Positions 1 to 64,000 of a stretch of 64,000 bases of DNA are shown here, piece by piece. The position numbers and the translations under genes are program-made. Source of the stretch: Hymenobacter sp. 15J16-1T3B (GTDB lineage: Bacteria; Bacteroidota; Bacteroidia; Cytophagales; Hymenobacteraceae); contig NZ_JAJFAV010000007.1 of the NCBI RefSeq assembly GCF_020711235.1, positions 62,001-126,000 of the forward strand. The letters are read 5' to 3'. The stretch's first letter is position 1, and each line of letters starts with the position of its first letter. The notes under the pieces are model-generated. The model saw nothing but the letters and a program-made list of their open reading frames with translations, searched no databases and was not told where the DNA came from.

Positions 1-2
1 GG

Positions 3-188
3 CGCTGCATTCGTGGCCGCAACGGTTCCATGCTGGTCGAATTCGCTTCCGGCCGGGCGGTGGTAATGGCCCGGCAGCTGCGCAAGCTGCCGCCCGAGTC
101 CGCCGCGGCGGCAGCTCATACCCTCAACTCGACTTCCACGGCCGTAGAGCCGCCCGCGTCGTCGTCGGTCACGAGCAGCAGTTCGTAA
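3..188 (+). CDS. C-terminal fragment of an unrecognised protein
   Basis: An open frame enters from the left edge and ends at a TAA at 186-188. Its first 35 or so codons look protein-like: the visible peptide begins RCIRGRNGSMLVEFASGR and continues with a basic VVMARQLRKL stretch. The last 24 codons are a Ser/Thr-rich tail lying inside the end of the converging gene at 116-1033. I do not recognise the family. The real gene could also end elsewhere, and the frame could be spurious because high GC keeps many frames open. Confidence 0.3.
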   Translation, partial: RCIRGRNGSMLVEFASGRAVVMARQLRKLPPESAAAAAHTLNSTSTAVEPPASSSVTSSSS

Positions 189-1033
189 CGACCGGGCCCA
201 AGGCGCCGGCGTACCGCCACGCCCTCTACTTTGCCCCGGTAGGGCTGGCCATCGGGGCGCTGCAGCCGCGCCAGCGCCACAGGCAGGGGGCGGGCGCTGC
301 GCGGCTGGGCATCGAGCACCCCCACAAACGAGCCCAGTACCGCCCCGTCGGCCACCGGGTCGGTCGTGTCTTCCACCGACGCGGTGACGAATAGCTGCCC
401 CTCGAAGCCCACGGCCCCCGACAGCCCGGCGGGCTTGCCGTCGATGTGGGGCAGGGCGTACTCTTGCACCCCAATGGCCGGGGCCCGCACGGTGCGGTGT
501 CGGATGAAATCAAGAGTAGACGCAAGGGGGCAGTGAAATACCAAGTTGCCGGTGGCCATGCCCACACTGCGCTGCATCAGCAGCAGGCTGTCGGCAGTGG
601 AAGCCGCGGCCTCCAAGTTCAGGGTCAGCCCGGCCGGCAGCTTGGCCCGCAGCAGCTGGTAAAGCGGCGTGAGCGACAACGGGTACACGCTGGCGGTGGC
701 CGGCGCCGGCCCACTCAGCGTCACCCAGTAGCCCACTTCCCGGGCCGCGGTGGCCCCGGAGCCCAGCGCCAGCAGCGCCGTACCGCCGTCGGGTGCGGGC
801 ACGGCCGTCAGGCATTCCAGGTCGGGCTTGAGGCCTTTCGGAATGCGCCCCGCGCTGAAGTGCGCCGTTTCAAACAAGGTTACCGGCTGCCCCGCCGTCA
901 GTTCCCGCGCGTCGAAGCAGTACAGCAGCGGCGCATCATCGCCAATGATGTACACCATCTCGCCCACCACTTCCACGCCCGAGGCGGAGGGCAGGTTGGG
1001 CAGCTGAATCTCGCGCAGGATGGTGGCTTGCAT
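116..1033 (-). CDS. DUF6929-type protein
   Basis: A 305-residue protein with no signal peptide or membrane segment. It starts MQATILREIQLPNLPSASG and alternates short hydrophobic strands with turns, as expected for a beta-propeller-like fold. A typical stretch is GVEVVGEMVYIIGDDAPLLY near residues 18-37, and there is a GKVEGVAV segment close to the end. From memory this matches the DUF6929 family, common in Hymenobacter and of unknown function. The frame stays open for 33 codons upstream, but the ATG at 1033 begins the conserved-looking part. A 16-base dyad (1068-1085) lies just upstream. Confidence 0.7.
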   Translation of the reverse strand: MQATILREIQLPNLPSASGVEVVGEMVYIIGDDAPLLYCFDARELTAGQPVTLFETAHFSAGRIPKGLKPDLECLTAVPAPDGGTALLALGSGATAAREVGYWVTLSGPAPATASVYPLSLTPLYQLLRAKLPAGLTLNLEAAASTADSLLLMQRSVGMATGNLVFHCPLASTLDFIRHRTVRAPAIGVQEYALPHIDGKPAGLSGAVGFEGQLFVTASVEDTTDPVADGAVLGSFVGVLDAQPRSARPLPVALARLQRPDGQPYRGKVEGVAVRRRLGPGRYELLLVTDDDAGGSTAVEVELRV

Positions 1034-1067
1034 AAGCGGGGTCAGTTGTCGGTTGTGAGAAGCTACG

Positions 1068-1085
1068 CCAATGCCGAGGCATTGG
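1068..1085. promoter_or_regulatory. Perfect 8-bp dyad upstream of the DUF6929 gene
   Basis: CCAATGCC and GGCATTGG are separated by 2 bases, 35 bases upstream of the start codon at 1033. The position would suit an operator, but such short dyads also arise by chance and no regulator is known. Confidence 0.25.
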
Positions 1086-1144
1086 GTTATCATACTGGTT
1101 TTGCTTGGCCCCAACGGCCTCGTACCGCCCACGCGCCGCCCGGC

Positions 1145-3199
1145 CTACTGCTTGGTGATGGTAAACTCCACGCGGCGGTTCAGGCGGCGGGTTTCCTCCC
1201 GCTCGTTGCTGGCGCGGGGCTTGCTGCCGCCGTACCCGATGGTGGTGATGCGCTCCTCCCCCACCCCGCGGCTCACGAGGTAGCGCTTCACCTCGGCCAC
1301 GCGCTGCTCGCTGAGCACTTTGTTTTTCTCCGCGTCGCCTTGGTTGTCGGTGTGGCCCTCCAGCCGGATCTGCACCGAGGGGTTGTCGAGTAGGGTGCGC
1401 GAGAGGTGGTTTAGCTCGTTGTAGGAGCCCGCCAGCAAGCTGGCTTTGCCCTGGGCGAAGATGATGGTGGGCAGTTCCAGTTTGGCTCCCACGGCCGCGG
1501 GCACCACCAGCAAATCGATGGTGCGCTGCCCGGTTATCAGCACCGTGTCGGTGGCGGTGAGGAAGCCGCCGGCGGTGGCGGCGAGGCGGTAGCGGCCCGC
1601 CGGCAGGCTGAACTGAAAATTGCCGCCCGCCGCGTCGGTGCGGCCCGCGGCATTAAACACTATGTCGCCGCCAAGGCGGTCGGCTTTTACCTCGGCCACC
1701 ACGGGCTTGCGGGTACGCGCATCGAGCACGCGGCCCGTCACCAGCCCGCGCGCGGGCTCGGCGCGGGTAGCCACGGGCACCGGTTCGGGTTTGGCCGTAT
1801 CGGCGGGCGGGGTCAGCCCGGCGGCAGCCCGCACAATATCGGCCGGGCCGTTGGCGGTGCGCGACATGGCCCAGTACGCCGACTTGCCGTCGGGTCCGAG
1901 CAGGAAGTAGGCGTCGAAACCGGCGCTGTTCACGCTGGGGCCCAGGTTGCGCGGCTCGCTCCAGCGCGTCCACGTCTCGTCCTGCCGCTCTGTCACGAAC
2001 ACGTCGGCGCTGCCGTAGCCGGCGTGCCCGTACGAGGCGAAGTAGAGGGTTTTGCCGTCGGGCGCCAGCCAGGGCGCAAAGTCGAAGCCGGGCGAGTTGA
2101 CCACCGGCCCCAGGCTGCGCGGCTCGCTCCAGCCCCCGCCTCCGTCGGGCAAGCTCACGTAGAGGTCATTGCCGCCTTGCCCGTCGGCGCGCTCCAAGCT
2201 CATCAGCAGTACTTTCTCGTCGGCGGGTTGAAAGAAGGTGGTCGACGTGCCGGTGGAGTAGTAGTTGCTGATTTCCAGCGACTCTATCTTGCCCCAGCTG
2301 TTGCCCACGCGCCGCGCCCTCGACACGCCTTCGTCGCGCGAGCCGCCGTCGCGCGGCTCGTACCAGCCGCGCACCAGCAGGGCGTTGCCACCGGCCAGCA
2401 CGGCCTGCACGCCGTTGTGCTGCGGAGTACTCAGCGCGTCGAGGCGGGTGGCCGAGCTCCAGGTCTGGCCGCCGTCGGTGGTCTGGCTGGTCCAGATGTC
2501 GCCCGATTCGGCTACGCCCTCCTTGTTGCCGGCGTAGCGGGTGCGCACAAAGAACAAGGTGTTGCCGTCGGGCGTGAGCACCGGGTGCAACTCGTTGGCC
2601 GGCGTGTTGATGGCCGCGCCGAGCGGGCTGGGCTTGCCGAAGGTGGGCGCGCTGGCTGCCACCCGCAGGCGCAGCGGAAACAGCCGCCACTGCTGCGTGG
2701 CGCGGTTTTGGTAGCGCTGCAGCACCACGGCCGTGCCGTTGGCTTTATCGGAGTTGGCCACCGCCAAGCACATCGCGTCGTTGCCACGGCTCACGAGTTG
2801 GGCACTCCCGATGGGCCCGGCCGCCACCAGCTTCCACTGCTGAAACAGCCCGCCCGAATACGGCCGTTGCGTCACGGCGGCGTTGTCGGCGGGCCCGTCG
2901 GCCGTCAGGCACTTGCCGCTGTGGCGCACCTCGATGCGAAACCACTCGCTGCCGCTGCTGACGGGCACAAACCGCCACTGCTGGCTGGGGGCCTGGGTAA
3001 ACTCCCACTGCACCACGGCGGCCCCGGCTTCGGCCGCTGCGCCGCGCACTTCTAGGGCCCGGCCGCTGCCCCGGGCTACCACGCCGTACCACGTACCGGC
3101 CTCCGGGGTGCTCTGGGCCACGGCCCGGGGCGGGCCCATCAGCGCGAGTATCCAACATAATCCAGCCACGCAACGCAACAGCACCGGGGAAGTAGGCAT
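1145..3199 (-). CDS. Ricin-type lectin / PD40 repeat / OmpA-domain envelope protein
   Basis: A 684-residue secreted protein. The start at 3199 gives a clear signal peptide (MPTSPVLLRC... ending PRAVAQS); a longer frame adds 26 unlikely residues. Order of domains: a ricin-type beta-trefoil (about 36-175, with repeated QQW motifs such as SQQWRF, FQQWKL, TQQWRL), PD40/WD40-like repeats (about 185-465, with LTPDGNTLFF, LAPDGKTLYFAS, LGPDGKSAYWA), a carboxypeptidase-regulatory-like domain (about 486-565), and a C-terminal OmpA peptidoglycan-binding domain (about 571-684, with LEGHTDNQGD and NRRVEF). The protein probably sits in the periplasm or outer membrane, bound to peptidoglycan through OmpA. 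PD40 plus OmpA is common in Bacteroidota; the N-terminal lectin domain is the less usual part and suggests glycan binding. Confidence 0.88.
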   Translation of the reverse strand: MPTSPVLLRCVAGLCWILALMGPPRAVAQSTPEAGTWYGVVARGSGRALEVRGAAAEAGAAVVQWEFTQAPSQQWRFVPVSSGSEWFRIEVRHSGKCLTADGPADNAAVTQRPYSGGLFQQWKLVAAGPIGSAQLVSRGNDAMCLAVANSDKANGTAVVLQRYQNRATQQWRLFPLRLRVAASAPTFGKPSPLGAAINTPANELHPVLTPDGNTLFFVRTRYAGNKEGVAESGDIWTSQTTDGGQTWSSATRLDALSTPQHNGVQAVLAGGNALLVRGWYEPRDGGSRDEGVSRARRVGNSWGKIESLEISNYYSTGTSTTFFQPADEKVLLMSLERADGQGGNDLYVSLPDGGGGWSEPRSLGPVVNSPGFDFAPWLAPDGKTLYFASYGHAGYGSADVFVTERQDETWTRWSEPRNLGPSVNSAGFDAYFLLGPDGKSAYWAMSRTANGPADIVRAAAGLTPPADTAKPEPVPVATRAEPARGLVTGRVLDARTRKPVVAEVKADRLGGDIVFNAAGRTDAAGGNFQFSLPAGRYRLAATAGGFLTATDTVLITGQRTIDLLVVPAAVGAKLELPTIIFAQGKASLLAGSYNELNHLSRTLLDNPSVQIRLEGHTDNQGDAEKNKVLSEQRVAEVKRYLVSRGVGEERITTIGYGGSKPRASNEREETRRLNRRVEFTITKQ

Positions 3200-3329
3200 G
3201 AGTAAGCACACTAGTTCTGGTGCGCAAGTTAGCCTAAATACCCCCCGGCACGCCGCCGCCCGGCTTGCAGCAAGCAAACCGGGCGGCCAAAGCGGGTCGG
3301 AAAGACGGAGTCAGCGGCAGTGGCGGGGC

Positions 3330-3536
3330 TTAACTCGCGTTGCTGATGTACTTGAAGCGGACGAACCGCTCGTTTTCATAGATAGCTGTGAAATGGCCGC
3401 CGTCGGTGGAACTGCTGCGCCGCGGTTCCTGCGCGGTGCGGGCGGGGGTGCTGGCGTCGGTGGTCGGCACGGCCGGGTACGCACCGGGAATCACGCCGGG
3501 TACGTGGCAGATGAACGAAAGTATCTTTGAAGCCAT
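3330..3536 (-). CDS. Small hypothetical protein
   Basis: A 68-residue frame with an ATG start (MASKILSFICHVPGVIP) and a C-terminus reading ENERFVRFKYISNAS. It has no recognised domain. In its favour: it lies in a gap that otherwise has no gene, and the sequence 65 bases upstream is AT-rich and contains a dyad (3601-3633) that could act as a control site. Against it: the middle is Thr/Ala/Pro-rich like a chance frame. Confidence 0.35.
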   Translation of the reverse strand: MASKILSFICHVPGVIPGAYPAVPTTDASTPARTAQEPRRSSSTDGGHFTAIYENERFVRFKYISNAS

Positions 3537-3600
3537 GATGCAGACAGGTGAAATGAGGTGGAAAATGAAGCAAAGGACGGGTTAACCTGAAAAGCGCGCT

Positions 3601-3633
3601 GTTCAATATGAAGTAAGCTTCATTTTATTGAAC
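3601..3633. promoter_or_regulatory. Nested inverted repeat in an AT-rich gap
   Basis: An inner dyad, ATGAAG-taag-CTTCAT, lies inside an outer dyad, GTTCAA...TTGAAC. The spacers are unequal (1 base on the left, 4 on the right), so it is an imperfect 33-base palindrome. It lies in the AT-richest stretch of the first 10 kb, upstream of the small gene at 3330-3536. No T-run follows, so an operator fits better than a terminator. Confidence 0.4.
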
Positions 3634-3800
3634 GATGCTAAGATAAAAGAATATTTAGCAAAAACGATATCCGTACTAACCCGTATTTTACCCTACGGGC
3701 TACCCCTGATTCCGCGCTGGTAATCAAGCTGCTAAGCCAGCAATTTTCCCGTGTTGCGCCTTGCTAAGCCCCTTTTTCTCAACGTCACCATCCCCCACAC

Positions 3801-3840
3801 GCGACGACGCCCGGCCTTGGGTAAGGCCGGGCGTCGTCGC
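3801..3840. terminator. 18-bp perfect hairpin after the NarL-type regulator
   Basis: GCGACGACGCCCGGCCTT pairs perfectly with its complement across a GGGT loop. It lies 23 bases past the stop codon of the minus-strand response regulator gene (3864-4535). There is no T-run, as is frequent in GC-rich Bacteroidota. Confidence 0.75.
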
Positions 3841-3863
3841 GGGGGTAGCACAACCGCCGGAGT

Positions 3864-4535
3864 TTAATCTATCAGTTTGTGGCGCAGCGCGTACTGAATC
3901 AGGCCTACCACCGATTTAGAGTTGGTCTTGGTCAACAGGTTTTTGCGGTGCGATTCGACCGTCCGCTCGCTGATGAATAGCTTTTTGGCAATAAGCGAGT
4001 TGGGCAGCTCGTCGGCAATCAACTCCAAAACCTCTTTTTCGCGGGCCGTGAGTTCTACCGGCCGCTCCTCGCGTACCGGGGCCGGGGCGTTGGGCCGCGG
4101 AATGTTTTGCAACAGGGTGTCGCCGACTTCCTGGCTGAAGAAGCGGTTGCCGGCCGCTACTCGGCGGATAGCGTCAATCAGCTCCTTTTTGCTGGTGTTT
4201 TTTAGCAAGTAACCTGCCCCGCCCGCGTCCAGCACATCGGTCACAGAGCTGTAGTCAAAATACACCGACAACGCCAGGGCCCGTACGGCCGGGTATTGCT
4301 GCTGCATTAGCCGAATCAGGTCGACGCCGCCCATGCCGGGCATGTTCAAGTCCACGATGGCAATACGCACGGCCGGCTGCTCCTGCAGCCGCTGCAAAGC
4401 CTCGTAGCCGCTGCTGGCGGTGGCTACCACGTGCAGGTCGTCCACATCCTTCAGCAAGGAGCTGATGCCCTCGATAACCAACGGATGATCATCGACCAGC
4501 AATACCTGAATGACTTCGTGGAAAGGTTCGTCCAT
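3864..4535 (-). CDS. NarL/FixJ-family response regulator
   Basis: A 223-residue two-component response regulator. The receiver domain (about 8-125) has the acidic pair D15-D16, phosphoacceptor D62 in IVDLNMPGMGG, and the conserved lysine in GYLLKNTSKKEL. A linker (about 130-158) leads to a LuxR-type helix-turn-helix (about 160-223, with LTAREKEVLELIADEL and FISERTVESHRKNLL). Phosphorylation by an HPK7-type histidine kinase is expected to control DNA binding. No kinase gene is adjacent, so it is an orphan here; the partner is unknown. The gene ends at a strong hairpin. Confidence 0.93.
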   Translation of the reverse strand: MDEPFHEVIQVLLVDDHPLVIEGISSLLKDVDDLHVVATASSGYEALQRLQEQPAVRIAIVDLNMPGMGGVDLIRLMQQQYPAVRALALSVYFDYSSVTDVLDAGGAGYLLKNTSKKELIDAIRRVAAGNRFFSQEVGDTLLQNIPRPNAPAPVREERPVELTAREKEVLELIADELPNSLIAKKLFISERTVESHRKNLLTKTNSKSVVGLIQYALRHKLID

Positions 4536-4841
4536 ACAATCAATTTACTGCGTCGATAAACTTAGGAAAGGCGCCCGTTGGCCCAGGCTAGTTGCCAAAT
4601 GGCCCTCTTACCAACGGCCAAGGGCCTAATACATTGCGTGCAAAGCCGCAGAGAAAACCGATAAAAGCCCGCAAAAATCAAGCAAAACACTGCAAAATAA
4701 GTATGAAAGCAGCTGTTTTGCTACGCATCTGTCCAGTTGGTGAGCGGTACCGCCTTCATCGTCAGCGCAATAAGGCACTAAATTGACCTATCCGATGATG
4801 AAGCCGTACAACTTCCAAGTCACTAAGCACCGACCCACCTT
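4536..4841. other. Intergenic region between divergent genes
   Basis: About 300 bases, richer in A and T than the neighbouring genes, between the minus-strand regulator and the plus-strand DUF2945 gene. It must hold both promoters, but no good TAnnTTTG box with a matching upstream TTG was found. A 64-codon frame at 4592-4786 looks spurious. Confidence 0.5.
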
Positions 4842-5051
4842 ATGCGCAAAGGCACTGCGGTTTCCTGGAAGTACGGTACTGGCCGGGCCACCGGCAAGAT
4901 TGAGCAGACGTTCAAAGAGTCGGTAACGCGGCAACTCAAAGGCGTGTCCGTCACCCGCCACGGCAGCGCCGACAACCCGGCATTCCTCATCGTGCAAGCC
5001 AACGGCGAGCGGGTGCTCAAACTCAAAAGTGAGTTGCAGCTTGCCGCTTGA
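4842..5051 (+). CDS. DUF2945 / HVA_TUDOR small protein
   Basis: A 69-residue protein starting MRKGTAVSWKYGTGRATGKI. It matches the DUF2945 (hypervirulence-associated TUDOR) family pattern over its whole length: an N-terminal KGxxVSWKYG strand, an ATGKI strand, a central VTR...KGVSVTR segment, then NPAFLIVQANGERVLKLKSEL at the end. The predicted fold is a small SH3-like/Tudor barrel in the cytoplasm. The biochemical role is not established; related proteins are annotated near stress genes. It is a single-gene unit followed by a hairpin shared with the convergent permease. Confidence 0.85.
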   Translation: MRKGTAVSWKYGTGRATGKIEQTFKESVTRQLKGVSVTRHGSADNPAFLIVQANGERVLKLKSELQLAA

Positions 5052-5180
5052 GCGCCAGCCCGGGCAGACAGCGGGCTAATTAAGACATTGCGGAAGGCGG
5101 GGCCGGACAATTTCACCGGCTTCAGGAGCCCGCGCACACAGCGGAAGTTGCATAGCCGTACCAATATATAATTCAACAGA

Positions 5181-5211
5181 AAAGCCCCGCCGAGTGCTTC
5201 GGCGGGGCTTT
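5181..5211. terminator. Bidirectional hairpin terminator
   Basis: AAAGCCCCGCCGA and TCGGCGGGGCTTT form a 13-bp stem with a 5-base loop. It lies between the DUF2945 gene (plus) and the permease gene (minus). T-runs flank the stem on both strands, so it can end transcripts from either side. Confidence 0.85.
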
Positions 5212-5236
5212 GTGCGGTCGGTGGTACGTCCAGCCG

Positions 5237-6805
5237 TTACTTCTGTTCGATGAAGGCTTGCTCCTCCAGCTCCGTGGGCACCACCACGATGCCTTGCTGC
5301 AGCTTGGAGTTGTGCCGGCCGTAGACGAAGTACACGATAAAGCCAATCAGCATCCAGCCCAGGGCCAGTTTCAGCGTCATGGCGTCGAGGGCCAGAATCA
5401 TCGCGAGGCAAATCAGGGCGCCCAGGATGGGAACCAGCGGGAACGACGCCGAGGACAGGGGCGAGCGGAACGGACGCGGCTGCTCCGGGTCGGTGCGGCG
5501 CATGATCCACACGCCGATGGACACGAGCACGAAGGCCAGCAGCGTGCCGAAGGAGGTCAGGTCGCCGGCCAGGGAGCCGGGCACGAAGGCGGCGAAGGCG
5601 CCCACGAACACCAGCAGCACCAGGTTCGACTTGTAGGGCGTGTGGAACTTGGGGTGCAGTTCCGAGAAGGCCTTGGGCATCAGGCCGTCCTTGGCCATGG
5701 AGAAGAACACGCGGCTCTGGCCCATGAGCATCACCAGGATAACCGAGGAGAAACCGGCCAGAATGGCCACCACCACGGCCGTCGACAGCCACTCGTAGCC
5801 GGGCATGTGCTCCTTGATGGCGTAAGCCACAGAGGCTTCGCCGCCCTTGGCCGGGTCGGCAAACTCGCGCCAGTTGGCCACGCCCGTCAGCACGTGGCCG
5901 AACAGGATGTAGAGGACGGTGCACACGGCCAGGGAGCCGAGGATGCCGATGGGCATGTCGCGCTTGGGATTTTTGGCCTCCTGCGCGGCCGTCGACACGG
6001 CGTCGAAGCCGATGAAGGCGAAGAACACGATGGCCGCCCCGCCTAGGATGCCGCCCCAGCCGTGCTTGTTCCACTCGGTGTATTCGCGCACGATCTTACC
6101 GCCGCTCACCACGGGCTCGGCGTTTTCCGGAATCAGGTAGGGCGTGTGGTTGGCGGGGTTGATGAACTGCCAGCCCACGGCGATGAACACCAGCACGATG
6201 GCCACTTTCACCACCACGATGATGGAGTTGAACGTGGCCGATTCCTGGGTACCTTTGATCAGCAACAGGCTCAGGGCCACGATGATGAACAGGGCCGGCA
6301 GGTTCAGCAGGCCGGTGTGCGATACGCCGTTGATGACGGCGCTTTCCAGCGGGGAGTGGGACCACTCGTAGGGTATACTCGTCCCGAACACCGCCAAGAG
6401 CTTGTTCAGGTACTCACTCCAGGCAATGCTCACGGTGGCCGCGCCCAGGGCGTATTCCATGATCAGGGCCCAGCCAATCACCCAAGCGACAAACTCGCCC
6501 ATGGTGGTGTAGGCGTAGGTGTAGGCCGAGCCGGCAATGGGAATCATGGCGGCGAATTCGGCGTAGCAGAGGCCGGCGAAAGCGCAGCCGATGGCGGCCA
6601 CGATGAAGGCCAGCGTCACGCCCGGGCCCGAAGCCTGGGCCGCCGCGGCGGCCGTGCGCACGAACAGGCCGGCGCCGATGATGGCCCCGACGCCGAGGGC
6701 GACGAGGCTCGCCGCGCCCAGGGTACGCTTAAGCGCGCCTTCGCCCGAGGCGTTGGCTTCGCCGAGCAGCACGGCCAGCGGTTTTTTGGCGAAAATGTTT
6801 GCCAT
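5237..6805 (-). CDS. APC-family amino acid permease
   Basis: A 522-residue inner-membrane transporter of the amino acid-polyamine-organocation superfamily, closest in look to the cationic amino acid transporter (CAT/YfnA) group. Around 12 or more hydrophobic segments are visible. The hallmark first helix reads GVGAIIGAGLFVRTA near residues 38-52. It presumably imports amino acids coupled to protons; the substrate cannot be read from sequence. The ATG at 6805 (MANIFAKKPLAVLL) is preferred over an ATG 22 codons upstream because the family starts with a short cytoplasmic tail. A possible -7 box, TATATTCG, lies on the minus strand at 6889-6896. Confidence 0.92.
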   Translation of the reverse strand: MANIFAKKPLAVLLGEANASGEGALKRTLGAASLVALGVGAIIGAGLFVRTAAAAAQASGPGVTLAFIVAAIGCAFAGLCYAEFAAMIPIAGSAYTYAYTTMGEFVAWVIGWALIMEYALGAATVSIAWSEYLNKLLAVFGTSIPYEWSHSPLESAVINGVSHTGLLNLPALFIIVALSLLLIKGTQESATFNSIIVVVKVAIVLVFIAVGWQFINPANHTPYLIPENAEPVVSGGKIVREYTEWNKHGWGGILGGAAIVFFAFIGFDAVSTAAQEAKNPKRDMPIGILGSLAVCTVLYILFGHVLTGVANWREFADPAKGGEASVAYAIKEHMPGYEWLSTAVVVAILAGFSSVILVMLMGQSRVFFSMAKDGLMPKAFSELHPKFHTPYKSNLVLLVFVGAFAAFVPGSLAGDLTSFGTLLAFVLVSIGVWIMRRTDPEQPRPFRSPLSSASFPLVPILGALICLAMILALDAMTLKLALGWMLIGFIVYFVYGRHNSKLQQGIVVVPTELEEQAFIEQK

Positions 6806-7015
6806 TAGATGATTGGGATGGGGAGAATTTTTAGAGAGAAGGTGGTCGTGGCAAGGCCCCAAGTGCGGCACACCGACACGCCGGGGCCCGAATATAGGCA
6901 GAATCCGGCGTCCGCGGGTGTTGGCCCGGAAGTTGTCTTGGGCCCCGCGGGCCGGTTAAACCTTGCGGCCCAGCGGCCCTCTAAGCCGGTAGATTTTCCA
7001 ATTGACCCACTTCCG

Positions 7016-7489
7016 ATGAAAAAGATGCTTTTCCTGCTGACCGTTGCCACCCTCGGCTTCGCCAGCGCCCAAGCCCAAACCACCCCGCCCGCCAACGGCG
7101 GTTTCCAAGGCCGCGGCATGGGCCGCGAGCAGCGCACGCCCGAGCAGCGCGCCGACATGCAAACCCAGCGCCTGACCAACCAACTCACCCTCACGGCCGA
7201 GCAGCAGCCCAAAGTGCGCGCCATCTTCCTGGCCCAGGCCAACGAGGTGGACGCCGCCCGCGCCAGCATGACGCCCGGCAGCGTGGACCGCGAGGCCATG
7301 CGCCAGAAAATGCAGGAAGGCCGCGCCCGCTACGACGAGCAACTCAAGGCCGTGCTCACCCCCGAGCAGTATGCCAAGTACCAGCAGCAGCGCGAAGACC
7401 GCATGGAACGCGTGGGCGAGCTGAAAGAGGCCAAAAAAGAAGGCAAGGTGAAGGCCAAGAAGGACAAGATCAAGACCAAAGCCAGCTAA
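7016..7489 (+). CDS. Spy/CpxP-like periplasmic helical protein
   Basis: A 157-residue protein with a signal peptide (MKKMLFLLTVATLGFASAQAQ). The mature part is alpha-helical with LTLTAEQQPKVRAIF (about 60-75) and LTPEQYAKYQQQREDR (about 117-132), the two LTxxQ-type motifs of the Spy/CpxP and DUF4890 families. Such proteins act in the periplasm as small chaperone-like or envelope-stress proteins. The C-terminus is very lysine-rich (KKEGKVKAKKDKIKTKAS). The frame is open further upstream, but only the ATG at 7016 gives a signal peptide. A hairpin follows 25 bases after the stop. Confidence 0.8.
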   Translation: MKKMLFLLTVATLGFASAQAQTTPPANGGFQGRGMGREQRTPEQRADMQTQRLTNQLTLTAEQQPKVRAIFLAQANEVDAARASMTPGSVDREAMRQKMQEGRARYDEQLKAVLTPEQYAKYQQQREDRMERVGELKEAKKEGKVKAKKDKIKTKAS

Positions 7490-7514
7490 CCCCGTCCCGT
7501 TCTCTCAACGTCCT

Positions 7515-7548
7515 ACCGGCCCGCTCTCTACTTTGAGGGCGGGCCGGT
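7515..7548 (+). terminator. Hairpin after the Spy-like gene
   Basis: ACCGGCCCGC and GCGGGCCGGT form a perfect 10-bp stem around a 14-base loop, 25 bases after the stop codon at 7489. No T-run follows. Confidence 0.65.
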
Positions 7549-7882
7549 GTGTGTTGGTGTCACCCGTCGCCCGCACCCAAGCGGCGGGTACCACTTTGAT
7601 TCGGCCGCTGGGCAAGAAAAGCCCTGGTGGTACCTGTCGCCCCGCTGCCATGTATCCTAAATGATTATCAAACAATCACTTGCGCAGCAACCCGGTAAAT
7701 TAACCCGGCTATCCGAGCCAAGCCGTAGCTCCGTCCTTATATTTGAAATTGTCAGCCTGCTGGTTCGCCCAAGCGGCCATGCTGTCAGGCGGCGGCCAAT
7801 CGGCGCGGTGCTTGCAGCCCCGTCAGCCGCCGCACCAGGGCCCGTTCGCCGGTTCTGGGAGTAGTCACCTTACTTTACCCTC
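7549..7882. other. Intergenic region upstream of the MBL-rhodanese gene
   Basis: About 330 bases with no convincing gene. A 67-codon frame (7661-7864) is Ser/Arg/Pro-rich and looks like chance. A TACTTTAC sequence 6 bases before the ATG at 7883 resembles a -7 box, which would leave almost no leader; this is weak evidence. Confidence 0.4.
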
Positions 7883-9259
7883 ATGAGTCCGCTGCCTTCC
7901 ACACAACCTTTCAGGATACACCAGTTTTACGACAAGGGCCTGGCCCACGCCTCCTACGCCGTGCTCAGCGGCGGCCGCATGGCCGTCATCGACCCGGGCC
8001 GGGACCCGCAGCCGTACTACGATTTTGCCGACGAGCAGGAAGCCCGCATCGTGGCCGTCATCGAGACGCACCCGCACGCCGACTTCGTTTCGTCGCACCT
8101 GGAAATTGCGCAGGAAACAGGAGCCGCCATCTACGTGAGCCGCCTGGTGAAGGCCAGCTACACCCACCGTCCCTTCGACGAAGGGGACCGAATCAGCATC
8201 GGGCAGGTGGAACTGCACGCGCTGAACACGCCGGGCCACTCGCCCGACTCCATTACCATTCTGCTGGTGGATGAGTTGGGCCAGATCCGGGCCGCCTTCA
8301 CCGGCGACACCCTCTTCGTGGGCGACGTGGGCCGCCCCGACCTGCGCGAGGACGAAGCCGTGGGCGGGCACAAGCGCGAGGAATTGGCCGGGTTGATGTA
8401 CGACAGCACCCGCGACAAGCTCATGACCCTGCCGCCGGCCACCAAGGTGTACCCGGCGCACGGCCCGGGCAGCCTTTGCGGCAAAACCACCTCCCCCGAC
8501 CTCGACAGCACCATCGGCAAGGAGCTCAAGACCAACTACGCCCTGCAGCCCATGAGCCGGGAGGAGTTTATTCAGGTGTTGCTCGAAGACCAGCCCTTCG
8601 TGCCCAAGTACTTCGGCCGCGACGTGCAGCTGAACAAGCAGGGCGCGCCGGCTTTTGAGGACTCGGTACGCGCCGTGAAGCACCTGCCCAGCGGCTCGGC
8701 CCTGGAGCCTGACGTGCTCATCATCGACACGCGGCCGGCGGCGCAGTTCCGCAAGGGCCACCTGCCCGGGGCCATCAACTTGATGGACGGCGGCAAGTTT
8801 GAAACCTGGCTGGGCTCGGTGGTGGGCCCGAAAGAGCCGTTCTACCTGGTGGCCGAGTCGCAGATTGCCCTGGACACGGTCATCCGCAAGGCGGCCAAAA
8901 TCGGCTACGAGGGCAACATCCAGGGCGCCCTGCTCCCCCCGCGCGAACAGCCCGCCACCAGCCCCGACGTGGACGTGGAGCGCGTGCGCCAGCATCCGGA
9001 GCAGTTTACCATCGTCGACATCCGCAACCGCACCGAAGCTAAGCAGCCCGTGTTTGAGGGGGCGCTGCTCATCCCGCTGCCCGAGCTGCGCGAGCGGGCC
9101 CAGGAAGTGCCCACCAGCAAGCCGGTGCTGGTGCACTGCGCCGGGGGCTACCGCTCGGCTGCCGGGGCCAGCATTCTGCAAGCGGCCCTGCCAGAGGGCG
9201 CCGAAATCTACGATCTGGGCGAAGCCATTACCGAATTTCAGAAGCAGGCGGTCCACTAA
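7883..9259 (+). CDS. Metallo-beta-lactamase fold hydrolase with rhodanese domains
   Basis: A 458-residue cytoplasmic protein of the persulfide dioxygenase/BLH (CstB-like) type. The N-terminal metallo-beta-lactamase domain (about 10-245) has the metal motif THPHADFVSSH at 62-72 and FTGDTLFVGDVGRPDL. The middle rhodanese-like domain (about 265-350) has no active-site cysteine. The C-terminal rhodanese domain (about 365-455) has the loop CAGGYRS near residue 418. Enzymes of this build oxidise persulfides and shuttle sulfane sulfur; a role in sulfide or persulfide detoxification is likely. The residue after the metal aspartate is F68 where hydrolases such as glyoxalase II have histidine, which fits the mono-iron dioxygenase branch. 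Single-gene unit closed by a strong hairpin. Confidence 0.9.
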   Translation: MSPLPSTQPFRIHQFYDKGLAHASYAVLSGGRMAVIDPGRDPQPYYDFADEQEARIVAVIETHPHADFVSSHLEIAQETGAAIYVSRLVKASYTHRPFDEGDRISIGQVELHALNTPGHSPDSITILLVDELGQIRAAFTGDTLFVGDVGRPDLREDEAVGGHKREELAGLMYDSTRDKLMTLPPATKVYPAHGPGSLCGKTTSPDLDSTIGKELKTNYALQPMSREEFIQVLLEDQPFVPKYFGRDVQLNKQGAPAFEDSVRAVKHLPSGSALEPDVLIIDTRPAAQFRKGHLPGAINLMDGGKFETWLGSVVGPKEPFYLVAESQIALDTVIRKAAKIGYEGNIQGALLPPREQPATSPDVDVERVRQHPEQFTIVDIRNRTEAKQPVFEGALLIPLPELRERAQEVPTSKPVLVHCAGGYRSAAGASILQAALPEGAEIYDLGEAITEFQKQAVH

Positions 9260-9275
9260 GTCGGCCGCCGGTTTG

Positions 9276-9324
9276 CACCAACAAAAAGCCCCACCCGCTA
9301 TCCGGTTGGGGCTTTTTGTTGGTG
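9276..9324 (+). terminator. 18-bp hairpin with T-run
   Basis: CACCAACAAAAAGCCCCA and its exact complement flank a 13-base loop, 17 bases after the stop at 9259. The stem carries A5/T5 tracts and can act on both strands. Confidence 0.8.
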
Positions 9325-9426
9325 AATACGCGACTCAGCCGGCAGCCTAGCGCGAATTGATAGCCCGCATACCGTTGCCAGCGTTGTGGCGTAATTATTC
9401 GCTCTGTGCCTTTACGCGACGCCCCG

Positions 9427-10161
9427 CTACCCCGCGTTTGGGCCGACCAAACGGTTGGCATCGTCGTTGATCGGCAACGCGCCGCTGAGGCGCCCCTGCA
9501 GCTTGCGCCGCCATGCTTCCCCCAGTTCCGGGCAGGCCAGCAGTTCCGCTACCAAGGCCCGGTCGTGGCGCTGCTCGTACTTGGCGGCATTGACGCGGGT
9601 GAGCGGCCAGTCGGGGTGCGGGCGGTTCTGCAGCACCAACCGGTCGGAGGGGGCCACGCGGCCGGGCTGCAGCACGCGCAGGTACCAACCGGTAAAGCCG
9701 GTTTCCTGCAGCCACTGCGAAAACAGCGGTTCCTGCCAGCGGCGGGCAATTTTCCAGCAGGGTGAGCGGGGCTGGCTGATTTGCACCAGCGCCTCGCCTA
9801 GGGCGTACACGTCGCCCAGGCACACGTCGGCTTCGGTGTAGGCGCCGCCAATGGTGAGGTTTTCACCGAAGGCGCCGGCCCCTAGTTCCCGGCCTAGGCG
9901 CTCGGACCAGTAGGCGTAGTGGGCGGCCGGATAAGCGCATAGGGCTTGATCGGGGCCGCCGTGGTTGCGCTGGTCGGCCTGCTCGTCGCCCGCCAGATTC
10001 AGCGCGGTCAGCCATACGGGGGCCGTCACTTCGCTTTTGTGGATGGCCGAAGTCCAGGCGCGGGCCAGCGGCTCGGTGGCAGCGGCGAGGCCGAGCTGCT
10101 GCGGCCGGCCCACGCGCAACGATTCCAGCGGCAGGCTCAGCGGGGCGGTGGTGTCCATCAT
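9427..10161 (-). CDS. MOSC-domain protein (YiiM-like)
   Basis: A 244-residue protein. The MOSC core (about 20-165) contains NHGGPDQALCAYPAAHY, GAFGENLTI and the conserved cysteine in QPRSPCWKI. A three-helix C-terminal extension (about 170-240) follows, as in E. coli YiiM. MOSC proteins bind the molybdenum cofactor or act on N-hydroxylated substrates; the YiiM group detoxifies compounds such as 6-hydroxylaminopurine. The exact substrate here is unknown. Two adjacent ATG codons at 10159 and 10156 could both start it. Confidence 0.88.
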   Translation of the reverse strand: MMDTTAPLSLPLESLRVGRPQQLGLAAATEPLARAWTSAIHKSEVTAPVWLTALNLAGDEQADQRNHGGPDQALCAYPAAHYAYWSERLGRELGAGAFGENLTIGGAYTEADVCLGDVYALGEALVQISQPRSPCWKIARRWQEPLFSQWLQETGFTGWYLRVLQPGRVAPSDRLVLQNRPHPDWPLTRVNAAKYEQRHDRALVAELLACPELGEAWRRKLQGRLSGALPINDDANRLVGPNAG

Positions 10162-10361
10162 TACGAGTTCGAAAGGTGAAGCAGTGGCCCGGGCAAGCCA
10201 CAGCAGGGCAATTCCTTAAATCACAACAAGTATATATGTTTACTACCCACAACAAGTAACCCGTATTACTTAATAATAATTCTGCGTAAGAGCCGCCAAG
10301 TTGCGGAGAAAAACGACGCAGCAAACATTATTTTTGAAGTTGCATCAGCGCTATTTCCCCC

Positions 10362-11624
10362 ATGAGAGTCCTTCACACCGCCGACTGGCACCTAGGCCAG
10401 CACTTCCTCACCGGGCAGGAGCGCCTAACGGAGCAGCGGCGGTTTCTGGACTGGCTGCTGCTCGCCGTGCAAGAGCACGGCGTGGATGCGCTGGTGGTGG
10501 CCGGCGACGTATTCGACACCACGTCGCCCTCGCACGCGGCCCAGGAGCTGTACTACACGTTTTTGGTGCAGATGCAGCGCACGGGCTGCCGCCACATCGT
10601 GGTAGTGGGCGGCAACCACGACTCTCCTACCCTGCTCAACGCCTCGCGCCAACTGCTGCGGCAGTTGCGCATCCACGTGGTGGGCAACGTGCCGGCCGAG
10701 CCCGCCGAGCAGGTACTGACCCTGGACCGCGCCGACGGCCGCGCCGGCCTGGTGGTGTGCGCCGTGCCCTTCCTTCGCGACCGGGACGTGCGCCTGGCCC
10801 TGCCCGGCGAAACGCCCGAGGAGCGGCAGCAGCGCGTGCGCGACAGTATCGCGGCCCACTACGCGGCCCTTGCCGACCACGAAAACGTGCTGCGCCCGCG
10901 CGAGCAGGACGTGCCCGTGCTGGCCACCGGCCACCTGTACGCCGCCGGCGGCGAGGCCCGCGAAGGCGCCGAGCGCGACGTGCACATCGGCGGGCTGGGC
11001 CTGGTGGGCGCCGAGCACTTCCCCGCCGCCTTCGACTACGTGGCCCTGGGCCATTTGCACCGCCCGCAGGTGGTGGGCGGGCGCCCGCACATTCGCTACT
11101 CCGGCTCCCCCGTGCCGCTGTCGTTTACCGAGGCCGACGACCGGCAGCAAGTGTTGCTGCTGGAATTTGCCGGCGCCGGTGCCGCGCCCAGCATCACGGC
11201 CCTGCCCGTGCCCGTCACGCGCCGGCTGCAGCGCTTCCACGGCACCTTGGAGGAAGTGGAGGCTGACGTGCTGGCCTACGACAACGCCGCTTTTCAACTG
11301 GTGGCCTGGGCCGACGTGCTGGTGCATTCGGACGAAGCGCCGGCCGAGGTGCAGCGCCGCGTGCAGGCCGCCCTGCAGCACCAAAAAGCCCAGGTGCTGG
11401 CCCCGCGCGGCGTGCGCCACCAGCGCGCCACCGAAGCCCCCGACCTGGCCGCCACCGTGGCCCCGCAGCAGATGCTCAGCGACCTGACCGTGGACGAGGT
11501 GTTTGCCCGCCGCGTGGCCGGCCTGCCGCCCGAGCGCGCCGCCGCCCTTACCGCCACCTTCGGGGAGTTGCGCCAGCTGCTGGCCGAAGCCGACCCGGCC
11601 GCCTGGGGCGGCCCGGACGCCTGA
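10362..11624 (+). CDS. sbcD: Nuclease SbcCD subunit D
   Basis: A 420-residue Mre11-family metallophosphoesterase. Metal motifs are in order: D8-W9-H10 (TADWHLGQHF), VVAGDVFDT (about 45-53), VGGNHDSPT (about 83-91), then ATGHLYAAGG and LGHLHRPQV further on. With SbcC it forms an ATP-dependent 3'-5' exonuclease/endonuclease that opens hairpins and palindromes at replication forks. It is followed by sbcC after a 250-base gap that holds a palindromic repeat element, so co-transcription is less certain than in genomes where the two genes touch. Confidence 0.95.
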   Translation: MRVLHTADWHLGQHFLTGQERLTEQRRFLDWLLLAVQEHGVDALVVAGDVFDTTSPSHAAQELYYTFLVQMQRTGCRHIVVVGGNHDSPTLLNASRQLLRQLRIHVVGNVPAEPAEQVLTLDRADGRAGLVVCAVPFLRDRDVRLALPGETPEERQQRVRDSIAAHYAALADHENVLRPREQDVPVLATGHLYAAGGEAREGAERDVHIGGLGLVGAEHFPAAFDYVALGHLHRPQVVGGRPHIRYSGSPVPLSFTEADDRQQVLLLEFAGAGAAPSITALPVPVTRRLQRFHGTLEEVEADVLAYDNAAFQLVAWADVLVHSDEAPAEVQRRVQAALQHQKAQVLAPRGVRHQRATEAPDLAATVAPQQMLSDLTVDEVFARRVAGLPPERAAALTATFGELRQLLAEADPAAWGGPDA

Positions 11625-11638
11625 GCCATGGAAGAAGA

Positions 11639-11795
11639 ACGTCAGGCCAAGCTTGGCGAGGCATCCCGCGGGCTGACGTTGGATACTAATCTCAACGAAG
11701 CGGTAGCGCTGACTCGACTGCGCAGACGCCCGATGAGCAGAACACTACCTGTGGACGTCAGCCCGCGAGACACCTCGCCAAGCTCGACCTGACGT
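11639..11795. repeat. Palindromic intergenic repeat, 41-bp arms
   Basis: Arms at 11639-11679 and 11755-11795 match as inverted repeats with 5 differences in 41 bases. Both begin ACGTCAGG and end GGGCTGACGT, with GAGCTTGGCGAGG or AAGCTTGGCGAGG inside. After the left arm comes TTGGATACTAATC; the element at 52234-52342 has a similar continuation, so the two share ancestry. It fills the sbcD-sbcC gap. It carries no coding frame worth keeping. Confidence 0.85.
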
Positions 11796-11874
11796 TCGTT
11801 TTTGCGACTACACTTCTCTTCGGTCACCCCGGCCGTCGTCGTATCTTCGGGGTGCTTCCCGGCTTTTTGTTAGC

Positions 11875-14800
11875 ATGAAAATTATCAGCGTCCGCTTCGC
11901 CAACCTCAACTCGCTGCCCGGCCCGTACCTGATCCGGTTCGACACGACGCCGCTGGCCGACACGGGCTTGTTTGCCATTACCGGCCCCACCGGCGCCGGC
12001 AAAAGCACCCTGCTCGACGCCATTTCGGTGGGCCTGTACGGCCGCGTGCCCCGCCACGACCGGCAGGTAGGCGAAATGGTGAGCCGCCACGCGCCCTACG
12101 CGTTTTCGGAGGTCGAATTCGAGGTGTACACCACGGACGCCGACTCCGGCGAGACGCAGCGGGTGCGCTACCGCTCGCGCTGGGAAGTGCGCCGCAAAAC
12201 CCGCGGCGAGGACAAGGGCGGGCTGAACCAGGATGCTATGTCGCTGGTAGTGAGTTCCTCGAATGAGGCGGTGGTGAGCGGCAAGGAGGCGGTGCCGGCG
12301 AAGGTCGGGGAGCTGTCGGGGCTGGACTTTGGGCAGTTCGAGCAGGCCATCTTGCTGAGCCAGGGCAAGTTTGCCCGCTTTCTGCACGCCCCGGAAAAAG
12401 AGCGCAGCGCCCTGCTGGAAAAGATGACCAACGTGGGCATCTACTCCCGGCTGTCGGTGGCCGCCTTCGAAAAGGCCAAGGAGGAAGAACTGAAAACCAA
12501 GCTGCTGCAAGCCAAGCTCGACGCCACCAAGCTGCTGACCGAGGAGGAGCGCGCCGCGCTGGAGCACGAACTGGATACGCTGCACGGGCAAACCGAGCTG
12601 CACTACCAAGAGCAGGAAGACCTGACGCTGTGCCTGACCTGGCGCACCATCCTCGATCAGCTGGATAAGCAGCTTGACGCCGCCGCCCGCGAGGCAGAGC
12701 GCCTGCGCCTCGTGGATGCCCAGCTGCAGCCCGATTTTGCCCGCCTCGCCGACCACCAGCGCGCCGCCGCCGTAGCCACGCCCCTGGCCCTGGCCGAAGT
12801 GGCCGAGCAGACCGTGCGCGCCACCGAGCGGAAGCTGCTGGACTTGGAGCGGGAGCTGCCGCTGCTGCACCAGGCCAGCACCACGGCCGCCGCCGCCCAG
12901 CAAACGGCGCACGAGCAGCACGCCGCCGCCCAAACCGCGGAAAGTCAGCGCCTGCCGCTGCTGGAAGAAGTGGGCCGGCAAGACGCGGCCATTGCCGTGG
13001 AGCACCAGCAACTGGTGAAAAAACGCGCTGCTCACGCCCAGGAGCAAGAGGCTGTGCAGCAAACCCGGGCCGACCTGGCCCGCCAGGCCGAGGAAATTGC
13101 CCGCCTGCAAACCGAGGATGCCGCCCTGAACCAGTGGCTGATAGCCCACAGCGCCGAGGCCGACCTGAAAAGCCAGATCAACGAGCTGAGCCGGGAAATC
13201 ATCGACTTGCAGGCGGCCCAGAAAGAAGCGGCCACTCGCGAAGCCCGCCGCCACGAGCTGCTGCACGCCCAGCAAACCCTGGCGGCCGACCTGCGCCGCT
13301 ACCAAACCCTGGAAAAAGAAGCGCTGGACCGGCAGCAGGCCATTAAAAACGAGGGCCAACCTTGCCGCACCGAGCGCGACGAGCTGCTGCGCGGCACCAC
13401 GGCCGCCGAGCTGGTGCAGCGCGCCGACGACCTGGCCACTTACCTGCGCAGCCTGCAACAGCTGTTGCCCCTGGCCCACACTGCGCAGGAGCAGCAGGCT
13501 CGCGCCGAGGCCCTGACCGCCGCCCTCGAGCGGGAAGCGCCGGCCCTGCGCGCTGCCGAAACCGCCTACCAACACTTAGAAGTGCGGCAGGTCGACGGGC
13601 AGCGCCTGCTGGAGAGCTACCAGCGCGAATTGCGCGCCCAGCAGGCCCTGGCCGACCTCAACGCCCACCGCCAGCACCTGCACGACGGCCAGCCCTGCCC
13701 GCTGTGCGGGGCCACCGAGCACCCGTTCGGAGCTGATTTTCGGGCCGAAACCACCGAGCAAGAACGCCGCGAAGCCGAGCAGAAGCAGCTTCTGGCCGCG
13801 CTTGACCAGGAGCTGCGCCAAGCGGCGGCCGAGCTAGCCCGCCGCCAAACCGAGCAGCGCCAGCGTCAGCAGCTGCTGCAGGAGGCCCACGCCGCCGCCG
13901 CCGCGGCCCGGCAGCAAGCCGCCGACTTGGCCCGCACCCTGCAGCCCGTGCCGCCTGCCCCCACCGAGGCGGCGGCCCTGCAAACCCTGCTGGCCGGCAC
14001 CGCCGCCCAGCTGACGGCCGCCCAAACCAGCCGCAACCGCCTCGCCGTGCTCGACGCGCGGCTGGCGGAGCTGCGCGAGAAGTTTCTGCAGGAAGGTGAA
14101 GCCGCCACGGCCGCCCAGCGCGAAATTCCGCGCCTGCTCGACCGCCAAACCACTCTCGAAGCCGACCTGAAAACCTTGGCAACGGAGCTGGCGCACTGGC
14201 GTGAGCAGGCCGGCATCTACCAGCAGACCATCCGCGAATACCTGCAGCCCCACCAGCTGGCCTTGCCCGCCAATTCGGTGTTCGACGGCGTGCTGGCCAC
14301 GCTGCAGGACCGCGCGTTGCAGTACGAGGCGCAGGTCAGCAAACTCAAGGGACTGGGCGCCAAGCTACTGGAGCGCACCAGCCAGCACAAGTCGCAGACG
14401 GAGGAGCTGGCCCGCCGGCAGCAGAAGCTGACCACCGACCTGGACGCCCTGGACGCCGAGCAACTGGCCCTGGACCAGCAGCGCGCCGCCCGCCAGGCCC
14501 GCTACGCCGGCACCGACCCCAGCGCCGAAGCCGAGCAGCTGCGCCGCAGCACCCAGCAGCTAGCCGCCGCCCTCACCTCGGCCCAGCAGCAGCTGGCCCG
14601 GCAGCAGCAGGAGCTAGCCATCAAGCAAAACAGCCAGCAGGAGCTGAAAACCCAGCTGGCCGCCGACCAGGCCACCCACACCGCCCGCCAGGCCGAGCTG
14701 GCTGCGGCCCTCACCGCAACTGGCCTAAGCAGCGCCGACGAAGCCCGCCTGCTGCTGCTGCCCGCTGCCGACGCCGCCCGCTTGGAGCAGCGCCGCCAGG

Positions 14801-15600
14801 AGCACCACACGGCCACGGAATCGGCGGCGCGCCGCCTGCGCGAGCTGGCGGCCGAGCAGCAGCACCACGCCGAGGCCTGCCTGACCTCGCTGACCACCGC
14901 CGAGCTCAGCACCAAGCTGCACGAGCTGGCTGCCGCCGACGATGTGCTGCAGCAGCGCCTCGGGGCCGTCAGCAACCAGCTCAGCCAGGACGATGCGGCC
15001 CGGCAGCAGCAGGCCGACGGGCAACGCGAGCTGCAACTGCGCCGCCTGGAAGAGCAGCGCTGGCAGGAGTTGAGCGAACAGATCGGCTCGGCCCGCGGTG
15101 ACAAGTTCAGCCAGTTTGCCCAGGGCCTCACGCTCAGCCACCTCGCCCGGCTGGCCAATCTGCGTTTGCGCCAGCTCACCGGCCGCTACACCATTCTGAA
15201 AACGCCTAACCGCAACCTGGAGCTGCAAATCATTGACCACGACCAGGCCGACACGGTGCGCCCCATGGCCTCCCTATCGGGCGGCGAGAGTTTCCTTGTC
15301 AGCCTGGCGCTGGCGCTGGGGTTGAGCGAGCTGGCCGGCCACAAGGCCCGCATCGAGTCCTTGTTTATCGACGAGGGCTTCGGCACGCTCGACCCGGACT
15401 CGCTCAACACGGCCCTCGACGCACTGGAGCGCCTGCAGCACTCGGGCAAGATGATTGGCGTCATCTCGCACGTGACGGACCTGAAGGAGCGCATCGGCAC
15501 GCAGATCCGGGTGCGGCCCGGTGCGGGCGGCAACAGCACCGTGCACATCGTGGACGTGATGGGCAAGGAAACCAGCTGCGCCGCGCAGGAAGAGAAATAA
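11875..15600 (+). CDS. sbcC: Nuclease SbcCD subunit C (Rad50-like ATPase)
   Basis: A 1241-residue SMC-like ATPase. Walker A is GPTGAGKST at 37-45. Long coiled coils rich in Gln, Glu and Ala run from about 180 to 590 and 640 to 1080. The zinc hook CPLCGATEHP lies near 607. The C-terminal lobe has signature LSGGESFLVSLALALGL (about 1134) and Walker B SLFIDEGFGTLDPDS (about 1161). It partners SbcD in hairpin and double-strand-end processing. A TATCTTCG sequence at 11842-11849, 25 bases before the ATG, resembles a -7 box and may give this gene its own promoter downstream of the repeat element. Confidence 0.95.
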   Translation: MKIISVRFANLNSLPGPYLIRFDTTPLADTGLFAITGPTGAGKSTLLDAISVGLYGRVPRHDRQVGEMVSRHAPYAFSEVEFEVYTTDADSGETQRVRYRSRWEVRRKTRGEDKGGLNQDAMSLVVSSSNEAVVSGKEAVPAKVGELSGLDFGQFEQAILLSQGKFARFLHAPEKERSALLEKMTNVGIYSRLSVAAFEKAKEEELKTKLLQAKLDATKLLTEEERAALEHELDTLHGQTELHYQEQEDLTLCLTWRTILDQLDKQLDAAAREAERLRLVDAQLQPDFARLADHQRAAAVATPLALAEVAEQTVRATERKLLDLERELPLLHQASTTAAAAQQTAHEQHAAAQTAESQRLPLLEEVGRQDAAIAVEHQQLVKKRAAHAQEQEAVQQTRADLARQAEEIARLQTEDAALNQWLIAHSAEADLKSQINELSREIIDLQAAQKEAATREARRHELLHAQQTLAADLRRYQTLEKEALDRQQAIKNEGQPCRTERDELLRGTTAAELVQRADDLATYLRSLQQLLPLAHTAQEQQARAEALTAALEREAPALRAAETAYQHLEVRQVDGQRLLESYQRELRAQQALADLNAHRQHLHDGQPCPLCGATEHPFGADFRAETTEQERREAEQKQLLAALDQELRQAAAELARRQTEQRQRQQLLQEAHAAAAAARQQAADLARTLQPVPPAPTEAAALQTLLAGTAAQLTAAQTSRNRLAVLDARLAELREKFLQEGEAATAAQREIPRLLDRQTTLEADLKTLATELAHWREQAGIYQQTIREYLQPHQLALPANSVFDGVLATLQDRALQYEAQVSKLKGLGAKLLERTSQHKSQTEELARRQQKLTTDLDALDAEQLALDQQRAARQARYAGTDPSAEAEQLRRSTQQLAAALTSAQQQLARQQQELAIKQNSQQELKTQLAADQATHTARQAELAAALTATGLSSADEARLLLLPAADAARLEQRRQEHHTATESAARRLRELAAEQQHHAEACLTSLTTAELSTKLHELAAADDVLQQRLGAVSNQLSQDDAARQQQADGQRELQLRRLEEQRWQELSEQIGSARGDKFSQFAQGLTLSHLARLANLRLRQLTGRYTILKTPNRNLELQIIDHDQADTVRPMASLSGGESFLVSLALALGLSELAGHKARIESLFIDEGFGTLDPDSLNTALDALERLQHSGKMIGVISHVTDLKERIGTQIRVRPGAGGNSTVHIVDVMGKETSCAAQEEK

Positions 15601-15603
15601 CGC

Positions 15604-15645
15604 GGCGGCCGGAGCCGATCCTACCCTAGGACCGCTCCGGCCGCC
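15604..15645. terminator. Hairpin between convergent sbcC and DUF6687-like genes
   Basis: GGCGGCCGGAGC pairs with GCTCCGGCCGCC across an 18-base loop that includes the stop codon of the minus-strand gene. It begins 3 bases after the sbcC stop and can serve both genes. Confidence 0.6.
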
Positions 15646-16697
15646 CGCACCTCGTCCCAGCTCCAGTAGCGCCGGGGCTCGATGCCGGCGTAGTGCTGCT
15701 GAAAAAAGCGAACCACGAGCTGCTCCATTTCATCAGGGCTGATGCTGGAGGCGTAGATGGGCCGCTGGTCGGGGTCGGCATAGCGCTGCACCTTGCTGAG
15801 CTTGCGCCCGGTCAGGCGCAGCAGCGGGCCGGTGTCGGTGACGCCGTCGGCGGCCCAGGCGTGGCCGCTGGTTTCGCGGGCGTTCAGCTCGTTCACCAGC
15901 TTGTCGAGCGGCAGGCGCGGACGCGTGGGGCGGCTTTCGAGGTCAATCCAGGTGGTGTATTTGTACTCAAATTCGTAGCGCTGCCCGTCGTAGAGGCTCA
16001 GCACCAGGTCGGTACCGGCCGTGGGGCCGAACAGGGCGTAGTAGGGTAGCGGCTGCGGGGTGCGCACCACCGTCAGGCCGAGGTCGGGGTAGCGGCGCAG
16101 CGTGGTGGCCGGGCCCTGCATCACGGCCGCGGCGGCCCGTACGCGCTCGAATTCGGGCAGCCAGGCGGCGCGGCCGGCCGCGGGGTTTTCGAGGATTTCG
16201 GCGAAGCGGGGCAGAAACCAGTCGAATTTCTCGGCCGAGGCTTCGTCCTCGCGCCGGCGCCGGGCCGGGGCGCCGAACGGCTCGTAGAAGCGGGCTTTTT
16301 CCTCGGCGTTCAGCCAGCACACGAGCTGCAGCGCGGGCTCGGCCAGCGGGTGCCGCCAGTCGATTTCGCGGAAGTCGCCGAGCACGGCCACCAGGCGCAG
16401 CAGCTCGTCGTGGCGCCGGGCCAGCGCGGGGTGCAGCAGCGCCCACACGCCCACGAAGCCGTCGACGTCGAAGTGATTAGCCGTCACGTAGCGGGCCGCC
16501 AGCAGGGCGGCGGGCGGAGCAGCCACGGCGCGCAGGGCCGAGCCGGCGCTGGTGTCGTCCCGAAATGCGGGCGGCGTGGGGGCGCCGCGCCAGTGGGCCA
16601 GCGTGAGGGCGGCGCGGGGCAAGATGCTGTCGACTACCACCGTGGCGGCGGCGTGGCGGCGGGCATCGGCGAAGGACAAAAACTGCAAAGAGGCCAT
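15621..16697 (-). CDS. DUF6687-like protein
   Basis: A 358-residue cytoplasmic protein starting MASLQFLSFADARRHAA. The most conserved-looking segments are ILPRAALTLAHWRG (about 25-38), RYVTANHFDVDGFVGVWALL (about 70-89) and LTVVRTPQPLPYYALFG (about 210-226). The NHFDVDGF motif with Asp and His recalls a DHH-like metal motif, but that is only an impression. From memory it fits the DUF6687 family; function unknown. An alternative ATG 10 codons upstream exists. It sits 38 bases downstream of the HNH gene on the same strand and may be co-transcribed with it. Confidence 0.7.
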   Translation of the reverse strand: MASLQFLSFADARRHAAATVVVDSILPRAALTLAHWRGAPTPPAFRDDTSAGSALRAVAAPPAALLAARYVTANHFDVDGFVGVWALLHPALARRHDELLRLVAVLGDFREIDWRHPLAEPALQLVCWLNAEEKARFYEPFGAPARRRREDEASAEKFDWFLPRFAEILENPAAGRAAWLPEFERVRAAAAVMQGPATTLRRYPDLGLTVVRTPQPLPYYALFGPTAGTDLVLSLYDGQRYEFEYKYTTWIDLESRPTRPRLPLDKLVNELNARETSGHAWAADGVTDTGPLLRLTGRKLSKVQRYADPDQRPIYASSISPDEMEQLVVRFFQQHYAGIEPRRYWSWDEVRAAGAVLG

Positions 16698-16735
16698 AGA
16701 GCGGCAAAGAAACGGCGCCGCGGGCACACGCGGCC

Positions 16736-17053
16736 TCAGCGGCGCCGGCGGCGGTTGGTAATGCGCTCCACGCGGCTGCGCCGAATCCAGTGCAGGTATT
16801 TCTGCAGCTCCTCGGCCTGCTGCAGGTCCTGCACGGTGTGGTAGCGGCGGGCCAGCTCCTTGTTGGTCAGCAGCAGGTGCACCGAGCTGTGGCAGGGCTG
16901 GCAGAGGTCGACGGTGGGCCCGTAGCGGCCGCCTTCTTCGCGGGGAACCAGGTGGTGGCGGGAAGTGTGCTGCACCGCTCGTTCGCAGAGCTGGCAGCGC
17001 GTTTCGGCCGGGGAAGCCGGCGCGGCGACGGGTGGGGTGGAACGGCGGGCCAT
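16736..17053 (-). CDS. Small HNH-motif protein
   Basis: A 105-residue protein with a Pro/Ala-rich N-terminus (MARRSTPPVAAPASP) and a compact HNH-type zinc core: CQLC near residue 21, SRHHLVPREEGG with the catalytic-type His pair, then CQPCHSSVH. The C-terminus is strongly basic (IRRSRVERITNRRRRR). HNH proteins of this size are usually nucleases or nucleic-acid-binding proteins; all metal-ligand positions look intact. No restriction or toxin partner is adjacent. The ATG at 17053 is preferred because the 71 codons upstream lack a domain. Confidence 0.8.
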   Translation of the reverse strand: MARRSTPPVAAPASPAETRCQLCERAVQHTSRHHLVPREEGGRYGPTVDLCQPCHSSVHLLLTNKELARRYHTVQDLQQAEELQKYLHWIRRSRVERITNRRRRR

Positions 17054-17299
17054 GCGTATTTTTGTACGACGGCCCGCCGGCCGAAGATGCAGCGACGCCG
17101 GAGCTGGCCTGGTTCCAAAAAAATATTCTCCTAATAATGCCAGGTCTCTTATTGGATTGATATATTTGATAGAGTGCGGTGTTGCAGCGCCGCCACTCCC
17201 CGGCTGATTCGGCCGGTATTGAACTGTTCGCGCCCTTTGCCTGCCCACCCGCCCCGTTACGCTCACACTGCTCTCTTCACTCTCCTACTTTTCCGCTCT

Positions 17300-17734
17300 A
17301 TGCAAACCTCTACTTCTGTCTTCGGGAAACGCGTTGGCGGCCTGCTCGGGCTGCTGTTCGCGCTCCTGCTCCTCTCGGCCCCCAAAGCCCAGGCCCAGAC
17401 CTGGCTGGTCTCGACCGACCCCTTCGTGAAAATTGGGGTATCGGACAAATTCGGGCAGCTCGGCTCGTACACGGCGAAGTTTGTCGTCAACGGCAACGGC
17501 AAGGAATACTCGCTCGTGAGACAAGTGGAAAAAGGCCAGAACGGCGTCGACGTGCTGTTCCCCTCCCCGCCCACCGAGGCCGACTTCTTCCAAACCAGCG
17601 CCGGCATCGCGGCCAACGCCAACCCCGGCAGCTACACCTGGTACTGCGAAGTGGGCGGCAAGCGAGTGGCCGGCGGCCGCTTCGTGATGCCCACCGTGGC
17701 CAACGACGTGACGGTGGTAGAACGCACCCGCTAG
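17300..17734 (+). CDS. Secreted hypothetical protein
   Basis: A 144-residue protein with a clear signal peptide (hydrophobic GLLGLLFALLLLSAPKAQAQ, cleavage likely after AQA). The mature part looks like a single beta-sandwich: KFVVNGNGKEYSLVRQVEKG, then SYTWYCEVGGKRVAGGRFVM. I do not recognise the family; the shape suggests an immunoglobulin-like periplasmic protein. A TATATTTG box at 17161-17168 would fit the -7 element, but no TTTG lies at the right distance upstream. A 15-bp hairpin follows the stop. Confidence 0.7.
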   Translation: MQTSTSVFGKRVGGLLGLLFALLLLSAPKAQAQTWLVSTDPFVKIGVSDKFGQLGSYTAKFVVNGNGKEYSLVRQVEKGQNGVDVLFPSPPTEADFFQTSAGIAANANPGSYTWYCEVGGKRVAGGRFVMPTVANDVTVVERTR

Positions 17735-17759
17735 CCGTTCCCACTTCGGGTTATTCTGC

Positions 17760-17793
17760 CGGCGCCCGGCTCTGCGTGCAGAGCCGGGCGCCG
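17760..17793 (+). terminator. 15-bp hairpin
   Basis: CGGCGCCCGGCTCTG pairs perfectly with its complement across a CGTG loop, 26 bases after the stop at 17734. A short T-containing stretch (CTGTTAT) follows. Confidence 0.75.
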
Positions 17794-17854
17794 CTGTTAT
17801 CTACCAGCGACCGGGCTCGTATAGCCCAGTATTCACCAAGCATTTCCTTCCGCA

Positions 17855-18166
17855 ATGGCTAAAAAATCCTTCGCCGAACTCATCAACAGCCCCGGCATGC
17901 CCGTGCTCGTTGATTTTTACGCCGACTGGTGCGGCCCCTGCAAGGCCATGGCGCCCATTTTGCAGCAGGTCGCGGCCCAGCACCAAGGCAAGCTCAAGGT
18001 CATCAAGGTCGACGTGGACCGCAACCCGGCCGCGGCCCAGCAGTTCCGCGTGCAGGGCATCCCGACGCTGATTCTCTTCCACCAGGGCCAGCCGGTGTGG
18101 CGGCAGTCGGGGGTGGTGCCCGAGCCGCAGCTGAATCAGGTGCTGGCCGGGTACGTGGGCAAGTAG
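17855..18166 (+). CDS. trxA: Thioredoxin
   Basis: A 103-residue thioredoxin-fold protein with active site W25-C26-G27-P28-C29-K and the cis-proline motif GIPTLILF (about 68-75). The length and lack of a signal peptide indicate a cytoplasmic disulfide reductase of the classical type, reduced by thioredoxin reductase. Stand-alone gene followed by a 46-base palindromic terminator. Several paralogues are usual in Bacteroidota, so the symbol names the family rather than the one housekeeping copy. Confidence 0.93.
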   Translation: MAKKSFAELINSPGMPVLVDFYADWCGPCKAMAPILQQVAAQHQGKLKVIKVDVDRNPAAAQQFRVQGIPTLILFHQGQPVWRQSGVVPEPQLNQVLAGYVGK

Positions 18167-18222
18167 TCGTCAAGGTACGCAGCCGTGACAGGCGGCTGTT
18201 GCGGCTGATTACCCGGACTGAC

Positions 18223-18268
18223 AAACGCCCCGGCCGCCGTTACCATGGTAACGGCGGCCGGGGCGTTT
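18223..18268. terminator. 46-base perfect palindrome, terminator
   Basis: AAACGCCCCGGCCGCCGTTA and its exact complement meet in a palindromic centre (CCATGG), with TTTTA following on the plus strand. It lies between thioredoxin (plus) and the TPR gene (minus) and can stop both. Confidence 0.85.
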
Positions 18269-18327
18269 TATAAGTAACTACTTGTGAAGTAGGTAGTTTA
18301 GTTCTGATAACCAGCAACCCTCTTTCC

Positions 18328-19125
18328 TTACTGCTTAGCGTAGCGTTTTAGGCTTTGGGTGGCTTCGGGGTTGAGCTGGGTTGCTTTTTCCAGGTCCCGG
18401 CGGGCGTCCTCGGGCTTGTTGATGCTGGAGTAGCAAATGCCGCGGTACTCGTAAGCATCGGCGTAGTTGGCGTCCAGCTCAATGGCCTTGTTGAAGTCCG
18501 GAATGGCGCCCTTGAAATTATCCAGCGACATTTTGGCCAAACCGCGGCCGAAGAAGGCTTCCTTGTCCTCGGGGCGGTAGCGAAGCACCTTGCCGAAGTC
18601 GCTGATGGCGGCGTTGAACTCCTTGGTTTTCACCCGGGTTAGGCCGCGGTTGTAGAGCGCGTCGGCGTTGGTGGGCTTCAGGCGCAGGGCCATGTTGAAA
18701 TCCGTCAGGGCGTCGCGGTAGTTTTTCAGGGCGGCGTGGGCCCGGCCGCGGGTCAGGTAGGCGTCGAAGTCGCGGGGCTTGGCCTTGATGGTGGCCGAGG
18801 CGGCTTTGATGTCGGCTTTGTACTCGGCGTTGCTGCGCTTGGCGGCTACGGCCGCCGTAGCGGGCGCGGGCGGCGGGGTAGCGGTGGCCGTGCCCGGCGG
18901 GTTGGCGGCGTCGGCGGGGGCCACGGCGGCATCGGTGGCGGGCGTGGCCGGGGCGGCGCTGGCAGCCGCGGCGTCGGCGTTGGCAGCGGCCTGGGTCTCG
19001 CTGACGCGGGCCCGGGCGGCCATGCTCGGCGTCTCGTTTTCGCGGGTGGCCGAGCACTGGGCCGTCAGCAGCACGAACAGCAGGCTGGCGGCAGCAACGG
19101 GAAGGCGGGGTATAACGTGTCGCAT
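18328..19125 (-). CDS. TPR-repeat protein, probable lipoprotein
   Basis: A 265-residue protein. The N-terminus MRHVIPRLPVAAASLLFVLL leads to TAQC, a possible but atypical lipobox with Gln before the Cys. A long Ala/Pro/Thr-rich linker (about 35-95) follows. Four or more tetratricopeptide repeats lie at about 110-255, with FDAYLTRGRAHAALKNYRDA, ADALYNRGLTRVKTKEF, KEAFFGRGLAKMSLDNFKGA and ADAYEYRGICYSSINKPEDA. TPRs mediate protein-protein contacts; the low-complexity linker suggests a tethered periplasmic scaffold. The binding partner is unknown. Confidence 0.85.
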   Translation of the reverse strand: MRHVIPRLPVAAASLLFVLLTAQCSATRENETPSMAARARVSETQAAANADAAAASAAPATPATDAAVAPADAANPPGTATATPPPAPATAAVAAKRSNAEYKADIKAASATIKAKPRDFDAYLTRGRAHAALKNYRDALTDFNMALRLKPTNADALYNRGLTRVKTKEFNAAISDFGKVLRYRPEDKEAFFGRGLAKMSLDNFKGAIPDFNKAIELDANYADAYEYRGICYSSINKPEDARRDLEKATQLNPEATQSLKRYAKQ

Positions 19126-19217
19126 GGAAGTCGGAAAGGAAAAAGGCAGGAAAAGCGGCAAAACCCAACGGCGGGTTCGGGGTTGTATACGGCTGTTTCC
19201 GACTTAGGTAACGCCGA

Positions 19218-19249
19218 TTGGGGCGGTACGGCCGGGGCGGCTATCTTTG
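19218..19249 (+). promoter_or_regulatory. Promoter of the dihydrolipoyl dehydrogenase gene
   Basis: A perfect TAnnTTTG box of the Bacteroidota type (TATCTTTG, 19242-19249) lies 61 bases before the ATG. A TTG at 19218-19220, 21 bases further upstream, may be the -33 part. Confidence 0.6.
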
Positions 19250-19310
19250 CCGGCCCGGCGCCCTGGCTCCGGCCCCCATTTGCTCATTTTTTCCCCTCAG
19301 ACAGTTTACT

Positions 19311-20705
19311 ATGGCATTGCAATACGACGTAGTCGTGATTGGCTCGGGCCCCGGCGGCTACGTGGCAGCCATCCGCGCCTCCCAGCTGGGCTTCAAAGTC
19401 GGCGTGGTGGAGCGCGAATCCCTCGGCGGCATCTGCCTCAACTGGGGCTGTATCCCCACCAAAGCGCTGCTCAAATCGGCGCAGGTGTTTGATTACCTGA
19501 AGCACCCGCAGGACTACGGCCTCTCGGCCGACAACGTGGGCTACGACTTCGGGGCCGTGGTGAAGCGCAGCCGCGGCGTGGCCGACGGCATGAGCAAGGG
19601 CATCAACTTCCTGTTCAAAAAGAACAAGATCGACGCCATCATGGGCACGGCCAAGGTGCTGAAAGCCGGCGAAGTGGACGTGACCAAGGCCGACGGCGGC
19701 AAGGAAACCATCCAGGCCAAGCACATCATCCTGGCCACCGGCGCCCGCGCCCGGCAGCTGCCCAACCTGCCCATCGACGGCAAGAAAATCATCGGCTACC
19801 GCGAGGCCATGGTGCTGCCCCAGCAGCCCAAGTCGATGGTGGTGGTGGGCTCCGGCGCCATCGGCGTCGAGTTTGCCTACTTCTACGCCACCATGGGCAC
19901 CAAGGTGACCATCGTGGAGTACCTGCCGCGCATCGTGCCGGTGGAAGACGAGGAAGTGTCGAAGCAGCTGGAACGCTCGTTCAAGAAAGCCGGCATCGAC
20001 ATCCTGACCTCGGCCGAAGTGACCAAGGTGGACACCGCCGGCCAGGGCTGCAAGGTGAGCATCAAAACCGCCAAGGGCGAGCAGCAGCTGGAAGCCGACA
20101 TCGTGCTGAGCGCGGTGGGCATTCAGCCGAACCTGGAAAACATCGGTCTGGAAGAACTGGGCATCACGGTGGAGAAGGGCCGCATCAAGGTCGACGAGTA
20201 CTACCGCACCAACGTGCCCGGCGTGTACGCCATCGGCGACATCGTGCCCGGTCCGGCGCTGGCGCACGTGGCCTCGGCCGAGGGCATCACCTGCGTGGAG
20301 GCCATTGCGGGCCACCACCCCGAGCCTATCAACTACGGCAACGTGCCCGGCTGCACCTATTGCACCCCGGAAATTGCCTCGGTGGGCCTCACGGAAGAAG
20401 AAGCCAAAAAGCAGGGCTACGACATCCTGGTGGGCAAATTCCCCTTCTCGGCTTCCGGCAAGGCGTCGGCCTCGGGTGCCAAGGATGGCTTCGTGAAAGT
20501 CATCTTCGACAAGAAGTACGGCGAGTGGCTGGGCGCCCACATGATTGGCGCCGGCGTGACCGACATGATTGCCGAAGCCGTGGTGGCGCGCAAGCTCGAA
20601 ACCACCGGCCACGAAATCATCAAGGCCATCCACCCCCACCCGACCATGTCGGAAGCGGTGATGGAAGCCGCTGCCGCGGCTTACGGTGAGGTGATTCATC
20701 TGTAA
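19311..20705 (+). CDS. lpdA: Dihydrolipoyl dehydrogenase (E3)
   Basis: A 464-residue flavoprotein that reoxidises dihydrolipoamide with NAD+ in pyruvate and 2-oxoglutarate dehydrogenase complexes and glycine cleavage. FAD-binding GSGPGGYVAA is at 11-20, the redox disulfide is GGICLNWGCIPTK (about C42 and C47), NAD-binding GSGAIGVEFAYFY is near 180-192, ATGARARQLP and YAIGDIVPGPALAH are the second FAD motifs, and the C-terminal base pair HPHPTMSE is intact. The start is the ATG at 19311, since upstream codons overlap the promoter. A hairpin follows the stop. Confidence 0.96.
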   Translation: MALQYDVVVIGSGPGGYVAAIRASQLGFKVGVVERESLGGICLNWGCIPTKALLKSAQVFDYLKHPQDYGLSADNVGYDFGAVVKRSRGVADGMSKGINFLFKKNKIDAIMGTAKVLKAGEVDVTKADGGKETIQAKHIILATGARARQLPNLPIDGKKIIGYREAMVLPQQPKSMVVVGSGAIGVEFAYFYATMGTKVTIVEYLPRIVPVEDEEVSKQLERSFKKAGIDILTSAEVTKVDTAGQGCKVSIKTAKGEQQLEADIVLSAVGIQPNLENIGLEELGITVEKGRIKVDEYYRTNVPGVYAIGDIVPGPALAHVASAEGITCVEAIAGHHPEPINYGNVPGCTYCTPEIASVGLTEEEAKKQGYDILVGKFPFSASGKASASGAKDGFVKVIFDKKYGEWLGAHMIGAGVTDMIAEAVVARKLETTGHEIIKAIHPHPTMSEAVMEAAAAAYGEVIHL

Positions 20706-20727
20706 GCCGTCGGGCTGATTACGTGCC

Positions 20728-20764
20728 AAACGCCCCGCTGGAACCTGGTTCCGGCGGGGCGTTT
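20728..20764 (+). terminator. Hairpin after lpdA
   Basis: AAACGCCCCGC-T-GGAA pairs with TTCC-G-GCGGGGCGTTT around a CCTGG loop, followed by TGTTCT. It starts 23 bases after the stop. Confidence 0.8.
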
Positions 20765-20785
20765 TGTTCTATATAGTATTTGCGC

Positions 20786-21190
20786 TTAAGAAGCCGAGCA
20801 TTTGACAATCAAGGGTTCATCGTTGCTAATTACCAACACGCAATCATCTTCACCGGTAATTAAAAACTCGCGAAACCCAAGGAATTTGGATGAGAAGCCG
20901 CCCGCTTGGTCTTCCATATCCAGCCACCCGCCGCTCTCGATTTCAAACAGTGCATCGTGAGGCAACATCTTGGTTTTCCAAAGCGCCTCCCAATAATTAA
21001 GTAAGTCGCCTTCATCCAGTAACTTGAAGCCTCGGGTATGCTCAAATATTATTTCGTAATCGACGTCTTCGTTGCCGTTGCTGCGGAATTCGATGATAAG
21101 CCTCTGGCTCTTGGCGCTGTATTGAATTCCCGCTACAACTGGCCGGTTGAAGCTTGCTATAGCCGTCTGAAGAGCTTTTGCCTGAATCAT
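20786..21190 (-). CDS. Hypothetical protein
   Basis: A 134-residue acidic cytoplasmic protein (MIQAKALQTAIASFNRP). It has alternating strands (RLIIEFRSNGNE, DYEIIFEH) and a tryptophan-containing middle (NYWEALWKTKMLPHD). No signal or membrane segment. Base composition is visibly richer in A and T than the flanks, as in the unknown genes at 36-38 kb and 40-41 kb. The size and acidic character recall immunity proteins of polymorphic toxin systems, but there is no toxin nearby, so this stays a guess. Confidence 0.65.
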   Translation of the reverse strand: MIQAKALQTAIASFNRPVVAGIQYSAKSQRLIIEFRSNGNEDVDYEIIFEHTRGFKLLDEGDLLNYWEALWKTKMLPHDALFEIESGGWLDMEDQAGGFSSKFLGFREFLITGEDDCVLVISNDEPLIVKCSAS

Positions 21191-21277
21191 GAAGTTTGGG
21201 CATATGGGTATGGTTGAGCAAACCTATCCGATTTGCTCCTTGGTCGCTCCAAACCTAATGGGAGGCTACCATGCAGC

Positions 21278-21310
21278 AACGGCCCGGCAGAATAACTCTG
21301 CCGGGCCGTT
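21278..21310. terminator. 14-bp hairpin
   Basis: AACGGCCCGGCAGA and TCTGCCGGGCCGTT enclose a 5-base loop and are followed on the plus strand by TT. It lies 20 bases past the stop codon of the minus-strand gene at 21331-21984; its A tract gives a T-run on that strand weakly. Confidence 0.75.
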
Positions 21311-21330
21311 TTCCGCTTGCTGTCGGTAGC

Positions 21331-21984
21331 CTACCGCTCCCGGTTGTGGTCGTCCAGGTCGTTCCAGCCGCGGCCGTAGCGGCGGGTGTCGCGCGGTTGG
21401 TTTTGCTGGTTTCTGAACAGGCCTTCGTCGGGGCGCTGATCCGCCGGGCCGCGGCTGTTCATGCCGATGCGGCCGAGCAGGGGCTCGTCGCGTTGGCCGT
21501 GGTCGTAGTCGCCGCCGCCGTAGCCGCCGCGGAAGGGGTTGCGGTCCTGGTCGAAGCGGCGGTCGGCGAAATCGTCGTGGCCGCCGCTGTTGCCGAGGCC
21601 GCCGCGCAGGCCGTTCTGGTCGTAGCCGCGGTCTTCGTCGCCGTTGTAGCCGGCGCGGCCCTGGCCGAATTCACGGGCCACGTCGCCGTAGCCGTAGCCG
21701 GCGGCCCCGCGGCGGCGCTGGGCCTGTAGGTCCGATTCGGGGCGGCTAGCGTGGCCGAACTCTTGAGCGGCGCGGCGGTAGTCGGGGCGGCCATCCTCAG
21801 GCTGCGGGCCGCGGTGCCAGCGGTTGTCGTAAGAGCCGGGGCCGTGGTTGTAGTCGCGGAAGTCATTGGGGGCGCTGGTGCGCTCCGCTTGCTCGTCGTG
21901 GCGGTAGCGCTGGCTGTCGGCGCTGAAACGGCCGCGGCCGTACTCGTCGCGGAATTCTTCTTCGGATTGCGGGAAGTAAGCCAT
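21331..21984 (-). CDS. Gly/Arg/Asp-rich disordered protein
   Basis: A 217-residue protein of extreme composition: Gly, Arg, Asp, Gln, Tyr and Asn dominate, and it has no hydrophobic core. Short motifs recur, for example REFGQGRAGY, AAQEFGHAS, RRFDQDRNPFRGG and DRRFD. It starts MAYFPQSEEEFRDEYGRG. It has no signal peptide. It is probably intrinsically disordered, with an RG/YG character like RNA-binding or condensate-forming proteins or bacterial stress-associated proteins. The function is not known. The opposite strand carries a long Ala/Val frame that is only the shadow of the repeated codons. Confidence 0.7.
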   Translation of the reverse strand: MAYFPQSEEEFRDEYGRGRFSADSQRYRHDEQAERTSAPNDFRDYNHGPGSYDNRWHRGPQPEDGRPDYRRAAQEFGHASRPESDLQAQRRRGAAGYGYGDVAREFGQGRAGYNGDEDRGYDQNGLRGGLGNSGGHDDFADRRFDQDRNPFRGGYGGGDYDHGQRDEPLLGRIGMNSRGPADQRPDEGLFRNQQNQPRDTRRYGRGWNDLDDHNRER

Positions 21985-22124
21985 AGGTGGTGGGTTGGTT
22001 GAGGGTGGAACGGAGCTAGAATGGGCGCTGCTGGCAGCCGAGCGGGCTTTGGCCGACCTGCTGCCCGTAGCGTGGTTGCGTTTGCCAGAGCGACGCCACG
22101 TGGGCGCCGCGGGCAGTTATCCTA

Positions 22125-22448
22125 CTACAGCGGCTGCACGTCGCCGGTGTTGCTGGCGCCGGGGTCGGCGTCGCCGCGGGTATCGGGCTGAATATCGGCG
22201 GCCGAGGGGTCGGCGGCCGGGGCCGCGTCGTCGGCCGCTTGGCTTTCGGCGGTGGGCTTGTCGGCCTCAGCTTCCGGCGCGGCGGGCGGCGCCTGCCCCG
22301 CGTCGGGCACGCTGTCGGGGCGGGGCTGGTTGGTCAGCGGGGCCTTGTCGGCGCTCTGGCTGTCGGCGCTGCCCTTGGTGGGCAAGGTCGTAGCGGCGGG
22401 ATTGGGCTGGGTGGGTTGCTTGGGGTCGGGTTGCGGCGTGGGTTCCAT
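22125..22448 (-). CDS. Low-complexity acidic hypothetical protein
   Basis: A 107-residue protein from the ATG at 22448 (MEPTPQPDPKQPTQPNPA), made almost wholly of Pro, Ala, Asp, Thr, Gln and Ser. The frame stays open upstream to a TTG at 22514, and that extension reads like a hydrophobic signal or anchor (AAFLYLAAFAV), so a longer secreted form is possible. It lies divergently from the helicase gene. No function can be given. Confidence 0.45.
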   Translation of the reverse strand: MEPTPQPDPKQPTQPNPAATTLPTKGSADSQSADKAPLTNQPRPDSVPDAGQAPPAAPEAEADKPTAESQAADDAAPAADPSAADIQPDTRGDADPGASNTGDVQPL

Positions 22449-22543
22449 GACGGCAAAGGCGGCTAGGTAGAGAAAGGCGGCGCGGCCGGCGGCGCTAGTA
22501 AGTGTACGGCGCAACCGCCCGGCGGGCTGCCGGTCCGGGGCAT

Positions 22544-22573
22544 TTTGGGCCCGACCGGCACGCGGTATCTTTG
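22544..22573 (+). promoter_or_regulatory. Bacteroidota-type promoter of the SNF2 helicase gene
   Basis: TTTG (22544-22547), then 18 bases, then TATCTTTG (22566-22573): a full match to the TTTG / TAnnTTTG pattern. Transcription would start near 22580, inside the longest open frame, which favours the GTG at 22616 as the start codon. Confidence 0.75.
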
Positions 22574-22615
22574 CGGCAGCGGCCGCGCCGGCGCGCTAGT
22601 TTCGCCTCTCTGCCC

Positions 22616-25600
22616 GTGCTGTTACCGGACGACGACCCTGCTGCCCCCTTGCCGGCGCCCCACCAGCACCAGCTGCCCGGCTTGAGCGTGCCCACGCTCA
22701 CCAGCACCGTGATAGAGCTGCACAGCGCCGCCCCCCTGCCCGCCGACGCCCGCCCCCGCGCCGTTCAGCCCGAGACGCTGACGCTCGACGCGGGCGTCTT
22801 CGGCCGCCCGGTCGCGGGCCTGGGCGCGACGCCTTTTCCGCGGGTGACGGTGACGCAGTCGGCGGCGGGGCTGCGGCTGAACTGCGCCTGCGGCCAGCAG
22901 CTGCCGGGCCTGTGCGCCCACCAAGCTGAGGTGCTGCTGGCGCTGGTGCAGCGCAAGGAGCTACGTCTGTTCTTCGATGCACCCGCCCGCCACGCCTACC
23001 TGCGCCCCCTGGCCCGCGACTACGGCCTCGACCAAGCCGCCGACCTCGACGCGCACTTCGAGCTACGCTACGACGAGCGGGCCGGCCTCACGATAACGCC
23101 CCGGCAGGCGGCCTTGTACCCCGTCACGCCCGCCGCCAAGCAGGAATTGATGGCGCAGCTGCTGCCCGCGGCCCCGGCCGCGCCCACCGGGGCCGCGGGC
23201 GCCGCGCGGCTGGTGGTGCTCGGCCGCCACCGCTACTACGGGCACCTGCAGCTGCAACTGGCCGAAGCAGCCACCACGGCCGCCGGCAAGCTCAAGGGCA
23301 AGATTGCGCTGCTCAACCCGCTGGACGAAATTTGGCGCCTCGCCGACCCGGCGGCGGTGAAGTTCTACTCGGGCCTGGCCCGGCTGCAGCAGAACTACGA
23401 CGACGCCCGCTCGCCCGCCACCCTGGAGGCCCTGCGCGCCGTGGTGCACAATCCGCTGGGGCTGCCCGTCTTCGCCCACGACGCCGAGGTGGCCGAAAAG
23501 CCCAACGCCGCCTCGCTGCGCCCGGTGGAGCTGCGCCGCGTGCCGCCCGCGGTGCGCCTGGAAGTGCGGCAGCGCGACGAGTACTACGAGCTCAGCGGGC
23601 AGCTCCTGCTCCACGACCAGCCCTTCGACCTGCAGGAGCTGAGCGTAGCCTTCGAGTACTTCGTGGCCGCCCATGGCGCGTATTACCTGCTCGACGACCT
23701 CGACGTGTGGCGGGTGGTGGAGTTTTTTCAGCGCCGCAACAACACCCTGCTGATTCACCAGAGCAAGTTCGAGGAGTTTCGGGCCGACGTGCTGGCCCCG
23801 CTCGAAAACCGCCTGCACATCAGCTACCACCACGCCCGGCCCGCCACGCCCGCCCAAGCGCAGGCCAGCGGCCTCGACGCCCCGCCCGAGGCCCTGCTCT
23901 ACCTCACCGACCGCGGCGCCCACGTGGAGCTGCTGCCGGTGATGCGCTACGGCCCGCGCGAGGTGCCTATTCTGTCGCGCCAGCAGCTCTATGCTACCGA
24001 CGAGCTGGGCCGGGCCTTCGTGCTGCAGCGCGACGCGGCCGCCGAAGAGCGGGTGACGAGCGTGCTGCTGGGCCAATACCCCGATTTTGCCGCGCAGCTG
24101 GCCCAGCCCACCGAGGCGCTGCACGTGCCGCGCACCCAGTTCTTGCAGCCCGAGTGGTTTCTGCCGGCCTTCGACGAGTGGCGCCGGGCGGGCCTGACCA
24201 TCCTGGGCTTCAACGAGCTGCGCCAGAACCGCCTCAACGCCTACCGGGCCGAGGTGTCGGTGCAGGTGCACTGCGGCGAAAACAACTGGTTCGACACCGA
24301 GCTGCTGGTGCGCTTCGGGCCGCAGCAAGCCAAACTGCGCCACTTGCAAAAAGCCGTGCGCCAGCGCAGCCGCTACGTGCCGCTCGACGACGGCACCCAA
24401 GGGCTGCTGCCAGAAGAATGGGTGGCCAAGTTCAGCGCCTACTTTGCCGCCGCGGAAGTGGTCGACGAGCGGCTGCGCACGCCCAGCGTGGGCTTTGTCA
24501 ACCTGCTGGAGCTCTACGACCCGGCCGCCCTCACGGCCGCCGCCCGCGCCCGCGTGGCCCAGTACCAAGCCGCCGCGCAGGATTTCACCGGCATTGCGCC
24601 CGTGCCCGCGCCAACCGGACTGCGCGCTACCCTGCGCGAGTACCAGCTGCTGGGGCTGCACTGGCTGAGCTTCCTCGACACCTTCGGCTTCGGTGGCATC
24701 CTGGCCGACGACATGGGCCTGGGCAAGACGCTGCAGGTGCTGGCCTTGCTGCTGCACCGGCACGCCCAGGGCCACCGCGGCGCCTCGCTGGTGGTGGTGC
24801 CGACTTCCCTGCTTTTCAACTGGCAGGCGGAAGCCGCCCGTTTTGCCCCCGCGCTACGGGTGCGCACCCTGCACGGCAGCAGCCGGCCCGGCGCCGCGGC
24901 CTTCGAGGACGCGGACATCGTGCTGACCACCTACCACACGGTGCTTTCGGACATCCGCTGGCTGCGCGCGTACGCCTTCGACTACGTGGTGCTCGACGAG
25001 GCCCAGGCCGTCAAGAACCCCGATTCGCAGCGCTACAAGGCGGTGAGCCTGCTGCAAAGCCGCCGCCGCTTGGTGCTGACGGGCACGCCGGTGGAAAACC
25101 GCACCACCGACCTCTACGCGCTGCTTTCCTTCGCCTGCCCGGGGTTGCTGGGCTCCCGCCAGCACTTCCGCGACCAGTATGCCCTGCCCATCGATAAGTT
25201 CAAGGACCTGAAGCGGGCCCGGGCGCTGCAGCAGAAAATTAGCCCCTTCGTGCTGCGGCGCACCAAAAGCCAGGTGGCCGCCGAGCTGCCGGCCAAAACG
25301 GAAATGGTGCTGTACTGTGAGCTGGACGCCGAGCAGCGCCGCCTCTACGAAGCCTGCCGCCAGGACGTGCGCGCCCGCCTCATGGGCCAGCTCGAAGAGC
25401 TGCCGGGCAAGCAGGGCCTGCACCTGCTACGCGGCCTGACGCGCCTGCGCCAACTCTGCAATGCCCCCGCCCTGCTCCCCGACGAGGCCGATTACGGCCG
25501 CAGCTCGGCCAAGCTCCAAGTGCTGCTGGAAGAGCTGGAAACCCGCGCCCCGCAGCACAAAATCCTGGTGTTTTCGCAGTTTGTGGGCATGCTCGACCTC

Positions 25601-26008
25601 ATCCGCCCCGAGCTCGACGCCCGCGGCATCCGCTACGCCGTGCTCACCGGCCAGACGCGCCGCCGCGCCGAAGCCGTGCGGGCCTTCCAGGAAGACGAAT
25701 CGGTGCGGGTATTTCTCGTGAGCCTGAAAGCCGGCGGCGTGGGTCTAAACCTGACCGCGGCCGACTACGTGTACCTCGTGGACCCGTGGTGGAACCCGGC
25801 CGTGGAAAACCAGGCCATCGACCGCAGCCACCGCCTCGGCCAGACGCGCCCGGTGGTAGCCGTGCGCCTCATCTGCCCCGATACGGTGGAGGAAAAGATG
25901 ATGACCCTGCAGCAAGGCAAGCGGGAATTGGCCTACGAGCTGGTGAAAACCGACGCGGCCCTACTCAAAACCTTCAGCCGCGACGACCTGCTGACGCTGC
26001 TGAGCTGA
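22616..26008 (+). CDS. SNF2-family DEAD/DEAH-box helicase with SWIM-like zinc finger
   Basis: A 1130-residue protein if it starts at the GTG at 22616; an earlier start would lie upstream of the predicted transcription start. A SWIM-type zinc motif, LNCACGQQLPGLCAHQAEV, lies near residues 88-106. The SNF2 ATPase begins at about 660: ILADDMGLGKTLQ (Walker A near 697), VVVPTSLLFNW, VLDEAQAVKNP (near 793), LTGTPVENRTTDLYAL. The helicase C-domain follows with VFSQFVGMLDLI, LVSLKAGGVGLNLTAADYVY and DRSHRLGQTRPV. This bacterial class (SNF2 with an N-terminal SWIM) is an ATP-driven DNA translocase thought to remodel protein-DNA complexes, possibly RNA polymerase as in RapA. There is no methylase or nuclease gene nearby, so it is not part of a recognised restriction system. 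Confidence 0.92.
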   Translation: MLLPDDDPAAPLPAPHQHQLPGLSVPTLTSTVIELHSAAPLPADARPRAVQPETLTLDAGVFGRPVAGLGATPFPRVTVTQSAAGLRLNCACGQQLPGLCAHQAEVLLALVQRKELRLFFDAPARHAYLRPLARDYGLDQAADLDAHFELRYDERAGLTITPRQAALYPVTPAAKQELMAQLLPAAPAAPTGAAGAARLVVLGRHRYYGHLQLQLAEAATTAAGKLKGKIALLNPLDEIWRLADPAAVKFYSGLARLQQNYDDARSPATLEALRAVVHNPLGLPVFAHDAEVAEKPNAASLRPVELRRVPPAVRLEVRQRDEYYELSGQLLLHDQPFDLQELSVAFEYFVAAHGAYYLLDDLDVWRVVEFFQRRNNTLLIHQSKFEEFRADVLAPLENRLHISYHHARPATPAQAQASGLDAPPEALLYLTDRGAHVELLPVMRYGPREVPILSRQQLYATDELGRAFVLQRDAAAEERVTSVLLGQYPDFAAQLAQPTEALHVPRTQFLQPEWFLPAFDEWRRAGLTILGFNELRQNRLNAYRAEVSVQVHCGENNWFDTELLVRFGPQQAKLRHLQKAVRQRSRYVPLDDGTQGLLPEEWVAKFSAYFAAAEVVDERLRTPSVGFVNLLELYDPAALTAAARARVAQYQAAAQDFTGIAPVPAPTGLRATLREYQLLGLHWLSFLDTFGFGGILADDMGLGKTLQVLALLLHRHAQGHRGASLVVVPTSLLFNWQAEAARFAPALRVRTLHGSSRPGAAAFEDADIVLTTYHTVLSDIRWLRAYAFDYVVLDEAQAVKNPDSQRYKAVSLLQSRRRLVLTGTPVENRTTDLYALLSFACPGLLGSRQHFRDQYALPIDKFKDLKRARALQQKISPFVLRRTKSQVAAELPAKTEMVLYCELDAEQRRLYEACRQDVRARLMGQLEELPGKQGLHLLRGLTRLRQLCNAPALLPDEADYGRSSAKLQVLLEELETRAPQHKILVFSQFVGMLDLIRPELDARGIRYAVLTGQTRRRAEAVRAFQEDESVRVFLVSLKAGGVGLNLTAADYVYLVDPWWNPAVENQAIDRSHRLGQTRPVVAVRLICPDTVEEKMMTLQQGKRELAYELVKTDAALLKTFSRDDLLTLLS

Positions 26009-26142
26009 CGTCAGGAACATAAAAGGGCAGCGGACTTTATCCAGCATCCGCTTGCCGGAGCATCATTGCCGCTGCGCTTAGCACCCTGGCAGGTCGAGCA
26101 TAACCGAAACATCTTGCGTGTTGGCATAAAGGACAATTAGAA

Positions 26143-26223
26143 CGTCATGCTGGGCCTGTCGAAGCATCTCTACCGAACGACGCAACGAAGCGGTAGAGAT
26201 GCTTCGACAGGCCCAGCATGACG
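26143..26223. repeat. Perfect 33-bp inverted repeat (palindromic element)
   Basis: Arms at 26143-26175 and 26191-26223 are exact inverted copies separated by 15 bases. Each arm starts CGTCATGCTGGGCCTGTCG and ends CATCTCTACCG in its own direction. The arm resembles those at 11.6 and 52.2 kb (CGTCA followed by a TCGA/GAGC-type core and a CATCTC end). It lies 134 bases past the helicase stop; the rest of the gap (26009-26526) holds no gene. Confidence 0.9.
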
Positions 26224-26526
26224 GCCTTTTTTCAGCTGTTCAGGGAAGCAAGCCGCTGGCCTTTTCCAAGCCCAACCAAAAAAAGTTTACGTCGGGCTGT
26301 AACCTTCCCTTCGGGGCGCAGTGTCCACATCCGAATACCGACTGCTGCTGCCTTCCGCTAGCCCGTTACCCTTCGTTGACGCAGCGGCTTGCGCACCGCC
26401 TTTCCCGCTGAAGCTTACCCCACCGACGCCGTTTTTCGGGCGCCGCGGCAAGGTATTGCCCACTCGGAACGCGGGCCGCGGGCGGCTTTACCACGCGCTT
26501 CTCCGACTACCAAACCTTTCTGCGCC

Positions 26527-28989
26527 TTGAAAACGAACTTTACCCACCGTCTTGGCCTGCTCGCGCCCGGCGTGCTGGCTGCCGCCCTCCTGGCTCCGGC
26601 CGCAACGCAGGCCCAAACCACCGCCGCGGTGAGCGGGGCCGTGCGCTCTGCGGCCGGCGCCGCCATCGACTACGCCACCGTGACCTTGCACCGCGCCCAG
26701 GACTCGACGGTGGTCAAAACCGAGTTCAGCGACGCACAGGGCGCTTACCGCTTCGACGGCGCGCCGACGGGGCAATACCTGGTGTCGGCCTCGCAGGTGG
26801 GGTTCGGGCGGCAGTGGTCGGCGCGCTTTGAGCTGGGCGCATCGGCGGTGAATGTGCCGGCGCTGACGCTGGCCGCCAGTGCCGCCACCCAACTCAAGGA
26901 AGTGCAGGTGGTGGGCCAGAAGCCGCTGTACGAACGCCTGGCCGACCGCACCGTGGTGAACGTGGAAGGCTCGACACTGGCCACCGGTAACACCACCCTG
27001 GAGGTGCTCAGCCGCGCCCCGGGCGTGTCGGTGGATGCCAACGACAACCTGGCCCTGCGCGGGCGCACCGGCCTGCTGGTGCTCATCGACGGCAAGCGCC
27101 AGCCCATGACCGGCTCGGAGCTGGCCGACTACCTGCGCGCCTTGCCCGCCGACCAGCTCAAGAGCATTGAGCTGATTACCAACCCGCCGGCCCGCTACGA
27201 CGCCCAGGGCGCGGCCGGCATCATCGACATCAAGCTTAAGAAAGACCAGCGCCAAGGACCCAACGGCAGCGGCAGCCTCAGTTACGGGCGCGGGCGCTTC
27301 GGGCGCTTCAGCGGTAGCCTGAGTGGCAACTACCGCCGCCAGGGCCTGAACCTGTTTGCCTCGACCACCTACACCAAGCGCCAGAGCTACGGCATCCGCA
27401 ACACCGAGCGCTCCTACTACGAAACCCGCGACGGGCAGCCGGTGCTGGTGAGCCGGGCCGATCAGCGCAACTACGGCGTCGGGCAAGACCACTTCCTGAT
27501 CTACCGCCTCGGCGCCGACTACGACCTCTCGAAAAACACCACCGTGGGCGGCGTCGTGACGGGCTTCGCCGTGCCCCGGCCCCACCCCCACGGCTACAAC
27601 ACCAACACCAGCGCGTTTTACGACGCAGCCGGGCGCCTGACCGACTACTACACCGGCGCGGGCACCGGCCGCGGCTACAACCCCAACATCACGGCCAACC
27701 TCAACCTGCGTCACACCTTCGCCGCCGGGGCCGCGGGCAAGCGCGAGCTGACCGCCGACGCCGACTACGCCTACTACTACACCAACCGCCTGCAGACGCT
27801 CACCACGTTTTACGAGCTCAGCGGCCGGCCCACGCAGCTGTTCAGCGGCGACCAAACCGGCACGCTCGGCATTCAGGCCGCCAAGGCCGACTACACCCAC
27901 GCCCTAAGCGCCAGCACCACCCTGGAAGGCGGGGCCAAGGCCAGCCGCGTGCACGCCGACAACGACCTGCTCTTCGAAAACACCGTGGAGGGCGTGACGA
28001 CCGTGGACCTGGGCCGCACCAACCGCTTCCGCTACGACGAGGTCATTTCGGCCGGCTACCTCACGCTCACCCGCAACCACGACAAGCTGAACCTGCAGCT
28101 GGGCCTGCGCGGCGAGCAAACCCACGCCAAGGGCGTGCCCCTGGACGAAACCCAGGCCTTCCGGCGCGACTATTTCCAGCTGTTCCCGAACGCCTCGCTC
28201 AAGTATACCGCCAGCCCCCAGCACGAGTGGACCGTGGCCCTGAGCCGGCGCATCAACCGGCCTTCTTACCGGCAGCTCAACCCCTTCCGCTTCTACAACG
28301 ACCCGACCACCTCCAGCCAGGGCAACCCTGGCTTGCTGCCCGAAACTTCCTACAACCTGGACTTGAGCCACACCTTCAAGCAGAAGTTCACCGCCGCCGT
28401 TAGCTACAGCCTCACCGACAACCCCATCACCGACGTAGCCGTGCCCGAGTCGACCACGTCCACCGTGTCGAAATTCGTGAACCTGAGCCGGCAGCACTAC
28501 ACCTCGCTCACGCTCACCGTGCCGCTCAATCCGGCCAAGTGGTGGCAGGTCTACAACAACGCGGTGTTTTTCTACATCCACTACCAGGGCGAGCTGGCTG
28601 GCACCGCGCTCAGCCGCGGGCAGGGCGCCTTCAACGCGAGCAGCAACAGCACCTTTGTATTCGGCCGGGGCTGGGGCGCCGAGCTGAACGCCAACTACTA
28701 CTCGGCCCAGCGCGAGGGGTTCTTCGTGTTCCGCGACTTTGGGCAGCTGAACCTGGGCGTGAAAAAGGACCTCTGGGACCGGAAAGCCACCCTGCGCCTG
28801 GCCGCCAACGACCTGCTGCGCACCACGCCCCTGCACGCCGTGTCGCACTACACCAACTACCAGGAGCGCCTCTACCTGCGCCGCGACAACCGCACGGTGA
28901 CCCTCTCGCTGAGCTGGCGCCTGGGCGCCGACCAGCCCGGCAGCACCCGCCGCCGCGGCGCCGACGACGAAATGCGCCGGGCGCAGTAA
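26527..28989 (+). CDS. Outer-membrane beta-barrel receptor with carboxypeptidase-regulatory domain
   Basis: An 820-residue TonB-dependent-receptor-like protein (OMP_b-brl_2 type). I chose the TTG at 26527 because it gives a standard signal peptide (KTNFTHRLGLLAPGVLAAAL, cleavage after TQAQ); the ATG at 26389 adds 46 residues with no signal. A carboxypeptidase-D-like domain (about 30-115, with AIDYATVTLHRAQDS) is followed by a plug (about 120-235, LLVLIDGKRQPMTGSELADY and DAQGAAGIIDIKLKK) and a barrel to the C-terminus. The protein likely takes up a large ligand across the outer membrane. No SusD partner is present, so it is not a SusCD pair. The next gene converges at 7 bases. Confidence 0.88.
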   Translation: MKTNFTHRLGLLAPGVLAAALLAPAATQAQTTAAVSGAVRSAAGAAIDYATVTLHRAQDSTVVKTEFSDAQGAYRFDGAPTGQYLVSASQVGFGRQWSARFELGASAVNVPALTLAASAATQLKEVQVVGQKPLYERLADRTVVNVEGSTLATGNTTLEVLSRAPGVSVDANDNLALRGRTGLLVLIDGKRQPMTGSELADYLRALPADQLKSIELITNPPARYDAQGAAGIIDIKLKKDQRQGPNGSGSLSYGRGRFGRFSGSLSGNYRRQGLNLFASTTYTKRQSYGIRNTERSYYETRDGQPVLVSRADQRNYGVGQDHFLIYRLGADYDLSKNTTVGGVVTGFAVPRPHPHGYNTNTSAFYDAAGRLTDYYTGAGTGRGYNPNITANLNLRHTFAAGAAGKRELTADADYAYYYTNRLQTLTTFYELSGRPTQLFSGDQTGTLGIQAAKADYTHALSASTTLEGGAKASRVHADNDLLFENTVEGVTTVDLGRTNRFRYDEVISAGYLTLTRNHDKLNLQLGLRGEQTHAKGVPLDETQAFRRDYFQLFPNASLKYTASPQHEWTVALSRRINRPSYRQLNPFRFYNDPTTSSQGNPGLLPETSYNLDLSHTFKQKFTAAVSYSLTDNPITDVAVPESTTSTVSKFVNLSRQHYTSLTLTVPLNPAKWWQVYNNAVFFYIHYQGELAGTALSRGQGAFNASSNSTFVFGRGWGAELNANYYSAQREGFFVFRDFGQLNLGVKKDLWDRKATLRLAANDLLRTTPLHAVSHYTNYQERLYLRRDNRTVTLSLSWRLGADQPGSTRRRGADDEMRRAQ

Positions 28990-28995
28990 AGCCGT

Positions 28996-30273
28996 CTACT
29001 TGGCCGCCTGTACCAGGAAGGGAATGTTGGCCGTGGCCACGTTGTCGTGCCCGTCCTCGGCGTAGACGAACAGGCGGTAGGCCCCGGGCTGGGTGGGCGC
29101 GGTGAGCGTGGTTTGGCCTTGGGCCCCGGCCGGCACCCGGCCCGGAACGGCCGTGGGGCGGCTTTCCCGGTCGCCGCCGGTTTTCAGGTCGGTGCTTTCG
29201 GGCAGCAGCTCGTAGCGGTAGGTCAGCCGGTCCTGGTCGGGGTCCGTCACGGCGGCGGCTACGGGGTAGGTCTGGCCGGGCTGCAGCTGCACGCCAGCGG
29301 TGGCCGGCTGGCCGTTGAGCGTAAACGAGGCGAGGTGCGGGGCGCGGTTCTGCGGCCACTGGCCGCTCCACAGGTACTGCATCACGTCCACCACTTCCGA
29401 CTCCTTGCCATCCTCGGTGAAGATGCCGTACCACGTGGGCGTGCGCTCCTGCTTCTGGCCCCACAGGAACACGTAGGTCCCCAGGCACTGCGTCTGGTCT
29501 TTGGCCACCGAGGCTTCGTAGCGGCTTTGGTACACGGCAGCTTTCTGGCTGCTGGTTTCTTCCACCGAGGCTTTCCAGGGCGTAACTGGGCATTCCCAGT
29601 GCCCGGTGGGGCCCCACTCGGCCACCACGTAGGGGCCGGTCCACTTGGCGGCGCGTACCTGCTGGGGAATGGAGGCCAGCCCGGCGTAGGTGTTGATGCT
29701 CAGGATGTCGACCGAGGGGCAGCGGGCCTTGATGTGCTCCACTTCCTTGGGGTTGCAGCCGGCCAGTACGGTGCTGGTGGGATGGTTCGGGTCGACTTCG
29801 TGAATCATGCGGGCAATCTGCTCCACCGCGTCCCACACCTTAGGGTTAGTGTACTCCAGGTTCAGCTCGTTGCCGATGCCCCAAAACAGCACGGCCGGGT
29901 CGTCCTTGTACTTGAGCACCTCGGCGCGCAGTTTCTGCAGCTGCGCCGCCACGGCCGCCGCGTCGTTGTAGTCGAAGCCGTGCCGCTCCCGGGCCACGTC
30001 GAGGCCGAGCATGACGGTCAGCCCGTGCTGGTTGGCCTTGGCCAGCACCCGCGGGGCCTCCCCGGTGCCCCAGGTGCGCACCGAGTTGCCCCCGTAGGCC
30101 CGGATGCGCTCCGGAAACTGCCCGCCCCCGGCCCCCTTGATGAAGTAAGGTTGCCCGCCGCGCAGCAGCACGTAGCGCCCGGCCGTTTGCTTGATTTCAA
30201 CTTTGACGGGTTGGGCTTGGGCGTAAGTAGCGGCGCTGAAAGTCAGCAGCGGCAGTAGCAGGCGCAGGTTCAC
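28996..30273 (-). CDS. Glycoside hydrolase, GH2-type TIM barrel
   Basis: A 425-residue secreted protein with a signal peptide (NLRLLLPLLTFSAATYAQAQ) and a GTG start at 30273; there is no nearby ATG. The TIM barrel (about 25-320) includes IKGAGGGQFPERIRAYGGNS, the acid/base motif FWGIGNELNLEY (about 140-151) and the nucleophile motif YVVAEWGPTGHWE (about 230). Clan GH-A retaining glycosidases use these two glutamates. A C-terminal beta-sandwich (about 325-425, APHLASFTLNGQPATAG...) looks like a carbohydrate- or cadherin-like accessory domain. The substrate is unknown; proximity to the receptor and pectate lyase suggests plant or microbial polysaccharide. Confidence 0.85.
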   Translation of the reverse strand: MNLRLLLPLLTFSAATYAQAQPVKVEIKQTAGRYVLLRGGQPYFIKGAGGGQFPERIRAYGGNSVRTWGTGEAPRVLAKANQHGLTVMLGLDVARERHGFDYNDAAAVAAQLQKLRAEVLKYKDDPAVLFWGIGNELNLEYTNPKVWDAVEQIARMIHEVDPNHPTSTVLAGCNPKEVEHIKARCPSVDILSINTYAGLASIPQQVRAAKWTGPYVVAEWGPTGHWECPVTPWKASVEETSSQKAAVYQSRYEASVAKDQTQCLGTYVFLWGQKQERTPTWYGIFTEDGKESEVVDVMQYLWSGQWPQNRAPHLASFTLNGQPATAGVQLQPGQTYPVAAAVTDPDQDRLTYRYELLPESTDLKTGGDRESRPTAVPGRVPAGAQGQTTLTAPTQPGAYRLFVYAEDGHDNVATANIPFLVQAAK

Positions 30274-30309
30274 AGGCAGGAAGGGAGGTCGAGGGTTGCG
30301 GCGCTAAAG

Positions 30310-30849
30310 CTAGCTTGCTTCCGACGACAAACCATTGACCCGCTCGTACCAATACCACGTGGCGCCGTCCTGCTCAAAGGCCGCCGTACGCCCGAAGCCC
30401 AGCTTTTCTACCACCCGCTGCGAGGCCACGTTGCCTTCCATCACGGTGGCGTTCAGCACGGGCAGGCGCAGCACCTCGAAGCCGTAGCGCAAGCTGGCTT
30501 CGGCGGCCTCCGAGGTGTAGCCCTGTCCCCAGTACGGCGGCAGCAGGCGGTAGCCGATGTCGTGGTAGTTGGTGCGCCCGTTGATGGTCGTGTCGTCGAC
30601 GAACTTAAGCCCGCACCAGCCCAGGAAGGCGCCGTCTTCCTTGCGCTCCACCGCCCAGCGGCCCACGCCGTTGCGCTCGTACTGCGCCCGAATGTAGTCC
30701 ACGACCTTGGCGGCCTGCTCTAGCGTGCTCATCAGCGGCATGGGCACGTAGCGCAGCACCGCGGGGTTGGAGTCGAGGGCGAGGATGCCGGACGCGTCGG
30801 CGGGCTCGAAGGGACGCAGGCGCAGGCGGGGCGTGTCGAGGGTAATCAT
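30310..30849 (-). CDS. GNAT-family N-acetyltransferase (RimJ/RimL-like)
   Basis: A 179-residue acetyltransferase of the Acetyltransf_3 type. It begins MITLDTPRLRLRPFEPADAS and has the acetyl-CoA loop region YWGQGYTSEAAEASLRYGFE (about 115-134), followed by LNATVMEGNVASQRVVEKLGF. It probably acetylates the alpha-amine of a protein or a small amine. The start at 30849 is supported by a TATCTTAG box on the minus strand (30872-30879) just upstream, which excludes a 40-codon longer frame. Confidence 0.9.
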   Translation of the reverse strand: MITLDTPRLRLRPFEPADASGILALDSNPAVLRYVPMPLMSTLEQAAKVVDYIRAQYERNGVGRWAVERKEDGAFLGWCGLKFVDDTTINGRTNYHDIGYRLLPPYWGQGYTSEAAEASLRYGFEVLRLPVLNATVMEGNVASQRVVEKLGFGRTAAFEQDGATWYWYERVNGLSSEAS

Positions 30850-30975
30850 GCGGGCACGGGGTGGGGTGGCCACTAAGATATCCGCCGCGGGCGGCAATAC
30901 CACCCCGGGCGGGGCCACGCACAGAAGGCGCGAAGCAGCTGCCCCGCGCCTTCTGGTGATTTTCGCCACTTTCTG

Positions 30976-32088
30976 CTAGATGCCGCTGCTAACGCAGGTG
31001 TTGCCGCCGACGGTAGCGCCCGCGCCGTTGCTGGCCGTCACGGCCGCTTTCACGCTGCTGGCGCTGAGCACCGACAGGCTGTAGGGCGGTGCAAAGGCGG
31101 TTTTGCCGTTGCCGGCGGTATTGCCGGAGGTGCTGGTGAAGACGTTGCCCGTCACCTGCACGGCCGTGGAGTTATTTGCCATCAGGTCGATGGGCCGATT
31201 CACGCCCTCAAACACGTTGTTTTGCACCAGCAGGTTGGCCTCGAAGCCGGCCTGCACGCCCGAGGAGGAGCTGGTGCTGTTGAAGAAGCTGTTCACCACG
31301 TGCACCTTGCCGAAGCGCACCCGCGGCATGCGGGCCACGCAGCCCGGCGCCCACCAGCAGCGAGCGAAGGTGATGTTGAGCTTGCCGCGGTCGGCGGTGG
31401 CGTCGTCCGAGGAGCCGATGAGGTTGGAGAAGCGGTGGTCGTCGGAGCCGCCGGGGCCGTCGGGGCGCGGGGCCTTCAGGTACGCAAACTTGGTCCACGA
31501 GACGGTGATGTAGTTCGAGGTGTTTTTCACGTCCAGGTTGCCGTCGACGCCGTCGCGGAACTCGCAGTGGTCCACCCACACGTTGGTGCACGCGTCGATG
31601 GTGCAGTTATCCTGCCCGTCCACGTCGTAGGCGCCGGCTCCGTCGAAAATCAGGTTGCGAATCACCAGGTTACTGCAGCGCTTCACGTACAGAATGCCCG
31701 AGCCGGCCTGGGTTTGGTCCGTCGACACCAGCCGGGCGCCGGCCGTGCCGAACAGCGTCTTGCCTGCCTGATCCTGCAGGCTGATGCGCCCGCCCGCGGG
31801 AATGGTGATGACGCCGTTGACCTGCACCACCTTCACCGTGGCGGTGGTCAGGGCCGTTTTGAGCTGGGCGTAGGTGGTCACCACCGTGGGCGTGGCGGTG
31901 CCGCCGCCGGTGGTGCCGCCGTTCTGCGAGGCCCAGCCCTGGGCGGCGCAGTTGGCCTCGACGTCGGCCGCGGCCGGGGTGCCGGACGCGCCGGCGGGGG
32001 TAGTGGGAGCCGGGCTGCTTCGGTCGCAGCCGGTGAGCACGGTGGAGCCGGCCAGCAGGGCGCTGGCCAGGAAGGCGGGTACGTTCAT
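30976..32088 (-). CDS. Pectate lyase (PL1-type), lipoprotein
   Basis: A 370-residue lipoprotein: MNVPAFLASALLAGSTVLTGC ends in a good lipobox (LTGC), followed by a Ser/Pro/Ala linker. The right-handed parallel beta-helix includes VVQVNGVITIPAGGRI, NLVIRNLIFDGAG, NVWVDHCEFRDG (the WVDH motif of PL1) and ARMPRVRFGKVHVVNSFFN, the conserved RxPxxR segment holding the catalytic arginine. It cleaves polygalacturonate by beta-elimination at the cell surface. It shares its strand with the GNAT and GH genes but with gaps over 100 bases. Confidence 0.9.
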   Translation of the reverse strand: MNVPAFLASALLAGSTVLTGCDRSSPAPTTPAGASGTPAAADVEANCAAQGWASQNGGTTGGGTATPTVVTTYAQLKTALTTATVKVVQVNGVITIPAGGRISLQDQAGKTLFGTAGARLVSTDQTQAGSGILYVKRCSNLVIRNLIFDGAGAYDVDGQDNCTIDACTNVWVDHCEFRDGVDGNLDVKNTSNYITVSWTKFAYLKAPRPDGPGGSDDHRFSNLIGSSDDATADRGKLNITFARCWWAPGCVARMPRVRFGKVHVVNSFFNSTSSSSGVQAGFEANLLVQNNVFEGVNRPIDLMANNSTAVQVTGNVFTSTSGNTAGNGKTAFAPPYSLSVLSASSVKAAVTASNGAGATVGGNTCVSSGI

Positions 32089-32572
32089 TGTGGTGGGAAT
32101 TGGTTGTGGAAAGCCGCTGCCACGACCGTGGCAGGGCGGTAAGCGCGGAGGGAGCGGGGCCTGCTGCCGGAGCCAGCGGGCCGGGGTACGCGGGGCCGCG
32201 GCGGGCGGCGGTGGGCTCGGGCGCAACGCGGCGGAAGCGACTGACGGCCCGGACAATACGCCACCGAAGGAAAGGCTGCGCGGCAAAATCCAATGCCCGA
32301 GCTCCGGATAAATCTGCGCAATCGATGCCGGCAACGTTGCCAAGCCCAGCGCCGCTTCCCCGGTAACTTCAGGCCGGCGCGGTAGGACCAGTCCCATGCT
32401 CTCAGGCACCGCCACTGTCCGCGGTTTCAGCGGCCGGCAAGCTGCGGGCCGCGCCGCCCGGCACCGACACCGCCCGGAATACCAGGCAACAACCCGCCAA
32501 TTTCCGGTGGCGCGGCCGGTCGAAATGGGTTATCTTTAGGTAGCGGCCGCCCTGCCTGGGGGCCGCGGCGTC
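32089..32572. other. Intergenic region between divergent genes
   Basis: Nearly 500 GC-rich bases without a supported gene; frames on both strands are Arg/Pro/Ala-rich and look like chance. A TATCTTTA box at 32531-32538, 35 bases before the ATG at 32573, probably serves the DUF1345 gene. No repeat or hairpin stands out. Confidence 0.5.
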
Positions 32573-33283
32573 ATGCACACTAGCTTACCCGTTGCCCGCA
32601 AGCTGCACGCCCCGGTGGTGGCGGCGCAGCTCTCTGCCCGGGGCCGCACCTGGCGGCTGCTGCTGAGCCTGATGACCGGGCTGGCGGCGTTCCTGCTGGC
32701 GCCCAACCTGATGTTCGGCGCCCGCCTGATGCTGGCCTGGGACGGCTACGTGGTCAGCGCCCTGGCCATGTCCTGGCACCTGATGGCCCACGCCGATTTG
32801 GGCTTTATCCGGCGCTCGGCCCGGGCCCTGGCCCCGCACAAGAACTGGACGCTCATGTCGGTGCTGCTGGTGCTCGGCAGCGTGGCCAGCTTGGGGGCGG
32901 TGCTGCTGCTGCTCCACGGCCTCGACCACCTGCCCTACCCACAGCGCCTGCAATACGTGCTGCTGTCGGTCGGCTCGGTGGTGGGCTCGTGGTTTTTGCT
33001 GCACACGCTCTTCACGCTGCGCTACGCCCACCTCTACTTCTGCGAAGACCCCAACCGACCGGGCCACGAGCTGGGCGGCTTCCGCTTTGCCGGCGCCCCG
33101 CCCTGCAGCTACTGGGATTTCGCCTACCTGGCCTCGGGCATTGCCATTACCGCCCAAACCCCGGACGTGCTCATCACCACCAAGACCATGCGCCGGCTGG
33201 TGATGCTGCACAGCCTGCTCTCTTTCGCCTACAACACCACCGTGCTGGCCCTGGGCATCAACATTCTCTCGGCCCTGCTCTGA
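32573..33283 (+). CDS. DUF1345 family membrane protein
   Basis: A 236-residue inner-membrane protein with about five hydrophobic segments (RLLLSLMTGLAAFLLAPNL, AWDGYVVSALAMSWHLM, LMSVLLVLGSVASLGAVLLL, YVLLSVGSVVGSWFLLHTLF, FAYNTTVLALGINIL). The motifs HTLFTLRYAHLYF, SYWDFAYLASGIAITAQTPDV and FAYNTTVLALGIN are the family hallmarks. Function unknown. Confidence 0.92.
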   Translation: MHTSLPVARKLHAPVVAAQLSARGRTWRLLLSLMTGLAAFLLAPNLMFGARLMLAWDGYVVSALAMSWHLMAHADLGFIRRSARALAPHKNWTLMSVLLVLGSVASLGAVLLLLHGLDHLPYPQRLQYVLLSVGSVVGSWFLLHTLFTLRYAHLYFCEDPNRPGHELGGFRFAGAPPCSYWDFAYLASGIAITAQTPDVLITTKTMRRLVMLHSLLSFAYNTTVLALGINILSALL

Positions 33284-33351
33284 GGCGGCAGGCTACGGGC
33301 CACAGGCGCCCGTCTGGGGCAGGTTCGCCGGCCCATTGCCGCCTAGTGCGG

Positions 33352-34038
33352 CTACGCAGGCTGCTGCTCGAGGACGTACACGTGCAGCCGCTTGCGAAGC
33401 CGGAAACCCAGCTTCAGGTACAAGGGGTAGGCCGGGGTGTTGTCCTCGTACACGTGCAGAAACGGCGTGCAGCCAGCCGCTATGATACGGCCCACCTGAA
33501 AGCGCACCAACTGGTTGGCATAGCCGCGGCCGAGGTACGCGGGGTGGGTGCACACCGCGCTGATTTCGGTATAGGGCGAGGGTTGCAGGCGCTGCCCGGC
33601 CATGGCCACCAGCTGCCCTTCCTGAAACACGCCGTAGTAGCCGCCGAAGGCTATGGTGCGGGCCAAAAACGGGCCGGGGTTGGTCAGGGCCGTCAGGGCC
33701 ACCATGGCGGGCACATCCGGCTCCTGCAAGGCCACCAGCTGGCTGCTGTCCACCGCGGGGGCCGTCGGGAGGTCGTACACCAGCTGGAGTAGCTCCCGGT
33801 GCAGGCGCGGCTGCCAGCCAGCGGGCAGCACAATGGGCTCGGCGGTAAACAGGATGGCCAGGGCGCCGGCCGGCACCAGCTCGTGCAGGCGGGCGAAGGC
33901 GCGGGGCGAGTAGTCGGCCAGGCCCGCGAAGGCGCCCACGTCGCGGGGCAGCACGCGGGCCAGCTCGTCGCCGAGGGCCAGGGCCTGGTTGCCGGTCAGC
34001 AGGGCGTTCCAGACGGGGTTGTCGAGGGCGTGTTCCAT
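33352..34038 (-). CDS. GNAT-family N-acetyltransferase (FR47-like)
   Basis: A 228-residue protein. The first 110 residues are a poorly conserved GNAT-like lobe; the C-terminal lobe has the acetyl-CoA motif EISAVCTHPAYLGRGYANQL (about 160-179) and HVYEDNTPAYPLYLKLGF (about 197-214), typical of the FR47 group. The substrate is unknown. The start at 34038 (MEHALDNPVWNALLTGN) is preferred over longer frames that run into a region of different composition. Confidence 0.9.
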   Translation of the reverse strand: MEHALDNPVWNALLTGNQALALGDELARVLPRDVGAFAGLADYSPRAFARLHELVPAGALAILFTAEPIVLPAGWQPRLHRELLQLVYDLPTAPAVDSSQLVALQEPDVPAMVALTALTNPGPFLARTIAFGGYYGVFQEGQLVAMAGQRLQPSPYTEISAVCTHPAYLGRGYANQLVRFQVGRIIAAGCTPFLHVYEDNTPAYPLYLKLGFRLRKRLHVYVLEQQPA

Positions 34039-34479
34039 GTCAGCGGGGCGAAGTACGGCAATGCGCGGTTCTTCACGGGCAGGTAACCGCGCCACCCAGC
34101 GCAAGTTCAGTTCCGCTTCCCTCCCACCGACGCCCGGCGGCGAGGCGTGTTCCGCTGCAACGCGTTGGGTCGCTGGTGTTAGGCGCCCGGCGAAGCCCAC
34201 GTTGCGTTTCACAGACCTTGCGACGCGTTGGCCCGAGCCTGTTATGGCCGCATTGGTTATGCAGTTGACCGGGCCTGCGACACGTGAGCATGTGTGCCGA
34301 GCCTGCAACTTTCCTACGGCTGATGCTACGCCGCGTTTAGTGCGCGAGGCACAGCGCAGGCCTTGGGTGCTTGCCGGCTTTTCCTCCTGCGCGCTTTCTG
34401 GCTGATCTACTGGTTGCTGGAGCACGTGGCGGACCGGCCAGCCTCCGACGGGCACGGGGCTGGCCGGTTCGCCGCATAC
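34039..34479. other. Intergenic region of differing composition
   Basis: About 440 bases with no supported gene. GC is lower and more even than in the flanks, and CGCGTTGG recurs around 34160 and 34224. A GTTAGGC near 34178 recalls an integron core site but no partner site was found. It could be the remains of a lost gene. Confidence 0.35.
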
Positions 34480-34890
34480 TTACCCGTCGTAGCGGCGCTG
34501 GGCTTCCGGGGTGACGGGCGCGAAGAGATTGACCAAGTTGCCGTCCGGGTCGCGCAGCAGCAGGGAACGGTTGCCCCAGGGCATGGTGGTCGGGGCCTGC
34601 ACGACGGCGGCCGCCGCGTCGAGGCCGGCGGCTAGGCGCTGGTAGTCGGCGTCCACGTCGGTCACGCGGAACTCCAGGAACACCGAGCGGTTGGCGGCGG
34701 GCTGGGCCACCGCGTCGCCGCCCGACAGGGCCAGGGTGCGCGGCGTGGCTATGGCCAGGGTGGCCGTGGCCATCTGCATTTCGACGAAATCCTCGGTGTA
34801 GCGGGTCACCGCGAGGCCGGTGACGTGTTCGTAGAACTGCACCAGGCGCGGCAGGTCGGCGGTGATGATGCGGGCAGAAACAAATTTCAT
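34480..34890 (-). CDS. VOC-family (glyoxalase-like) protein
   Basis: A 136-residue vicinal-oxygen-chelate domain protein from the ATG at 34890 (MKFVSARIITADLPRLVQFY). Two beta-alpha-beta-beta-beta halves are visible: FYEHVTGLAVTRYTEDFVEM, and FRVTDVDADYQRLAAG with LLLRDPDGNLVNLFAP near the end. Family members are metal-dependent lyases, dioxygenases or antibiotic-binding proteins; the substrate is unknown. It lies 88 bases downstream of a WYL-type regulator on the same strand, which may control it. Confidence 0.9.
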   Translation of the reverse strand: MKFVSARIITADLPRLVQFYEHVTGLAVTRYTEDFVEMQMATATLAIATPRTLALSGGDAVAQPAANRSVFLEFRVTDVDADYQRLAAGLDAAAAVVQAPTTMPWGNRSLLLRDPDGNLVNLFAPVTPEAQRRYDG

Positions 34891-34978
34891 GGGGCGTGAA
34901 AAAAGATGAATGATGCCACAAAGCACCACCCGCCCACTGACAGCCCTATGGCAGTCGGTTTCGGCGCCTTAAAAAAAG

Positions 34979-35674
34979 TCACCCCGCCGGCGACAGGTGC
35001 AGGTCGGCAATGTACTCGGTGAGCAACTGGTGCTCGGCCCGGCTGAAAGGCCGAGTGGTGGCCGTCAGCCGCCGGATGCGGGCCACCTTGAAGTCGCGGT
35101 AGGCTTGACGCAGCTGGCACCAGCCGATGAGGTGCCAGGCAAAGTTGTAAAAGGCCAGCCCGATGGGCTCGACGTAGCGCTGGCTGCTCTGGCCGGCTTT
35201 GTCGCAGTAGTCCAGCTCCACCGCCCGGCGCTCGGCCAGGGCCGCCTGCAGGGTGGCCAAGTAGTCGGCCGGGCCCCGGAAGTACTCGGGCAGATGTAGC
35301 TGAATGCTGCTGGTAAACTGCTCCAGTTGGCTGCGGTCGGGCTCCCGCAATACGGCTTTCACCTTGGCCAGGGCGGTGCCGACGTGCGCTTGGATGCTGG
35401 CGTCGGTGAGGGTGGCGGCCAGGGCTTCCAGCAGCACCAGGGCGTTGGCTTCGGCCGGCGTGAAGGCCACCGGCGGCAGGAAGTAGCCCTGCACGAGAAA
35501 ATACCCCTTGTTCGACTCGAAGCTCACCGGAATGCCCTGCTCGCCCAGGGCCTTGATGTCGCGGTACACCGTGCGCACGCTGATATCAAAGTGCGCGGCC
35601 AGTTCGTCGGCCGGGACGTATTTTTTGGCCTGCAACAGGGTAGTCAGCCCGAACAGGCGCTCGATGCGGTTCAT
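34979..35674 (-). CDS. YafY-type HTH/WYL transcriptional regulator
   Basis: A 231-residue regulator. The N-terminal winged helix (about 1-60) reads MNRIERLFGLTTLLQAKKYV and FDISVRTVYRDIKAL. The WYL domain (about 140-225) has AVELDYCDKAGQSSQRYVEP and FYNFAWHLIGWCQLRQAYRDF. WYL domains sense ligands, often nucleic acid or nucleotides. Probably controls itself and the VOC gene behind it. A TACCTTGC-type box on the minus strand (around 35680-35688) is so close to the ATG that the mRNA may be nearly leaderless. Confidence 0.92.
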   Translation of the reverse strand: MNRIERLFGLTTLLQAKKYVPADELAAHFDISVRTVYRDIKALGEQGIPVSFESNKGYFLVQGYFLPPVAFTPAEANALVLLEALAATLTDASIQAHVGTALAKVKAVLREPDRSQLEQFTSSIQLHLPEYFRGPADYLATLQAALAERRAVELDYCDKAGQSSQRYVEPIGLAFYNFAWHLIGWCQLRQAYRDFKVARIRRLTATTRPFSRAEHQLLTEYIADLHLSPAG

Positions 35675-35982
35675 GGCGCAAGGTAGCGGCCGGCGGGGGT
35701 ATCCGCCCCGGCGGCTTATTCCTGCACCTTGCCTATCTGGCGCGAGTTCAGCCAGTGTAATTCGCGCCGATGCGGCTGCGCGTTGTTAATTCGTCCGCTC
35801 GAACGATGTAGCCCGCACAGTACGGCACCGACGTGACGACCGGGCTTCCCGTCAGGGACCGGGTAGTGCTGCGCTGACCCAAGGGAGGAAGCCGGGAAAT
35901 ACGCAGTCCTTTACCGCCACACTTCCATCCTAAAGCGGCTAGCTGCGCTACGCTCCTGCTAGGTGAAAAGGTAGGCTACCAC
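35675..35982. other. Intergenic region
   Basis: About 300 bases with no supported gene, tRNA or strong repeat. Only the promoter-like box of the WYL gene at its left end can be pointed out. Confidence 0.4.
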
Positions 35983-36546
35983 CTACGGTATGGTAGAGTA
36001 GTTGCAAAACCGGTAACCGTTCTTGGTTTTCACGAACCCAAAAGCCGCCTGTGCTCCTTCCCATTTATCGGATGGATCAATAATGGTGACCAAAACCGTT
36101 CCCATGTTCTGTTGGCCGCCGTACAGCACCTGGTCGGTAAACACTAGTTTGTTTTTATCGAGCAGGCGTTTCTTAATTCGTTGATTAAAGACAAGGGGCA
36201 GGTCCTCCTTTATAAATTTATCAATATCTATATACGCAAACTCTCCGTACATTTTATCATACCAAGTGTCGGGGTTTTTATTTTCATAAACCTCCCAAAC
36301 CGCTTGTTCTTTTGCCGTATTACGCATGCAATCAACACAATATACTTTGCTAGATGATAATAGCTTTATAGTCGCAACATCATTTTTAATCACGGCCATT
36401 GCGAATAACATCCAGGTTTCCTGTAGGCTCTGGTTGGCAGCAGCCGAAGCATGCCGTAGTGGCTGAGCGGTTACCGGTCCGTTAGTCGCTTCATAGCTCG
36501 TAACTAGCGCGAAGCTAAAGCAGCAGGTGTATTTAAACAGATTCAT
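35983..36546 (-). CDS. Secreted hypothetical protein (AT-richer gene)
   Basis: A 187-residue protein with an N-terminal hydrophobic stretch (MNLFKYTCCFSFALVTSYEA), probably a signal peptide. The mature part has VIKNDVATIKLLSSSKVYC with a CVDC pair, DTWYDKMYGEFAYIDID, and a C-terminal strand region (GTVLVTIIDPSDKW, GFVKTKNGYRFCNYSTIP) that resembles an NTF2/SnoaL-like lipid- or ligand-binding fold. I do not recognise the family. Codon use is richer in A and T than in most of the window. Confidence 0.65.
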   Translation of the reverse strand: MNLFKYTCCFSFALVTSYEATNGPVTAQPLRHASAAANQSLQETWMLFAMAVIKNDVATIKLLSSSKVYCVDCMRNTAKEQAVWEVYENKNPDTWYDKMYGEFAYIDIDKFIKEDLPLVFNQRIKKRLLDKNKLVFTDQVLYGGQQNMGTVLVTIIDPSDKWEGAQAAFGFVKTKNGYRFCNYSTIP

Positions 36547-36673
36547 TCCTTAGTCCCTTCTGATTGAATTCAACCAAACCAATAACCTAAATGCTGTCGC
36601 CCAAATGGCACGCTGATGACTGATCGTTTTTGCAGCAATGAATGCTACGCGCCTAGCCTGTAGCAGTTTCTCA

Positions 36674-37123
36674 TCAATCATTTATGATGTACCAGTTACT
36701 TTCCAGCTTATAGTCATTTGCTCCCGCTTCCACCTTTTTATTAAGGTTTCTTACCTCGGAAGAATCATTTGTATAGACAAACGCAGAATAATGATCCATT
36801 ACTCCACGATCCAAATAATATTTAACCAAGATTTTAGCTGAATCTATTTCCCTACCACCCTTTACAACAAAGCCTTCATTGAAAGGATACGGGAATCCAT
36901 CAACAAACTCATTGTTACCGAGCTTGTATTTTTTACCCCCATTTACCTTGATATCCTCCGTAAGCAAAATAAGTTTCTCCCTGTTTGATGCCCAGACGTT
37001 ATGCCAGTCGAACTTTTTTTGGTTGCCTATCGGACTACATGACGTCAACGCACAACCAACCAAAGCAACGTACGAAAGCAAGCTTCGATTGCCCTGAGCA
37101 AAATTTCTTTTGATATTTTTCAC
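36674..37123 (-). CDS. Hypothetical lipoprotein (AT-richer gene)
   Basis: A 149-residue protein with a GTG start at 37123 (KNIKRNFAQGNRSLLSYVAL). A lipobox, LTSC, follows the hydrophobic segment, so it is a probable lipoprotein. The mature part is polar with many Asn, Lys and Tyr (VWASNREKLILLTEDI, ILVKYYLDRGVMDHYSAF). No known domain. It shares low GC and strand with the previous gene, 127 bases away. Confidence 0.6.
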   Translation of the reverse strand: MKNIKRNFAQGNRSLLSYVALVGCALTSCSPIGNQKKFDWHNVWASNREKLILLTEDIKVNGGKKYKLGNNEFVDGFPYPFNEGFVVKGGREIDSAKILVKYYLDRGVMDHYSAFVYTNDSSEVRNLNKKVEAGANDYKLESNWYIIND

Positions 37124-37320
37124 TGCTTATGTACAATAAGTCTTATCAAGTGCAGGATATTCCACCGTGTCCCCGTGGCTGGTTTCTAGTGTCTCCGCTA
37201 GCGCTACCACCCGAACGGCGCGGCTATGGCGCTAAGCTAGGGCCGCAGTGGAGGCCCAGTTTCCACACCCAAGCTGGGTACTAGTTACGCGGCGCTAAAC
37301 TTGAGCTAGGGTGGGTGTAT

Positions 37321-37938
37321 CTACTCCATTGCTGTAGAAACAAATGCCTTTTCTAACAGAGCAATCATTTCTTCTGTCGACCTAGCCTCAGTATCCAGCG
37401 AAGTCAAGGGCACCCTCACTTTGGGGAACTCATCCACAAAACTCATTTTCTCAAATGCAGGAATGCCATGTTGCTTCATAAGCTGCTCGAAGTGCTGCCG
37501 ATCTACGCCCCACACTTTAACAAACTTTGATTCGGCCACATAGACTTCGATCAGCGTGGCTGCATCGTTATAGATGAGACCAAATTCCAGGAAGCAGTCC
37601 TGGATCAACTCCTTTTGCAGCGAGTCTAATACTGCCGTAATAAATTCCTTCTCCTGATAGTCGCCATAGGCCACCTCGTCGCCGCTGGCGCCGAAGATGC
37701 AGGCACATGCATCAGGCAACATAGCGGCTAAGTCCGTCAGCACCGCCCACAAACGGGAGTTGTTCACATTCACTTCGGCGTAGAAGCGGAACAGTTGCTT
37801 AGGGTCTTCTACTTCCGATAGCACGAATCCTTCAACGAAGGTTGCGGCTTGGCCTGCGTCAACGCTTTCCCAGTAGGCACGGGGCACCTCACTTTTCCCC
37901 GCAAGTCGGATTGTTCTCGGTAGTTCTAGGCTTGACAT
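37321..37938 (-). CDS. Hypothetical cytoplasmic protein
   Basis: A 205-residue protein starting MSSLELPRTIRLAGKSEVPR, acidic, with no signal or membrane segment. Clear strands and helices are visible (DAGQAATFVEGFVLSEVED, LFRFYAEVNVNNSRLWAVL, LIQDCFLEFGLIYNDAA). The size, acidity and layout resemble immunity proteins, but no toxin is adjacent and I do not recognise the family. It ends the patch of AT-richer unknown genes and sits 21 bases downstream of the GH92 gene on the same strand, so it may share its transcript. Confidence 0.65.
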   Translation of the reverse strand: MSSLELPRTIRLAGKSEVPRAYWESVDAGQAATFVEGFVLSEVEDPKQLFRFYAEVNVNNSRLWAVLTDLAAMLPDACACIFGASGDEVAYGDYQEKEFITAVLDSLQKELIQDCFLEFGLIYNDAATLIEVYVAESKFVKVWGVDRQHFEQLMKQHGIPAFEKMSFVDEFPKVRVPLTSLDTEARSTEEMIALLEKAFVSTAME

Positions 37939-37959
37939 AGCTTTCAATATTATAAATCC

Positions 37960-40278
37960 TCACGGCCGCGCCGCCATCGTAAATACCAGTTCCCCGCCAT
38001 TCATAATGGCCTCGTGCGCGAGGAAGGGCCGGGTGAGTTTCTGGCCGTTGAGGCGGGCTTCCTTCACGTAGACATTTTTGTCGCTCTGGTTTTTCACCGT
38101 GATGCGGAAGGTCTTGCCGTTTTCCAGGTTCAGCGTGGCACCGTGGACGGCGGGGCTGCCCAGGGCGTACTCCGGGGAACCGGGCGCGACGGGGTAGAAG
38201 CCCAGGGCGGAGAAGATGTACCAGGCCGACATCTGCCCGCAGTCGTCGTTGCCGCCGAGGCCGTCAGGGGTGGGGCGGTACATCTTGGGCAGGATCATGC
38301 GCACGCGGGCCTGCGTTTTGTAGGGCTGGTCGGTCCAGTTGTAGAGGTAGGCCACGTGGTGGGCGGGCTCGTTGCCGTGCACGTAGTTGCCGATGATGCC
38401 CTCGCGGGTGATGTCCTCGGTTTCGGCGAAAAACTTGTCGGGCAGGTGCATGGTGAACAGCGAGTCGAGGTGCTCGGTGAAGCGGCGGTTGCCGCCCATT
38501 TTGGCAATGAGTGCCGTGGGGTCCTGGGGCACGTAGAGGCTGTAGTTCCAGGCGTTGCCCTCGATGAAGCCCTGGTTATGTGTGCTCAGCACGTCGAAAT
38601 TCGGGCGGAAAGAGCCGTCGGCGAGGCGGGGGCGCATGAAGCCGATGCGCTGGTCGTAGACGTTCTGCCAGTTCTGGGCGCGCTTGCTGAACTCCTGGTA
38701 GATATCCTGCCGATTGAGCTTCTGGGCCATCTGGGCAATGCACCAGTCGTCGTAGGCGTATTCGAGGGTTTTGGACACCGAGGAGCCGCTTTTGTCCTCG
38801 GGCACGTAGCCCAGCTGCAGGTAGTAGCCGATGCCGTCGTAGCGGGCGGTGCGGGCGGTGGTCACGCAGGCGTCCAGGGCTTTGTTGGCGTCGAAGGGGG
38901 CGTTGCCTTTGAGCACGGCGTCGGCCACCACGGGCACCGAGTGGTAGCCGATCATGCACCAGTTTTCGTTGGCGTAGTGGCTCCAGACCGGCAGCATGTG
39001 CTCGGCGCTTTGGTCGAAGTGGGCCAGCATGGAGCGCACCATGTCGGCGTTGCGCCGGGGCTGGAGCACGTTGAAGAGCGGGTGCAGGGCGCGGTAGGTG
39101 TCCCAGAGCGAGAAGGTGGTGTAGTTGGTGAAGCCGTCCGCCTTGTGGTTGTTTTGGTCGAGGCCGCGGTACTGGCCGTCGGCGTCCATGTAGGTCGTCG
39201 GGCTCAGGAAGGCGTGGTACATGGCCGTGTAGAAGTTTTCCTTGTCTTCGCGCTTCGGCGACTCGATGACCACCTTGCTCAGCTCCTGCTGCCAGAGCTG
39301 CTGGGCCTGCGCCTTCACTTTGTCAAAATCCCAGCCGGGGGCTTCGGTGCGCAGGTTCTGCAGAGCGCCGGCGGTGTTCACCGGCGAAAGGGCAAATTTG
39401 ACTTTGACCTTCTCCCCGGCCGCGGCGGTCTTGAAGTTGAAGTACATGCGCAGCTGCTCGCCGGCCAGGTCGGGGAAGTTCTTGGTCTGGTCGAACTTGC
39501 CCCAGAAGCCGCGGTAGGCTTGTTTTTTGGCGTAGTTGCGGCTGCCGTAGTCGGTGAAGGGCCGCGAGAAGCTCATGGCGAAGTACACCGTGCGGGTGCG
39601 GGCCCAGCCGTTAGTCTGGCGGTAGCCAGTGACCAGCTTGTCGTTTTCCACCCGCACGAAGGTCCACACGTTCTTATCCGGGTAGTTGTAGATGCCGTGC
39701 ATCAAATCCAGGATGAGGTGGGCCTGGTCGGTGGCCTGCGGGAAGGTGTACTGGTGCATGCCCACCCGGTTCGTCGCCGTCAGTTCGGCCAGGATGCCGT
39801 GGTCGTCGAGCTTCACCCGGTAGTAGCCGGGCTCGGCCACTTCGGTGGCGTGGCTAAAGCGGGAGCGGTAGCCGCGCTCGGGCTGGGTGGCGGTGCCGGG
39901 ATTGAGCTGCAACGGGCCCGTGGTGGGCATCACGAGAAAGTCGCCGAGGTCGGAGTGACCGGTGCCGCTGAAGTGGGTGTGGCTGAAGCCGACGATGGTA
40001 GGGTCTTGGTACTGGTAGCCGGCGCAGTACTTGTACACGTCGGGGTTGTACTTGCCGTCTTGCTCGTAGCTGAGCGTATCGGTATCGGGCGAGAGCTGCA
40101 CCATGCCGAAGGGCACCGTGGCACCCGGAAACGTGTGCCCCATCTTGGCCGTGCCCACGATAGGCTTGGCGTACTGCACGAGGCTTTCGGTGGGCTTAGC
40201 GGCTTTCGGCTGGTTTTTCTGGGCGAAAGCAGAACTGGCGGCAAGGAAAAGGGCGGCGAGGTGGAGCGGGCGGAGCAT
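37960..40278 (-). CDS. GH92 alpha-1,2-mannosidase-type glycoside hydrolase
   Basis: A 772-residue secreted enzyme. Starting at the ATG at 40278 gives a signal peptide (MLRPLHLAALFLAASSAFAQ). The N-terminal beta-sandwich has VGTAKMGHTFPGATVPFGMV and VGFSHTHFSGTGHSDLGDFL. The (alpha/alpha)6 domain contains FSLWDTYRALHPL, a GNEPAHHVAYLYNW segment and the family hallmark GNDDCGQMSAWYIFSALGFY, which holds catalytic acids and calcium ligands. GH92 enzymes remove alpha-mannose from N-glycans or mannans with inversion, in a calcium-dependent way, in the periplasm or at the surface. A TACCTTGC-like box on the minus strand (about 40313-40320) lies 36 bases upstream. Confidence 0.95.
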   Translation of the reverse strand: MLRPLHLAALFLAASSAFAQKNQPKAAKPTESLVQYAKPIVGTAKMGHTFPGATVPFGMVQLSPDTDTLSYEQDGKYNPDVYKYCAGYQYQDPTIVGFSHTHFSGTGHSDLGDFLVMPTTGPLQLNPGTATQPERGYRSRFSHATEVAEPGYYRVKLDDHGILAELTATNRVGMHQYTFPQATDQAHLILDLMHGIYNYPDKNVWTFVRVENDKLVTGYRQTNGWARTRTVYFAMSFSRPFTDYGSRNYAKKQAYRGFWGKFDQTKNFPDLAGEQLRMYFNFKTAAAGEKVKVKFALSPVNTAGALQNLRTEAPGWDFDKVKAQAQQLWQQELSKVVIESPKREDKENFYTAMYHAFLSPTTYMDADGQYRGLDQNNHKADGFTNYTTFSLWDTYRALHPLFNVLQPRRNADMVRSMLAHFDQSAEHMLPVWSHYANENWCMIGYHSVPVVADAVLKGNAPFDANKALDACVTTARTARYDGIGYYLQLGYVPEDKSGSSVSKTLEYAYDDWCIAQMAQKLNRQDIYQEFSKRAQNWQNVYDQRIGFMRPRLADGSFRPNFDVLSTHNQGFIEGNAWNYSLYVPQDPTALIAKMGGNRRFTEHLDSLFTMHLPDKFFAETEDITREGIIGNYVHGNEPAHHVAYLYNWTDQPYKTQARVRMILPKMYRPTPDGLGGNDDCGQMSAWYIFSALGFYPVAPGSPEYALGSPAVHGATLNLENGKTFRITVKNQSDKNVYVKEARLNGQKLTRPFLAHEAIMNGGELVFTMAARP

Positions 40279-40331
40279 CAGCTTCAATCGTGGCGGGTGG
40301 CGGTTGAAGCGGGCAAGGTAGGGCGATTAGG

Positions 40332-41201
40332 CTACAGATTCCCCGACTCCCAATTGCGCCAATCGTTGTTAGGTTTTTCTTTCGGCTGCCAGAGGGCAGG
40401 GCTCTGATTTACCAACACTTTTGCAAGCAGTTGATACGTTTCCTGTGCACTAGGCGGGCTTGCCTTATCGTAAGTGCTTTCGAAATGGAAGCTATCAATG
40501 GTCAGTAGCTTGGGCAGGTCCGAAGGCAGCTGTTGCTTGATATCGTTTTCGGTTGCGCCAACCAGGGCCGGGTTAGAAGCAAGTAGGTAACGCAAGAGGC
40601 TGCTGTAATCAACTAAATGATTCGGGTTGTCAAAATCACGTAACTGTATACCCGCCGCTCTATACTTTGCAGGGTCGTGCTCAATTTTCACTTGGGTATT
40701 ACGCACGTTTACAGTAACTGCACCGGCAGATATTAATTCGAATTGCTCCATCTCACCACCTGTTTTATTGCGAATACGCTCGTATTCGTTAGCATCAATA
40801 AGGTTTACCCGTCGGGAATTGGTGATGTAATTCCGCCCGGCCGCTTGCTCTACAGAGTAGCGGGTGCAGTTACCGACATAGTTCAACTCGATTTCTGCAG
40901 CAAATCCGCGGTTCTGATACCCACTTTTCTCGAAGACTATTGCCCAGCGCGTAGCGTCGCCGTACAGATGAATCTTGCTACCCGCCGTTTCGCAGTAACC
41001 GTGCTCCAGATCGAGAAAGAAATTGTACCGAACATCGTTGTTGCCTCCAGCAGGGAAGTAATCACTCAGCTTCCCCTGAAAAGCTAAGTCCAGTTGTTCT
41101 AATACCTCTTGCGCCGAATACGTCATTTCATGCTTGCCCTTATCTGTTCGGTTCCATGTACAAGCTGATAGCAGTAATGTCACTATTAGCAAAGCGCGCA
41201 T
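40332..41201 (-). CDS. Lipoprotein with DUF7003-like domain
   Basis: A 289-residue lipoprotein: MRALLIVTLLLSACTWN has a lipobox LSAC at 11-14. The core NFFLDLEHGYCETAGSKIHL, ATRWAIVFEKSGYQNRGFAA and EIELNYVGNC matches, from memory, the DUF7003 family of Bacteroidota; function unknown. Composition is AT-richer than the flanks, like the unknown genes at 36-38 kb. It is 53 bases upstream of GH92 on the same strand. Confidence 0.75.
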   Translation of the reverse strand: MRALLIVTLLLSACTWNRTDKGKHEMTYSAQEVLEQLDLAFQGKLSDYFPAGGNNDVRYNFFLDLEHGYCETAGSKIHLYGDATRWAIVFEKSGYQNRGFAAEIELNYVGNCTRYSVEQAAGRNYITNSRRVNLIDANEYERIRNKTGGEMEQFELISAGAVTVNVRNTQVKIEHDPAKYRAAGIQLRDFDNPNHLVDYSSLLRYLLASNPALVGATENDIKQQLPSDLPKLLTIDSFHFESTYDKASPPSAQETYQLLAKVLVNQSPALWQPKEKPNNDWRNWESGNL

Positions 41202-41266
41202 AATATCAACCGTGGTAATCGTAGCGTCAAGCGCTGCTTAAAGGTAGACAGTGTCCGCAGCGGGGG

Positions 41267-42139
41267 CTACGCCGCACTCCGAAACTCCGCCAACTGGTAC
41301 AGATGCCCCTCCTCCCCCACCCGCCGCAGCCACGGTTGCTCCTGCAGCGCCTCGGTACTGGGGCCGTAGGAAAACAGCTTGAGCGCTCGATGGCGCGCCA
41401 ACTTCCGTAGCTGCACCAGCACTTCGCGCATGATGCTGCCGGTGAAGGGCGTGAACAGGTAGAAAGCCGTAGCGTCGGCAAGGTCAGCGCGGCGGACGTC
41501 GAGGCAGTGGAACCGCACGTGGGGTAGGTCCAGGACTTCGGCGCAGGCCTGGGCATACTGGCAGTAACCGGGTTCTATTTCGATGCCGTGGGTGGTAGCG
41601 CCGCTCAGTAAGTGTACCAGCAATGGCACCTGACCCAGGCCGCTGCCGAGGTCGTAGAGCACGTCGGCGGGCGCGAGGCGGGCGGCCAGCCGGGAGATGA
41701 TGCGGGCGGGCGTTTTCTGGTAGTACACCATTTCCGGGTCGCTGAACTGCGGTTGCAGCGGCTGGGCGGGCACGGGAAACAGGCCGTTGGTCAGCGCGTC
41801 GAGGTGGTCGTAGCGGGTGGCTTCCGGGTCCGGGTCGGGCGGGCCGGCGTAGGCGGTCAGCAGCGCCCGCAGTTCGGCGGGGGCGAGGCGGCCGGCCCGG
41901 ATATCAGCCTGCAGGCGCTGAAACAGCCGCTGGTCCACGGCTTCGAGCTGGGTTTGCAGGGTTTCGGCCTGGCGGCGCAACGCGGCCGCGGTGGTGGGTG
42001 GCAGCTCGGCGGGCCAGCCGAGCAGGTGCAGTTCCAGCTCGTCCAGCGCCGCGGCGCGGGCGGCAAAGTTGGCTTCGGCCAACAGCGCCGTTTGACCGGC
42101 CAGGGCGGCCAGGGAAGCCCGTATTTCGGCGTCGGCCAT
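41267..42139 (-). CDS. SAM-dependent methyltransferase
   Basis: A 290-residue protein. Residues 1-110 form an Ala/Leu-rich helical region (ALRRQAETLQTQLEAVDQRL). The class I methyltransferase domain follows (about 140-285): motif I is DVLYDLGSGLGQVPLL, the acidic loop is GIEIEPGYCQYAQAC, and post-motif strands include AFYLFTPFTGSIM. The substrate is unknown. Upstream on the same strand are a lipoprotein and a cupin gene; gaps of about 57 bases make co-transcription possible. Confidence 0.88.
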   Translation of the reverse strand: MADAEIRASLAALAGQTALLAEANFAARAAALDELELHLLGWPAELPPTTAAALRRQAETLQTQLEAVDQRLFQRLQADIRAGRLAPAELRALLTAYAGPPDPDPEATRYDHLDALTNGLFPVPAQPLQPQFSDPEMVYYQKTPARIISRLAARLAPADVLYDLGSGLGQVPLLVHLLSGATTHGIEIEPGYCQYAQACAEVLDLPHVRFHCLDVRRADLADATAFYLFTPFTGSIMREVLVQLRKLARHRALKLFSYGPSTEALQEQPWLRRVGEEGHLYQLAEFRSAA

Positions 42140-42196
42140 GAGCGTGCAGTTGTGGGCGGGCGGCGAGTGCAGCGCGCCGGCGGGCCCGGGGTGGGG

Positions 42197-42676
42197 TTAT
42201 TGAACCGTCAGCGGGGCGGGCGCGGCCTCGTACTCGGCCAGCACCTGCTGGGCTTCGGTCGGGGTCAGCCGCACGGGGTTGGCGTTGGCCAAGGCGGCTG
42301 CAGCCGGCATCATGGAGCGCGACAACAGCAGGGCAAACACTTCTTTCTTCTGCGCGAAGCTCAGGCGGGGCTGGCGACGCAGATACCGCTCGTACGCCGC
42401 GGCCATGGTTTCCCACACGGCTATTTCGCGGTCGGGGTCGGCGTCGCGCCGGAAGTTGTTGAGGGTTTCGGCCAAGCTGGCGGGCACCACCTCGGCAAAA
42501 GTGGCCTGGATGCGCGTAATGCGGGCTACCTGTGCTGAGGTCAGCGAGTCGTGCCGGATGGGGCCGACGCGGACGGTCTGCGGGTCCAGCACCACCGCCT
42601 GCCCGGCCGGCACCTCCGACTGGCAGGCGCTCAGCATCCAGCCCAGCCCCAGCACGACAACGTTGCGTGGTTTCAT
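42197..42676 (-). CDS. Hypothetical lipoprotein
   Basis: A 159-residue protein from the ATG at 42676 (MKPRNVVVLGLGWMLSAC), where LSAC is the lipobox. The mature part is helical (RITRIQATFAEVVPASLAET, MAAAYERYLRRQPRLSFAQ, VFALLLSRSMMPAAAAL). No known domain. A longer frame begins 16 codons upstream but would hide the signal. Probably anchored in the periplasm or outer membrane. Confidence 0.75.
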   Translation of the reverse strand: MKPRNVVVLGLGWMLSACQSEVPAGQAVVLDPQTVRVGPIRHDSLTSAQVARITRIQATFAEVVPASLAETLNNFRRDADPDREIAVWETMAAAYERYLRRQPRLSFAQKKEVFALLLSRSMMPAAAALANANPVRLTPTEAQQVLAEYEAAPAPLTVQ

Positions 42677-42731
42677 GCCGGCCAAGTTACGGACCGGCAC
42701 CCGGCTCCGCCGCCTTTCGCCCACACGGGCC

Positions 42732-43301
42732 TCAGTCTACTTTCAGCGGCGGCCCGACCACCTTCATGTCGTGGGCGGCGAAGATCTGGGCTATTTCCTG
42801 GGGCGTGGGCTCGGTTTTGAGCGCGGCCATCGTCACGAAAAACTCTTCCAGCTGGCCGGCGGGCTGCACGGTCACGCTCATTTTGCCGCGGGGGCTGATT
42901 TGCGTCCAGGCGTGGGGTACGTTGCGGGGCAGAAACACGACGTCGCCAGCGGTGAGGCGGTAGTGGTCCTCCCCGACCCGGAAAGCATACTCCCCGTCGA
43001 GCACGTGAAAGATTTCGTCTTGCCGGGGGTGCACGTGCAGCGGGGTGCCGCGGCCCTGGGAAAGGCTAGTTTGCTCGAAGATGGCAAGGTCGCCGCCCGT
43101 ATCCCGGCCCGACACTTTCACGTCTAGAATGTTCTGATTGACGCCTTTGAGCTGGATGTGGCCGTGCAGGCGGCCTTCGCCGGCGCTGGCCTTGAAGCCC
43201 TTGGTAGCGCGGTCGGGCGGCGCGGCTGCGCCCAGTGCGGCCGGCGCGGCGGCCAGCGGCAGAGCGGCCAGGGAGGCCTGCAGAAAGTGGCGGCGTTTCA
43301 T
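42732..43301 (-). CDS. Cupin-domain protein with Tat signal
   Basis: A 189-residue exported protein: MKRRHFLQASLAALPLAAAP is a twin-arginine signal. The cupin barrel (about 70-145) has motif 1 as GTPLHVHPRQDEIFHVLDGE, with two His and one Glu as metal ligands, and motif 2 as GDVVFLPRNVPHAW with the last His. A divalent-metal enzyme or sensor in the periplasm is likely; the reaction is unknown. Export by Tat suggests the protein folds with its metal before export. Confidence 0.88.
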   Translation of the reverse strand: MKRRHFLQASLAALPLAAAPAALGAAAPPDRATKGFKASAGEGRLHGHIQLKGVNQNILDVKVSGRDTGGDLAIFEQTSLSQGRGTPLHVHPRQDEIFHVLDGEYAFRVGEDHYRLTAGDVVFLPRNVPHAWTQISPRGKMSVTVQPAGQLEEFFVTMAALKTEPTPQEIAQIFAAHDMKVVGPPLKVD

Positions 43302-43433
43302 GGGCAGCGGGCGGGTTAATCAGGTGGCACTACTTTCAGCCAGGCTTGCCGCCGCGGCCGGAGCGCGGCCCGCCGGCGCCGGCGGCCTGTTAATATAGCC
43401 TTTCTCCAATAATTTACCCGCGGCGGGCCCGCG

Positions 43434-43943
43434 TCAGTGGTCGTAGCTGACCACGCGGGTAATCTGCCACCGGCCGTTCTGCAGGCGCCACACCATCAGG
43501 TTTTTGAAAGTACCGCAGTCGTCCTTGCCGTTTTCCTGGTGACAAAAGCGGTGCTGGTAGGTTTCGACGGCGCCGTAGCCCTTGATGGGGTACACTTCCA
43601 GCGTGCCAGGCACGAGCACGCGGCGCAGGCCAGTGCTGCGGTTCTGCTCGAACAGACGGCGGAAACCCTGCATGGTCTGCGCGAAATTGCTTAGGCCGCC
43701 CTTGTCGTGAAAAAACTCCAGGTCCTCGGCGAAGTAGGGCTGCATGGCGTCCAAATCGTGGCGGTTGAAAGCCACGAACAGCAGGCTGTCCTGCTGGGCA
43801 ATGGCGCGGTACAGCGCCGCATCGACGGGCGCGTGGGCGGCGGACGGCGCGGCGGCGGTAGCGGGCGGAGCGGCGGGCCGGGCGGGGGCGCAGGCGGCGG
43901 CCGCCAGCAGTGCGGCCGGGGCAACAAGGGAAACGAGACGCAT
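43434..43943 (-). CDS. NTF2/DUF4440-like lipoprotein
   Basis: A 169-residue protein from the ATG at 43943 (MRLVSLVAPAALLAAAACAP), with a lipobox AAAC and an Ala/Pro linker. The SnoaL/DUF4440 fold (about 50-169) includes FVAFNRHDLDAMQPYFAEDL, FFHDKGGLSNFAQTMQGFRR and a C-terminal LMVWRLQNGRWQITRVVSYDH. Such domains bind small ligands or act as isomerases; the specific role is unknown. A TACTTTTA box on the minus strand lies near 44000. The 130-base gap before the cupin gene contains a 16-base GC palindrome (43370-43385). Confidence 0.88.
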   Translation of the reverse strand: MRLVSLVAPAALLAAAACAPARPAAPPATAAAPSAAHAPVDAALYRAIAQQDSLLFVAFNRHDLDAMQPYFAEDLEFFHDKGGLSNFAQTMQGFRRLFEQNRSTGLRRVLVPGTLEVYPIKGYGAVETYQHRFCHQENGKDDCGTFKNLMVWRLQNGRWQITRVVSYDH

Positions 43944-44177
43944 CAGCAGGGGCAGCGGCTGGGCGGCGAGGCCACCCGCTGGCCCGGCCCGCCGGCGGCC
44001 ATAAAAGTAAGGGCAAACCCGGGCGGCTTGGGCGCTGCTCACATGCTTGTGTGAGTGACCGGCGCCGCGGCCTCGCCCGTTCGTCACCGGTTTTCGCCCG
44101 GTGGTCAAATGGATTTCGCGGCGGCGCCCGGGGCGGGTTGCTTTGGCCCATCATCGACTTCCAAACGCCCCGCCCCC

Positions 44178-45353
44178 ATGGAACCCACTGCCCGCCACAC
44201 CTACCTCGACTGGCTGCGCCTGCTCTGCATTGCCGGCGTGCTCGTGTTTCACTGCGCCATGCCCTTCGCCACCGATGAGCAGTGGCACATCCGCAACGCC
44301 GAGAGCAGCAACCTGCTGCTGGAGCTGGTGGCGTTTATGCACCTGTGGCGCATGCCGCTGCTGTTTTTCGTGTCGGGGGCGGTGAGCTACTACATGCTGC
44401 GGCGGCGCTCGGCCGGCTCCTTTGTGGGGCTGCGGGTGCGCCGGCTGCTGGTGCCGCTGGTGTTTGGCATGCTGGTGGTCGTGCCCCCGCAGATTTACAT
44501 GGAGCGGCTCACGCAGGGGTTTCAAGGCTCGTTTTGGCACTTTTACCCGAGCATTTTCACCACCGGCTCTTACCCCCACGGCAACCTGAGCTGGCACCAC
44601 CTCTGGTTTGTGGCCTACCTGCTCGACTACGACCTGCTACTGGCCCCGTTGTTTGCCTGGCTGGCGGGGCCGCGCAGCGCCGGTTTTCGGGCCCGGCTGG
44701 GCCGGCTGGCTGGGGGCTACCGGGTGTATCTGCTGGCCGTGCCGGGCATCGTGTGGTACGCCGCCACCAGCCGCGCCCTGCCGCAAACCAACGACCTGAT
44801 CCACGACGGCAGCTTTTTCGTGTACTGGCTGCTGTTCGTGCTGATGGGCTTCGTCTGCGCCGCCCAGCCCGCGCTGCTGGCGCGCCTGGAGCAGCTGCGC
44901 CGTTCCTCGCTCACGGTGGGCTTTGTGGCGCTGCTGGCCCTGAACTACCTGCGCTGGAACAACGTGGAGCTGCCCGACGGCTTTCCGCCCGTCTTCCCCC
45001 CCACCATTGCCTGGAGCCTGGTGCTGGCCTTCATCGGCTACGGCAAGCACTACTTGCAACGGCCGCACCCGGCCCTGAATTACCTCAATCAGGCTGCCTA
45101 CCCCTTTTACATTCTGCACCAGACGGTCATCGTGGTACTGGCCTACTACGTGGTGCAAACGCCCGACAGCGTGCCGAGCAAGTACCTGTTCCTGGTCGTT
45201 GTCACGCTGCTCGTGTCGATGGGCCTGTTCCACCTGCTGATCCGCCCGGTACCCGTGCTGCGCTTCCTGTTCGGCATGAAGCCGCAGGAGCCGCGCCCGG
45301 CAGCGGCGGAACCGGCGGCTCCGCAGCCTATTGCGCAGCTACAACCCGCCTAA
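44178..45353 (+). CDS. Acyltransferase 3 family membrane protein (OafA-like)
   Basis: A 391-residue membrane protein with about ten hydrophobic segments. It starts MEPTARHTYLDWLRLLCIAG, which contains the family's first-helix motif (YLDWLR). Conserved features are an R-W-R type loop (MHLWRMPLLFFVSGAVSYY), HHLWFVAYLLDYDL and a C-terminal LNQAAYPFYILHQTVIVVLA. Such proteins transfer acyl groups to extracytoplasmic sugars of polysaccharides or lipids. The frame extends 41 codons upstream, but the family start is at 44178. Confidence 0.9.
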   Translation: MEPTARHTYLDWLRLLCIAGVLVFHCAMPFATDEQWHIRNAESSNLLLELVAFMHLWRMPLLFFVSGAVSYYMLRRRSAGSFVGLRVRRLLVPLVFGMLVVVPPQIYMERLTQGFQGSFWHFYPSIFTTGSYPHGNLSWHHLWFVAYLLDYDLLLAPLFAWLAGPRSAGFRARLGRLAGGYRVYLLAVPGIVWYAATSRALPQTNDLIHDGSFFVYWLLFVLMGFVCAAQPALLARLEQLRRSSLTVGFVALLALNYLRWNNVELPDGFPPVFPPTIAWSLVLAFIGYGKHYLQRPHPALNYLNQAAYPFYILHQTVIVVLAYYVVQTPDSVPSKYLFLVVVTLLVSMGLFHLLIRPVPVLRFLFGMKPQEPRPAAAEPAAPQPIAQLQPA

Positions 45354-45360
45354 TTCCCCG

Positions 45361-45535
45361 GTCATCCTGAGGCGCAGCCGAAGGACCTTGCTCGCACCGC
45401 CGCTGCCGACGAAGTGCCGACGCTTTTCCAGTAACGCCAAAGCGCAGCCCCGCGCCCCATACGATGGGCGCTGGTGGCTGCGCTGCTCGGGTAGCGCAGG
45501 GTGTGCAGAAAGCTCTTCGCGTTGCGCAGGATGAC
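45361..45535. repeat. Intergenic repeat element with inverted ends
   Basis: The ends, GTCATCCTGAGGCGCAGCCG at 45361 and its rough complement ending GTTGCGCAGGATGAC at 45535, are imperfect inverted copies (both read GTCATCCTG inward). The inner 120 bases hold more GCGCAGC/GCTGCGC pairs. It sits between the acyltransferase and lytS-type genes and overlaps only the discarded upstream part of the latter's frame. Confidence 0.7.
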
Positions 45536-45568
45536 GTTGTGCGTTCTTCCCGCCTAATTTCGCCCGCT

Positions 45569-46627
45569 GTGAAGCTTCTCCCCTTTCTGCGCCGCTACCT
45601 GCTGCCGGCCGGCTTCGGCCTGGCCACCTACGCCACCGTGCGGCTGCTGAACGACACCATTTCGCGGTTTGAGTTCTGGGAGCGGGGCTGGGGCCAGAAC
45701 CTGCTGGAAGCCGGCATGAGCATGCTGCTGGGCTACGTGCAGCTGACGGTGTGCGACGCGCTGCTGCGCTACTTCGACCGGCGCGGGCCCGCCACGCCGC
45801 AGCCCCGCCACCTGCTGCGCGAGGTGCTGGCCGTGGCCGGCACCACCGCCGTGCTCAACAACGTGGTGTTTCTGCCCCTGGCGGCCTTCACCGACGACGG
45901 CCTGTCCTGGGGCGACACGGCCATTATCAACACCATTCCGCTGCTGTTCATGCTCGTGTACTACGGCTGGGTGCGCAGCCACCACTTCCTGCGCACGGCC
46001 CTCGGGCAGCAATTGCAGCTGGAGCAGGCCGCCCACGAGCAGGCCCTCACGGAGCTCAAGTTTCTGCGCGCCCAGTACCACCCGCACTTCCTCTTCAACG
46101 CCCTGAACACGGTGTACTTTCAGATGGACGAGGACGTGGCCGCCGCCAAGCGCAGCGTGGAGCAGTTGGCCGATTTGCTGCGCTACCAGCTCTACGACCA
46201 GCAGCAGCCCGTGCCCATCCGCCAGGAGCTGCAGTACGTGTGCAGCTACCTGGCCCTGCAGCAGGTGCGCAGCTCCGAGAAGCTGCGCCTCAGCGTCGAT
46301 ATTGCCCCGCAGCTGGCCGAGCAGCGCCTGTACCCGCTGCTGCTGCTGCCGCTGCTTGAAAACGCCTTTAAGTACGTCGGCGGGGCTTACACCATCGAGG
46401 TGCGGGCCGCGCTGACGGCGGCGGAGCTGACCTTCGTGGTGCGCAACGCGGTGCGGGCCGAGCCGGCCGTGGCGGCGCCCAGCCCGGCGGCGCCCGGCGG
46501 CATCGGCCTGAGCAACCTGCGCCGCCGCCTGCAGCTGCTTTACCCCGGCCGGCACGCGCTGCGCATCGAGCCGGATGGGGCGTACTTTACCGCCCACCTC
46601 ACCCTGCCGCTGCTGCCCCCCGCATGA
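45569..46627 (+). CDS. LytS-type sensor histidine kinase
   Basis: A 352-residue membrane kinase. I place the start at the GTG at 45569; upstream codons lie in a repeat element and have no domain. Four membrane segments lie in the first 150 residues (LLPAGFGLATYATVRLL, GMSMLLGYVQLTVCDALL, VAGTTAVLNNVVFLPLA, AIINTIPLLFMLVYYGW). The His_kinase domain carries YHPHFLFNALNTVYF, where the first HPH-His is phosphorylated, followed by an ATPase lobe (LLPLLENAFKYVGG, GGIGLSNLRRRLQLLY). It overlaps the next gene by 4 bases (ATGA), so the two form an operon. Confidence 0.92.
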   Translation: MKLLPFLRRYLLPAGFGLATYATVRLLNDTISRFEFWERGWGQNLLEAGMSMLLGYVQLTVCDALLRYFDRRGPATPQPRHLLREVLAVAGTTAVLNNVVFLPLAAFTDDGLSWGDTAIINTIPLLFMLVYYGWVRSHHFLRTALGQQLQLEQAAHEQALTELKFLRAQYHPHFLFNALNTVYFQMDEDVAAAKRSVEQLADLLRYQLYDQQQPVPIRQELQYVCSYLALQQVRSSEKLRLSVDIAPQLAEQRLYPLLLLPLLENAFKYVGGAYTIEVRAALTAAELTFVVRNAVRAEPAVAAPSPAAPGGIGLSNLRRRLQLLYPGRHALRIEPDGAYFTAHLTLPLLPPA

Positions 46628-47334
46628 ACCCGTTGCGCTGCCTGATTACCGACGACGAGCCGTTTGCCCGCAAGGGCCTGCAGCGCTACGTGCAGCAGCT
46701 GCCGTTTCTGGAGCTGCGCGGCCTTTGCGCCGACGCGCAGGAGCTGGCCGCCCACCTGCAGCAGGAGCCCGTCGACCTGCTCTTCCTCGACATCGAAATG
46801 CCCGGCCGCAGCGGGCTGGACTTTCTGCGGGCGCTGCCCGAGCCCCGGCCCCAGGTCATCTTCACCACCGCCTACGAGCAGTACGCCCTGGCCGGCTTCG
46901 AGCTGGACGTGCTGGATTACCTCGTGAAGCCCATTTCCTTCGAGCGGTTTGTGCGCGCCGCCGGCAAGGCCTACGACTACTTCCGCCTGCGCCGGGCCGC
47001 GCCCGCCGAGCCCGCGCCGGGCTACGTGTTCGTGAAGGCCGAGGGCCGGCTGGAAAAGGTTACCGTGGCCGATATCCGGTACGTGGAAGCCCTGGAAAAC
47101 TACGTGGTCGTTCATCTGCCCGGCCGGCGCCTCATCACCCACTCCACCCTCAAGGCCCTGCTGGCCCGCCTGCCCGCCGGCGCGCTGGTCCAAACGCACA
47201 AGTCCTACGCCGTGGCCCCGGCCCATATCGACAGCCTAGCGGGCAACACCCTGCGGCTCGGCCCCGACGAAGTGCCCATCAGCAAGCTGCTGCGGGCGCA
47301 GGTACTGGCCCAGCTGGGCCTGGGCGCGGCGTAG
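46624..47334 (+). CDS. LytTR-family response regulator
   Basis: A 236-residue regulator translationally coupled to the LytS-type kinase gene. The receiver has D11-D12 region ITDDEPFARKG, phosphoacceptor in LLFLDIEMPGRSG and the Lys in DYLVKPISFERF. The LytTR DNA-binding domain (about 135-236) reads YVFVKAEGRLEKVTVADIRY, VEALENYVVVHLPGRRLITH and VQTHKSYAVAPAHIDSL. This is the standard AlgR/AgrA/LytR-type pair of Bacteroidota; the target genes are unknown, and the acyltransferase upstream is a possible one. Confidence 0.95.
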   Translation: MNPLRCLITDDEPFARKGLQRYVQQLPFLELRGLCADAQELAAHLQQEPVDLLFLDIEMPGRSGLDFLRALPEPRPQVIFTTAYEQYALAGFELDVLDYLVKPISFERFVRAAGKAYDYFRLRRAAPAEPAPGYVFVKAEGRLEKVTVADIRYVEALENYVVVHLPGRRLITHSTLKALLARLPAGALVQTHKSYAVAPAHIDSLAGNTLRLGPDEVPISKLLRAQVLAQLGLGAA

Positions 47335-47341
47335 GCCTCGG

Positions 47342-47608
47342 TTACGCCGGCGGCTGGTGCAGCAGGCGGGTGTCGGCGTAGCTGTCGTGGGGCAGCTCGG
47401 CGTTCAGCCAGGCGGGCAGCACGCGGTTGTGGATCAGCAACTCGACCACGGCGCGGCGGTGGATGCCGCAGGTCATGTTGCCGTACAGCGCCAGCAGGGG
47501 CGCGGCGCACTCGGCGGTGGCGTTAGCTTGGTAAATCTGGCAGTAGCTCACCGCCAGCTGCTCCAGGGTGTGCTCGTTGCGGCTGCGCTCCACCAGGCGG
47601 GTCAGCAA
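47342..47608 (-). CDS. Hypothetical protein, start codon unclear
   Basis: At least 88 residues from a TTG at 47608. It reads as a real protein: NEHTLEQLAVSYCQIYQANA, ECAAPLLALYGNMTCGIHRR, AVVELLIHNRVLPAWLNAEL. The same frame stays open and protein-like upstream to about 47690 (AKPGFRPARYTDLLISNYQP) but has no ATG, GTG or TTG in that part. Either an unusual start such as ATC or CTG is used, or the T7 run at 47684-47690 marks a frameshift. A TATCTTGG box on the minus strand (47703-47710) fits a promoter just upstream. No family recognised. The downstream end converges on the LytTR gene at 8 bases. Confidence 0.6.
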   Translation of the reverse strand: MLTRLVERSRNEHTLEQLAVSYCQIYQANATAECAAPLLALYGNMTCGIHRRAVVELLIHNRVLPAWLNAELPHDSYADTRLLHQPPA

Positions 47609-47783
47609 CGCGGCGTCGCCAGGTTGGTAGTTGCTGATCAGCAGATCGGTGTAGCGGGCGGGGCGAAAACCGGGTTTGGCGGGTAAAAAAACCTCTTGCG
47701 GGCCAAGATAAGCAGCCTCGGCAACCCGCGGCGCCGCCAGTGGCCCTTACCTTGCGGCCTCGCGCCTTCTACCTGCTTTGCCC

Positions 47784-48977
47784 ATGAGCCTCGCCCCTAC
47801 CTGGTCCCGCCGCACTTTTCTGCAACGCTCCGCCGTGCTGGCCGCCGGCGCGCTGCTCACCGGCTGCGCCACCGGCCGCGGCGGGGCCGCGGGCGCCGAG
47901 TGGCTGCTGTACGTGGGCACTTACGGCCCGGCCGAGCAGGACAACCTCTGGCTGTACCGCCTGCACCCGCGCACCGGCGAGCTGACACGGGTGGCGGGTT
48001 TTCGCGGGGGCATCAAGCCGGGCTTCCTCGCGCTCAGCCCAGACCACTGCTTCCTCTACGCCGTCAACGCCAGCCTCGACTTCCAGGGCCGTAGCACCGG
48101 CTCGGTGCGTGCCTTCGCCGTCGACCAGCGCACCGGCGCGCTAACCAGCCTCAACGAACAGGCCTCGGAGGGCGCCGGACCGTGCTACGTGAGCCTTACC
48201 CCGGGCGGCCGCGGGGTGCTGGTGGCCAACTACTTCGGCGGCACCGTAGCGGCCCTGCCCGTGCAGCCCGACGGCACGCTAGCGGCGGCCTCGGCCGTCG
48301 ACCAGCACCAGGGCTCCGGCCCGCACAAAAACCAGGACCGCGCCCACGCCCACTGCATCCTACCCGACCCAGCGGGCCGCTTCGCGCTGGCCGTGGACCT
48401 GGGCAACGACCAAGTGCTGAGCTACGCGCTGCGGCCCGAGGCGCCGCTGCTGCAGCTGCCGGCCCAGGTGGCGTTTCGGGGCGCGCCCGGCGCGGGGCCG
48501 CGCCACTTGGCGTTTCACCCCAACGGGCGCTGGGCCTACCTTATCAACGAGCTGAACTCCACCGTGACGGCCCTGCGCTACGACGCGGCGGCCGGCACGT
48601 TTGCCGAGCTACACAGCCTCTCCGCCCTGCCCGCCGGCTTCAGCGGCGCTAACAGCTGCGCCGACATCCACGTCTCGCCCAACGGACGCTTCGTGTACGG
48701 CTCCAACCGCGGCCACGACAGCCTCGCGGTGTTTGCCGTCGACGGCGAAACGGGTCGGCTGACGCTGGTGGAACACGTGAGCACGCAGGGCAAAACGCCG
48801 CGCAACTTCACTCTTGCTCCCGACGGCCGGCTGTTGCTGGTGGCCAACCAAAACTCCGATTCCATCTTCAGCTACCACGTGGACGCGCGCACGGGCCGGC
48901 TGCGGCCCACCGGCTTTGGGGCCACCGTGCCGGCGCCTGTGTGCTTGCAGCTGCTACCCGATTTTACGGGCCGCTAA
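47784..48977 (+). CDS. Lactonase-family beta-propeller protein (6-phosphogluconolactonase-like)
   Basis: A 397-residue exported protein. MSLAPTWSRRTFLQRSAVLA has a twin-arginine motif and LLTGC a lipobox, so it is a Tat-exported lipoprotein. The seven-bladed propeller of the Pgl/YbhE lactonase family follows: LLYVGTYGPAEQDNLWLYRL, GFLALSPDHCFLYAVN, GSGPHKNQDRAHAHCILPD, GPRHLAFHPNGRWAYLINEL, CADIHVSPNGRFVYGSNRGH, PRNFTLAPDGRLLLVANQNS. Cytoplasmic relatives hydrolyse 6-phosphogluconolactone; this exported form probably acts on another lactone or sugar. A TACCTTG box at 47748-47754 may be its promoter. Confidence 0.92.
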   Translation: MSLAPTWSRRTFLQRSAVLAAGALLTGCATGRGGAAGAEWLLYVGTYGPAEQDNLWLYRLHPRTGELTRVAGFRGGIKPGFLALSPDHCFLYAVNASLDFQGRSTGSVRAFAVDQRTGALTSLNEQASEGAGPCYVSLTPGGRGVLVANYFGGTVAALPVQPDGTLAAASAVDQHQGSGPHKNQDRAHAHCILPDPAGRFALAVDLGNDQVLSYALRPEAPLLQLPAQVAFRGAPGAGPRHLAFHPNGRWAYLINELNSTVTALRYDAAAGTFAELHSLSALPAGFSGANSCADIHVSPNGRFVYGSNRGHDSLAVFAVDGETGRLTLVEHVSTQGKTPRNFTLAPDGRLLLVANQNSDSIFSYHVDARTGRLRPTGFGATVPAPVCLQLLPDFTGR

Positions 48978-49107
48978 CCCCCGCCACCGTACTCCGGCAT
49001 CTGAGGGTTGAAAACGCACTGTTTCCTAGCCGTTTGCCATGCTCCGAAGCTTGGTTATGCGGAGCAATGCACTATTAGCTGAGGCATAGGGAAGCTCGGC
49101 CGGCACC

Positions 49108-49229
49108 GTGTCATTTTGGGAAAACTGTTGGCTAGGCGCTGGGCACAACCCAGTCAATACATCCGAACGGATCTGCTGGGGGCCTCGACAAGCTCGGCTG
49201 TATCCGGCAAGCTTTTCCGGAAATGACAC
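49108..49229. repeat. Intergenic element with inverted ends
   Basis: Ends GTGTCATTTTGGGAAAACTG (49108) and TTTTCCGGAAATGACAC (ending 49229) are imperfect inverted copies. The interior has TCGACAAGCTCGGC, which resembles the arm core of the element at 52.2 kb. The remaining parts of the gap (48978-49356) hold no gene. Confidence 0.6.
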
Positions 49230-49356
49230 AACACCCACGGTAACAGGAACCGGCAGTGAACAGTGCGGAAACAAAACGGCTGAATCAAAGAATAATGCCG
49301 GTTTGTCCCGGCCAAATTCTACCTTTGGCCGGTCCTTTCAACTTTTTCAAACCCCG

Positions 49357-50040
49357 ATGAGCACAATTACCTTTCCAGGAATAATCACAAATGAGCAGTT
49401 TGAAAATGCAACCGAACTGTGGAAGCAGGCAGTCAACAGTTCCAGCGCGAGTGCTCTGCAAGAGAGCTTCACCGCCGGCGGTCAGCTGCTGGCCTCGGTG
49501 AAGTTGCCCGCCGCGCAGCTTATCAGTTTAGTATCTACCGTCGGGTTGTATCGAATTAAGGTCAAGTTCGGCCTGCTCACCGACGATACCACGGGCCAGC
49601 TGCACTTCGCGGTTATTCTGTATGCGGCCAATACCCGCGACGAGCGCATTTCGTCGTACTACACCAACGCCACGTACTGGGGCGCAGCCACGCCGCCGGC
49701 GCCGCCCACGGCGGAAGTGCCCAGCTCCCTGGCGCAGGTGTGGCTCAACAACTGGCAGGAAGTGACGCAGCTCTCGGCCGATATGTTCATGACTCCGCTC
49801 GGCGCGCTCGAAGGCTACACCTTCGAGGCCGAGGACTTCATCCGGCCATTGGCCCACCTGCAGCCGGGCGTGGAGTCGTCGCTGCTGGTGCGCTTCGGCC
49901 TGCACCAGTATTACCAGCCCACCCCGGACGGCACCGACGTAGCCGTGCGCACCTTCGGCTTGGTGCTGCAGCTCAGCAGCGCGACCCAGCCCACCGAGCC
50001 TATGTTCGACATTTCCATGCCTTGCCCTTACACGTGCTAA
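49357..50040 (+). CDS. Hypothetical protein
   Basis: A 227-residue protein starting MSTITFPGIITNEQFENATE. No signal or membrane segment. It has an alpha/beta layout: LWKQAVNSSSASALQESFTA, LISLVSTVGLYRIKVKFGLL, HFAVILYAANTRDERISSYY, then a C-terminal RFGLHQYYQPTPDGTDVAVR and LVLQLSSATQPTEP. I have seen similar sequences in Bacteroidota genomes but know no function. TTTG at 49302 and TACCTTTG at 49320-49327 resemble a promoter with a short (14-base) spacer. It precedes a membrane protein and a two-component pair on the same strand. Confidence 0.75.
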   Translation: MSTITFPGIITNEQFENATELWKQAVNSSSASALQESFTAGGQLLASVKLPAAQLISLVSTVGLYRIKVKFGLLTDDTTGQLHFAVILYAANTRDERISSYYTNATYWGAATPPAPPTAEVPSSLAQVWLNNWQEVTQLSADMFMTPLGALEGYTFEAEDFIRPLAHLQPGVESSLLVRFGLHQYYQPTPDGTDVAVRTFGLVLQLSSATQPTEPMFDISMPCPYTC

Positions 50041-50127
50041 TCAGCCGGCCCGCCCGGGCTGGATCCACCGCTTTTTAGGCAACGCATGATAGCAGGCGCG
50101 CTCCTGGGTTCTATTCAACTGCAGATC

Positions 50128-50751
50128 ATGAAAGCGTCGGTAGCCCCGGTCGTACTGGCCGGGGCTATTGGGCTGCTACGGTGGCGGCAGTTGCCGCGCA
50201 CGCTGCGGTACTTGGTGGCGCTGACCTGGCTCACGCTGCTGACCGAAGCCGTGTCGCGCCTGCTCTGGTGGCAGCACCGGCCCAACTTGTTTTTGCAGCC
50301 CATCTTCGCCGTCGGCGAGTTTGGCTTGCTGGTGCTGCTCTACCGGCAGGAGCTGCGCTCGGCGGCTTTTGCCCGGGTGGCCCCGTGGCTGGTGGGCGGA
50401 TTCAGCCTGTATATTCTAACGGCCAGTTTCCTGACCGCCGACCTGGCTTCGTTGGGCTCCACGCTGCGGGTGGTGGAAAGCGTGATGGTGCTGGGCATCC
50501 TCGGGCTCTACTTCCGCAAGCTGCTCAACGAGCTAACGGTGGAGCACCTGGAGCGCGAGCCGATGTTCTGGGTGTCGCTGGGCCTGCTGCTCTACTTCCT
50601 CGGCGACGTGCACATCTTCCTGTTCAGCAACTTCCTGTTTCTGAACTACTCCAAGGAATTCAATCTCACCGTGTGGGCCATTCACGCGGTGCTCTACATG
50701 GTGCTCTACTGCTGCATTTCCCTGGCCCTATGGCTGCCCCGGAAGAAGTAA
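50128..50751 (+). CDS. Membrane protein linked to a two-component system
   Basis: A 207-residue protein (from the ATG at 50128; a start at 50086 would add 14 residues) with about six hydrophobic segments: APVVLAGAIGLL, RYLVALTWLTLLTEAVSRL, IFAVGEFGLLVLLY, WLVGGFSLYILTASFL, WVSLGLLLYFLGDVHIFLF, VWAIHAVLYMVLYCCISLAL. The family is not recognised by name. It overlaps the kinase gene by 22 bases, so it is translated with it and may be its membrane sensing partner. Confidence 0.8.
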   Translation: MKASVAPVVLAGAIGLLRWRQLPRTLRYLVALTWLTLLTEAVSRLLWWQHRPNLFLQPIFAVGEFGLLVLLYRQELRSAAFARVAPWLVGGFSLYILTASFLTADLASLGSTLRVVESVMVLGILGLYFRKLLNELTVEHLEREPMFWVSLGLLLYFLGDVHIFLFSNFLFLNYSKEFNLTVWAIHAVLYMVLYCCISLALWLPRKK

Positions 50752-51542
50752 CCTTCAGCTGGCTGCTGCTGAGCGCGGTGGTGCTGATGCTGCTGCTGGG
50801 CGCGGGGCTGGTGGGCTTCTTGGTGGTGTACCAGAAGCGCCTGCTGCGCCAGCAAAAGCACCTGCGCGCCACCGAAGTGGCTTACCAGCAACAGCTGCTG
50901 GCCGCCACCATCGAGGCACAGGAGCACGAGCGGGAGCGAATCGGGCGCGACCTGCACGACGGCATCGGCTCCACCATTGCCACGGCCAAGCTGCTGGTGC
51001 ACCGGCTGGAGCAGATGGCCCCGGTCGAACACACCGAGCTGTTTGCCATGGTCACCGACATCCTGAGCACGGCGGTGCAGGATACCCGGCGCATTTCCCA
51101 CAACCTCTACCCCGCCGTACTGACCCACTTTGGCCTCGCCGAAGCCTTGCGCCACCTGGCCAAGGTCAGCGACGAGGCGGGCCCGCTCCGGGTGCAGCTC
51201 ACGCTGGACTACGCCGGCCTGCTGCCCGTGCAGCAGGAGCTGGCGCTGTACCGCATCTGCCAGGAGCTGGTCAACAACGCTATGAAACACGCCCGGGGCG
51301 CTTCGCTGCTCACGGTGAGCCTGCAGCCGCAGGGCTCCACGCTCACGCTCACCGTCGCCGACGACGGCTGCGGCTTCGACCGCGCCACGCTGCCCAGCGG
51401 CGGGGCCGGCCTGCGCAGCATCGACGCGCGCGTGCGCATGCTCGGCGCCCGCCTGCTCAGCCAGTCGGCCCCGCAGCAGGGCACCCGGATTAGCATCGAG
51501 ATTCCCACTGCCTCCGCCTCCCTACCCCATGCCCAACATTGA
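50730..51542 (+). CDS. NarL-system sensor histidine kinase (HisKA_3)
   Basis: A 270-residue kinase. One N-terminal membrane helix (FSWLLLSAVVLMLLLGAGLV) is followed by a coiled stretch (KRLLRQQKHLRATEVAYQQQ). The HisKA_3 motif RERIGRDLHDGIGSTIATAK carries the phosphoaccepting His. The ATPase lobe has LALYRICQELVNNAMKHARG and VADDGCGFDR. It has no extracellular sensor, so the overlapping membrane protein may sense for it. It overlaps the response regulator by 14 bases, which indicates one operon. Confidence 0.93.
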   Translation: MAAPEEVTFSWLLLSAVVLMLLLGAGLVGFLVVYQKRLLRQQKHLRATEVAYQQQLLAATIEAQEHERERIGRDLHDGIGSTIATAKLLVHRLEQMAPVEHTELFAMVTDILSTAVQDTRRISHNLYPAVLTHFGLAEALRHLAKVSDEAGPLRVQLTLDYAGLLPVQQELALYRICQELVNNAMKHARGASLLTVSLQPQGSTLTLTVADDGCGFDRATLPSGGAGLRSIDARVRMLGARLLSQSAPQQGTRISIEIPTASASLPHAQH

Positions 51543-52206
51543 TTTCCCGGTTCAAATTGCGCTGCTCGACGACCACAAACTGTTCCGCCAGGGCATTGCC
51601 TTCATCCTGAAAACCCTGCCCTACGTGGAATCGGTGGTCGACACCGACACGCTGCCCGAGCTGCAGGCGGCCTTCCGTCAGCGCCTGCCCGACGTGCTGC
51701 TGCTCGATCTGCAGATGCCCGGCATCGACGGGCCCGAGGTGGCCCAGCGCCTGCTGCAGGAATACCCCGACCTGAAAATCATCGTGCTGTCGATGTTTTC
51801 GGCCGACAAGTTCATCACCCAGATGATCAAGCTCGGCGCCCGCAGCTACCTGCCCAAGGACGTGGACCAGCAGCAGCTGCGCCGCGCCATCGAGGAGGTG
51901 CTCACCACCGGCTACCACTTCACCGACCAAGTATCCCGGGCCCTGATGCTGAGCGTGCAGCAGCCCGCCCGCCCCGCCGCCGAGCCCGCCGTACGCAAGG
52001 ACATCGTGCAGCTCACCCCGCGCGAAAAGGAAATCCTGCAGCTGATCTGCGAGGGCCACACCGCCGCCGAAATTGCCGAGCGCCTGTTCATCAGCCGCCG
52101 CACCGTGGAGGGCCACCGCCAAAACCTGCTGGAGAAAACCCAGGCCCCTAACGCCGCCGGGCTGGTGCAGTACGCCGCCAAGCACGGCCTGATGGAGAAG
52201 AGCTAG
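51529..52206 (+). CDS. NarL/FixJ-family response regulator
   Basis: A 225-residue regulator, partner of the preceding kinase. The receiver has LLDDHKLFRQGIAFI, phosphoacceptor in DVLLLDLQMPGIDG and Lys in GARSYLPKDVDQQQL. The LuxR helix-turn-helix (about 160-225) reads LTPREKEILQLICEGHTAAE and RLFISRRTVEGHRQNLLEK. The operon converges on the seven-gene cluster at 52.4-64 kb, so a regulatory link is possible but not shown. Confidence 0.95.
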   Translation: MPNIDFPVQIALLDDHKLFRQGIAFILKTLPYVESVVDTDTLPELQAAFRQRLPDVLLLDLQMPGIDGPEVAQRLLQEYPDLKIIVLSMFSADKFITQMIKLGARSYLPKDVDQQQLRRAIEEVLTTGYHFTDQVSRALMLSVQQPARPAAEPAVRKDIVQLTPREKEILQLICEGHTAAEIAERLFISRRTVEGHRQNLLEKTQAPNAAGLVQYAAKHGLMEKS

Positions 52207-52233
52207 CGGCTGATACAGACCCGAACTAGGACC

Positions 52234-52342
52234 GTCATGTCGAGCGAAGTCGAGACATCTCGCGTGCTGACGTGGGATAGTAGAATCATGTTCAACGAGC
52301 AGATTACTATCCAGCGAGATGTCTCGACAAGCTCGACATGAG
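52234..52342. repeat. Palindromic intergenic repeat
   Basis: Left arm CATGTCGAGCGAAGTCGAGA then CATCTCGC; right arm is the inverted copy (GCGAGATGTCTCGACAAG, CTCGACATGA). An extra GTGCTGACGTG follows in the left arm before both copies share GGATAGTA. The GCTGACGT-GGATA segment also occurs in the element at 11639-11795, so both belong to one family. It separates the response regulator from the convergent cluster. Confidence 0.85.
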
Positions 52343-52436
52343 GTTCTGGTTGGCTGTTCATCGAAGCGGTTGAGCTGCTTCGACTGCGTGGACGCCAAAG
52401 CAGGCAGGGCGGCCTTTTGACAAACGCCCACCCAAC

Positions 52437-55400
52437 TCACGCCTTGGCCTTGCGGCTGGCGGCGGGCTTTTTCGGGGCGGCGCGCTTGAGCTGCAGACGC
52501 TGGGCCTTGTCGCCCAGGGGCAGCACCACCACCGGGCCTTTCTGGCGCAGCCAGTCGGTGGTGAGCGTCGAGCCGTCGGCAAACTGCGCCTCGTACTGCA
52601 CCTCGAAGTTCTCGGCCGCGTCCTTGCTCCAGGCCGTGCTGAAGGTGTGGGCCACGGCGTTGGTGTAGGTCCACTTGGGGAGCACCGCGCCGTTGTAGCG
52701 CACCTGCAGGGCCACACGGTTGACTTGCGCGAAGTCCGCGTCGAGGCTGATGGCCGTCTGGAACTTGCGCTGCGTGGTGGTCTGGGCGAAGAAGCGCTGG
52801 TCCTTGGTCGGGTTCTGGAAGCCCAGGCTGGTGAGCGTGGGCAGGCCGCCGTGGGGCTCGATAAACCAGTTCACGTTCTGGTTTAGCTCGTAGGTGTTCG
52901 AGAAGCTCTGCACCGAGCTGACCTCAAAGTTGCCCACGTCGTCGGGCGACACCTGCTTGACCTGCTCGATGATGGCCTGCGTGGCCAAGAACTCGGCCGT
53001 CTGCTCGGCCCAGGCGCGGGCCGCGTCGAGCATTTCCTGGGTAATGCCGTTGCCGGGCTGGTCGGGCACCAGGATGATGTTGGTGCTCTGCGAATTGTGG
53101 AACGACTCGGACACGGCCACCACGATGCGCTTTTCGTTGCCCCACACGCTGGCAATGGCGTTGTACACGTCTTCCAGTACTTCGGCAATGTCGCCCACGA
53201 ACTTGATGACGCCCTGCGCCACCCATTCCAGCCAGTGCTCCACGTCCTGCAGGAATTCCCAGATCAGGTTCTTCACCGCGTCGTAGATGATGCCCGGAAT
53301 GTCCTTGAGCTGCTGCACCGTCACGTTCAGGTCGACGCCCGGGATGGTGAATTTCACGTCGCCGAACTCGAATTTGGTTTCCTGCAGGCGCAGGTAGGCG
53401 CCCTTGGTGTTGGCCCCGAAGGCCAGGTCCACGTCCACGTTCACCGTCAGCGGCAGGGTGCCCAGCTTCACGTTGAACAGCTCGAAGTCGGGGTCGTTGA
53501 TGTGCACGCCGCCGCGGATGGCGAAGTCGAAGCCGGTGTTGCTGTTCAGGGTGGTTTTCACCGCCAGGTTGGCGCCCAGCTGCTCGTCGCCGGTTTGCAT
53601 CAGGAAGTCGAGCAGCAAGCCCGCGGACGACACGTCGATGGTGGTGGCCACTTCCAGGCCCAGCAGCACGGCGCGGCCGTCGAGGTAGAAGTGCGCGGGC
53701 TTGGTTTCCGTCTGGTGGGTTTTCGGGTCCGTCACCTGCACCGGGTAGGTCGACATGCTGAAGTACGGCCCGCGCGAGCGGTCCTCGTTGCCGGTCAGCT
53801 CCAGGTAGTTCGGGATGAGCACGATGGGGTCGACCAAGCGGGCTTCGGCGGCGAAGCCCTTGTTGGGCACGATTTCCAGCTTCACGGCTAGGTGCACCAT
53901 GAAGAAGTCGAGCTGCCCGGCCAGCAGCACGCCCGCGTTGAAGGTGAGGCCCGAGCTGGGCGGGCCCAGCACCACGCTGCCCCCGCCGGGCGGCATGCAG
54001 TAGTAGAACTGCGGCTCCAGCGCCACGCGGATGCGCCCGTCGTGCTCGGTGTGCAGCTCGTAGTGGGTGATGACGTTGCTGCTCGGGAAGTCGGTGATAA
54101 ACCACACGCCGGGCTCGTGCAGGGCCGTTTCGCCCACCACCAGCAGAGAGCTGAGCAGCGAGAAGTCGTACTTGGTCGACTTGGTGGCCGCGTTGAAGGC
54201 GTCGTTGATGCCCTTGAAGTCCTTGGCGTTGAGGGCCGCGGCGGCCGTGGCCGGCAGGTAGAAAGTATCGGTGCCGCTCACGCCCACTTCGGCCAGCAGT
54301 TCGTCGAGCCAGACCGGGGGCTTGTCCTCGCCCTCGGTGATGACGCCCACCACCGTGTCGGCAATCTGCTTGAGCGTCACGTCGCTGATGGAGCCGGCAA
54401 ACAGGCTCTTGGCCGGGTCGCCCGAGTCGAAGAAGAAGGCAATGGACGAGTCGTAGGTGGTGCCGTAGGCCGAGAGGTCAATCTGCGCCGCGAAGCCCAG
54501 GCTCGGAATGCCCTCGAAGTCGATGCCGACCACCACGACCATGTTCGAGAGGGTCACCGGCCCGAAGGTGATGCTGCCCAGCATCGACGCGCTCAGGAAG
54601 GCAGCGTTCGGGGTGAGCACGAAGCCCACGCCGGCGGTGAGGCAGTCGTTTTTGTTGGCCGCGGTGCACGAGGTCAGCTCCGTCGTCGAGCCGTTGCCGT
54701 CGGTGACGAGCGTGCTGATGAGGCCTTCGAGGTAGAACTGCGGCTCCCCGGCCTCCATGCGCGCCCCGATGACGCCGGCCAGCGTAGTGGTCTTGTTGAT
54801 GTTGCCCGCGATGCGCGCCTGCGCAAACGCATTCTTGGTCGGGTCCAGGCCGATGAACACGGTCAGGTCGAAGTCCAGCTCCACGCTCAGGCCCAGCAGC
54901 TGGGGCACCAGCGCCAGGTTGGGCCGCTGCTCGATGTCGAGCGACATGCTGCCGTAGAAGTAGAAGCCGGCCTTTACCGGCCCGGCCCAGGCCGGCACCT
55001 TGATGCTCGTCTGGCCCGCGCCGCCGCGGAAGCTGTTGGTGGCCGGAAACTGGAAGTGCTGCTGCATGTCGGCCGAGGTAAACACGAACACCAGGTCGTT
55101 GACCCGGAACATGGTGTCCATGCCCGAGAGCATGCTCAAGGACTCGAAAGCCGCAATTTTGGGTGCGTGCAGCTGCAGGCCGGCGGCAAAGGCCCAGTCG
55201 GCGCTGTTGCTCTGCTTGGCCACTTCCAGCACGATGTTGCCGAAGGAGGGCTGGGCCAGCACGGCGAAGGTGTAGTTGGCCGCCGACCCGCTGCCCTGCC
55301 GCTCCACGTACAGGCTGGTTTGCGGAAAGTCGATGACGGGCAGCCAGTCAGGCAGCTCCCAGCTGGCGGGCAAGAGGCCCTCGGCTATCTGCTTCACGCT

Positions 55401-56984
55401 CACCTCGAACTCCGGAATCAGGGCCGTGACCTTGAAGTTGCCGGGCGTCTGGTACTGAAAGTCGGTCTGGATGCCGAACAGCTTCATGCCGCCGATGAGG
55501 CCGCCGCCCGCCCCGCCGTCGGGGCCGCTGTCGTTTTCGATGTGCAGGTTGGCGTAGAGCACCTCGAACACCGACTGGCCGCCAAACTCGAACACCAGCG
55601 GATGGGCCGGGTCGAGGCCGGCGTAGAAGGCGTAGTGGTTTTTGGGCTGTTGGAAGCGGAAATCCACGCCCAGCTGGTTCAGGGTGATGTCGGGCAGGTT
55701 GACGGCCGTGGGCAGGTACTTGTTCACCAGCTCGCCCACCGGCAGGGTCAGCGGCGTGTTCGGCGCCAGCCCAGCCTGCACCTGGTACATGGCCGGGCGC
55801 TGGGCCGCGAAGGTGGCCGCGGCCCGCACGTTCATGTCGATGGGCGCCCCGGCCGTGGGCAGCTCCAGTTGCCCGCCCACCGCCAGGGCAATCAGACGGG
55901 AGGTCGAGTCAAAGGGGTTTTGCACGCGGGCCGTCACCGTCACGCCGTGCACCGTGGCCAAGTCGCCCAGGTCCCAGCCCGGCGCGTCCTTGGGCATGCC
56001 GATTTCCAGGGCCACCAGCACCGGCTGCAGGGAGCTGATGCCGATGCCCACGCTGAGGGTTTTCAGCTCCAGGTTGCTGCTCTGCTGGTAGGTATCGGGC
56101 AGGGACTCGTAGAGGTCGTTGGCGCCGATGAGCCGCTGAAACTCCTGGGCAAAGTCCGTGGGCGAGGGCAGCGCAATGCCCGTGAAGCGCCCGGTCAGCG
56201 ACAAAATACCCTGAGGCGCGGGGGTGAGCAGGGTGTAGAGCTCCAGCCCCTTGTTCAGGCCGAAGTCGAAGCGGGTGCCGAGCAGCAGGCCCACTTCGTT
56301 GTAGACCTCGTCGAGGCGGCACACCAGCTGGATTTCGACGTGGTTCTGCAGCAGCGGAATGTAGCTTTCCAGCGTTTTCTGAAAGCCCAGGGTGAGCCGC
56401 ATGGTGGGCACGCCCTCAAACAGCGTGAGCGGCCCCACCGCCGTGGTGTTGACGAACTGCCCGAGCACCCGCATCAGGTTGCCGAGCGTGGGGCTCAGGC
56501 TGGCCGGCACCACGCGCCCGTAGAAGTTCTGCCCCTTCACGAACGAGCCGTTTTCCAGCGTCGTGTCAACGCAGTCGACCGAGGCAAAGGCGTACAGCGG
56601 CACGTTGCCTTCTTCGATGCCCACTTCGTCGAACACGGTGCCCTGCAGCTCGGGCCAGGCAGTGGTGAAGTTCCAGCCCAGCTCCAGGTACTCCTTGAGC
56701 AGCAGTTGGGCGGCGCCGGCCTGGTCGAGGAAGAACACCATCGTCAGGCCCACGGCGGTGCGCTCGTTGAAGTCGGCGGCCACCCCGCTCACCGTCACGG
56801 TGCCGGCCTGCGCGTCGGCCACGGGCGGCTGGGCGGCGGTGAGCGTCCAGGCGGTCTGGTGCACCACCGCGGTGAGCAGGTCCGTCAGGGCGGGCGAGTC
56901 GTAGGGCGCCGGCAAGAAGGCGAAAAGCTGCGCCTGGGCGTCGTACTGCCCGGTCACGGTGGCTTGCAGGGTCGAAAAATCCAT
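52437..56984 (-). CDS. Giant beta-rich protein, DUF6603-like
   Basis: A 1515-residue protein starting MDFSTLQATVTGQYDAQAQL, without a signal peptide. Most of its length is a succession of amphipathic beta-strands (for example FAVLAQPSFGNIVLEVAKQS, LGLSVELDFDLTVFIGLD, VTLSNMVVVVGIDFEGIPSL). From memory this resembles the DUF6603 family found in bacteria and fungi, of unknown function. A helical stretch at about 1270-1330 (IIYDAVKNLIWEFLQDVEHW and GVIKFVGDIAEVLEDVYNAI) follows. A C-terminal sandwich (about 1350-1490) is shared with the partial gene at 61743. The last residues are basic (KRAAPKKPAASRKAKA). It is the last gene of a seven-gene run, 45 bases after its neighbour. Repeated beta elements recall bridge-like lipid-transfer or polymer-binding proteins; this is inference. 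Confidence 0.85.
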   Translation of the reverse strand: MDFSTLQATVTGQYDAQAQLFAFLPAPYDSPALTDLLTAVVHQTAWTLTAAQPPVADAQAGTVTVSGVAADFNERTAVGLTMVFFLDQAGAAQLLLKEYLELGWNFTTAWPELQGTVFDEVGIEEGNVPLYAFASVDCVDTTLENGSFVKGQNFYGRVVPASLSPTLGNLMRVLGQFVNTTAVGPLTLFEGVPTMRLTLGFQKTLESYIPLLQNHVEIQLVCRLDEVYNEVGLLLGTRFDFGLNKGLELYTLLTPAPQGILSLTGRFTGIALPSPTDFAQEFQRLIGANDLYESLPDTYQQSSNLELKTLSVGIGISSLQPVLVALEIGMPKDAPGWDLGDLATVHGVTVTARVQNPFDSTSRLIALAVGGQLELPTAGAPIDMNVRAAATFAAQRPAMYQVQAGLAPNTPLTLPVGELVNKYLPTAVNLPDITLNQLGVDFRFQQPKNHYAFYAGLDPAHPLVFEFGGQSVFEVLYANLHIENDSGPDGGAGGGLIGGMKLFGIQTDFQYQTPGNFKVTALIPEFEVSVKQIAEGLLPASWELPDWLPVIDFPQTSLYVERQGSGSAANYTFAVLAQPSFGNIVLEVAKQSNSADWAFAAGLQLHAPKIAAFESLSMLSGMDTMFRVNDLVFVFTSADMQQHFQFPATNSFRGGAGQTSIKVPAWAGPVKAGFYFYGSMSLDIEQRPNLALVPQLLGLSVELDFDLTVFIGLDPTKNAFAQARIAGNINKTTTLAGVIGARMEAGEPQFYLEGLISTLVTDGNGSTTELTSCTAANKNDCLTAGVGFVLTPNAAFLSASMLGSITFGPVTLSNMVVVVGIDFEGIPSLGFAAQIDLSAYGTTYDSSIAFFFDSGDPAKSLFAGSISDVTLKQIADTVVGVITEGEDKPPVWLDELLAEVGVSGTDTFYLPATAAAALNAKDFKGINDAFNAATKSTKYDFSLLSSLLVVGETALHEPGVWFITDFPSSNVITHYELHTEHDGRIRVALEPQFYYCMPPGGGSVVLGPPSSGLTFNAGVLLAGQLDFFMVHLAVKLEIVPNKGFAAEARLVDPIVLIPNYLELTGNEDRSRGPYFSMSTYPVQVTDPKTHQTETKPAHFYLDGRAVLLGLEVATTIDVSSAGLLLDFLMQTGDEQLGANLAVKTTLNSNTGFDFAIRGGVHINDPDFELFNVKLGTLPLTVNVDVDLAFGANTKGAYLRLQETKFEFGDVKFTIPGVDLNVTVQQLKDIPGIIYDAVKNLIWEFLQDVEHWLEWVAQGVIKFVGDIAEVLEDVYNAIASVWGNEKRIVVAVSESFHNSQSTNIILVPDQPGNGITQEMLDAARAWAEQTAEFLATQAIIEQVKQVSPDDVGNFEVSSVQSFSNTYELNQNVNWFIEPHGGLPTLTSLGFQNPTKDQRFFAQTTTQRKFQTAISLDADFAQVNRVALQVRYNGAVLPKWTYTNAVAHTFSTAWSKDAAENFEVQYEAQFADGSTLTTDWLRQKGPVVVLPLGDKAQRLQLKRAAPKKPAASRKAKA

Positions 56985-57029
56985 GTCGGGGGAGGAAATC
57001 AGAAGGGAAAGGAAACGGGGCCGCCGGGC

Positions 57030-58106
57030 TTAGTAATTCACCGTGACCATCAGGGGCATGTAGGCGCTGACCAGCGCGCGGTAAGGCGGGAAGGCGTCTT
57101 CCAGCTTGGCGTAGCTGCCGTCGGGCTGGGCCGTCATCAGGTCGTCGTTGTCGGTATCCTCCTCGTCCTGCACGTTGGCAATGACGGCCTGCAGCGCGCT
57201 CAGGGCCGGGCCCAGCGGCGCCGTGTGCCACTGCCAATCTTCTTGCTGGCTGTTGTAAGTGAAGGAGCCGAACACGCCCTCGAACACGTTCAGCACTTTG
57301 GCGTTGCTGACGCTGACGCCGTTGGCGGCTTTGCGGAAGAAGAAGTTGTCGGCCGTTTGCACTAGGGCCTGCTCCATGGTCATGGCCACCTCGGCGTTGT
57401 CGGCCAGGCGGTTGGGCTGCCGGGCCAGCAGTTGGGTGTAGGGCCCGCTCGCGCCGGCCAGCGGCCCGAAGGCCACGGCGCCGTTGGAGTCCGGCGTGTT
57501 CACGTCGTCGTCGAGCGGCACGTTGAAGGTGCCCATCAGCAGGCAGCCGTTGCCCTGGTTGAAGGCCGCCAGCTGCGCCAGGTTGAGGCAGGCCATGCGG
57601 ATGAGCAGGGCCTGGTACTCGCTCCACTCGGGGGCGTGAAAGATGGCTACCGGCAGAAATTTCGAGGCGCCCAGCAGCTCGAAGTAGGCCAGGAAGGGCG
57701 GCATGTCGGTCGACTGCCCGTCGAGGCGCGGAAAGCCGTAGCGCTCCTTCGGCTCGTCGGGCAGCGGGTACACCGACTGGAAGTAGTCGGTCAGACTGGT
57801 TTTGGCCGGCTGCAGCTTTTCGCTGTTCCACACGAAGCTGTACTGCTCGTTGCGGCTCAGGCCCAGCTGCGGGCTGGCCTGCTCGCGCCACTTGTTGGGT
57901 TTCTGGGCGCGGTTGTTCAGCTCGTTGATGAGCGTCGTGCCGAAGGGCGCCGCCAGGTTGTCGAAGATGCCGCAAAAGCCGATCAGGTCGGCCCCGCTGC
58001 GCTCGATGACCGTGGCCACAAACTGCACGTACTGCAGGCCGCTCGACAGCGCTTCTTTCTGGCGAAAACCGCCCAGGTTCCAGGTAATGATGTTTGCCTG
58101 CGCCAT
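57030..58106 (-). CDS. Catalytically degenerate EEP (DNase I-like) fold protein
   Basis: A 358-residue protein of the endonuclease/exonuclease/phosphatase fold: NIITWNLGGF (5-14), ADLIGFCGIFDN (39-50), YSFVWNSEKL (89-98), PPFLAYFELL (136-145), VAIFHAPEW (153-161), LLMGTFNVPLDDD (189-201) and the end SAYMPLMVTV (347-356). In active EEP enzymes these positions read LQE, GDFN and SDH. Here the Glu is G46, the GDFN Asp is T193, and the final Asp-His are A348-Y349, while N10, H157 and N195 remain. It is therefore probably not a nuclease or phosphatase; a structural or regulatory role beside the intact EEP neighbour is likely. No signal peptide. Confidence 0.85.
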   Translation of the reverse strand: MAQANIITWNLGGFRQKEALSSGLQYVQFVATVIERSGADLIGFCGIFDNLAAPFGTTLINELNNRAQKPNKWREQASPQLGLSRNEQYSFVWNSEKLQPAKTSLTDYFQSVYPLPDEPKERYGFPRLDGQSTDMPPFLAYFELLGASKFLPVAIFHAPEWSEYQALLIRMACLNLAQLAAFNQGNGCLLMGTFNVPLDDDVNTPDSNGAVAFGPLAGASGPYTQLLARQPNRLADNAEVAMTMEQALVQTADNFFFRKAANGVSVSNAKVLNVFEGVFGSFTYNSQQEDWQWHTAPLGPALSALQAVIANVQDEEDTDNDDLMTAQPDGSYAKLEDAFPPYRALVSAYMPLMVTVNY

Positions 58107-58145
58107 GATGCACTAGCTTGGGAAAGAGAGAAGAAACGGGGGCGG

Positions 58146-59081
58146 CTAGCTGATTTGCAGCAGCGTGGCGGTGTGGTCCGACATGCGCCGGGCCAGGCCC
58201 GCGGCCAGGGCGCCCGGGCCCGAATCGAGGGTGGCGGTACTGGCCACCGGCACCGGCACGATGAGCCCCGGCGGCACGGCCAGGCCCGTCACGTCGGAGT
58301 ACCAGTAGTCGTAGAGGCTTCCGCTGTAGGTGGTGCCCACGCCCGCGGCGCCGGCCGGGTAGCTGCCGCCCGGCGCGCTGGTCGAGTAGGCCGTGTAGCC
58401 CCCGCGCGGCGAAATGGGCGCCACGTTGAAGTCGCCGCCGATGTAGCGGGCCACCGGCGCGGGCGCCACCGCCGGCAGCGTCCCGATGCCCTGGCCCATC
58501 ATGGCCATCATGCCGCCCAGCTGCCCGGCCACGATGGTGCGGTTGGCCAGAAACGTGTAGAGGTTGTGCAGGAAGCCCACGGCGATGTTGCCGGCCGGCG
58601 TCGTCACCACGCAGTACACCAGCCCGCGGAAGTCGGCCGAGGCCGTGGGCGGCAGGCGCAGGTTGTTGAGGGCGGCGGCCGTGGCGGCGCGCTGGTGCAG
58701 CAGCTGCACGCCGCCGCGGCCCGTTTGAAACAAAATGCGGCCCACCGTTACCAGCGGGTAGTTGGTGTTGCGGGCCAGGTAGATGTACTCCGGGCCGTGG
58801 GCCAGCGCCGTGATGCCGCAGGCCACGTTGCCGATGGGCACCAGCGCCGGCGCCGGCCCGGCCACCATGCCGCCCAGCACCTCGCAGGAGGTGGCCAGCG
58901 CCGCGCGCGACGAGCGGTTGTTGGTAATTTCGGTGAAGCCCGCCACTGCAATGGCCGGCAGCGGCGCGGGCAAGCCCCCGTTGATGATGGCGAAGCCGCC
59001 AAAGGGCGAGTTGTACGCGTCGCGCCGGGGCCGGGAGCCGCCGCCGTAGCGCCGCATGTTCTGGTGGAAGAGGAAAGACAT
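58146..59081 (-). CDS. EEP (DNase I-like) fold protein with catalytic motifs kept
   Basis: A 311-residue protein, MSFLFHQNMRRYGGGSRPRR, with no signal peptide. The EEP motifs are in order: GGFAIINGG (28-36), AGFTEITNN with E51, VGFLHNLY with H172, YIGGDFNVAP with D217 and N219, and the C-terminal MSDHTATLLQ with S301-D302-H303. These are the metal and catalytic residues of the fold, so a phosphodiesterase or nuclease activity is possible. The substrate is unknown. The sequence between motifs is unusually rich in Ala and Gly and divergent from ExoA or DNase I. It lies 39 bases upstream of the degenerate EEP gene. Confidence 0.82.
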   Translation of the reverse strand: MSFLFHQNMRRYGGGSRPRRDAYNSPFGGFAIINGGLPAPLPAIAVAGFTEITNNRSSRAALATSCEVLGGMVAGPAPALVPIGNVACGITALAHGPEYIYLARNTNYPLVTVGRILFQTGRGGVQLLHQRAATAAALNNLRLPPTASADFRGLVYCVVTTPAGNIAVGFLHNLYTFLANRTIVAGQLGGMMAMMGQGIGTLPAVAPAPVARYIGGDFNVAPISPRGGYTAYSTSAPGGSYPAGAAGVGTTYSGSLYDYWYSDVTGLAVPPGLIVPVPVASTATLDSGPGALAAGLARRMSDHTATLLQIS

Positions 59082-59133
59082 ACCTAGCCGCGTGAGAAGT
59101 AGAAAAGCCGGATGAGCCGCGCTGCCGCGGAGC

Positions 59134-59757
59134 CTAGGAGCGCACCCACTTGAAAGTGCGCTGGTAGGTGTAGGCCGCTTGCGCGTCGAACTGCACCTGG
59201 GCGGTGATGGCGCCGAGCCGGGCCCACACCGTGAGGCGGTACACCACCTCCACCACGCCCGCCGTGGCGTCGCCGCCGAAGTAGGCCTTGAAGAGGTTCA
59301 CGGCCGAGGGCAGCATGTTGCTGATGTTGAACACGGCCGTCTGGCTGCCGCTCAACGAGGGCGTGGTTTGCACCGTGCCGCTGACGGTGCCGTCCGCGTC
59401 GGCGTAGTGCAGCGTGGCCTGGCTGGGGCTGACGCCCTCCTGCACCACGTCGATGAAAGGCATGGCCTGGTAGGTGGGCGCGGCCACGCCCTGCTGCTTG
59501 AGCTGGGCCTGCACCCCGCGGATAACCTCGGGCGGCACCACCAGCATGGTCGTGAGCTGGCACTGGGCCGAAATCAGCTGCTTGGCCGTATCGAGGTACT
59601 CGGTGAGGCGAAACTGCGGCACGCTGCTCTGCACGGCCAGCGTGGGCACCGGCACGATGTAGAAGATGTTGCTGTCGTCCTGGTCCTGAAAATAGGTCCA
59701 GTTGGCGCCGGCCAAGGGGTAGGTACCTTGGCTGGCGGCATTGAGGATACCGGCCAT
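59134..59757 (-). CDS. Beta-rich protein sharing a module with the large upstream gene
   Basis: A 207-residue protein starting MAGILNAASQGTYPLAGANW. Residues 20-55 (YFQDQDDSNIFYIVPVPTLA, then QFRLTEY) and 137-199 (GSQTAVFNISNMLPSAVNLF and VVEVVYRLTVWARLGAITAQ) are visible modules. The second half aligns by eye with visible residues 24-82 of the partial gene at 61743 (GSNGAIFQLPLDADQMKTFK, then FEVQYAIQVPSLMPAVKVAV). So it is a short stand-alone version of that module. No known family and no signal. It lies 10 bases downstream of the toroid gene, so it is co-transcribed. Confidence 0.78.
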   Translation of the reverse strand: MAGILNAASQGTYPLAGANWTYFQDQDDSNIFYIVPVPTLAVQSSVPQFRLTEYLDTAKQLISAQCQLTTMLVVPPEVIRGVQAQLKQQGVAAPTYQAMPFIDVVQEGVSPSQATLHYADADGTVSGTVQTTPSLSGSQTAVFNISNMLPSAVNLFKAYFGGDATAGVVEVVYRLTVWARLGAITAQVQFDAQAAYTYQRTFKWVRS

Positions 59758-59767
59758 GTCGGGGGCG

Positions 59768-60640
59768 TTAGGAAAGAGACTGGAAATAGCGGCGGCGCAG
59801 TTCGCGGGCCAGCCCGAGCACCGGCGCCGTCCACACGATGTCGCCGCTCACGTCGGAGCAGAGCGGGGCCGGGATTTCGGGGCCGGTGGCGGCGGCCAGC
59901 TGGGGCAAGCCGGCCACGGCGGCCAGGGCGGGCTGCAGCTCGTCGGCGCCGGCGGCCACGGCGTGGCGCAGGGCGTGCAGCCACTCGCCGGGGTGCGGGT
60001 AGTAGGGCGTGAAGTGCTGCACCTGCTGCGGGTGCCGGGCCAGCAGGTGCGCCGCGGTGTTGATCATGGTGCAGGCTTCGGCGTAGCCGGGGGCGGCTTT
60101 CAGCCCGGCGCGGGCCAGCAGGGCCACCGCGTTGGTATTCACGCAGCAGTCGATGGGATTGGGCGCGTCGGCAGTGGTAAACCAGGTCAGGAACACGCCC
60201 TCGGGCTGCCACTCGTGGCGCAGGTGGTGGCGCAGCGCCCCGGTGGCGCGGTGGGGCTGCAGGTAGTTATCGGCAATGTATTCCAGCGCCTCGGCCGGCC
60301 AGTGCCCGGCCCGCACCAGCTCCAGCCCGATGACGCAGGTGTCGTCGGCGTCGGCGTAGAGGGCCGTGCGCAGCCAGAACGGCGGGTACTGCGGGGGCCA
60401 GAAGGCGAAGCAGTACGGGTAAATCTGCGGGTAAGCGCTGCGCAGCAGAAAGGCCGTGGCCAGGCGCCGGGCCTCGTCCAGCTCGGGGTGGGTAGGCAGG
60501 CCGGCCAGCTCGCGCAGCACCAGGCCGCTCACGAAGCAGTTGCGGTCCTCCACCTCGCCGTAGCTGGTGCGCACCGTGGACAGGAAGGCTCCGCCCGGCG
60601 ACATCTGCCGGCGAATGGCCGTAATCAGCGCCTCATTCAT
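59768..60640 (-). CDS. Alpha/alpha-toroid protein with DxDD motif (terpenoid-cyclase-like)
   Basis: A 290-residue helical protein from the ATG at 60640 (MNEALITAIRRQMSPGGAFL). It has EDRNCFVSGLVLREL (31-45), LYADADDTCVIGLELV (94-109) and NPIDCCVNTNAVALLARAG (161-179). D97-A-D99-D100-T matches the DxDD signature of class II terpenoid cyclases and the prenyltransferase/squalene-oxidase-repeat toroids. The protein is much shorter than squalene-hopene cyclase, so a single toroid is likely. A catalytic role is uncertain. It overlaps the upstream gene by 8 bases, which indicates translational coupling with the prenyltransferase-like protein. Confidence 0.75.
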   Translation of the reverse strand: MNEALITAIRRQMSPGGAFLSTVRTSYGEVEDRNCFVSGLVLRELAGLPTHPELDEARRLATAFLLRSAYPQIYPYCFAFWPPQYPPFWLRTALYADADDTCVIGLELVRAGHWPAEALEYIADNYLQPHRATGALRHHLRHEWQPEGVFLTWFTTADAPNPIDCCVNTNAVALLARAGLKAAPGYAEACTMINTAAHLLARHPQQVQHFTPYYPHPGEWLHALRHAVAAGADELQPALAAVAGLPQLAAATGPEIPAPLCSDVSGDIVWTAPVLGLARELRRRYFQSLS

Positions 60641-61628
60641 AGTCCGCAGCCGCCGGCGGGCGCAGGCCGATGTGGGCAATGGCCGGGGTACCCGCCCCCA
60701 CCGTCACGCCGAACATGCCGTGGTGGTGCCAGGGTCCGGCGTGCGTGAGCGTGGGCTGGCTCAGCTCCAGGTAGTGGCCCATGTCGCAGCCGCGCCGCTC
60801 GAAGTAGCGGGCCAGCTTGCGTCGGGCGTTAGCGTCGGAGCCAAAGAGTGTGTCGGCGAAGGTGTAAAAGGAAAACATGCGCGGCGCGGCCTCGGCGGCC
60901 GGCACGGTGTAGCTGAAGCCGAACACCGGCCCGGGCAGTTGCTGGTGCATGGGCCGGCCGTAGGCCTCCTGGAAGGCGTCGGCCACCACTTTATGGCTGC
61001 CGTCGAGCCCTTGCGGGTGCATCAGCGCGGGCAGCTCCCAGGGCTTGAGGCCTTCGACGCGGAAGTAGAATTCCAGCTCGCCGGTGGCCGGGTACCAGCC
61101 AATCATCTGCACGGTGATGGGGCGGCCCGCCACGCCCACCGGGCGGCGCAGGCGGGGGTTCAGGTAAGCCAGGGCCGCGGCCTGCCCGGCCGGCGGCACC
61201 TCAGCGTAAATTTTGTAGCTCGACTCGCGAGCCGAGTGACGCACGCCCACCCAAGCCCCGTAGCGCAGCCCGCCGGGCGCCTGCACCTGCGCCAGCACCG
61301 CCCGCAACGGGTCATCGGCCAGGGAGCGGCCCAGCAGCGGCTCCACCACGGCGCAGGCCTGGGCCAGGCGCGCGGCGGGGTTGTCGCGGGCCGGGGCTAC
61401 TTCCAGGGTGTAGCGGATGCTGTCGTTGAGCGTGGTGCAGGTGAATTCCAGGGGGTAGCCGCCGTCGGTGAGCAGGCTGGCGCCCCAACGGGCGGGGTCG
61501 GCCGTATCGGTCAGCAGCGGCTGCAGCAGGTGCGGCAGGGCGGCGTCGAGGCGGGGCGCGGCGGCCGGAAAGTGACGGCGCGCCACTTCCAGGCCCCGTA
61601 AGGCGGGGGCAGCAAGGGTACGAGACAT
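60633..61628 (-). CDS. Probable ABBA-fold (DMATS-like) aromatic prenyltransferase
   Basis: A 331-residue protein starting MSRTLAAPALRGLEVARRHF, without a signal. Features that recall DMATS/ABBA prenyltransferases: GGYPLEFTCTTLNDSIRYTL (about 56-75; compare PxEFS...vRf), RESSYKIYAEVPP (about 133-145; compare the KxY pattern), ITVQMIGWYPATGELEFYFR, and a C-terminal FGVTVGAGTPAIAHIGLRPP matching the final antiparallel strands. These enzymes attach isoprenyl groups to aromatic rings such as tryptophan. The assignment is by pattern only. A coupled class-II-cyclase-like gene downstream is consistent with terpenoid chemistry. Confidence 0.6.
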   Translation of the reverse strand: MSRTLAAPALRGLEVARRHFPAAAPRLDAALPHLLQPLLTDTADPARWGASLLTDGGYPLEFTCTTLNDSIRYTLEVAPARDNPAARLAQACAVVEPLLGRSLADDPLRAVLAQVQAPGGLRYGAWVGVRHSARESSYKIYAEVPPAGQAAALAYLNPRLRRPVGVAGRPITVQMIGWYPATGELEFYFRVEGLKPWELPALMHPQGLDGSHKVVADAFQEAYGRPMHQQLPGPVFGFSYTVPAAEAAPRMFSFYTFADTLFGSDANARRKLARYFERRGCDMGHYLELSQPTLTHAGPWHHHGMFGVTVGAGTPAIAHIGLRPPAAADYE

Positions 61629-61681
61629 GCGAGAAAAGGGCGCGACGGGTGAGGAAAGCGCCGGCGCGGGGGCCGGCCGTG

Positions 61682-61731
61682 GGCGCCCCGGCCGCCCGGC
61701 TGCCGCAGCAGCCGGCGCGGGCCGGGGCGCC
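61682..61731 (-). terminator. Hairpin inside the gene cluster
   Basis: GGCGCCCCGGCC pairs with GGCCGGGGCGCC; a second stem (CCGGCTG with CAGCCGG) lies inside. It sits in the 114-base gap after the first large gene and before the prenyltransferase-like gene. It could cut expression of the six downstream genes relative to the first, or act as a stable mRNA end. No T-run. Confidence 0.5.
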
Positions 61732-61742
61732 GCCGGGGTGGG

Positions 61743-64000
61743 TTAGGCCTCCACGTCGGCCGCGCGGGCGGCGCGGGCGGCGGGCGCCGCGGGGGCTTCG
61801 GCGGCCGATTTGGGCAGCGTCAGCTGGGTGCCCTGCACGGTGCCGGCGGCCGTTTTGGTGCCGCCGTTGTACACGTAGTCGGCTTCCCAGTCGAATTCCA
61901 GGCCCGTGTAGCCCACCGGCAGGTTCGGCACCTGGAAATAGGCCGAGTACGACTTCTGCTGCACCGCGTCCAGGCCGATGGCCTGCTGGTCGATGCTGTC
62001 TTCGTAAGTGGTTTTGGTGCCGGCTTTGGCCGTGCCCGGCTCCGTGTACCGCACCGCCGTGATGCGCACGTTGATCAGGTTCAGCTCGTTCCAGTCCACA
62101 ATGGTCGGGTCGGCCCCGATCATCACAAAGGTCTGGGTGGCCGTTAGCACGAAGAAGGTGGCGTTCTGCGGGTTGAAGTTGAAGGGCCCGATGTTGATCT
62201 GCTTCATCTTCTTGGTCAGCACCGAGGCCGTAATCTGCAGCGGGGCCAGCTTGGAGTTGGCAAACAGGTTCACGTCCTGCTCGCTCGGGTCCGGGTCGTC
62301 CTCCACGGCCAGGCCGCGGGCGGCCACGCCGTTGGTCTTGGCCTGGGGCTGGTCGACGGGCGCGGCGTAGCGGGCGGTTTGCACTTCCCACTGCGGCGCG
62401 CCCAGCTCGCCGGCCGCAAAGTCGGTGGCGCTGGCCAGCGGGGCCGTGGCGAGCAGGTTGTCGAAGTCATCGGCCACGCCGCGGGCGGCCCCACCGCCGG
62501 TTTTGGGCGCCGGGAAGACGAGCTGAATCGGGCTCTTGGCCGTGGGCCGGGGCAGCTTTTCGCTGGCCGGGATGTTCGGGAAGTACGGATCCTCGGTGTA
62601 GTAGATGTTCACGCGGGCCTTGTACACGCCCGTCATGTCCACCACCACCGACACCGACTGCGCGAGGTCGGGCTCGGCCAGGCGCACCCACTGCCCGTTC
62701 TGCGACTTGGCGTCGGAGGTGTAGGGGTTGGCCTTGGCCTCGGGCTTGAAGATGTAGGTGATGGTGTAGGTGTAGTCCGTCTCGATGGGCGCCGCCGTCA
62801 GGCTCGACACCACGTGCGAGGTGTTTTCCGCGTCGAGGGTGAAGGGCAGCAGCACCGGCGGGGCCTGCGGAATGTCGAACACGAAGTTGACGATGAGCTT
62901 GTCGACCAGCGAAGCCGATTCGCTGTTGCCGAAGAAGATGCTCGCGTCGAAGGTCACGTTCAGAATGCCGATGTCGGCCAGCGTGATGGTGTAGTTCGTC
63001 GCGTCGATGTCCTCGGCGGTGCCCGTCACCGTGGGCTGGGCGGAGTCCTCGTACACCGCGCTGTACTCCAGCGTGTACACGCCACCGGCCAGCTCGTCCC
63101 AGTCGGCCTCCCAGGTGTAGGGCGTGTTGTCGGTGAAGGTGTGGGTGCGGTCGGCCTTGTCGTTGAGCGTGGGGTACTTGATGGTGACTTCCAGGCGCTT
63201 GAGCTTCTGCTTGTCGCTCATGTACACGCTGTCCTTGTCGGGCTCGATGCTCGGGTTGAGCGACTGTTCGCTGCCCACGAAGTTGCACTTGGGCGTCACC
63301 TGCGTCACAAATTTGCGCTTGTCCACCACGGGTTCCAAGGATTCAATCTGCGCCACGGTCAGGCCCAGATCGGCAAAGCTGGGCAGCACCGTCTGGGGCA
63401 TGAGCCGCCACAGAATGGTTTGATTCTCTTCGTACGTTTCCTTGAACGAAGATATCTGCGAGGCGCTGAACGACTGCGTGCCCCCGGCGCTGTTTTGCAG
63501 GGCCAGGGCCGCCTTCACGGCATCGGCCACCCGCGCTTCCACCACCGACTGCCCCCAGGCGCGCAGGCTCTGCATCAGCGCCTCGGGCACGTTGGGGTTG
63601 ATTTTGTCGACCACAATCTTGGCCGCGTTCGAGGCCGTGAGCTGCTTGCTGATGTCGTAGGTGTAGGTCGACGACGAGGCCCAGTGCGTGTGCTCGTGCG
63701 AGGTCACCTGGTACTGCAGGGCAATGCTGGAGTCGAACGACACGGCCACTTTCACGGCGGGCATCAGCGAGGGCACCTGAATGGCGTACTGCACCTCGAA
63801 GGGGCTGCCGCCCTGCTTGCCGAGCACCTGCTTGAAGGTCTTCATCTGGTCCGCGTCGAGCGGCAGCTGGAAGATGGCGCCGTTGCTGCCGAAGTCGGTG
63901 CCGGCGGCCTGCATGCCGGTGGTGCCGCCCTGCCCGTCCGGGTAGGTTAGGTTCACGATGGTGCCCGGCTGGAAGGGCAGGGTCAGGAAGCGCGGCTTCA
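61743..64000 (-). CDS. Large beta-rich protein, N-terminus outside the window
   Basis: At least 752 visible residues; the frame runs off the right edge with KPRFLTLPFQPGTIVNLTYP, so the start is beyond 64000 and a GTG at 63956 is not the true start. Numbered from that GTG, residues 24-82 align with the 207-residue gene at 59134. Residues about 160-300 (SSFKETYEENQTILWRL and a beta-sandwich with TFTDNTPYTWEADWDEL) align with the C-terminus of the 1515-residue gene at 52437 (QSFSNTYELNQNVNWFIEP). Two further beta domains follow (VLLPFTLDAENTSHVV; LAPLQITASVLTKKM). The end is Ala/Arg-rich. Function unknown; it appears to be the first or an early gene of the cluster. Confidence 0.8.
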   Translation of the reverse strand, partial: KPRFLTLPFQPGTIVNLTYPDGQGGTTGMQAAGTDFGSNGAIFQLPLDADQMKTFKQVLGKQGGSPFEVQYAIQVPSLMPAVKVAVSFDSSIALQYQVTSHEHTHWASSSTYTYDISKQLTASNAAKIVVDKINPNVPEALMQSLRAWGQSVVEARVADAVKAALALQNSAGGTQSFSASQISSFKETYEENQTILWRLMPQTVLPSFADLGLTVAQIESLEPVVDKRKFVTQVTPKCNFVGSEQSLNPSIEPDKDSVYMSDKQKLKRLEVTIKYPTLNDKADRTHTFTDNTPYTWEADWDELAGGVYTLEYSAVYEDSAQPTVTGTAEDIDATNYTITLADIGILNVTFDASIFFGNSESASLVDKLIVNFVFDIPQAPPVLLPFTLDAENTSHVVSSLTAAPIETDYTYTITYIFKPEAKANPYTSDAKSQNGQWVRLAEPDLAQSVSVVVDMTGVYKARVNIYYTEDPYFPNIPASEKLPRPTAKSPIQLVFPAPKTGGGAARGVADDFDNLLATAPLASATDFAAGELGAPQWEVQTARYAAPVDQPQAKTNGVAARGLAVEDDPDPSEQDVNLFANSKLAPLQITASVLTKKMKQINIGPFNFNPQNATFFVLTATQTFVMIGADPTIVDWNELNLINVRITAVRYTEPGTAKAGTKTTYEDSIDQQAIGLDAVQQKSYSAYFQVPNLPVGYTGLEFDWEADYVYNGGTKTAAGTVQGTQLTLPKSAAEAPAAPAARAARAADVEA

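What the first reader, a model, noticed from the sequence alone, without database searches (positions are those of the whole stretch)
52437..64000. A seven-gene minus-strand cluster of unknown function
Gaps between consecutive genes are 114, -8, 10, 52, 39 and 45 bases, so at least six are one transcript. The proteins are two giant beta-rich proteins, a short beta-rich protein, two EEP-fold proteins, a DxDD toroid and a DMATS-like protein. None has a signal peptide and none is a phage, secretion-system or known biosynthetic core gene that I recognise. The mix of terpenoid-type enzymes with nuclease-fold and structural proteins is not a described system to my knowledge. It may be a biosynthetic or inter-microbial conflict locus (inference).
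Basis: partly seen in the sequence, partly recalled or inferred. Interest (0 to 1): 0.88.

Follow-up and report, generated by a model that had tools for sequence, protein, structure and literature searches.

The report
Travelling seven-gene prenyltransferase block
A block of seven uncharacterised genes has moved as one unit between unrelated bacteria; it seems to pair an enzyme that attaches a terpene group with a likely ring-closing partner and several giant proteins of unknown job, so it may mark an undescribed kind of biosynthetic or competition system.

Summary
Seven co-directional genes with the stated gaps are present; gene G ends just right of the window and the block stops there. The same seven genes, in the same order with similar spacing, lie in Hymenobacter negativus and on a Calothrix plasmid, where their composition looks foreign. 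Two of seven congeners show the empty site, so the window holds a ~12.5 kb insertion. Substitution patterns fit purifying selection in all seven genes. F has the ABBA (DMATS-type) prenyltransferase fold by prediction. E carries a DxDDT motif; its poor model resembles single-domain class II terpene cyclases without significance. C keeps, and B has lost, EEP catalytic residues; the Herpetosiphon B, found with A only, keeps them. D is a paralogue of G's N-terminus; A's tail resembles G's middle. G-F-E recur on an Azospirillum plasmid behind MakB-like, MakA-like and a third gene. Best reading (inference, 0.45): a mobile cassette that prenylates an acceptor and cyclises the chain, with G/A/D as substrate or carrier and B-C as an EEP pair, used in microbial competition. 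No product, substrate or activity is shown.

The parts
61743..64000 (-). Gene G, first gene of the block; 840-aa beta-rich protein, start at window-equivalent 64265 (outside the window). Residues 5-188 resemble D, residues 195-415 the C-terminal tail of A
   Evidence: hhalign prob 98.3; prob 94.1
60633..61628 (-). Gene F, 331 aa, ABBA (PT-barrel) prenyltransferase-like
   Evidence: AF2 model pLDDT 68.8, pTM 0.75; Foldseek best hits CymD and DMATS1, E 3.8e-8 and 4.1e-8, prob 1.00; relatives in H. negativus, Calothrix, Azospirillum
59768..60640 (-). Gene E, 290 aa, putative single-domain class II terpene-cyclase-like toroid
   Evidence: DADDT invariant in 4 of 4 aligned relatives; low-confidence all-helical model, pLDDT 46.7, whose five best PDB matches are drimenol synthase, E 0.32-0.71, not significant
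60338..60352 (-). DADDT motif of E (residues 97-101), candidate general-acid motif
59134..59757 (-). Gene D, 207 aa, stand-alone paralogue of the N-terminal domain of G
58146..59081 (-). Gene C, 311 aa, EEP-like phosphoesterase with E, GDFN and SDH motifs in 3 of 3 blocks
   Evidence: motif-based, no profile match
57030..58106 (-). Gene B, 358 aa, EEP-family protein; at the places where the Herpetosiphon B has E, D of GDFN and DH of SDH, the B of 3 of 3 blocks has G, T and A/G-Y
52437..56984 (-). Gene A, 1515-aa beta-rich giant, last gene of the block
52206..64000 (.). Insertion of about 12.5 kb (runs to window-equivalent ~64724-64742) that is absent from two congeners
52236..52340 (.). Palindrome (arms of 28 and 27 bases) just inside the left junction, between the convergent genes; REP-like, possibly a terminator
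   Evidence: role is inference

Best explanation
A horizontally mobile seven-gene operon. Shown by comparison: it is one unit, an insertion in this lineage, compositionally foreign in Calothrix, with substitution patterns of purifying selection; F has the ABBA prenyltransferase fold by prediction; C has and B lacks the EEP catalytic residues; G, D and A share domains. Inferred: F transfers a prenyl group from a host prenyl diphosphate to an acceptor; E, a single-domain class II cyclase, protonates and cyclises the prenyl chain through its DxDDT motif (as the monodomain cyclase MstE does with its prenylated substrate); G, the gene that stands with F-E in every place found, is the acceptor or the carrier of the hydrophobic product; A and D extend this scaffold; C is the active metal-dependent phosphoesterase and B its inactive partner. 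The outcome is a prenylated, ring-closed compound or a terpene-modified protein complex, most likely used against other organisms.
For: Same order and similar spacing in three genomes of two phyla; empty site in two congeners; Calothrix block GC 0.52 against 0.41 upstream. F: AF2 model, Foldseek E 3.8e-8 to CymD, weak TIGR03429 DMATS match for the Calothrix copy, E 0.018; a 2011 survey describes PT-barrel proteins as exclusive to microbial secondary-metabolic prenyltransferases with aromatic substrates (PMC3227686, passages). E: DADDT and NP[IV]DC invariant in 4 of 4; the five best fold matches are drimenol synthase chains, MstE at rank 18 (none significant). G-F-E together in 4 of 4 places where E was found with confidence (window). 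B/C residues. Mak-like genes before G-F-E in Azospirillum: MakA model 430 bits (cut-off 320), MakB 408 (cut-off 240).
Against: E's model is poor (pLDDT 46.7; the tool warns that such models give meaningless matches) and E has no match to a cyclase profile or PDB sequence. F rests on a three-sequence alignment and only two of its five models exceed pLDDT 60 (68.8, 65.4, 51.5, 49.0, 34.2); one basic position that I recall as part of the DMATS diphosphate site seems to be E186, and the site was not aligned residue by residue. No prenyl diphosphate synthase, scaffold-making enzyme or oxidase was recognised in the block, and no exporter: the neighbouring efflux operon is separate, its AcrB-like gene having a relative of 88% or more in 7 of 8 genomes of the genus, own included. 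C and B show no profile similarity to each other. The conflict role rests mainly on one Azospirillum plasmid; PF05791 was found in 0 of 4 genomes with the block or the B-A pair, though that search also passed its cut-off in 0 of 14 control genomes, so its sensitivity is unproven.
Confidence: 0.45

Rival explanations
1. A competition (toxin-like) complex: A, G and D form a large delivery or assembly scaffold, C (with B) is a nuclease or phosphoesterase effector, and F-E only lipidate or accompany it.
For: G-F-E follow MakB-like, MakA-like and a third gene on AZO_p5; an EEP gene directly before an A-like giant, without F or E beside it, on Herpetosiphon pHAU01 and on Azospirillum AZO_p2 (Herpetosiphon is called predatory in the title of PMC3368417, listing only); A-like proteins differ in their C-terminal parts; a GH108 gene next to an A-like gene in H. 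tibetensis and one a few genes away in Mycetohabitans.
Against: No hydrophobic N-terminus and no toxin-family profile match in the block; no PADLOC match at E <= 0.1; PF05791 in 0 of 4 genomes (control without a match over its cut-off); the tail exchange may be ordinary domain shuffling.
Confidence: 0.25
2. A purely biosynthetic cluster for a small meroterpenoid-like molecule, with A, G and D as soluble carriers or storage proteins for the product.
For: F fold, E motif and non-significant fold matches to drimenol synthase and MstE; EEP enzymes include phosphatases that could remove a phosphate (general knowledge).
Against: No scaffold enzyme or tailoring oxidase recognised; most of the coding length would be accessory; giant carriers are unusual for such clusters (general knowledge).
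Confidence: 0.2
3. E and F have lost catalysis and serve as binding or structural modules, as B appears to have done.
For: B differs from the Herpetosiphon B at four EEP residues in 3 of 3 blocks; F's prenyl-diphosphate site is not verified; E186-x-Y188 stands in one F repeat where I recall K-x-Y in DMATS (for the F residues).
Against: DADDT of E and K139-x-Y141 of F are invariant in 4 of 4 down to about 30% identity; substitution patterns of purifying selection.
Confidence: 0.1

Closest known systems
[quoted passage not shown]
   Same: Single-domain class II cyclase that cyclises an already prenylated acceptor (PMC9401909 and PMC9128629, passages only); among E's fold matches at rank 18, E 2.8 (6sbe); its DxDD motif is recalled
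   Different: No sequence similarity found; E's model is weak; the original MstE paper was not held, so the rest of its cluster was not compared
Drimenol synthase AsDMS (HAD fused to a class II beta domain)
   Same: The five best fold matches of E; DxDTT motif of its beta domain (PMC9128629, passages) resembles DADDT
   Different: E is 290 aa and no HAD domain was recognised in it; matches not significant (E 0.32-0.71)
ABBA / PT-barrel prenyltransferases (CymD, DMATS1, NphB)
   Same: Predicted fold of F: five strand pairs separated by helices, Foldseek E 3.8e-8, prob 1.00
   Different: 12-19% identity in the listed rows; profile match far below cut-off
Mak tripartite pore-forming toxin operon (makDCBAE)
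   Same: MakB-like, MakA-like and a third, weakly MakA-like gene stand before G-F-E in Azospirillum AZO_p5
   Different: No such gene was recognised in the window block; MakC and MakD were not compared with it (PMC8617504, passages, calls them accessory)
MnuA-type / EEP phosphoesterases
   Same: B family (31 bits in the window, 87.7 bits in Herpetosiphon)
   Different: Below the 185-bit cut-off; B of the three full blocks lacks catalytic residues; C only by motif

Membership tests
ABBA (PT-barrel) prenyltransferases | Five repeats of helices and a strand pair forming a ten-stranded barrel | tested here: met
   Best AF2 model shows five strand pairs separated by one or two helices (mean pLDDT 68.8, pTM 0.75; the other four models 65.4 to 34.2); the 50 listed Foldseek rows are all prenyltransferases by title, 77 of 361 matches at E <= 0.001
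ABBA (PT-barrel) prenyltransferases | Sequence match to a DMATS or NphB profile | tested here: not met
   No such Pfam match for F; TIGR03429 14.3 bits for the Calothrix copy, cut-off 163.85
ABBA (PT-barrel) prenyltransferases | Basic residues that bind the prenyl diphosphate | tested here: inconclusive
   R72, R87, R130 and K139 invariant in 4 of 4, but E186 stands where I recall a lysine in DMATS; no structural residue alignment available
Class II terpene cyclases | DxDD-type general-acid motif | tested here: met
   DADDT invariant in 4 of 4
Class II terpene cyclases | Helical toroid fold with the motif in the cavity | tested here: inconclusive
   Model pLDDT 46.7, pTM 0.46; best matches drimenol synthase at E 0.32-0.71, 0 of 151 matches at E <= 0.001
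Class II terpene cyclases | Profile match (PF13243) or PDB cyclase sequence match | tested here: not met
   No match in the own genome to PF13243 at E <= 0.001; 0 PDB sequences at E <= 10
EEP phosphoesterases (gene C) | Catalytic E, GDFN and SDH motifs | tested here: met
   Present in 3 of 3
EEP phosphoesterases (gene C) | Profile match PF03372 | tested here: not met
   Not among the 6 matches in the own genome up to E 10; B is among them at E 0.019
EEP phosphoesterases (gene B) | Family profile match plus catalytic residues | tested here: not met
   Family match weak; four catalytic positions differ in 3 of 3 blocks, kept in Herpetosiphon
Known anti-phage defence or phage module | PADLOC or PHROGs match | tested here: not met
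   0 of 7 proteins in PADLOC; one chance-level PHROG match of G, E 0.082
Tripartite alpha-pore-forming toxin operon | HBL/Mak-family genes in the block | tested here: not met
   None recognised in the seven proteins; PF05791 in 0 of 4 genomes (weak control). Met only for the Azospirillum neighbourhood
Described biosynthetic gene cluster | Product or annotated cluster in print | tested here: inconclusive
   Eight keyword searches of the held open-access library; I saw no description among the listed rows. Listings were capped, and subscription papers and cluster databases were not searched

The most novel reading that the evidence does not exclude
A new kind of system in which an ABBA prenyltransferase and a class II cyclase put a cyclic terpene on a protein scaffold (G, with D and A), so that a giant soluble complex gains a membrane-seeking group; the modification module G-F-E is interchangeable, paired in some bacteria with a catalytic/inactive EEP pair and in others with a Mak-like pore former.
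Probability: 0.15. Interest if true: 0.92.

Novelty: new variant of a known kind. Interest (0 to 1): 0.66.

Why it matters
If the reading holds, it extends the pairing 'prenylate, then cyclise with a single-domain class II cyclase' to a mobile operon found in Bacteroidota and Cyanobacteriota, with an acceptor that is probably not made by a classical scaffold enzyme, and links such chemistry to pore-forming-protein loci. Even without a mechanism, a conserved seven-gene unit, most of whose proteins match no profile library with confidence, and with a clear empty site in congeners, is a clean subject for knock-out and expression.

Tried and rejected
Phage or prophage origin: not supported. No PHROG match beyond chance; pattern-based scans of viral contigs found no relative of A or E (they start from short peptides and can miss relatives); no phage record matches the Herpetosiphon A at E <= 0.1.

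RND efflux operon as part of the block: rejected. A terminator-like stem separates it; it is not annotated beside the Calothrix block; no ORF in the H. negativus flanks held matched it; two congeners keep it without the block.

Transposon with recognisable ends: boundaries were mapped, but no target duplication or terminal inverted repeat was seen; the longest exact direct match between the ends is 11 bases, taken as chance.

B and C as recent duplicates: no profile-profile similarity (prob 0.6).

PF13243 in Hymenobacteraceae: 3 of 60 genomes, weak matches, not compared with E. Rows dropped before counts: a third E match in the family search (G474, 70 residues with stops; that genome has no A) and chance-level plasmid rows for E (Variovorax, E 0.2), F (three Streptomyces clavuligerus records, E 0.7) and G (Klebsiella, E 0.9). 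Foldseek against viral models for F: 0 at E <= 0.001, best 1.6e-3. A recalled Bacteroidota promoter pattern had no exact match in L002.

Full report
WHAT IS THERE. Seven minus-strand genes fill window 52437-64000 and a little beyond. In transcription order they are G (840 aa; 61743 to window-equivalent 64265), F (331), E (290 from the start shared with its relatives), D (207), C (311), B (358) and A (1515). The next gene upstream of G ends 752 bases away, with a 13-pair stem and T run between, and belongs to an OEP/AcrB/HlyD efflux operon. To the left lies a convergent response regulator. So the cluster is complete at seven genes.

IT TRAVELS AS A UNIT. A protein search of 72,556 plasmid records with A found Calothrix sp. 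NIES-4101 plasmid3, 58% identical over 98% of A; the record holds seven genes of matching size and order, each of which aligns to its counterpart. A scan of genome contigs found a third copy in Hymenobacter negativus BT442. Identities to the window, G to A, are 65/74/68/72/71/60/70% for H. negativus and 54/51/61/58/67/50/59% for Calothrix. The six gaps are 114/-8/10/52/39/45 (window), 85/3/11/51/30/63 (Calothrix) and 98/-8/5/50/49/68 (H. negativus) (starts of E in the window and of F, C and A in H. negativus set by alignment). Between window and H. negativus the nonsynonymous distance is 0.18-0.30 and the synonymous 0.60-1.01 in 7 of 7 genes; third positions are strongly GC-rich, so the ratio is rough, but it fits purifying selection on each gene.

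IT IS MOBILE AND RARE. The efflux and two-component genes that flank the block are adjacent in two congeners, G298 and G297: the flanks align at 80-93% identity, with 246 and 125 bases between them where the window has about 12.5 kb. The flanking kinase had a close match in only these 2 of 7 congeners, so the site in the other five is unknown. Outside the seven genes the insert has only about 230 bases on the left and 460-480 on the right, too little for a usual integrase or transposase, and no clear end repeats. In Calothrix the block has GC 0.52 and third-position GC 0.50-0.64; the 9 kb before it has GC 0.41 and one gene there 0.27 at third positions, but the integrase-family gene nearest the block has 0.48 and 0.50, so it may have come along. 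Transposase and integrase genes stand on both sides of the Calothrix block. Matches: F in 1 of 296 genomes of the phylum sample (the own genome); A in 1 of 8 genomes of the genus (own); E in 3 of 204 family genomes, one of them a 70-residue match with stops that I set aside; A in 1 of 386 Cyanobacteriota (the Calothrix genome itself) and 1 of 201 Chloroflexota (Herpetosiphon itself). The genome-contig scan starts from short conserved peptides and may miss relatives.

PARTIAL SETS. Herpetosiphon aurantiacus plasmid pHAU01 has B and A; F and E were not among its annotated neighbours. Azospirillum lipoferum 4B has, on plasmid AZO_p5, G, F and E in the block's order (27, 30 and 32% identity to the window), followed by a Tn3 element that runs into the end of E, which is where D-C-B-A would follow. 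Before G stand, in order of transcription, a MakB-like gene (408 bits, cut-off 240), a MakA-like gene (430 bits, cut-off 320) and a third gene that reaches only 77 bits against the MakA model. On AZO_p2 the same strain has an EEP gene followed by a 3380-aa A-like protein, behind another large gene. Distant A-like proteins occur on plasmids of H. tibetensis, Priestia, Mycetohabitans, Streptantibioticus and, in helical repeats only, Deinococcus. Four genes of an eight-gene cluster of Pararhizobium qamdonense match the G profile (E 4.8e-11 to 5e-8), and a G-like fragment lies among transposases in Bradyrhizobium.

THE PROTEINS. F: the best of five AF2 models, from three sequences (pLDDT 68.8, pTM 0.75; the others 65.4, 51.5, 49.0, 34.2), shows five strand pairs separated by one or two helices, the layout of the PT barrel; Foldseek ranks CymD and DMATS1 first (E 3.8e-8 and 4.1e-8), and the 50 listed rows are all prenyltransferases by title. 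The 2011 survey PMC3227686 (passages) calls the fold exclusive to microbial secondary-metabolic prenyltransferases with aromatic substrates at that time. E: DADDT and NP[IV]DC are invariant in 4 of 4; a QxxDGSF start, typical of such toroids (recalled), is clear only in the Azospirillum protein. Its model is poor; still, the five best PDB matches are drimenol synthase chains (E 0.32-0.71) and MstE is at rank 18 (E 2.8); none is significant. I treat 'class II cyclase' as likely, not shown. C has E, GDFN and SDH in 3 of 3; B has G, T and A/G-Y at the matching places in 3 of 3, while the Herpetosiphon B has E, D and DH. C has no match to PF03372 up to E 10, where B has E 0.019, and no profile similarity to B, so its family rests on motifs. 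D matches the start of G (hhalign probability 98.3) and the tail of A matches G 195-415 (94.1). No Pfam, NCBIfam, PADLOC or PHROGs family explains A, D or G (for NCBIfam, G was searched as the window's 751-residue part).

HOW IT MOST LIKELY WORKS. The constant core is G-F-E: these three stand together in 4 of 4 places where E was found with confidence (window, H. negativus, Calothrix, Azospirillum AZO_p5). F and E suggest 'prenylate, then cyclise', the order known for MstE, which closes a geranylgeranylated dihydroxybenzoate (PMC9401909, passage; substrate name also in the title of 6sbe). No enzyme that would make an acceptor was recognised in the block, so the acceptor is a host metabolite or a protein of the block, G being the first candidate. 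A, D and G, related by shared domains, would form a soluble scaffold. C is the likely active phosphoesterase and B its inactive partner. The place beside Mak-like pore formers in Azospirillum, the mobility and the rarity point to use in microbial competition. All of this paragraph beyond the cited calls is inference.

VERDICT. I call it a new variant of a known kind (prenyltransferase plus single-domain class II cyclase), with a smaller chance that it is something categorically new. Eight keyword searches of the held open-access library showed no description among their listed rows.

Noticed in passing
L025:12479-20283 (Azospirillum lipoferum 4B AZO_p5): MakB-like, MakA-like and a third, weakly similar gene stand before G-F-E homologues; a Tn3 element runs into the end of E.
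   Followed up: partly
L033:16722-33786 (Pararhizobium qamdonense p2): Eight adjacent hypothetical genes, four matching the G profile and one with a Cys-peptidase-like GTCVPT stretch (resemblance recalled), form an unexplained cluster.
   Followed up: partly
L007, L008, L010, L027, L028, L029, L030: A-like giants of distant bacteria end in amphipathic helical repeats of about 26 residues by eye (..LK.AGY...VA.AL...F..); similar repeats occur in Deinococcus plasmid proteins.
   Followed up: no
L008:13242-18620 and L029:3653-9500: A GH108 lysozyme-like gene lies next to the A-like gene in H. tibetensis and a few genes away from it in Mycetohabitans.
   Followed up: no
window 52236-52340: A palindrome with arms of 28 and 27 bases between the block and the convergent regulator; looks like a REP element.
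   Followed up: no
window 36001-38000: A stretch with GC 0.46 in a window where most 2-kb stretches lie between 0.60 and 0.72.
   Followed up: no
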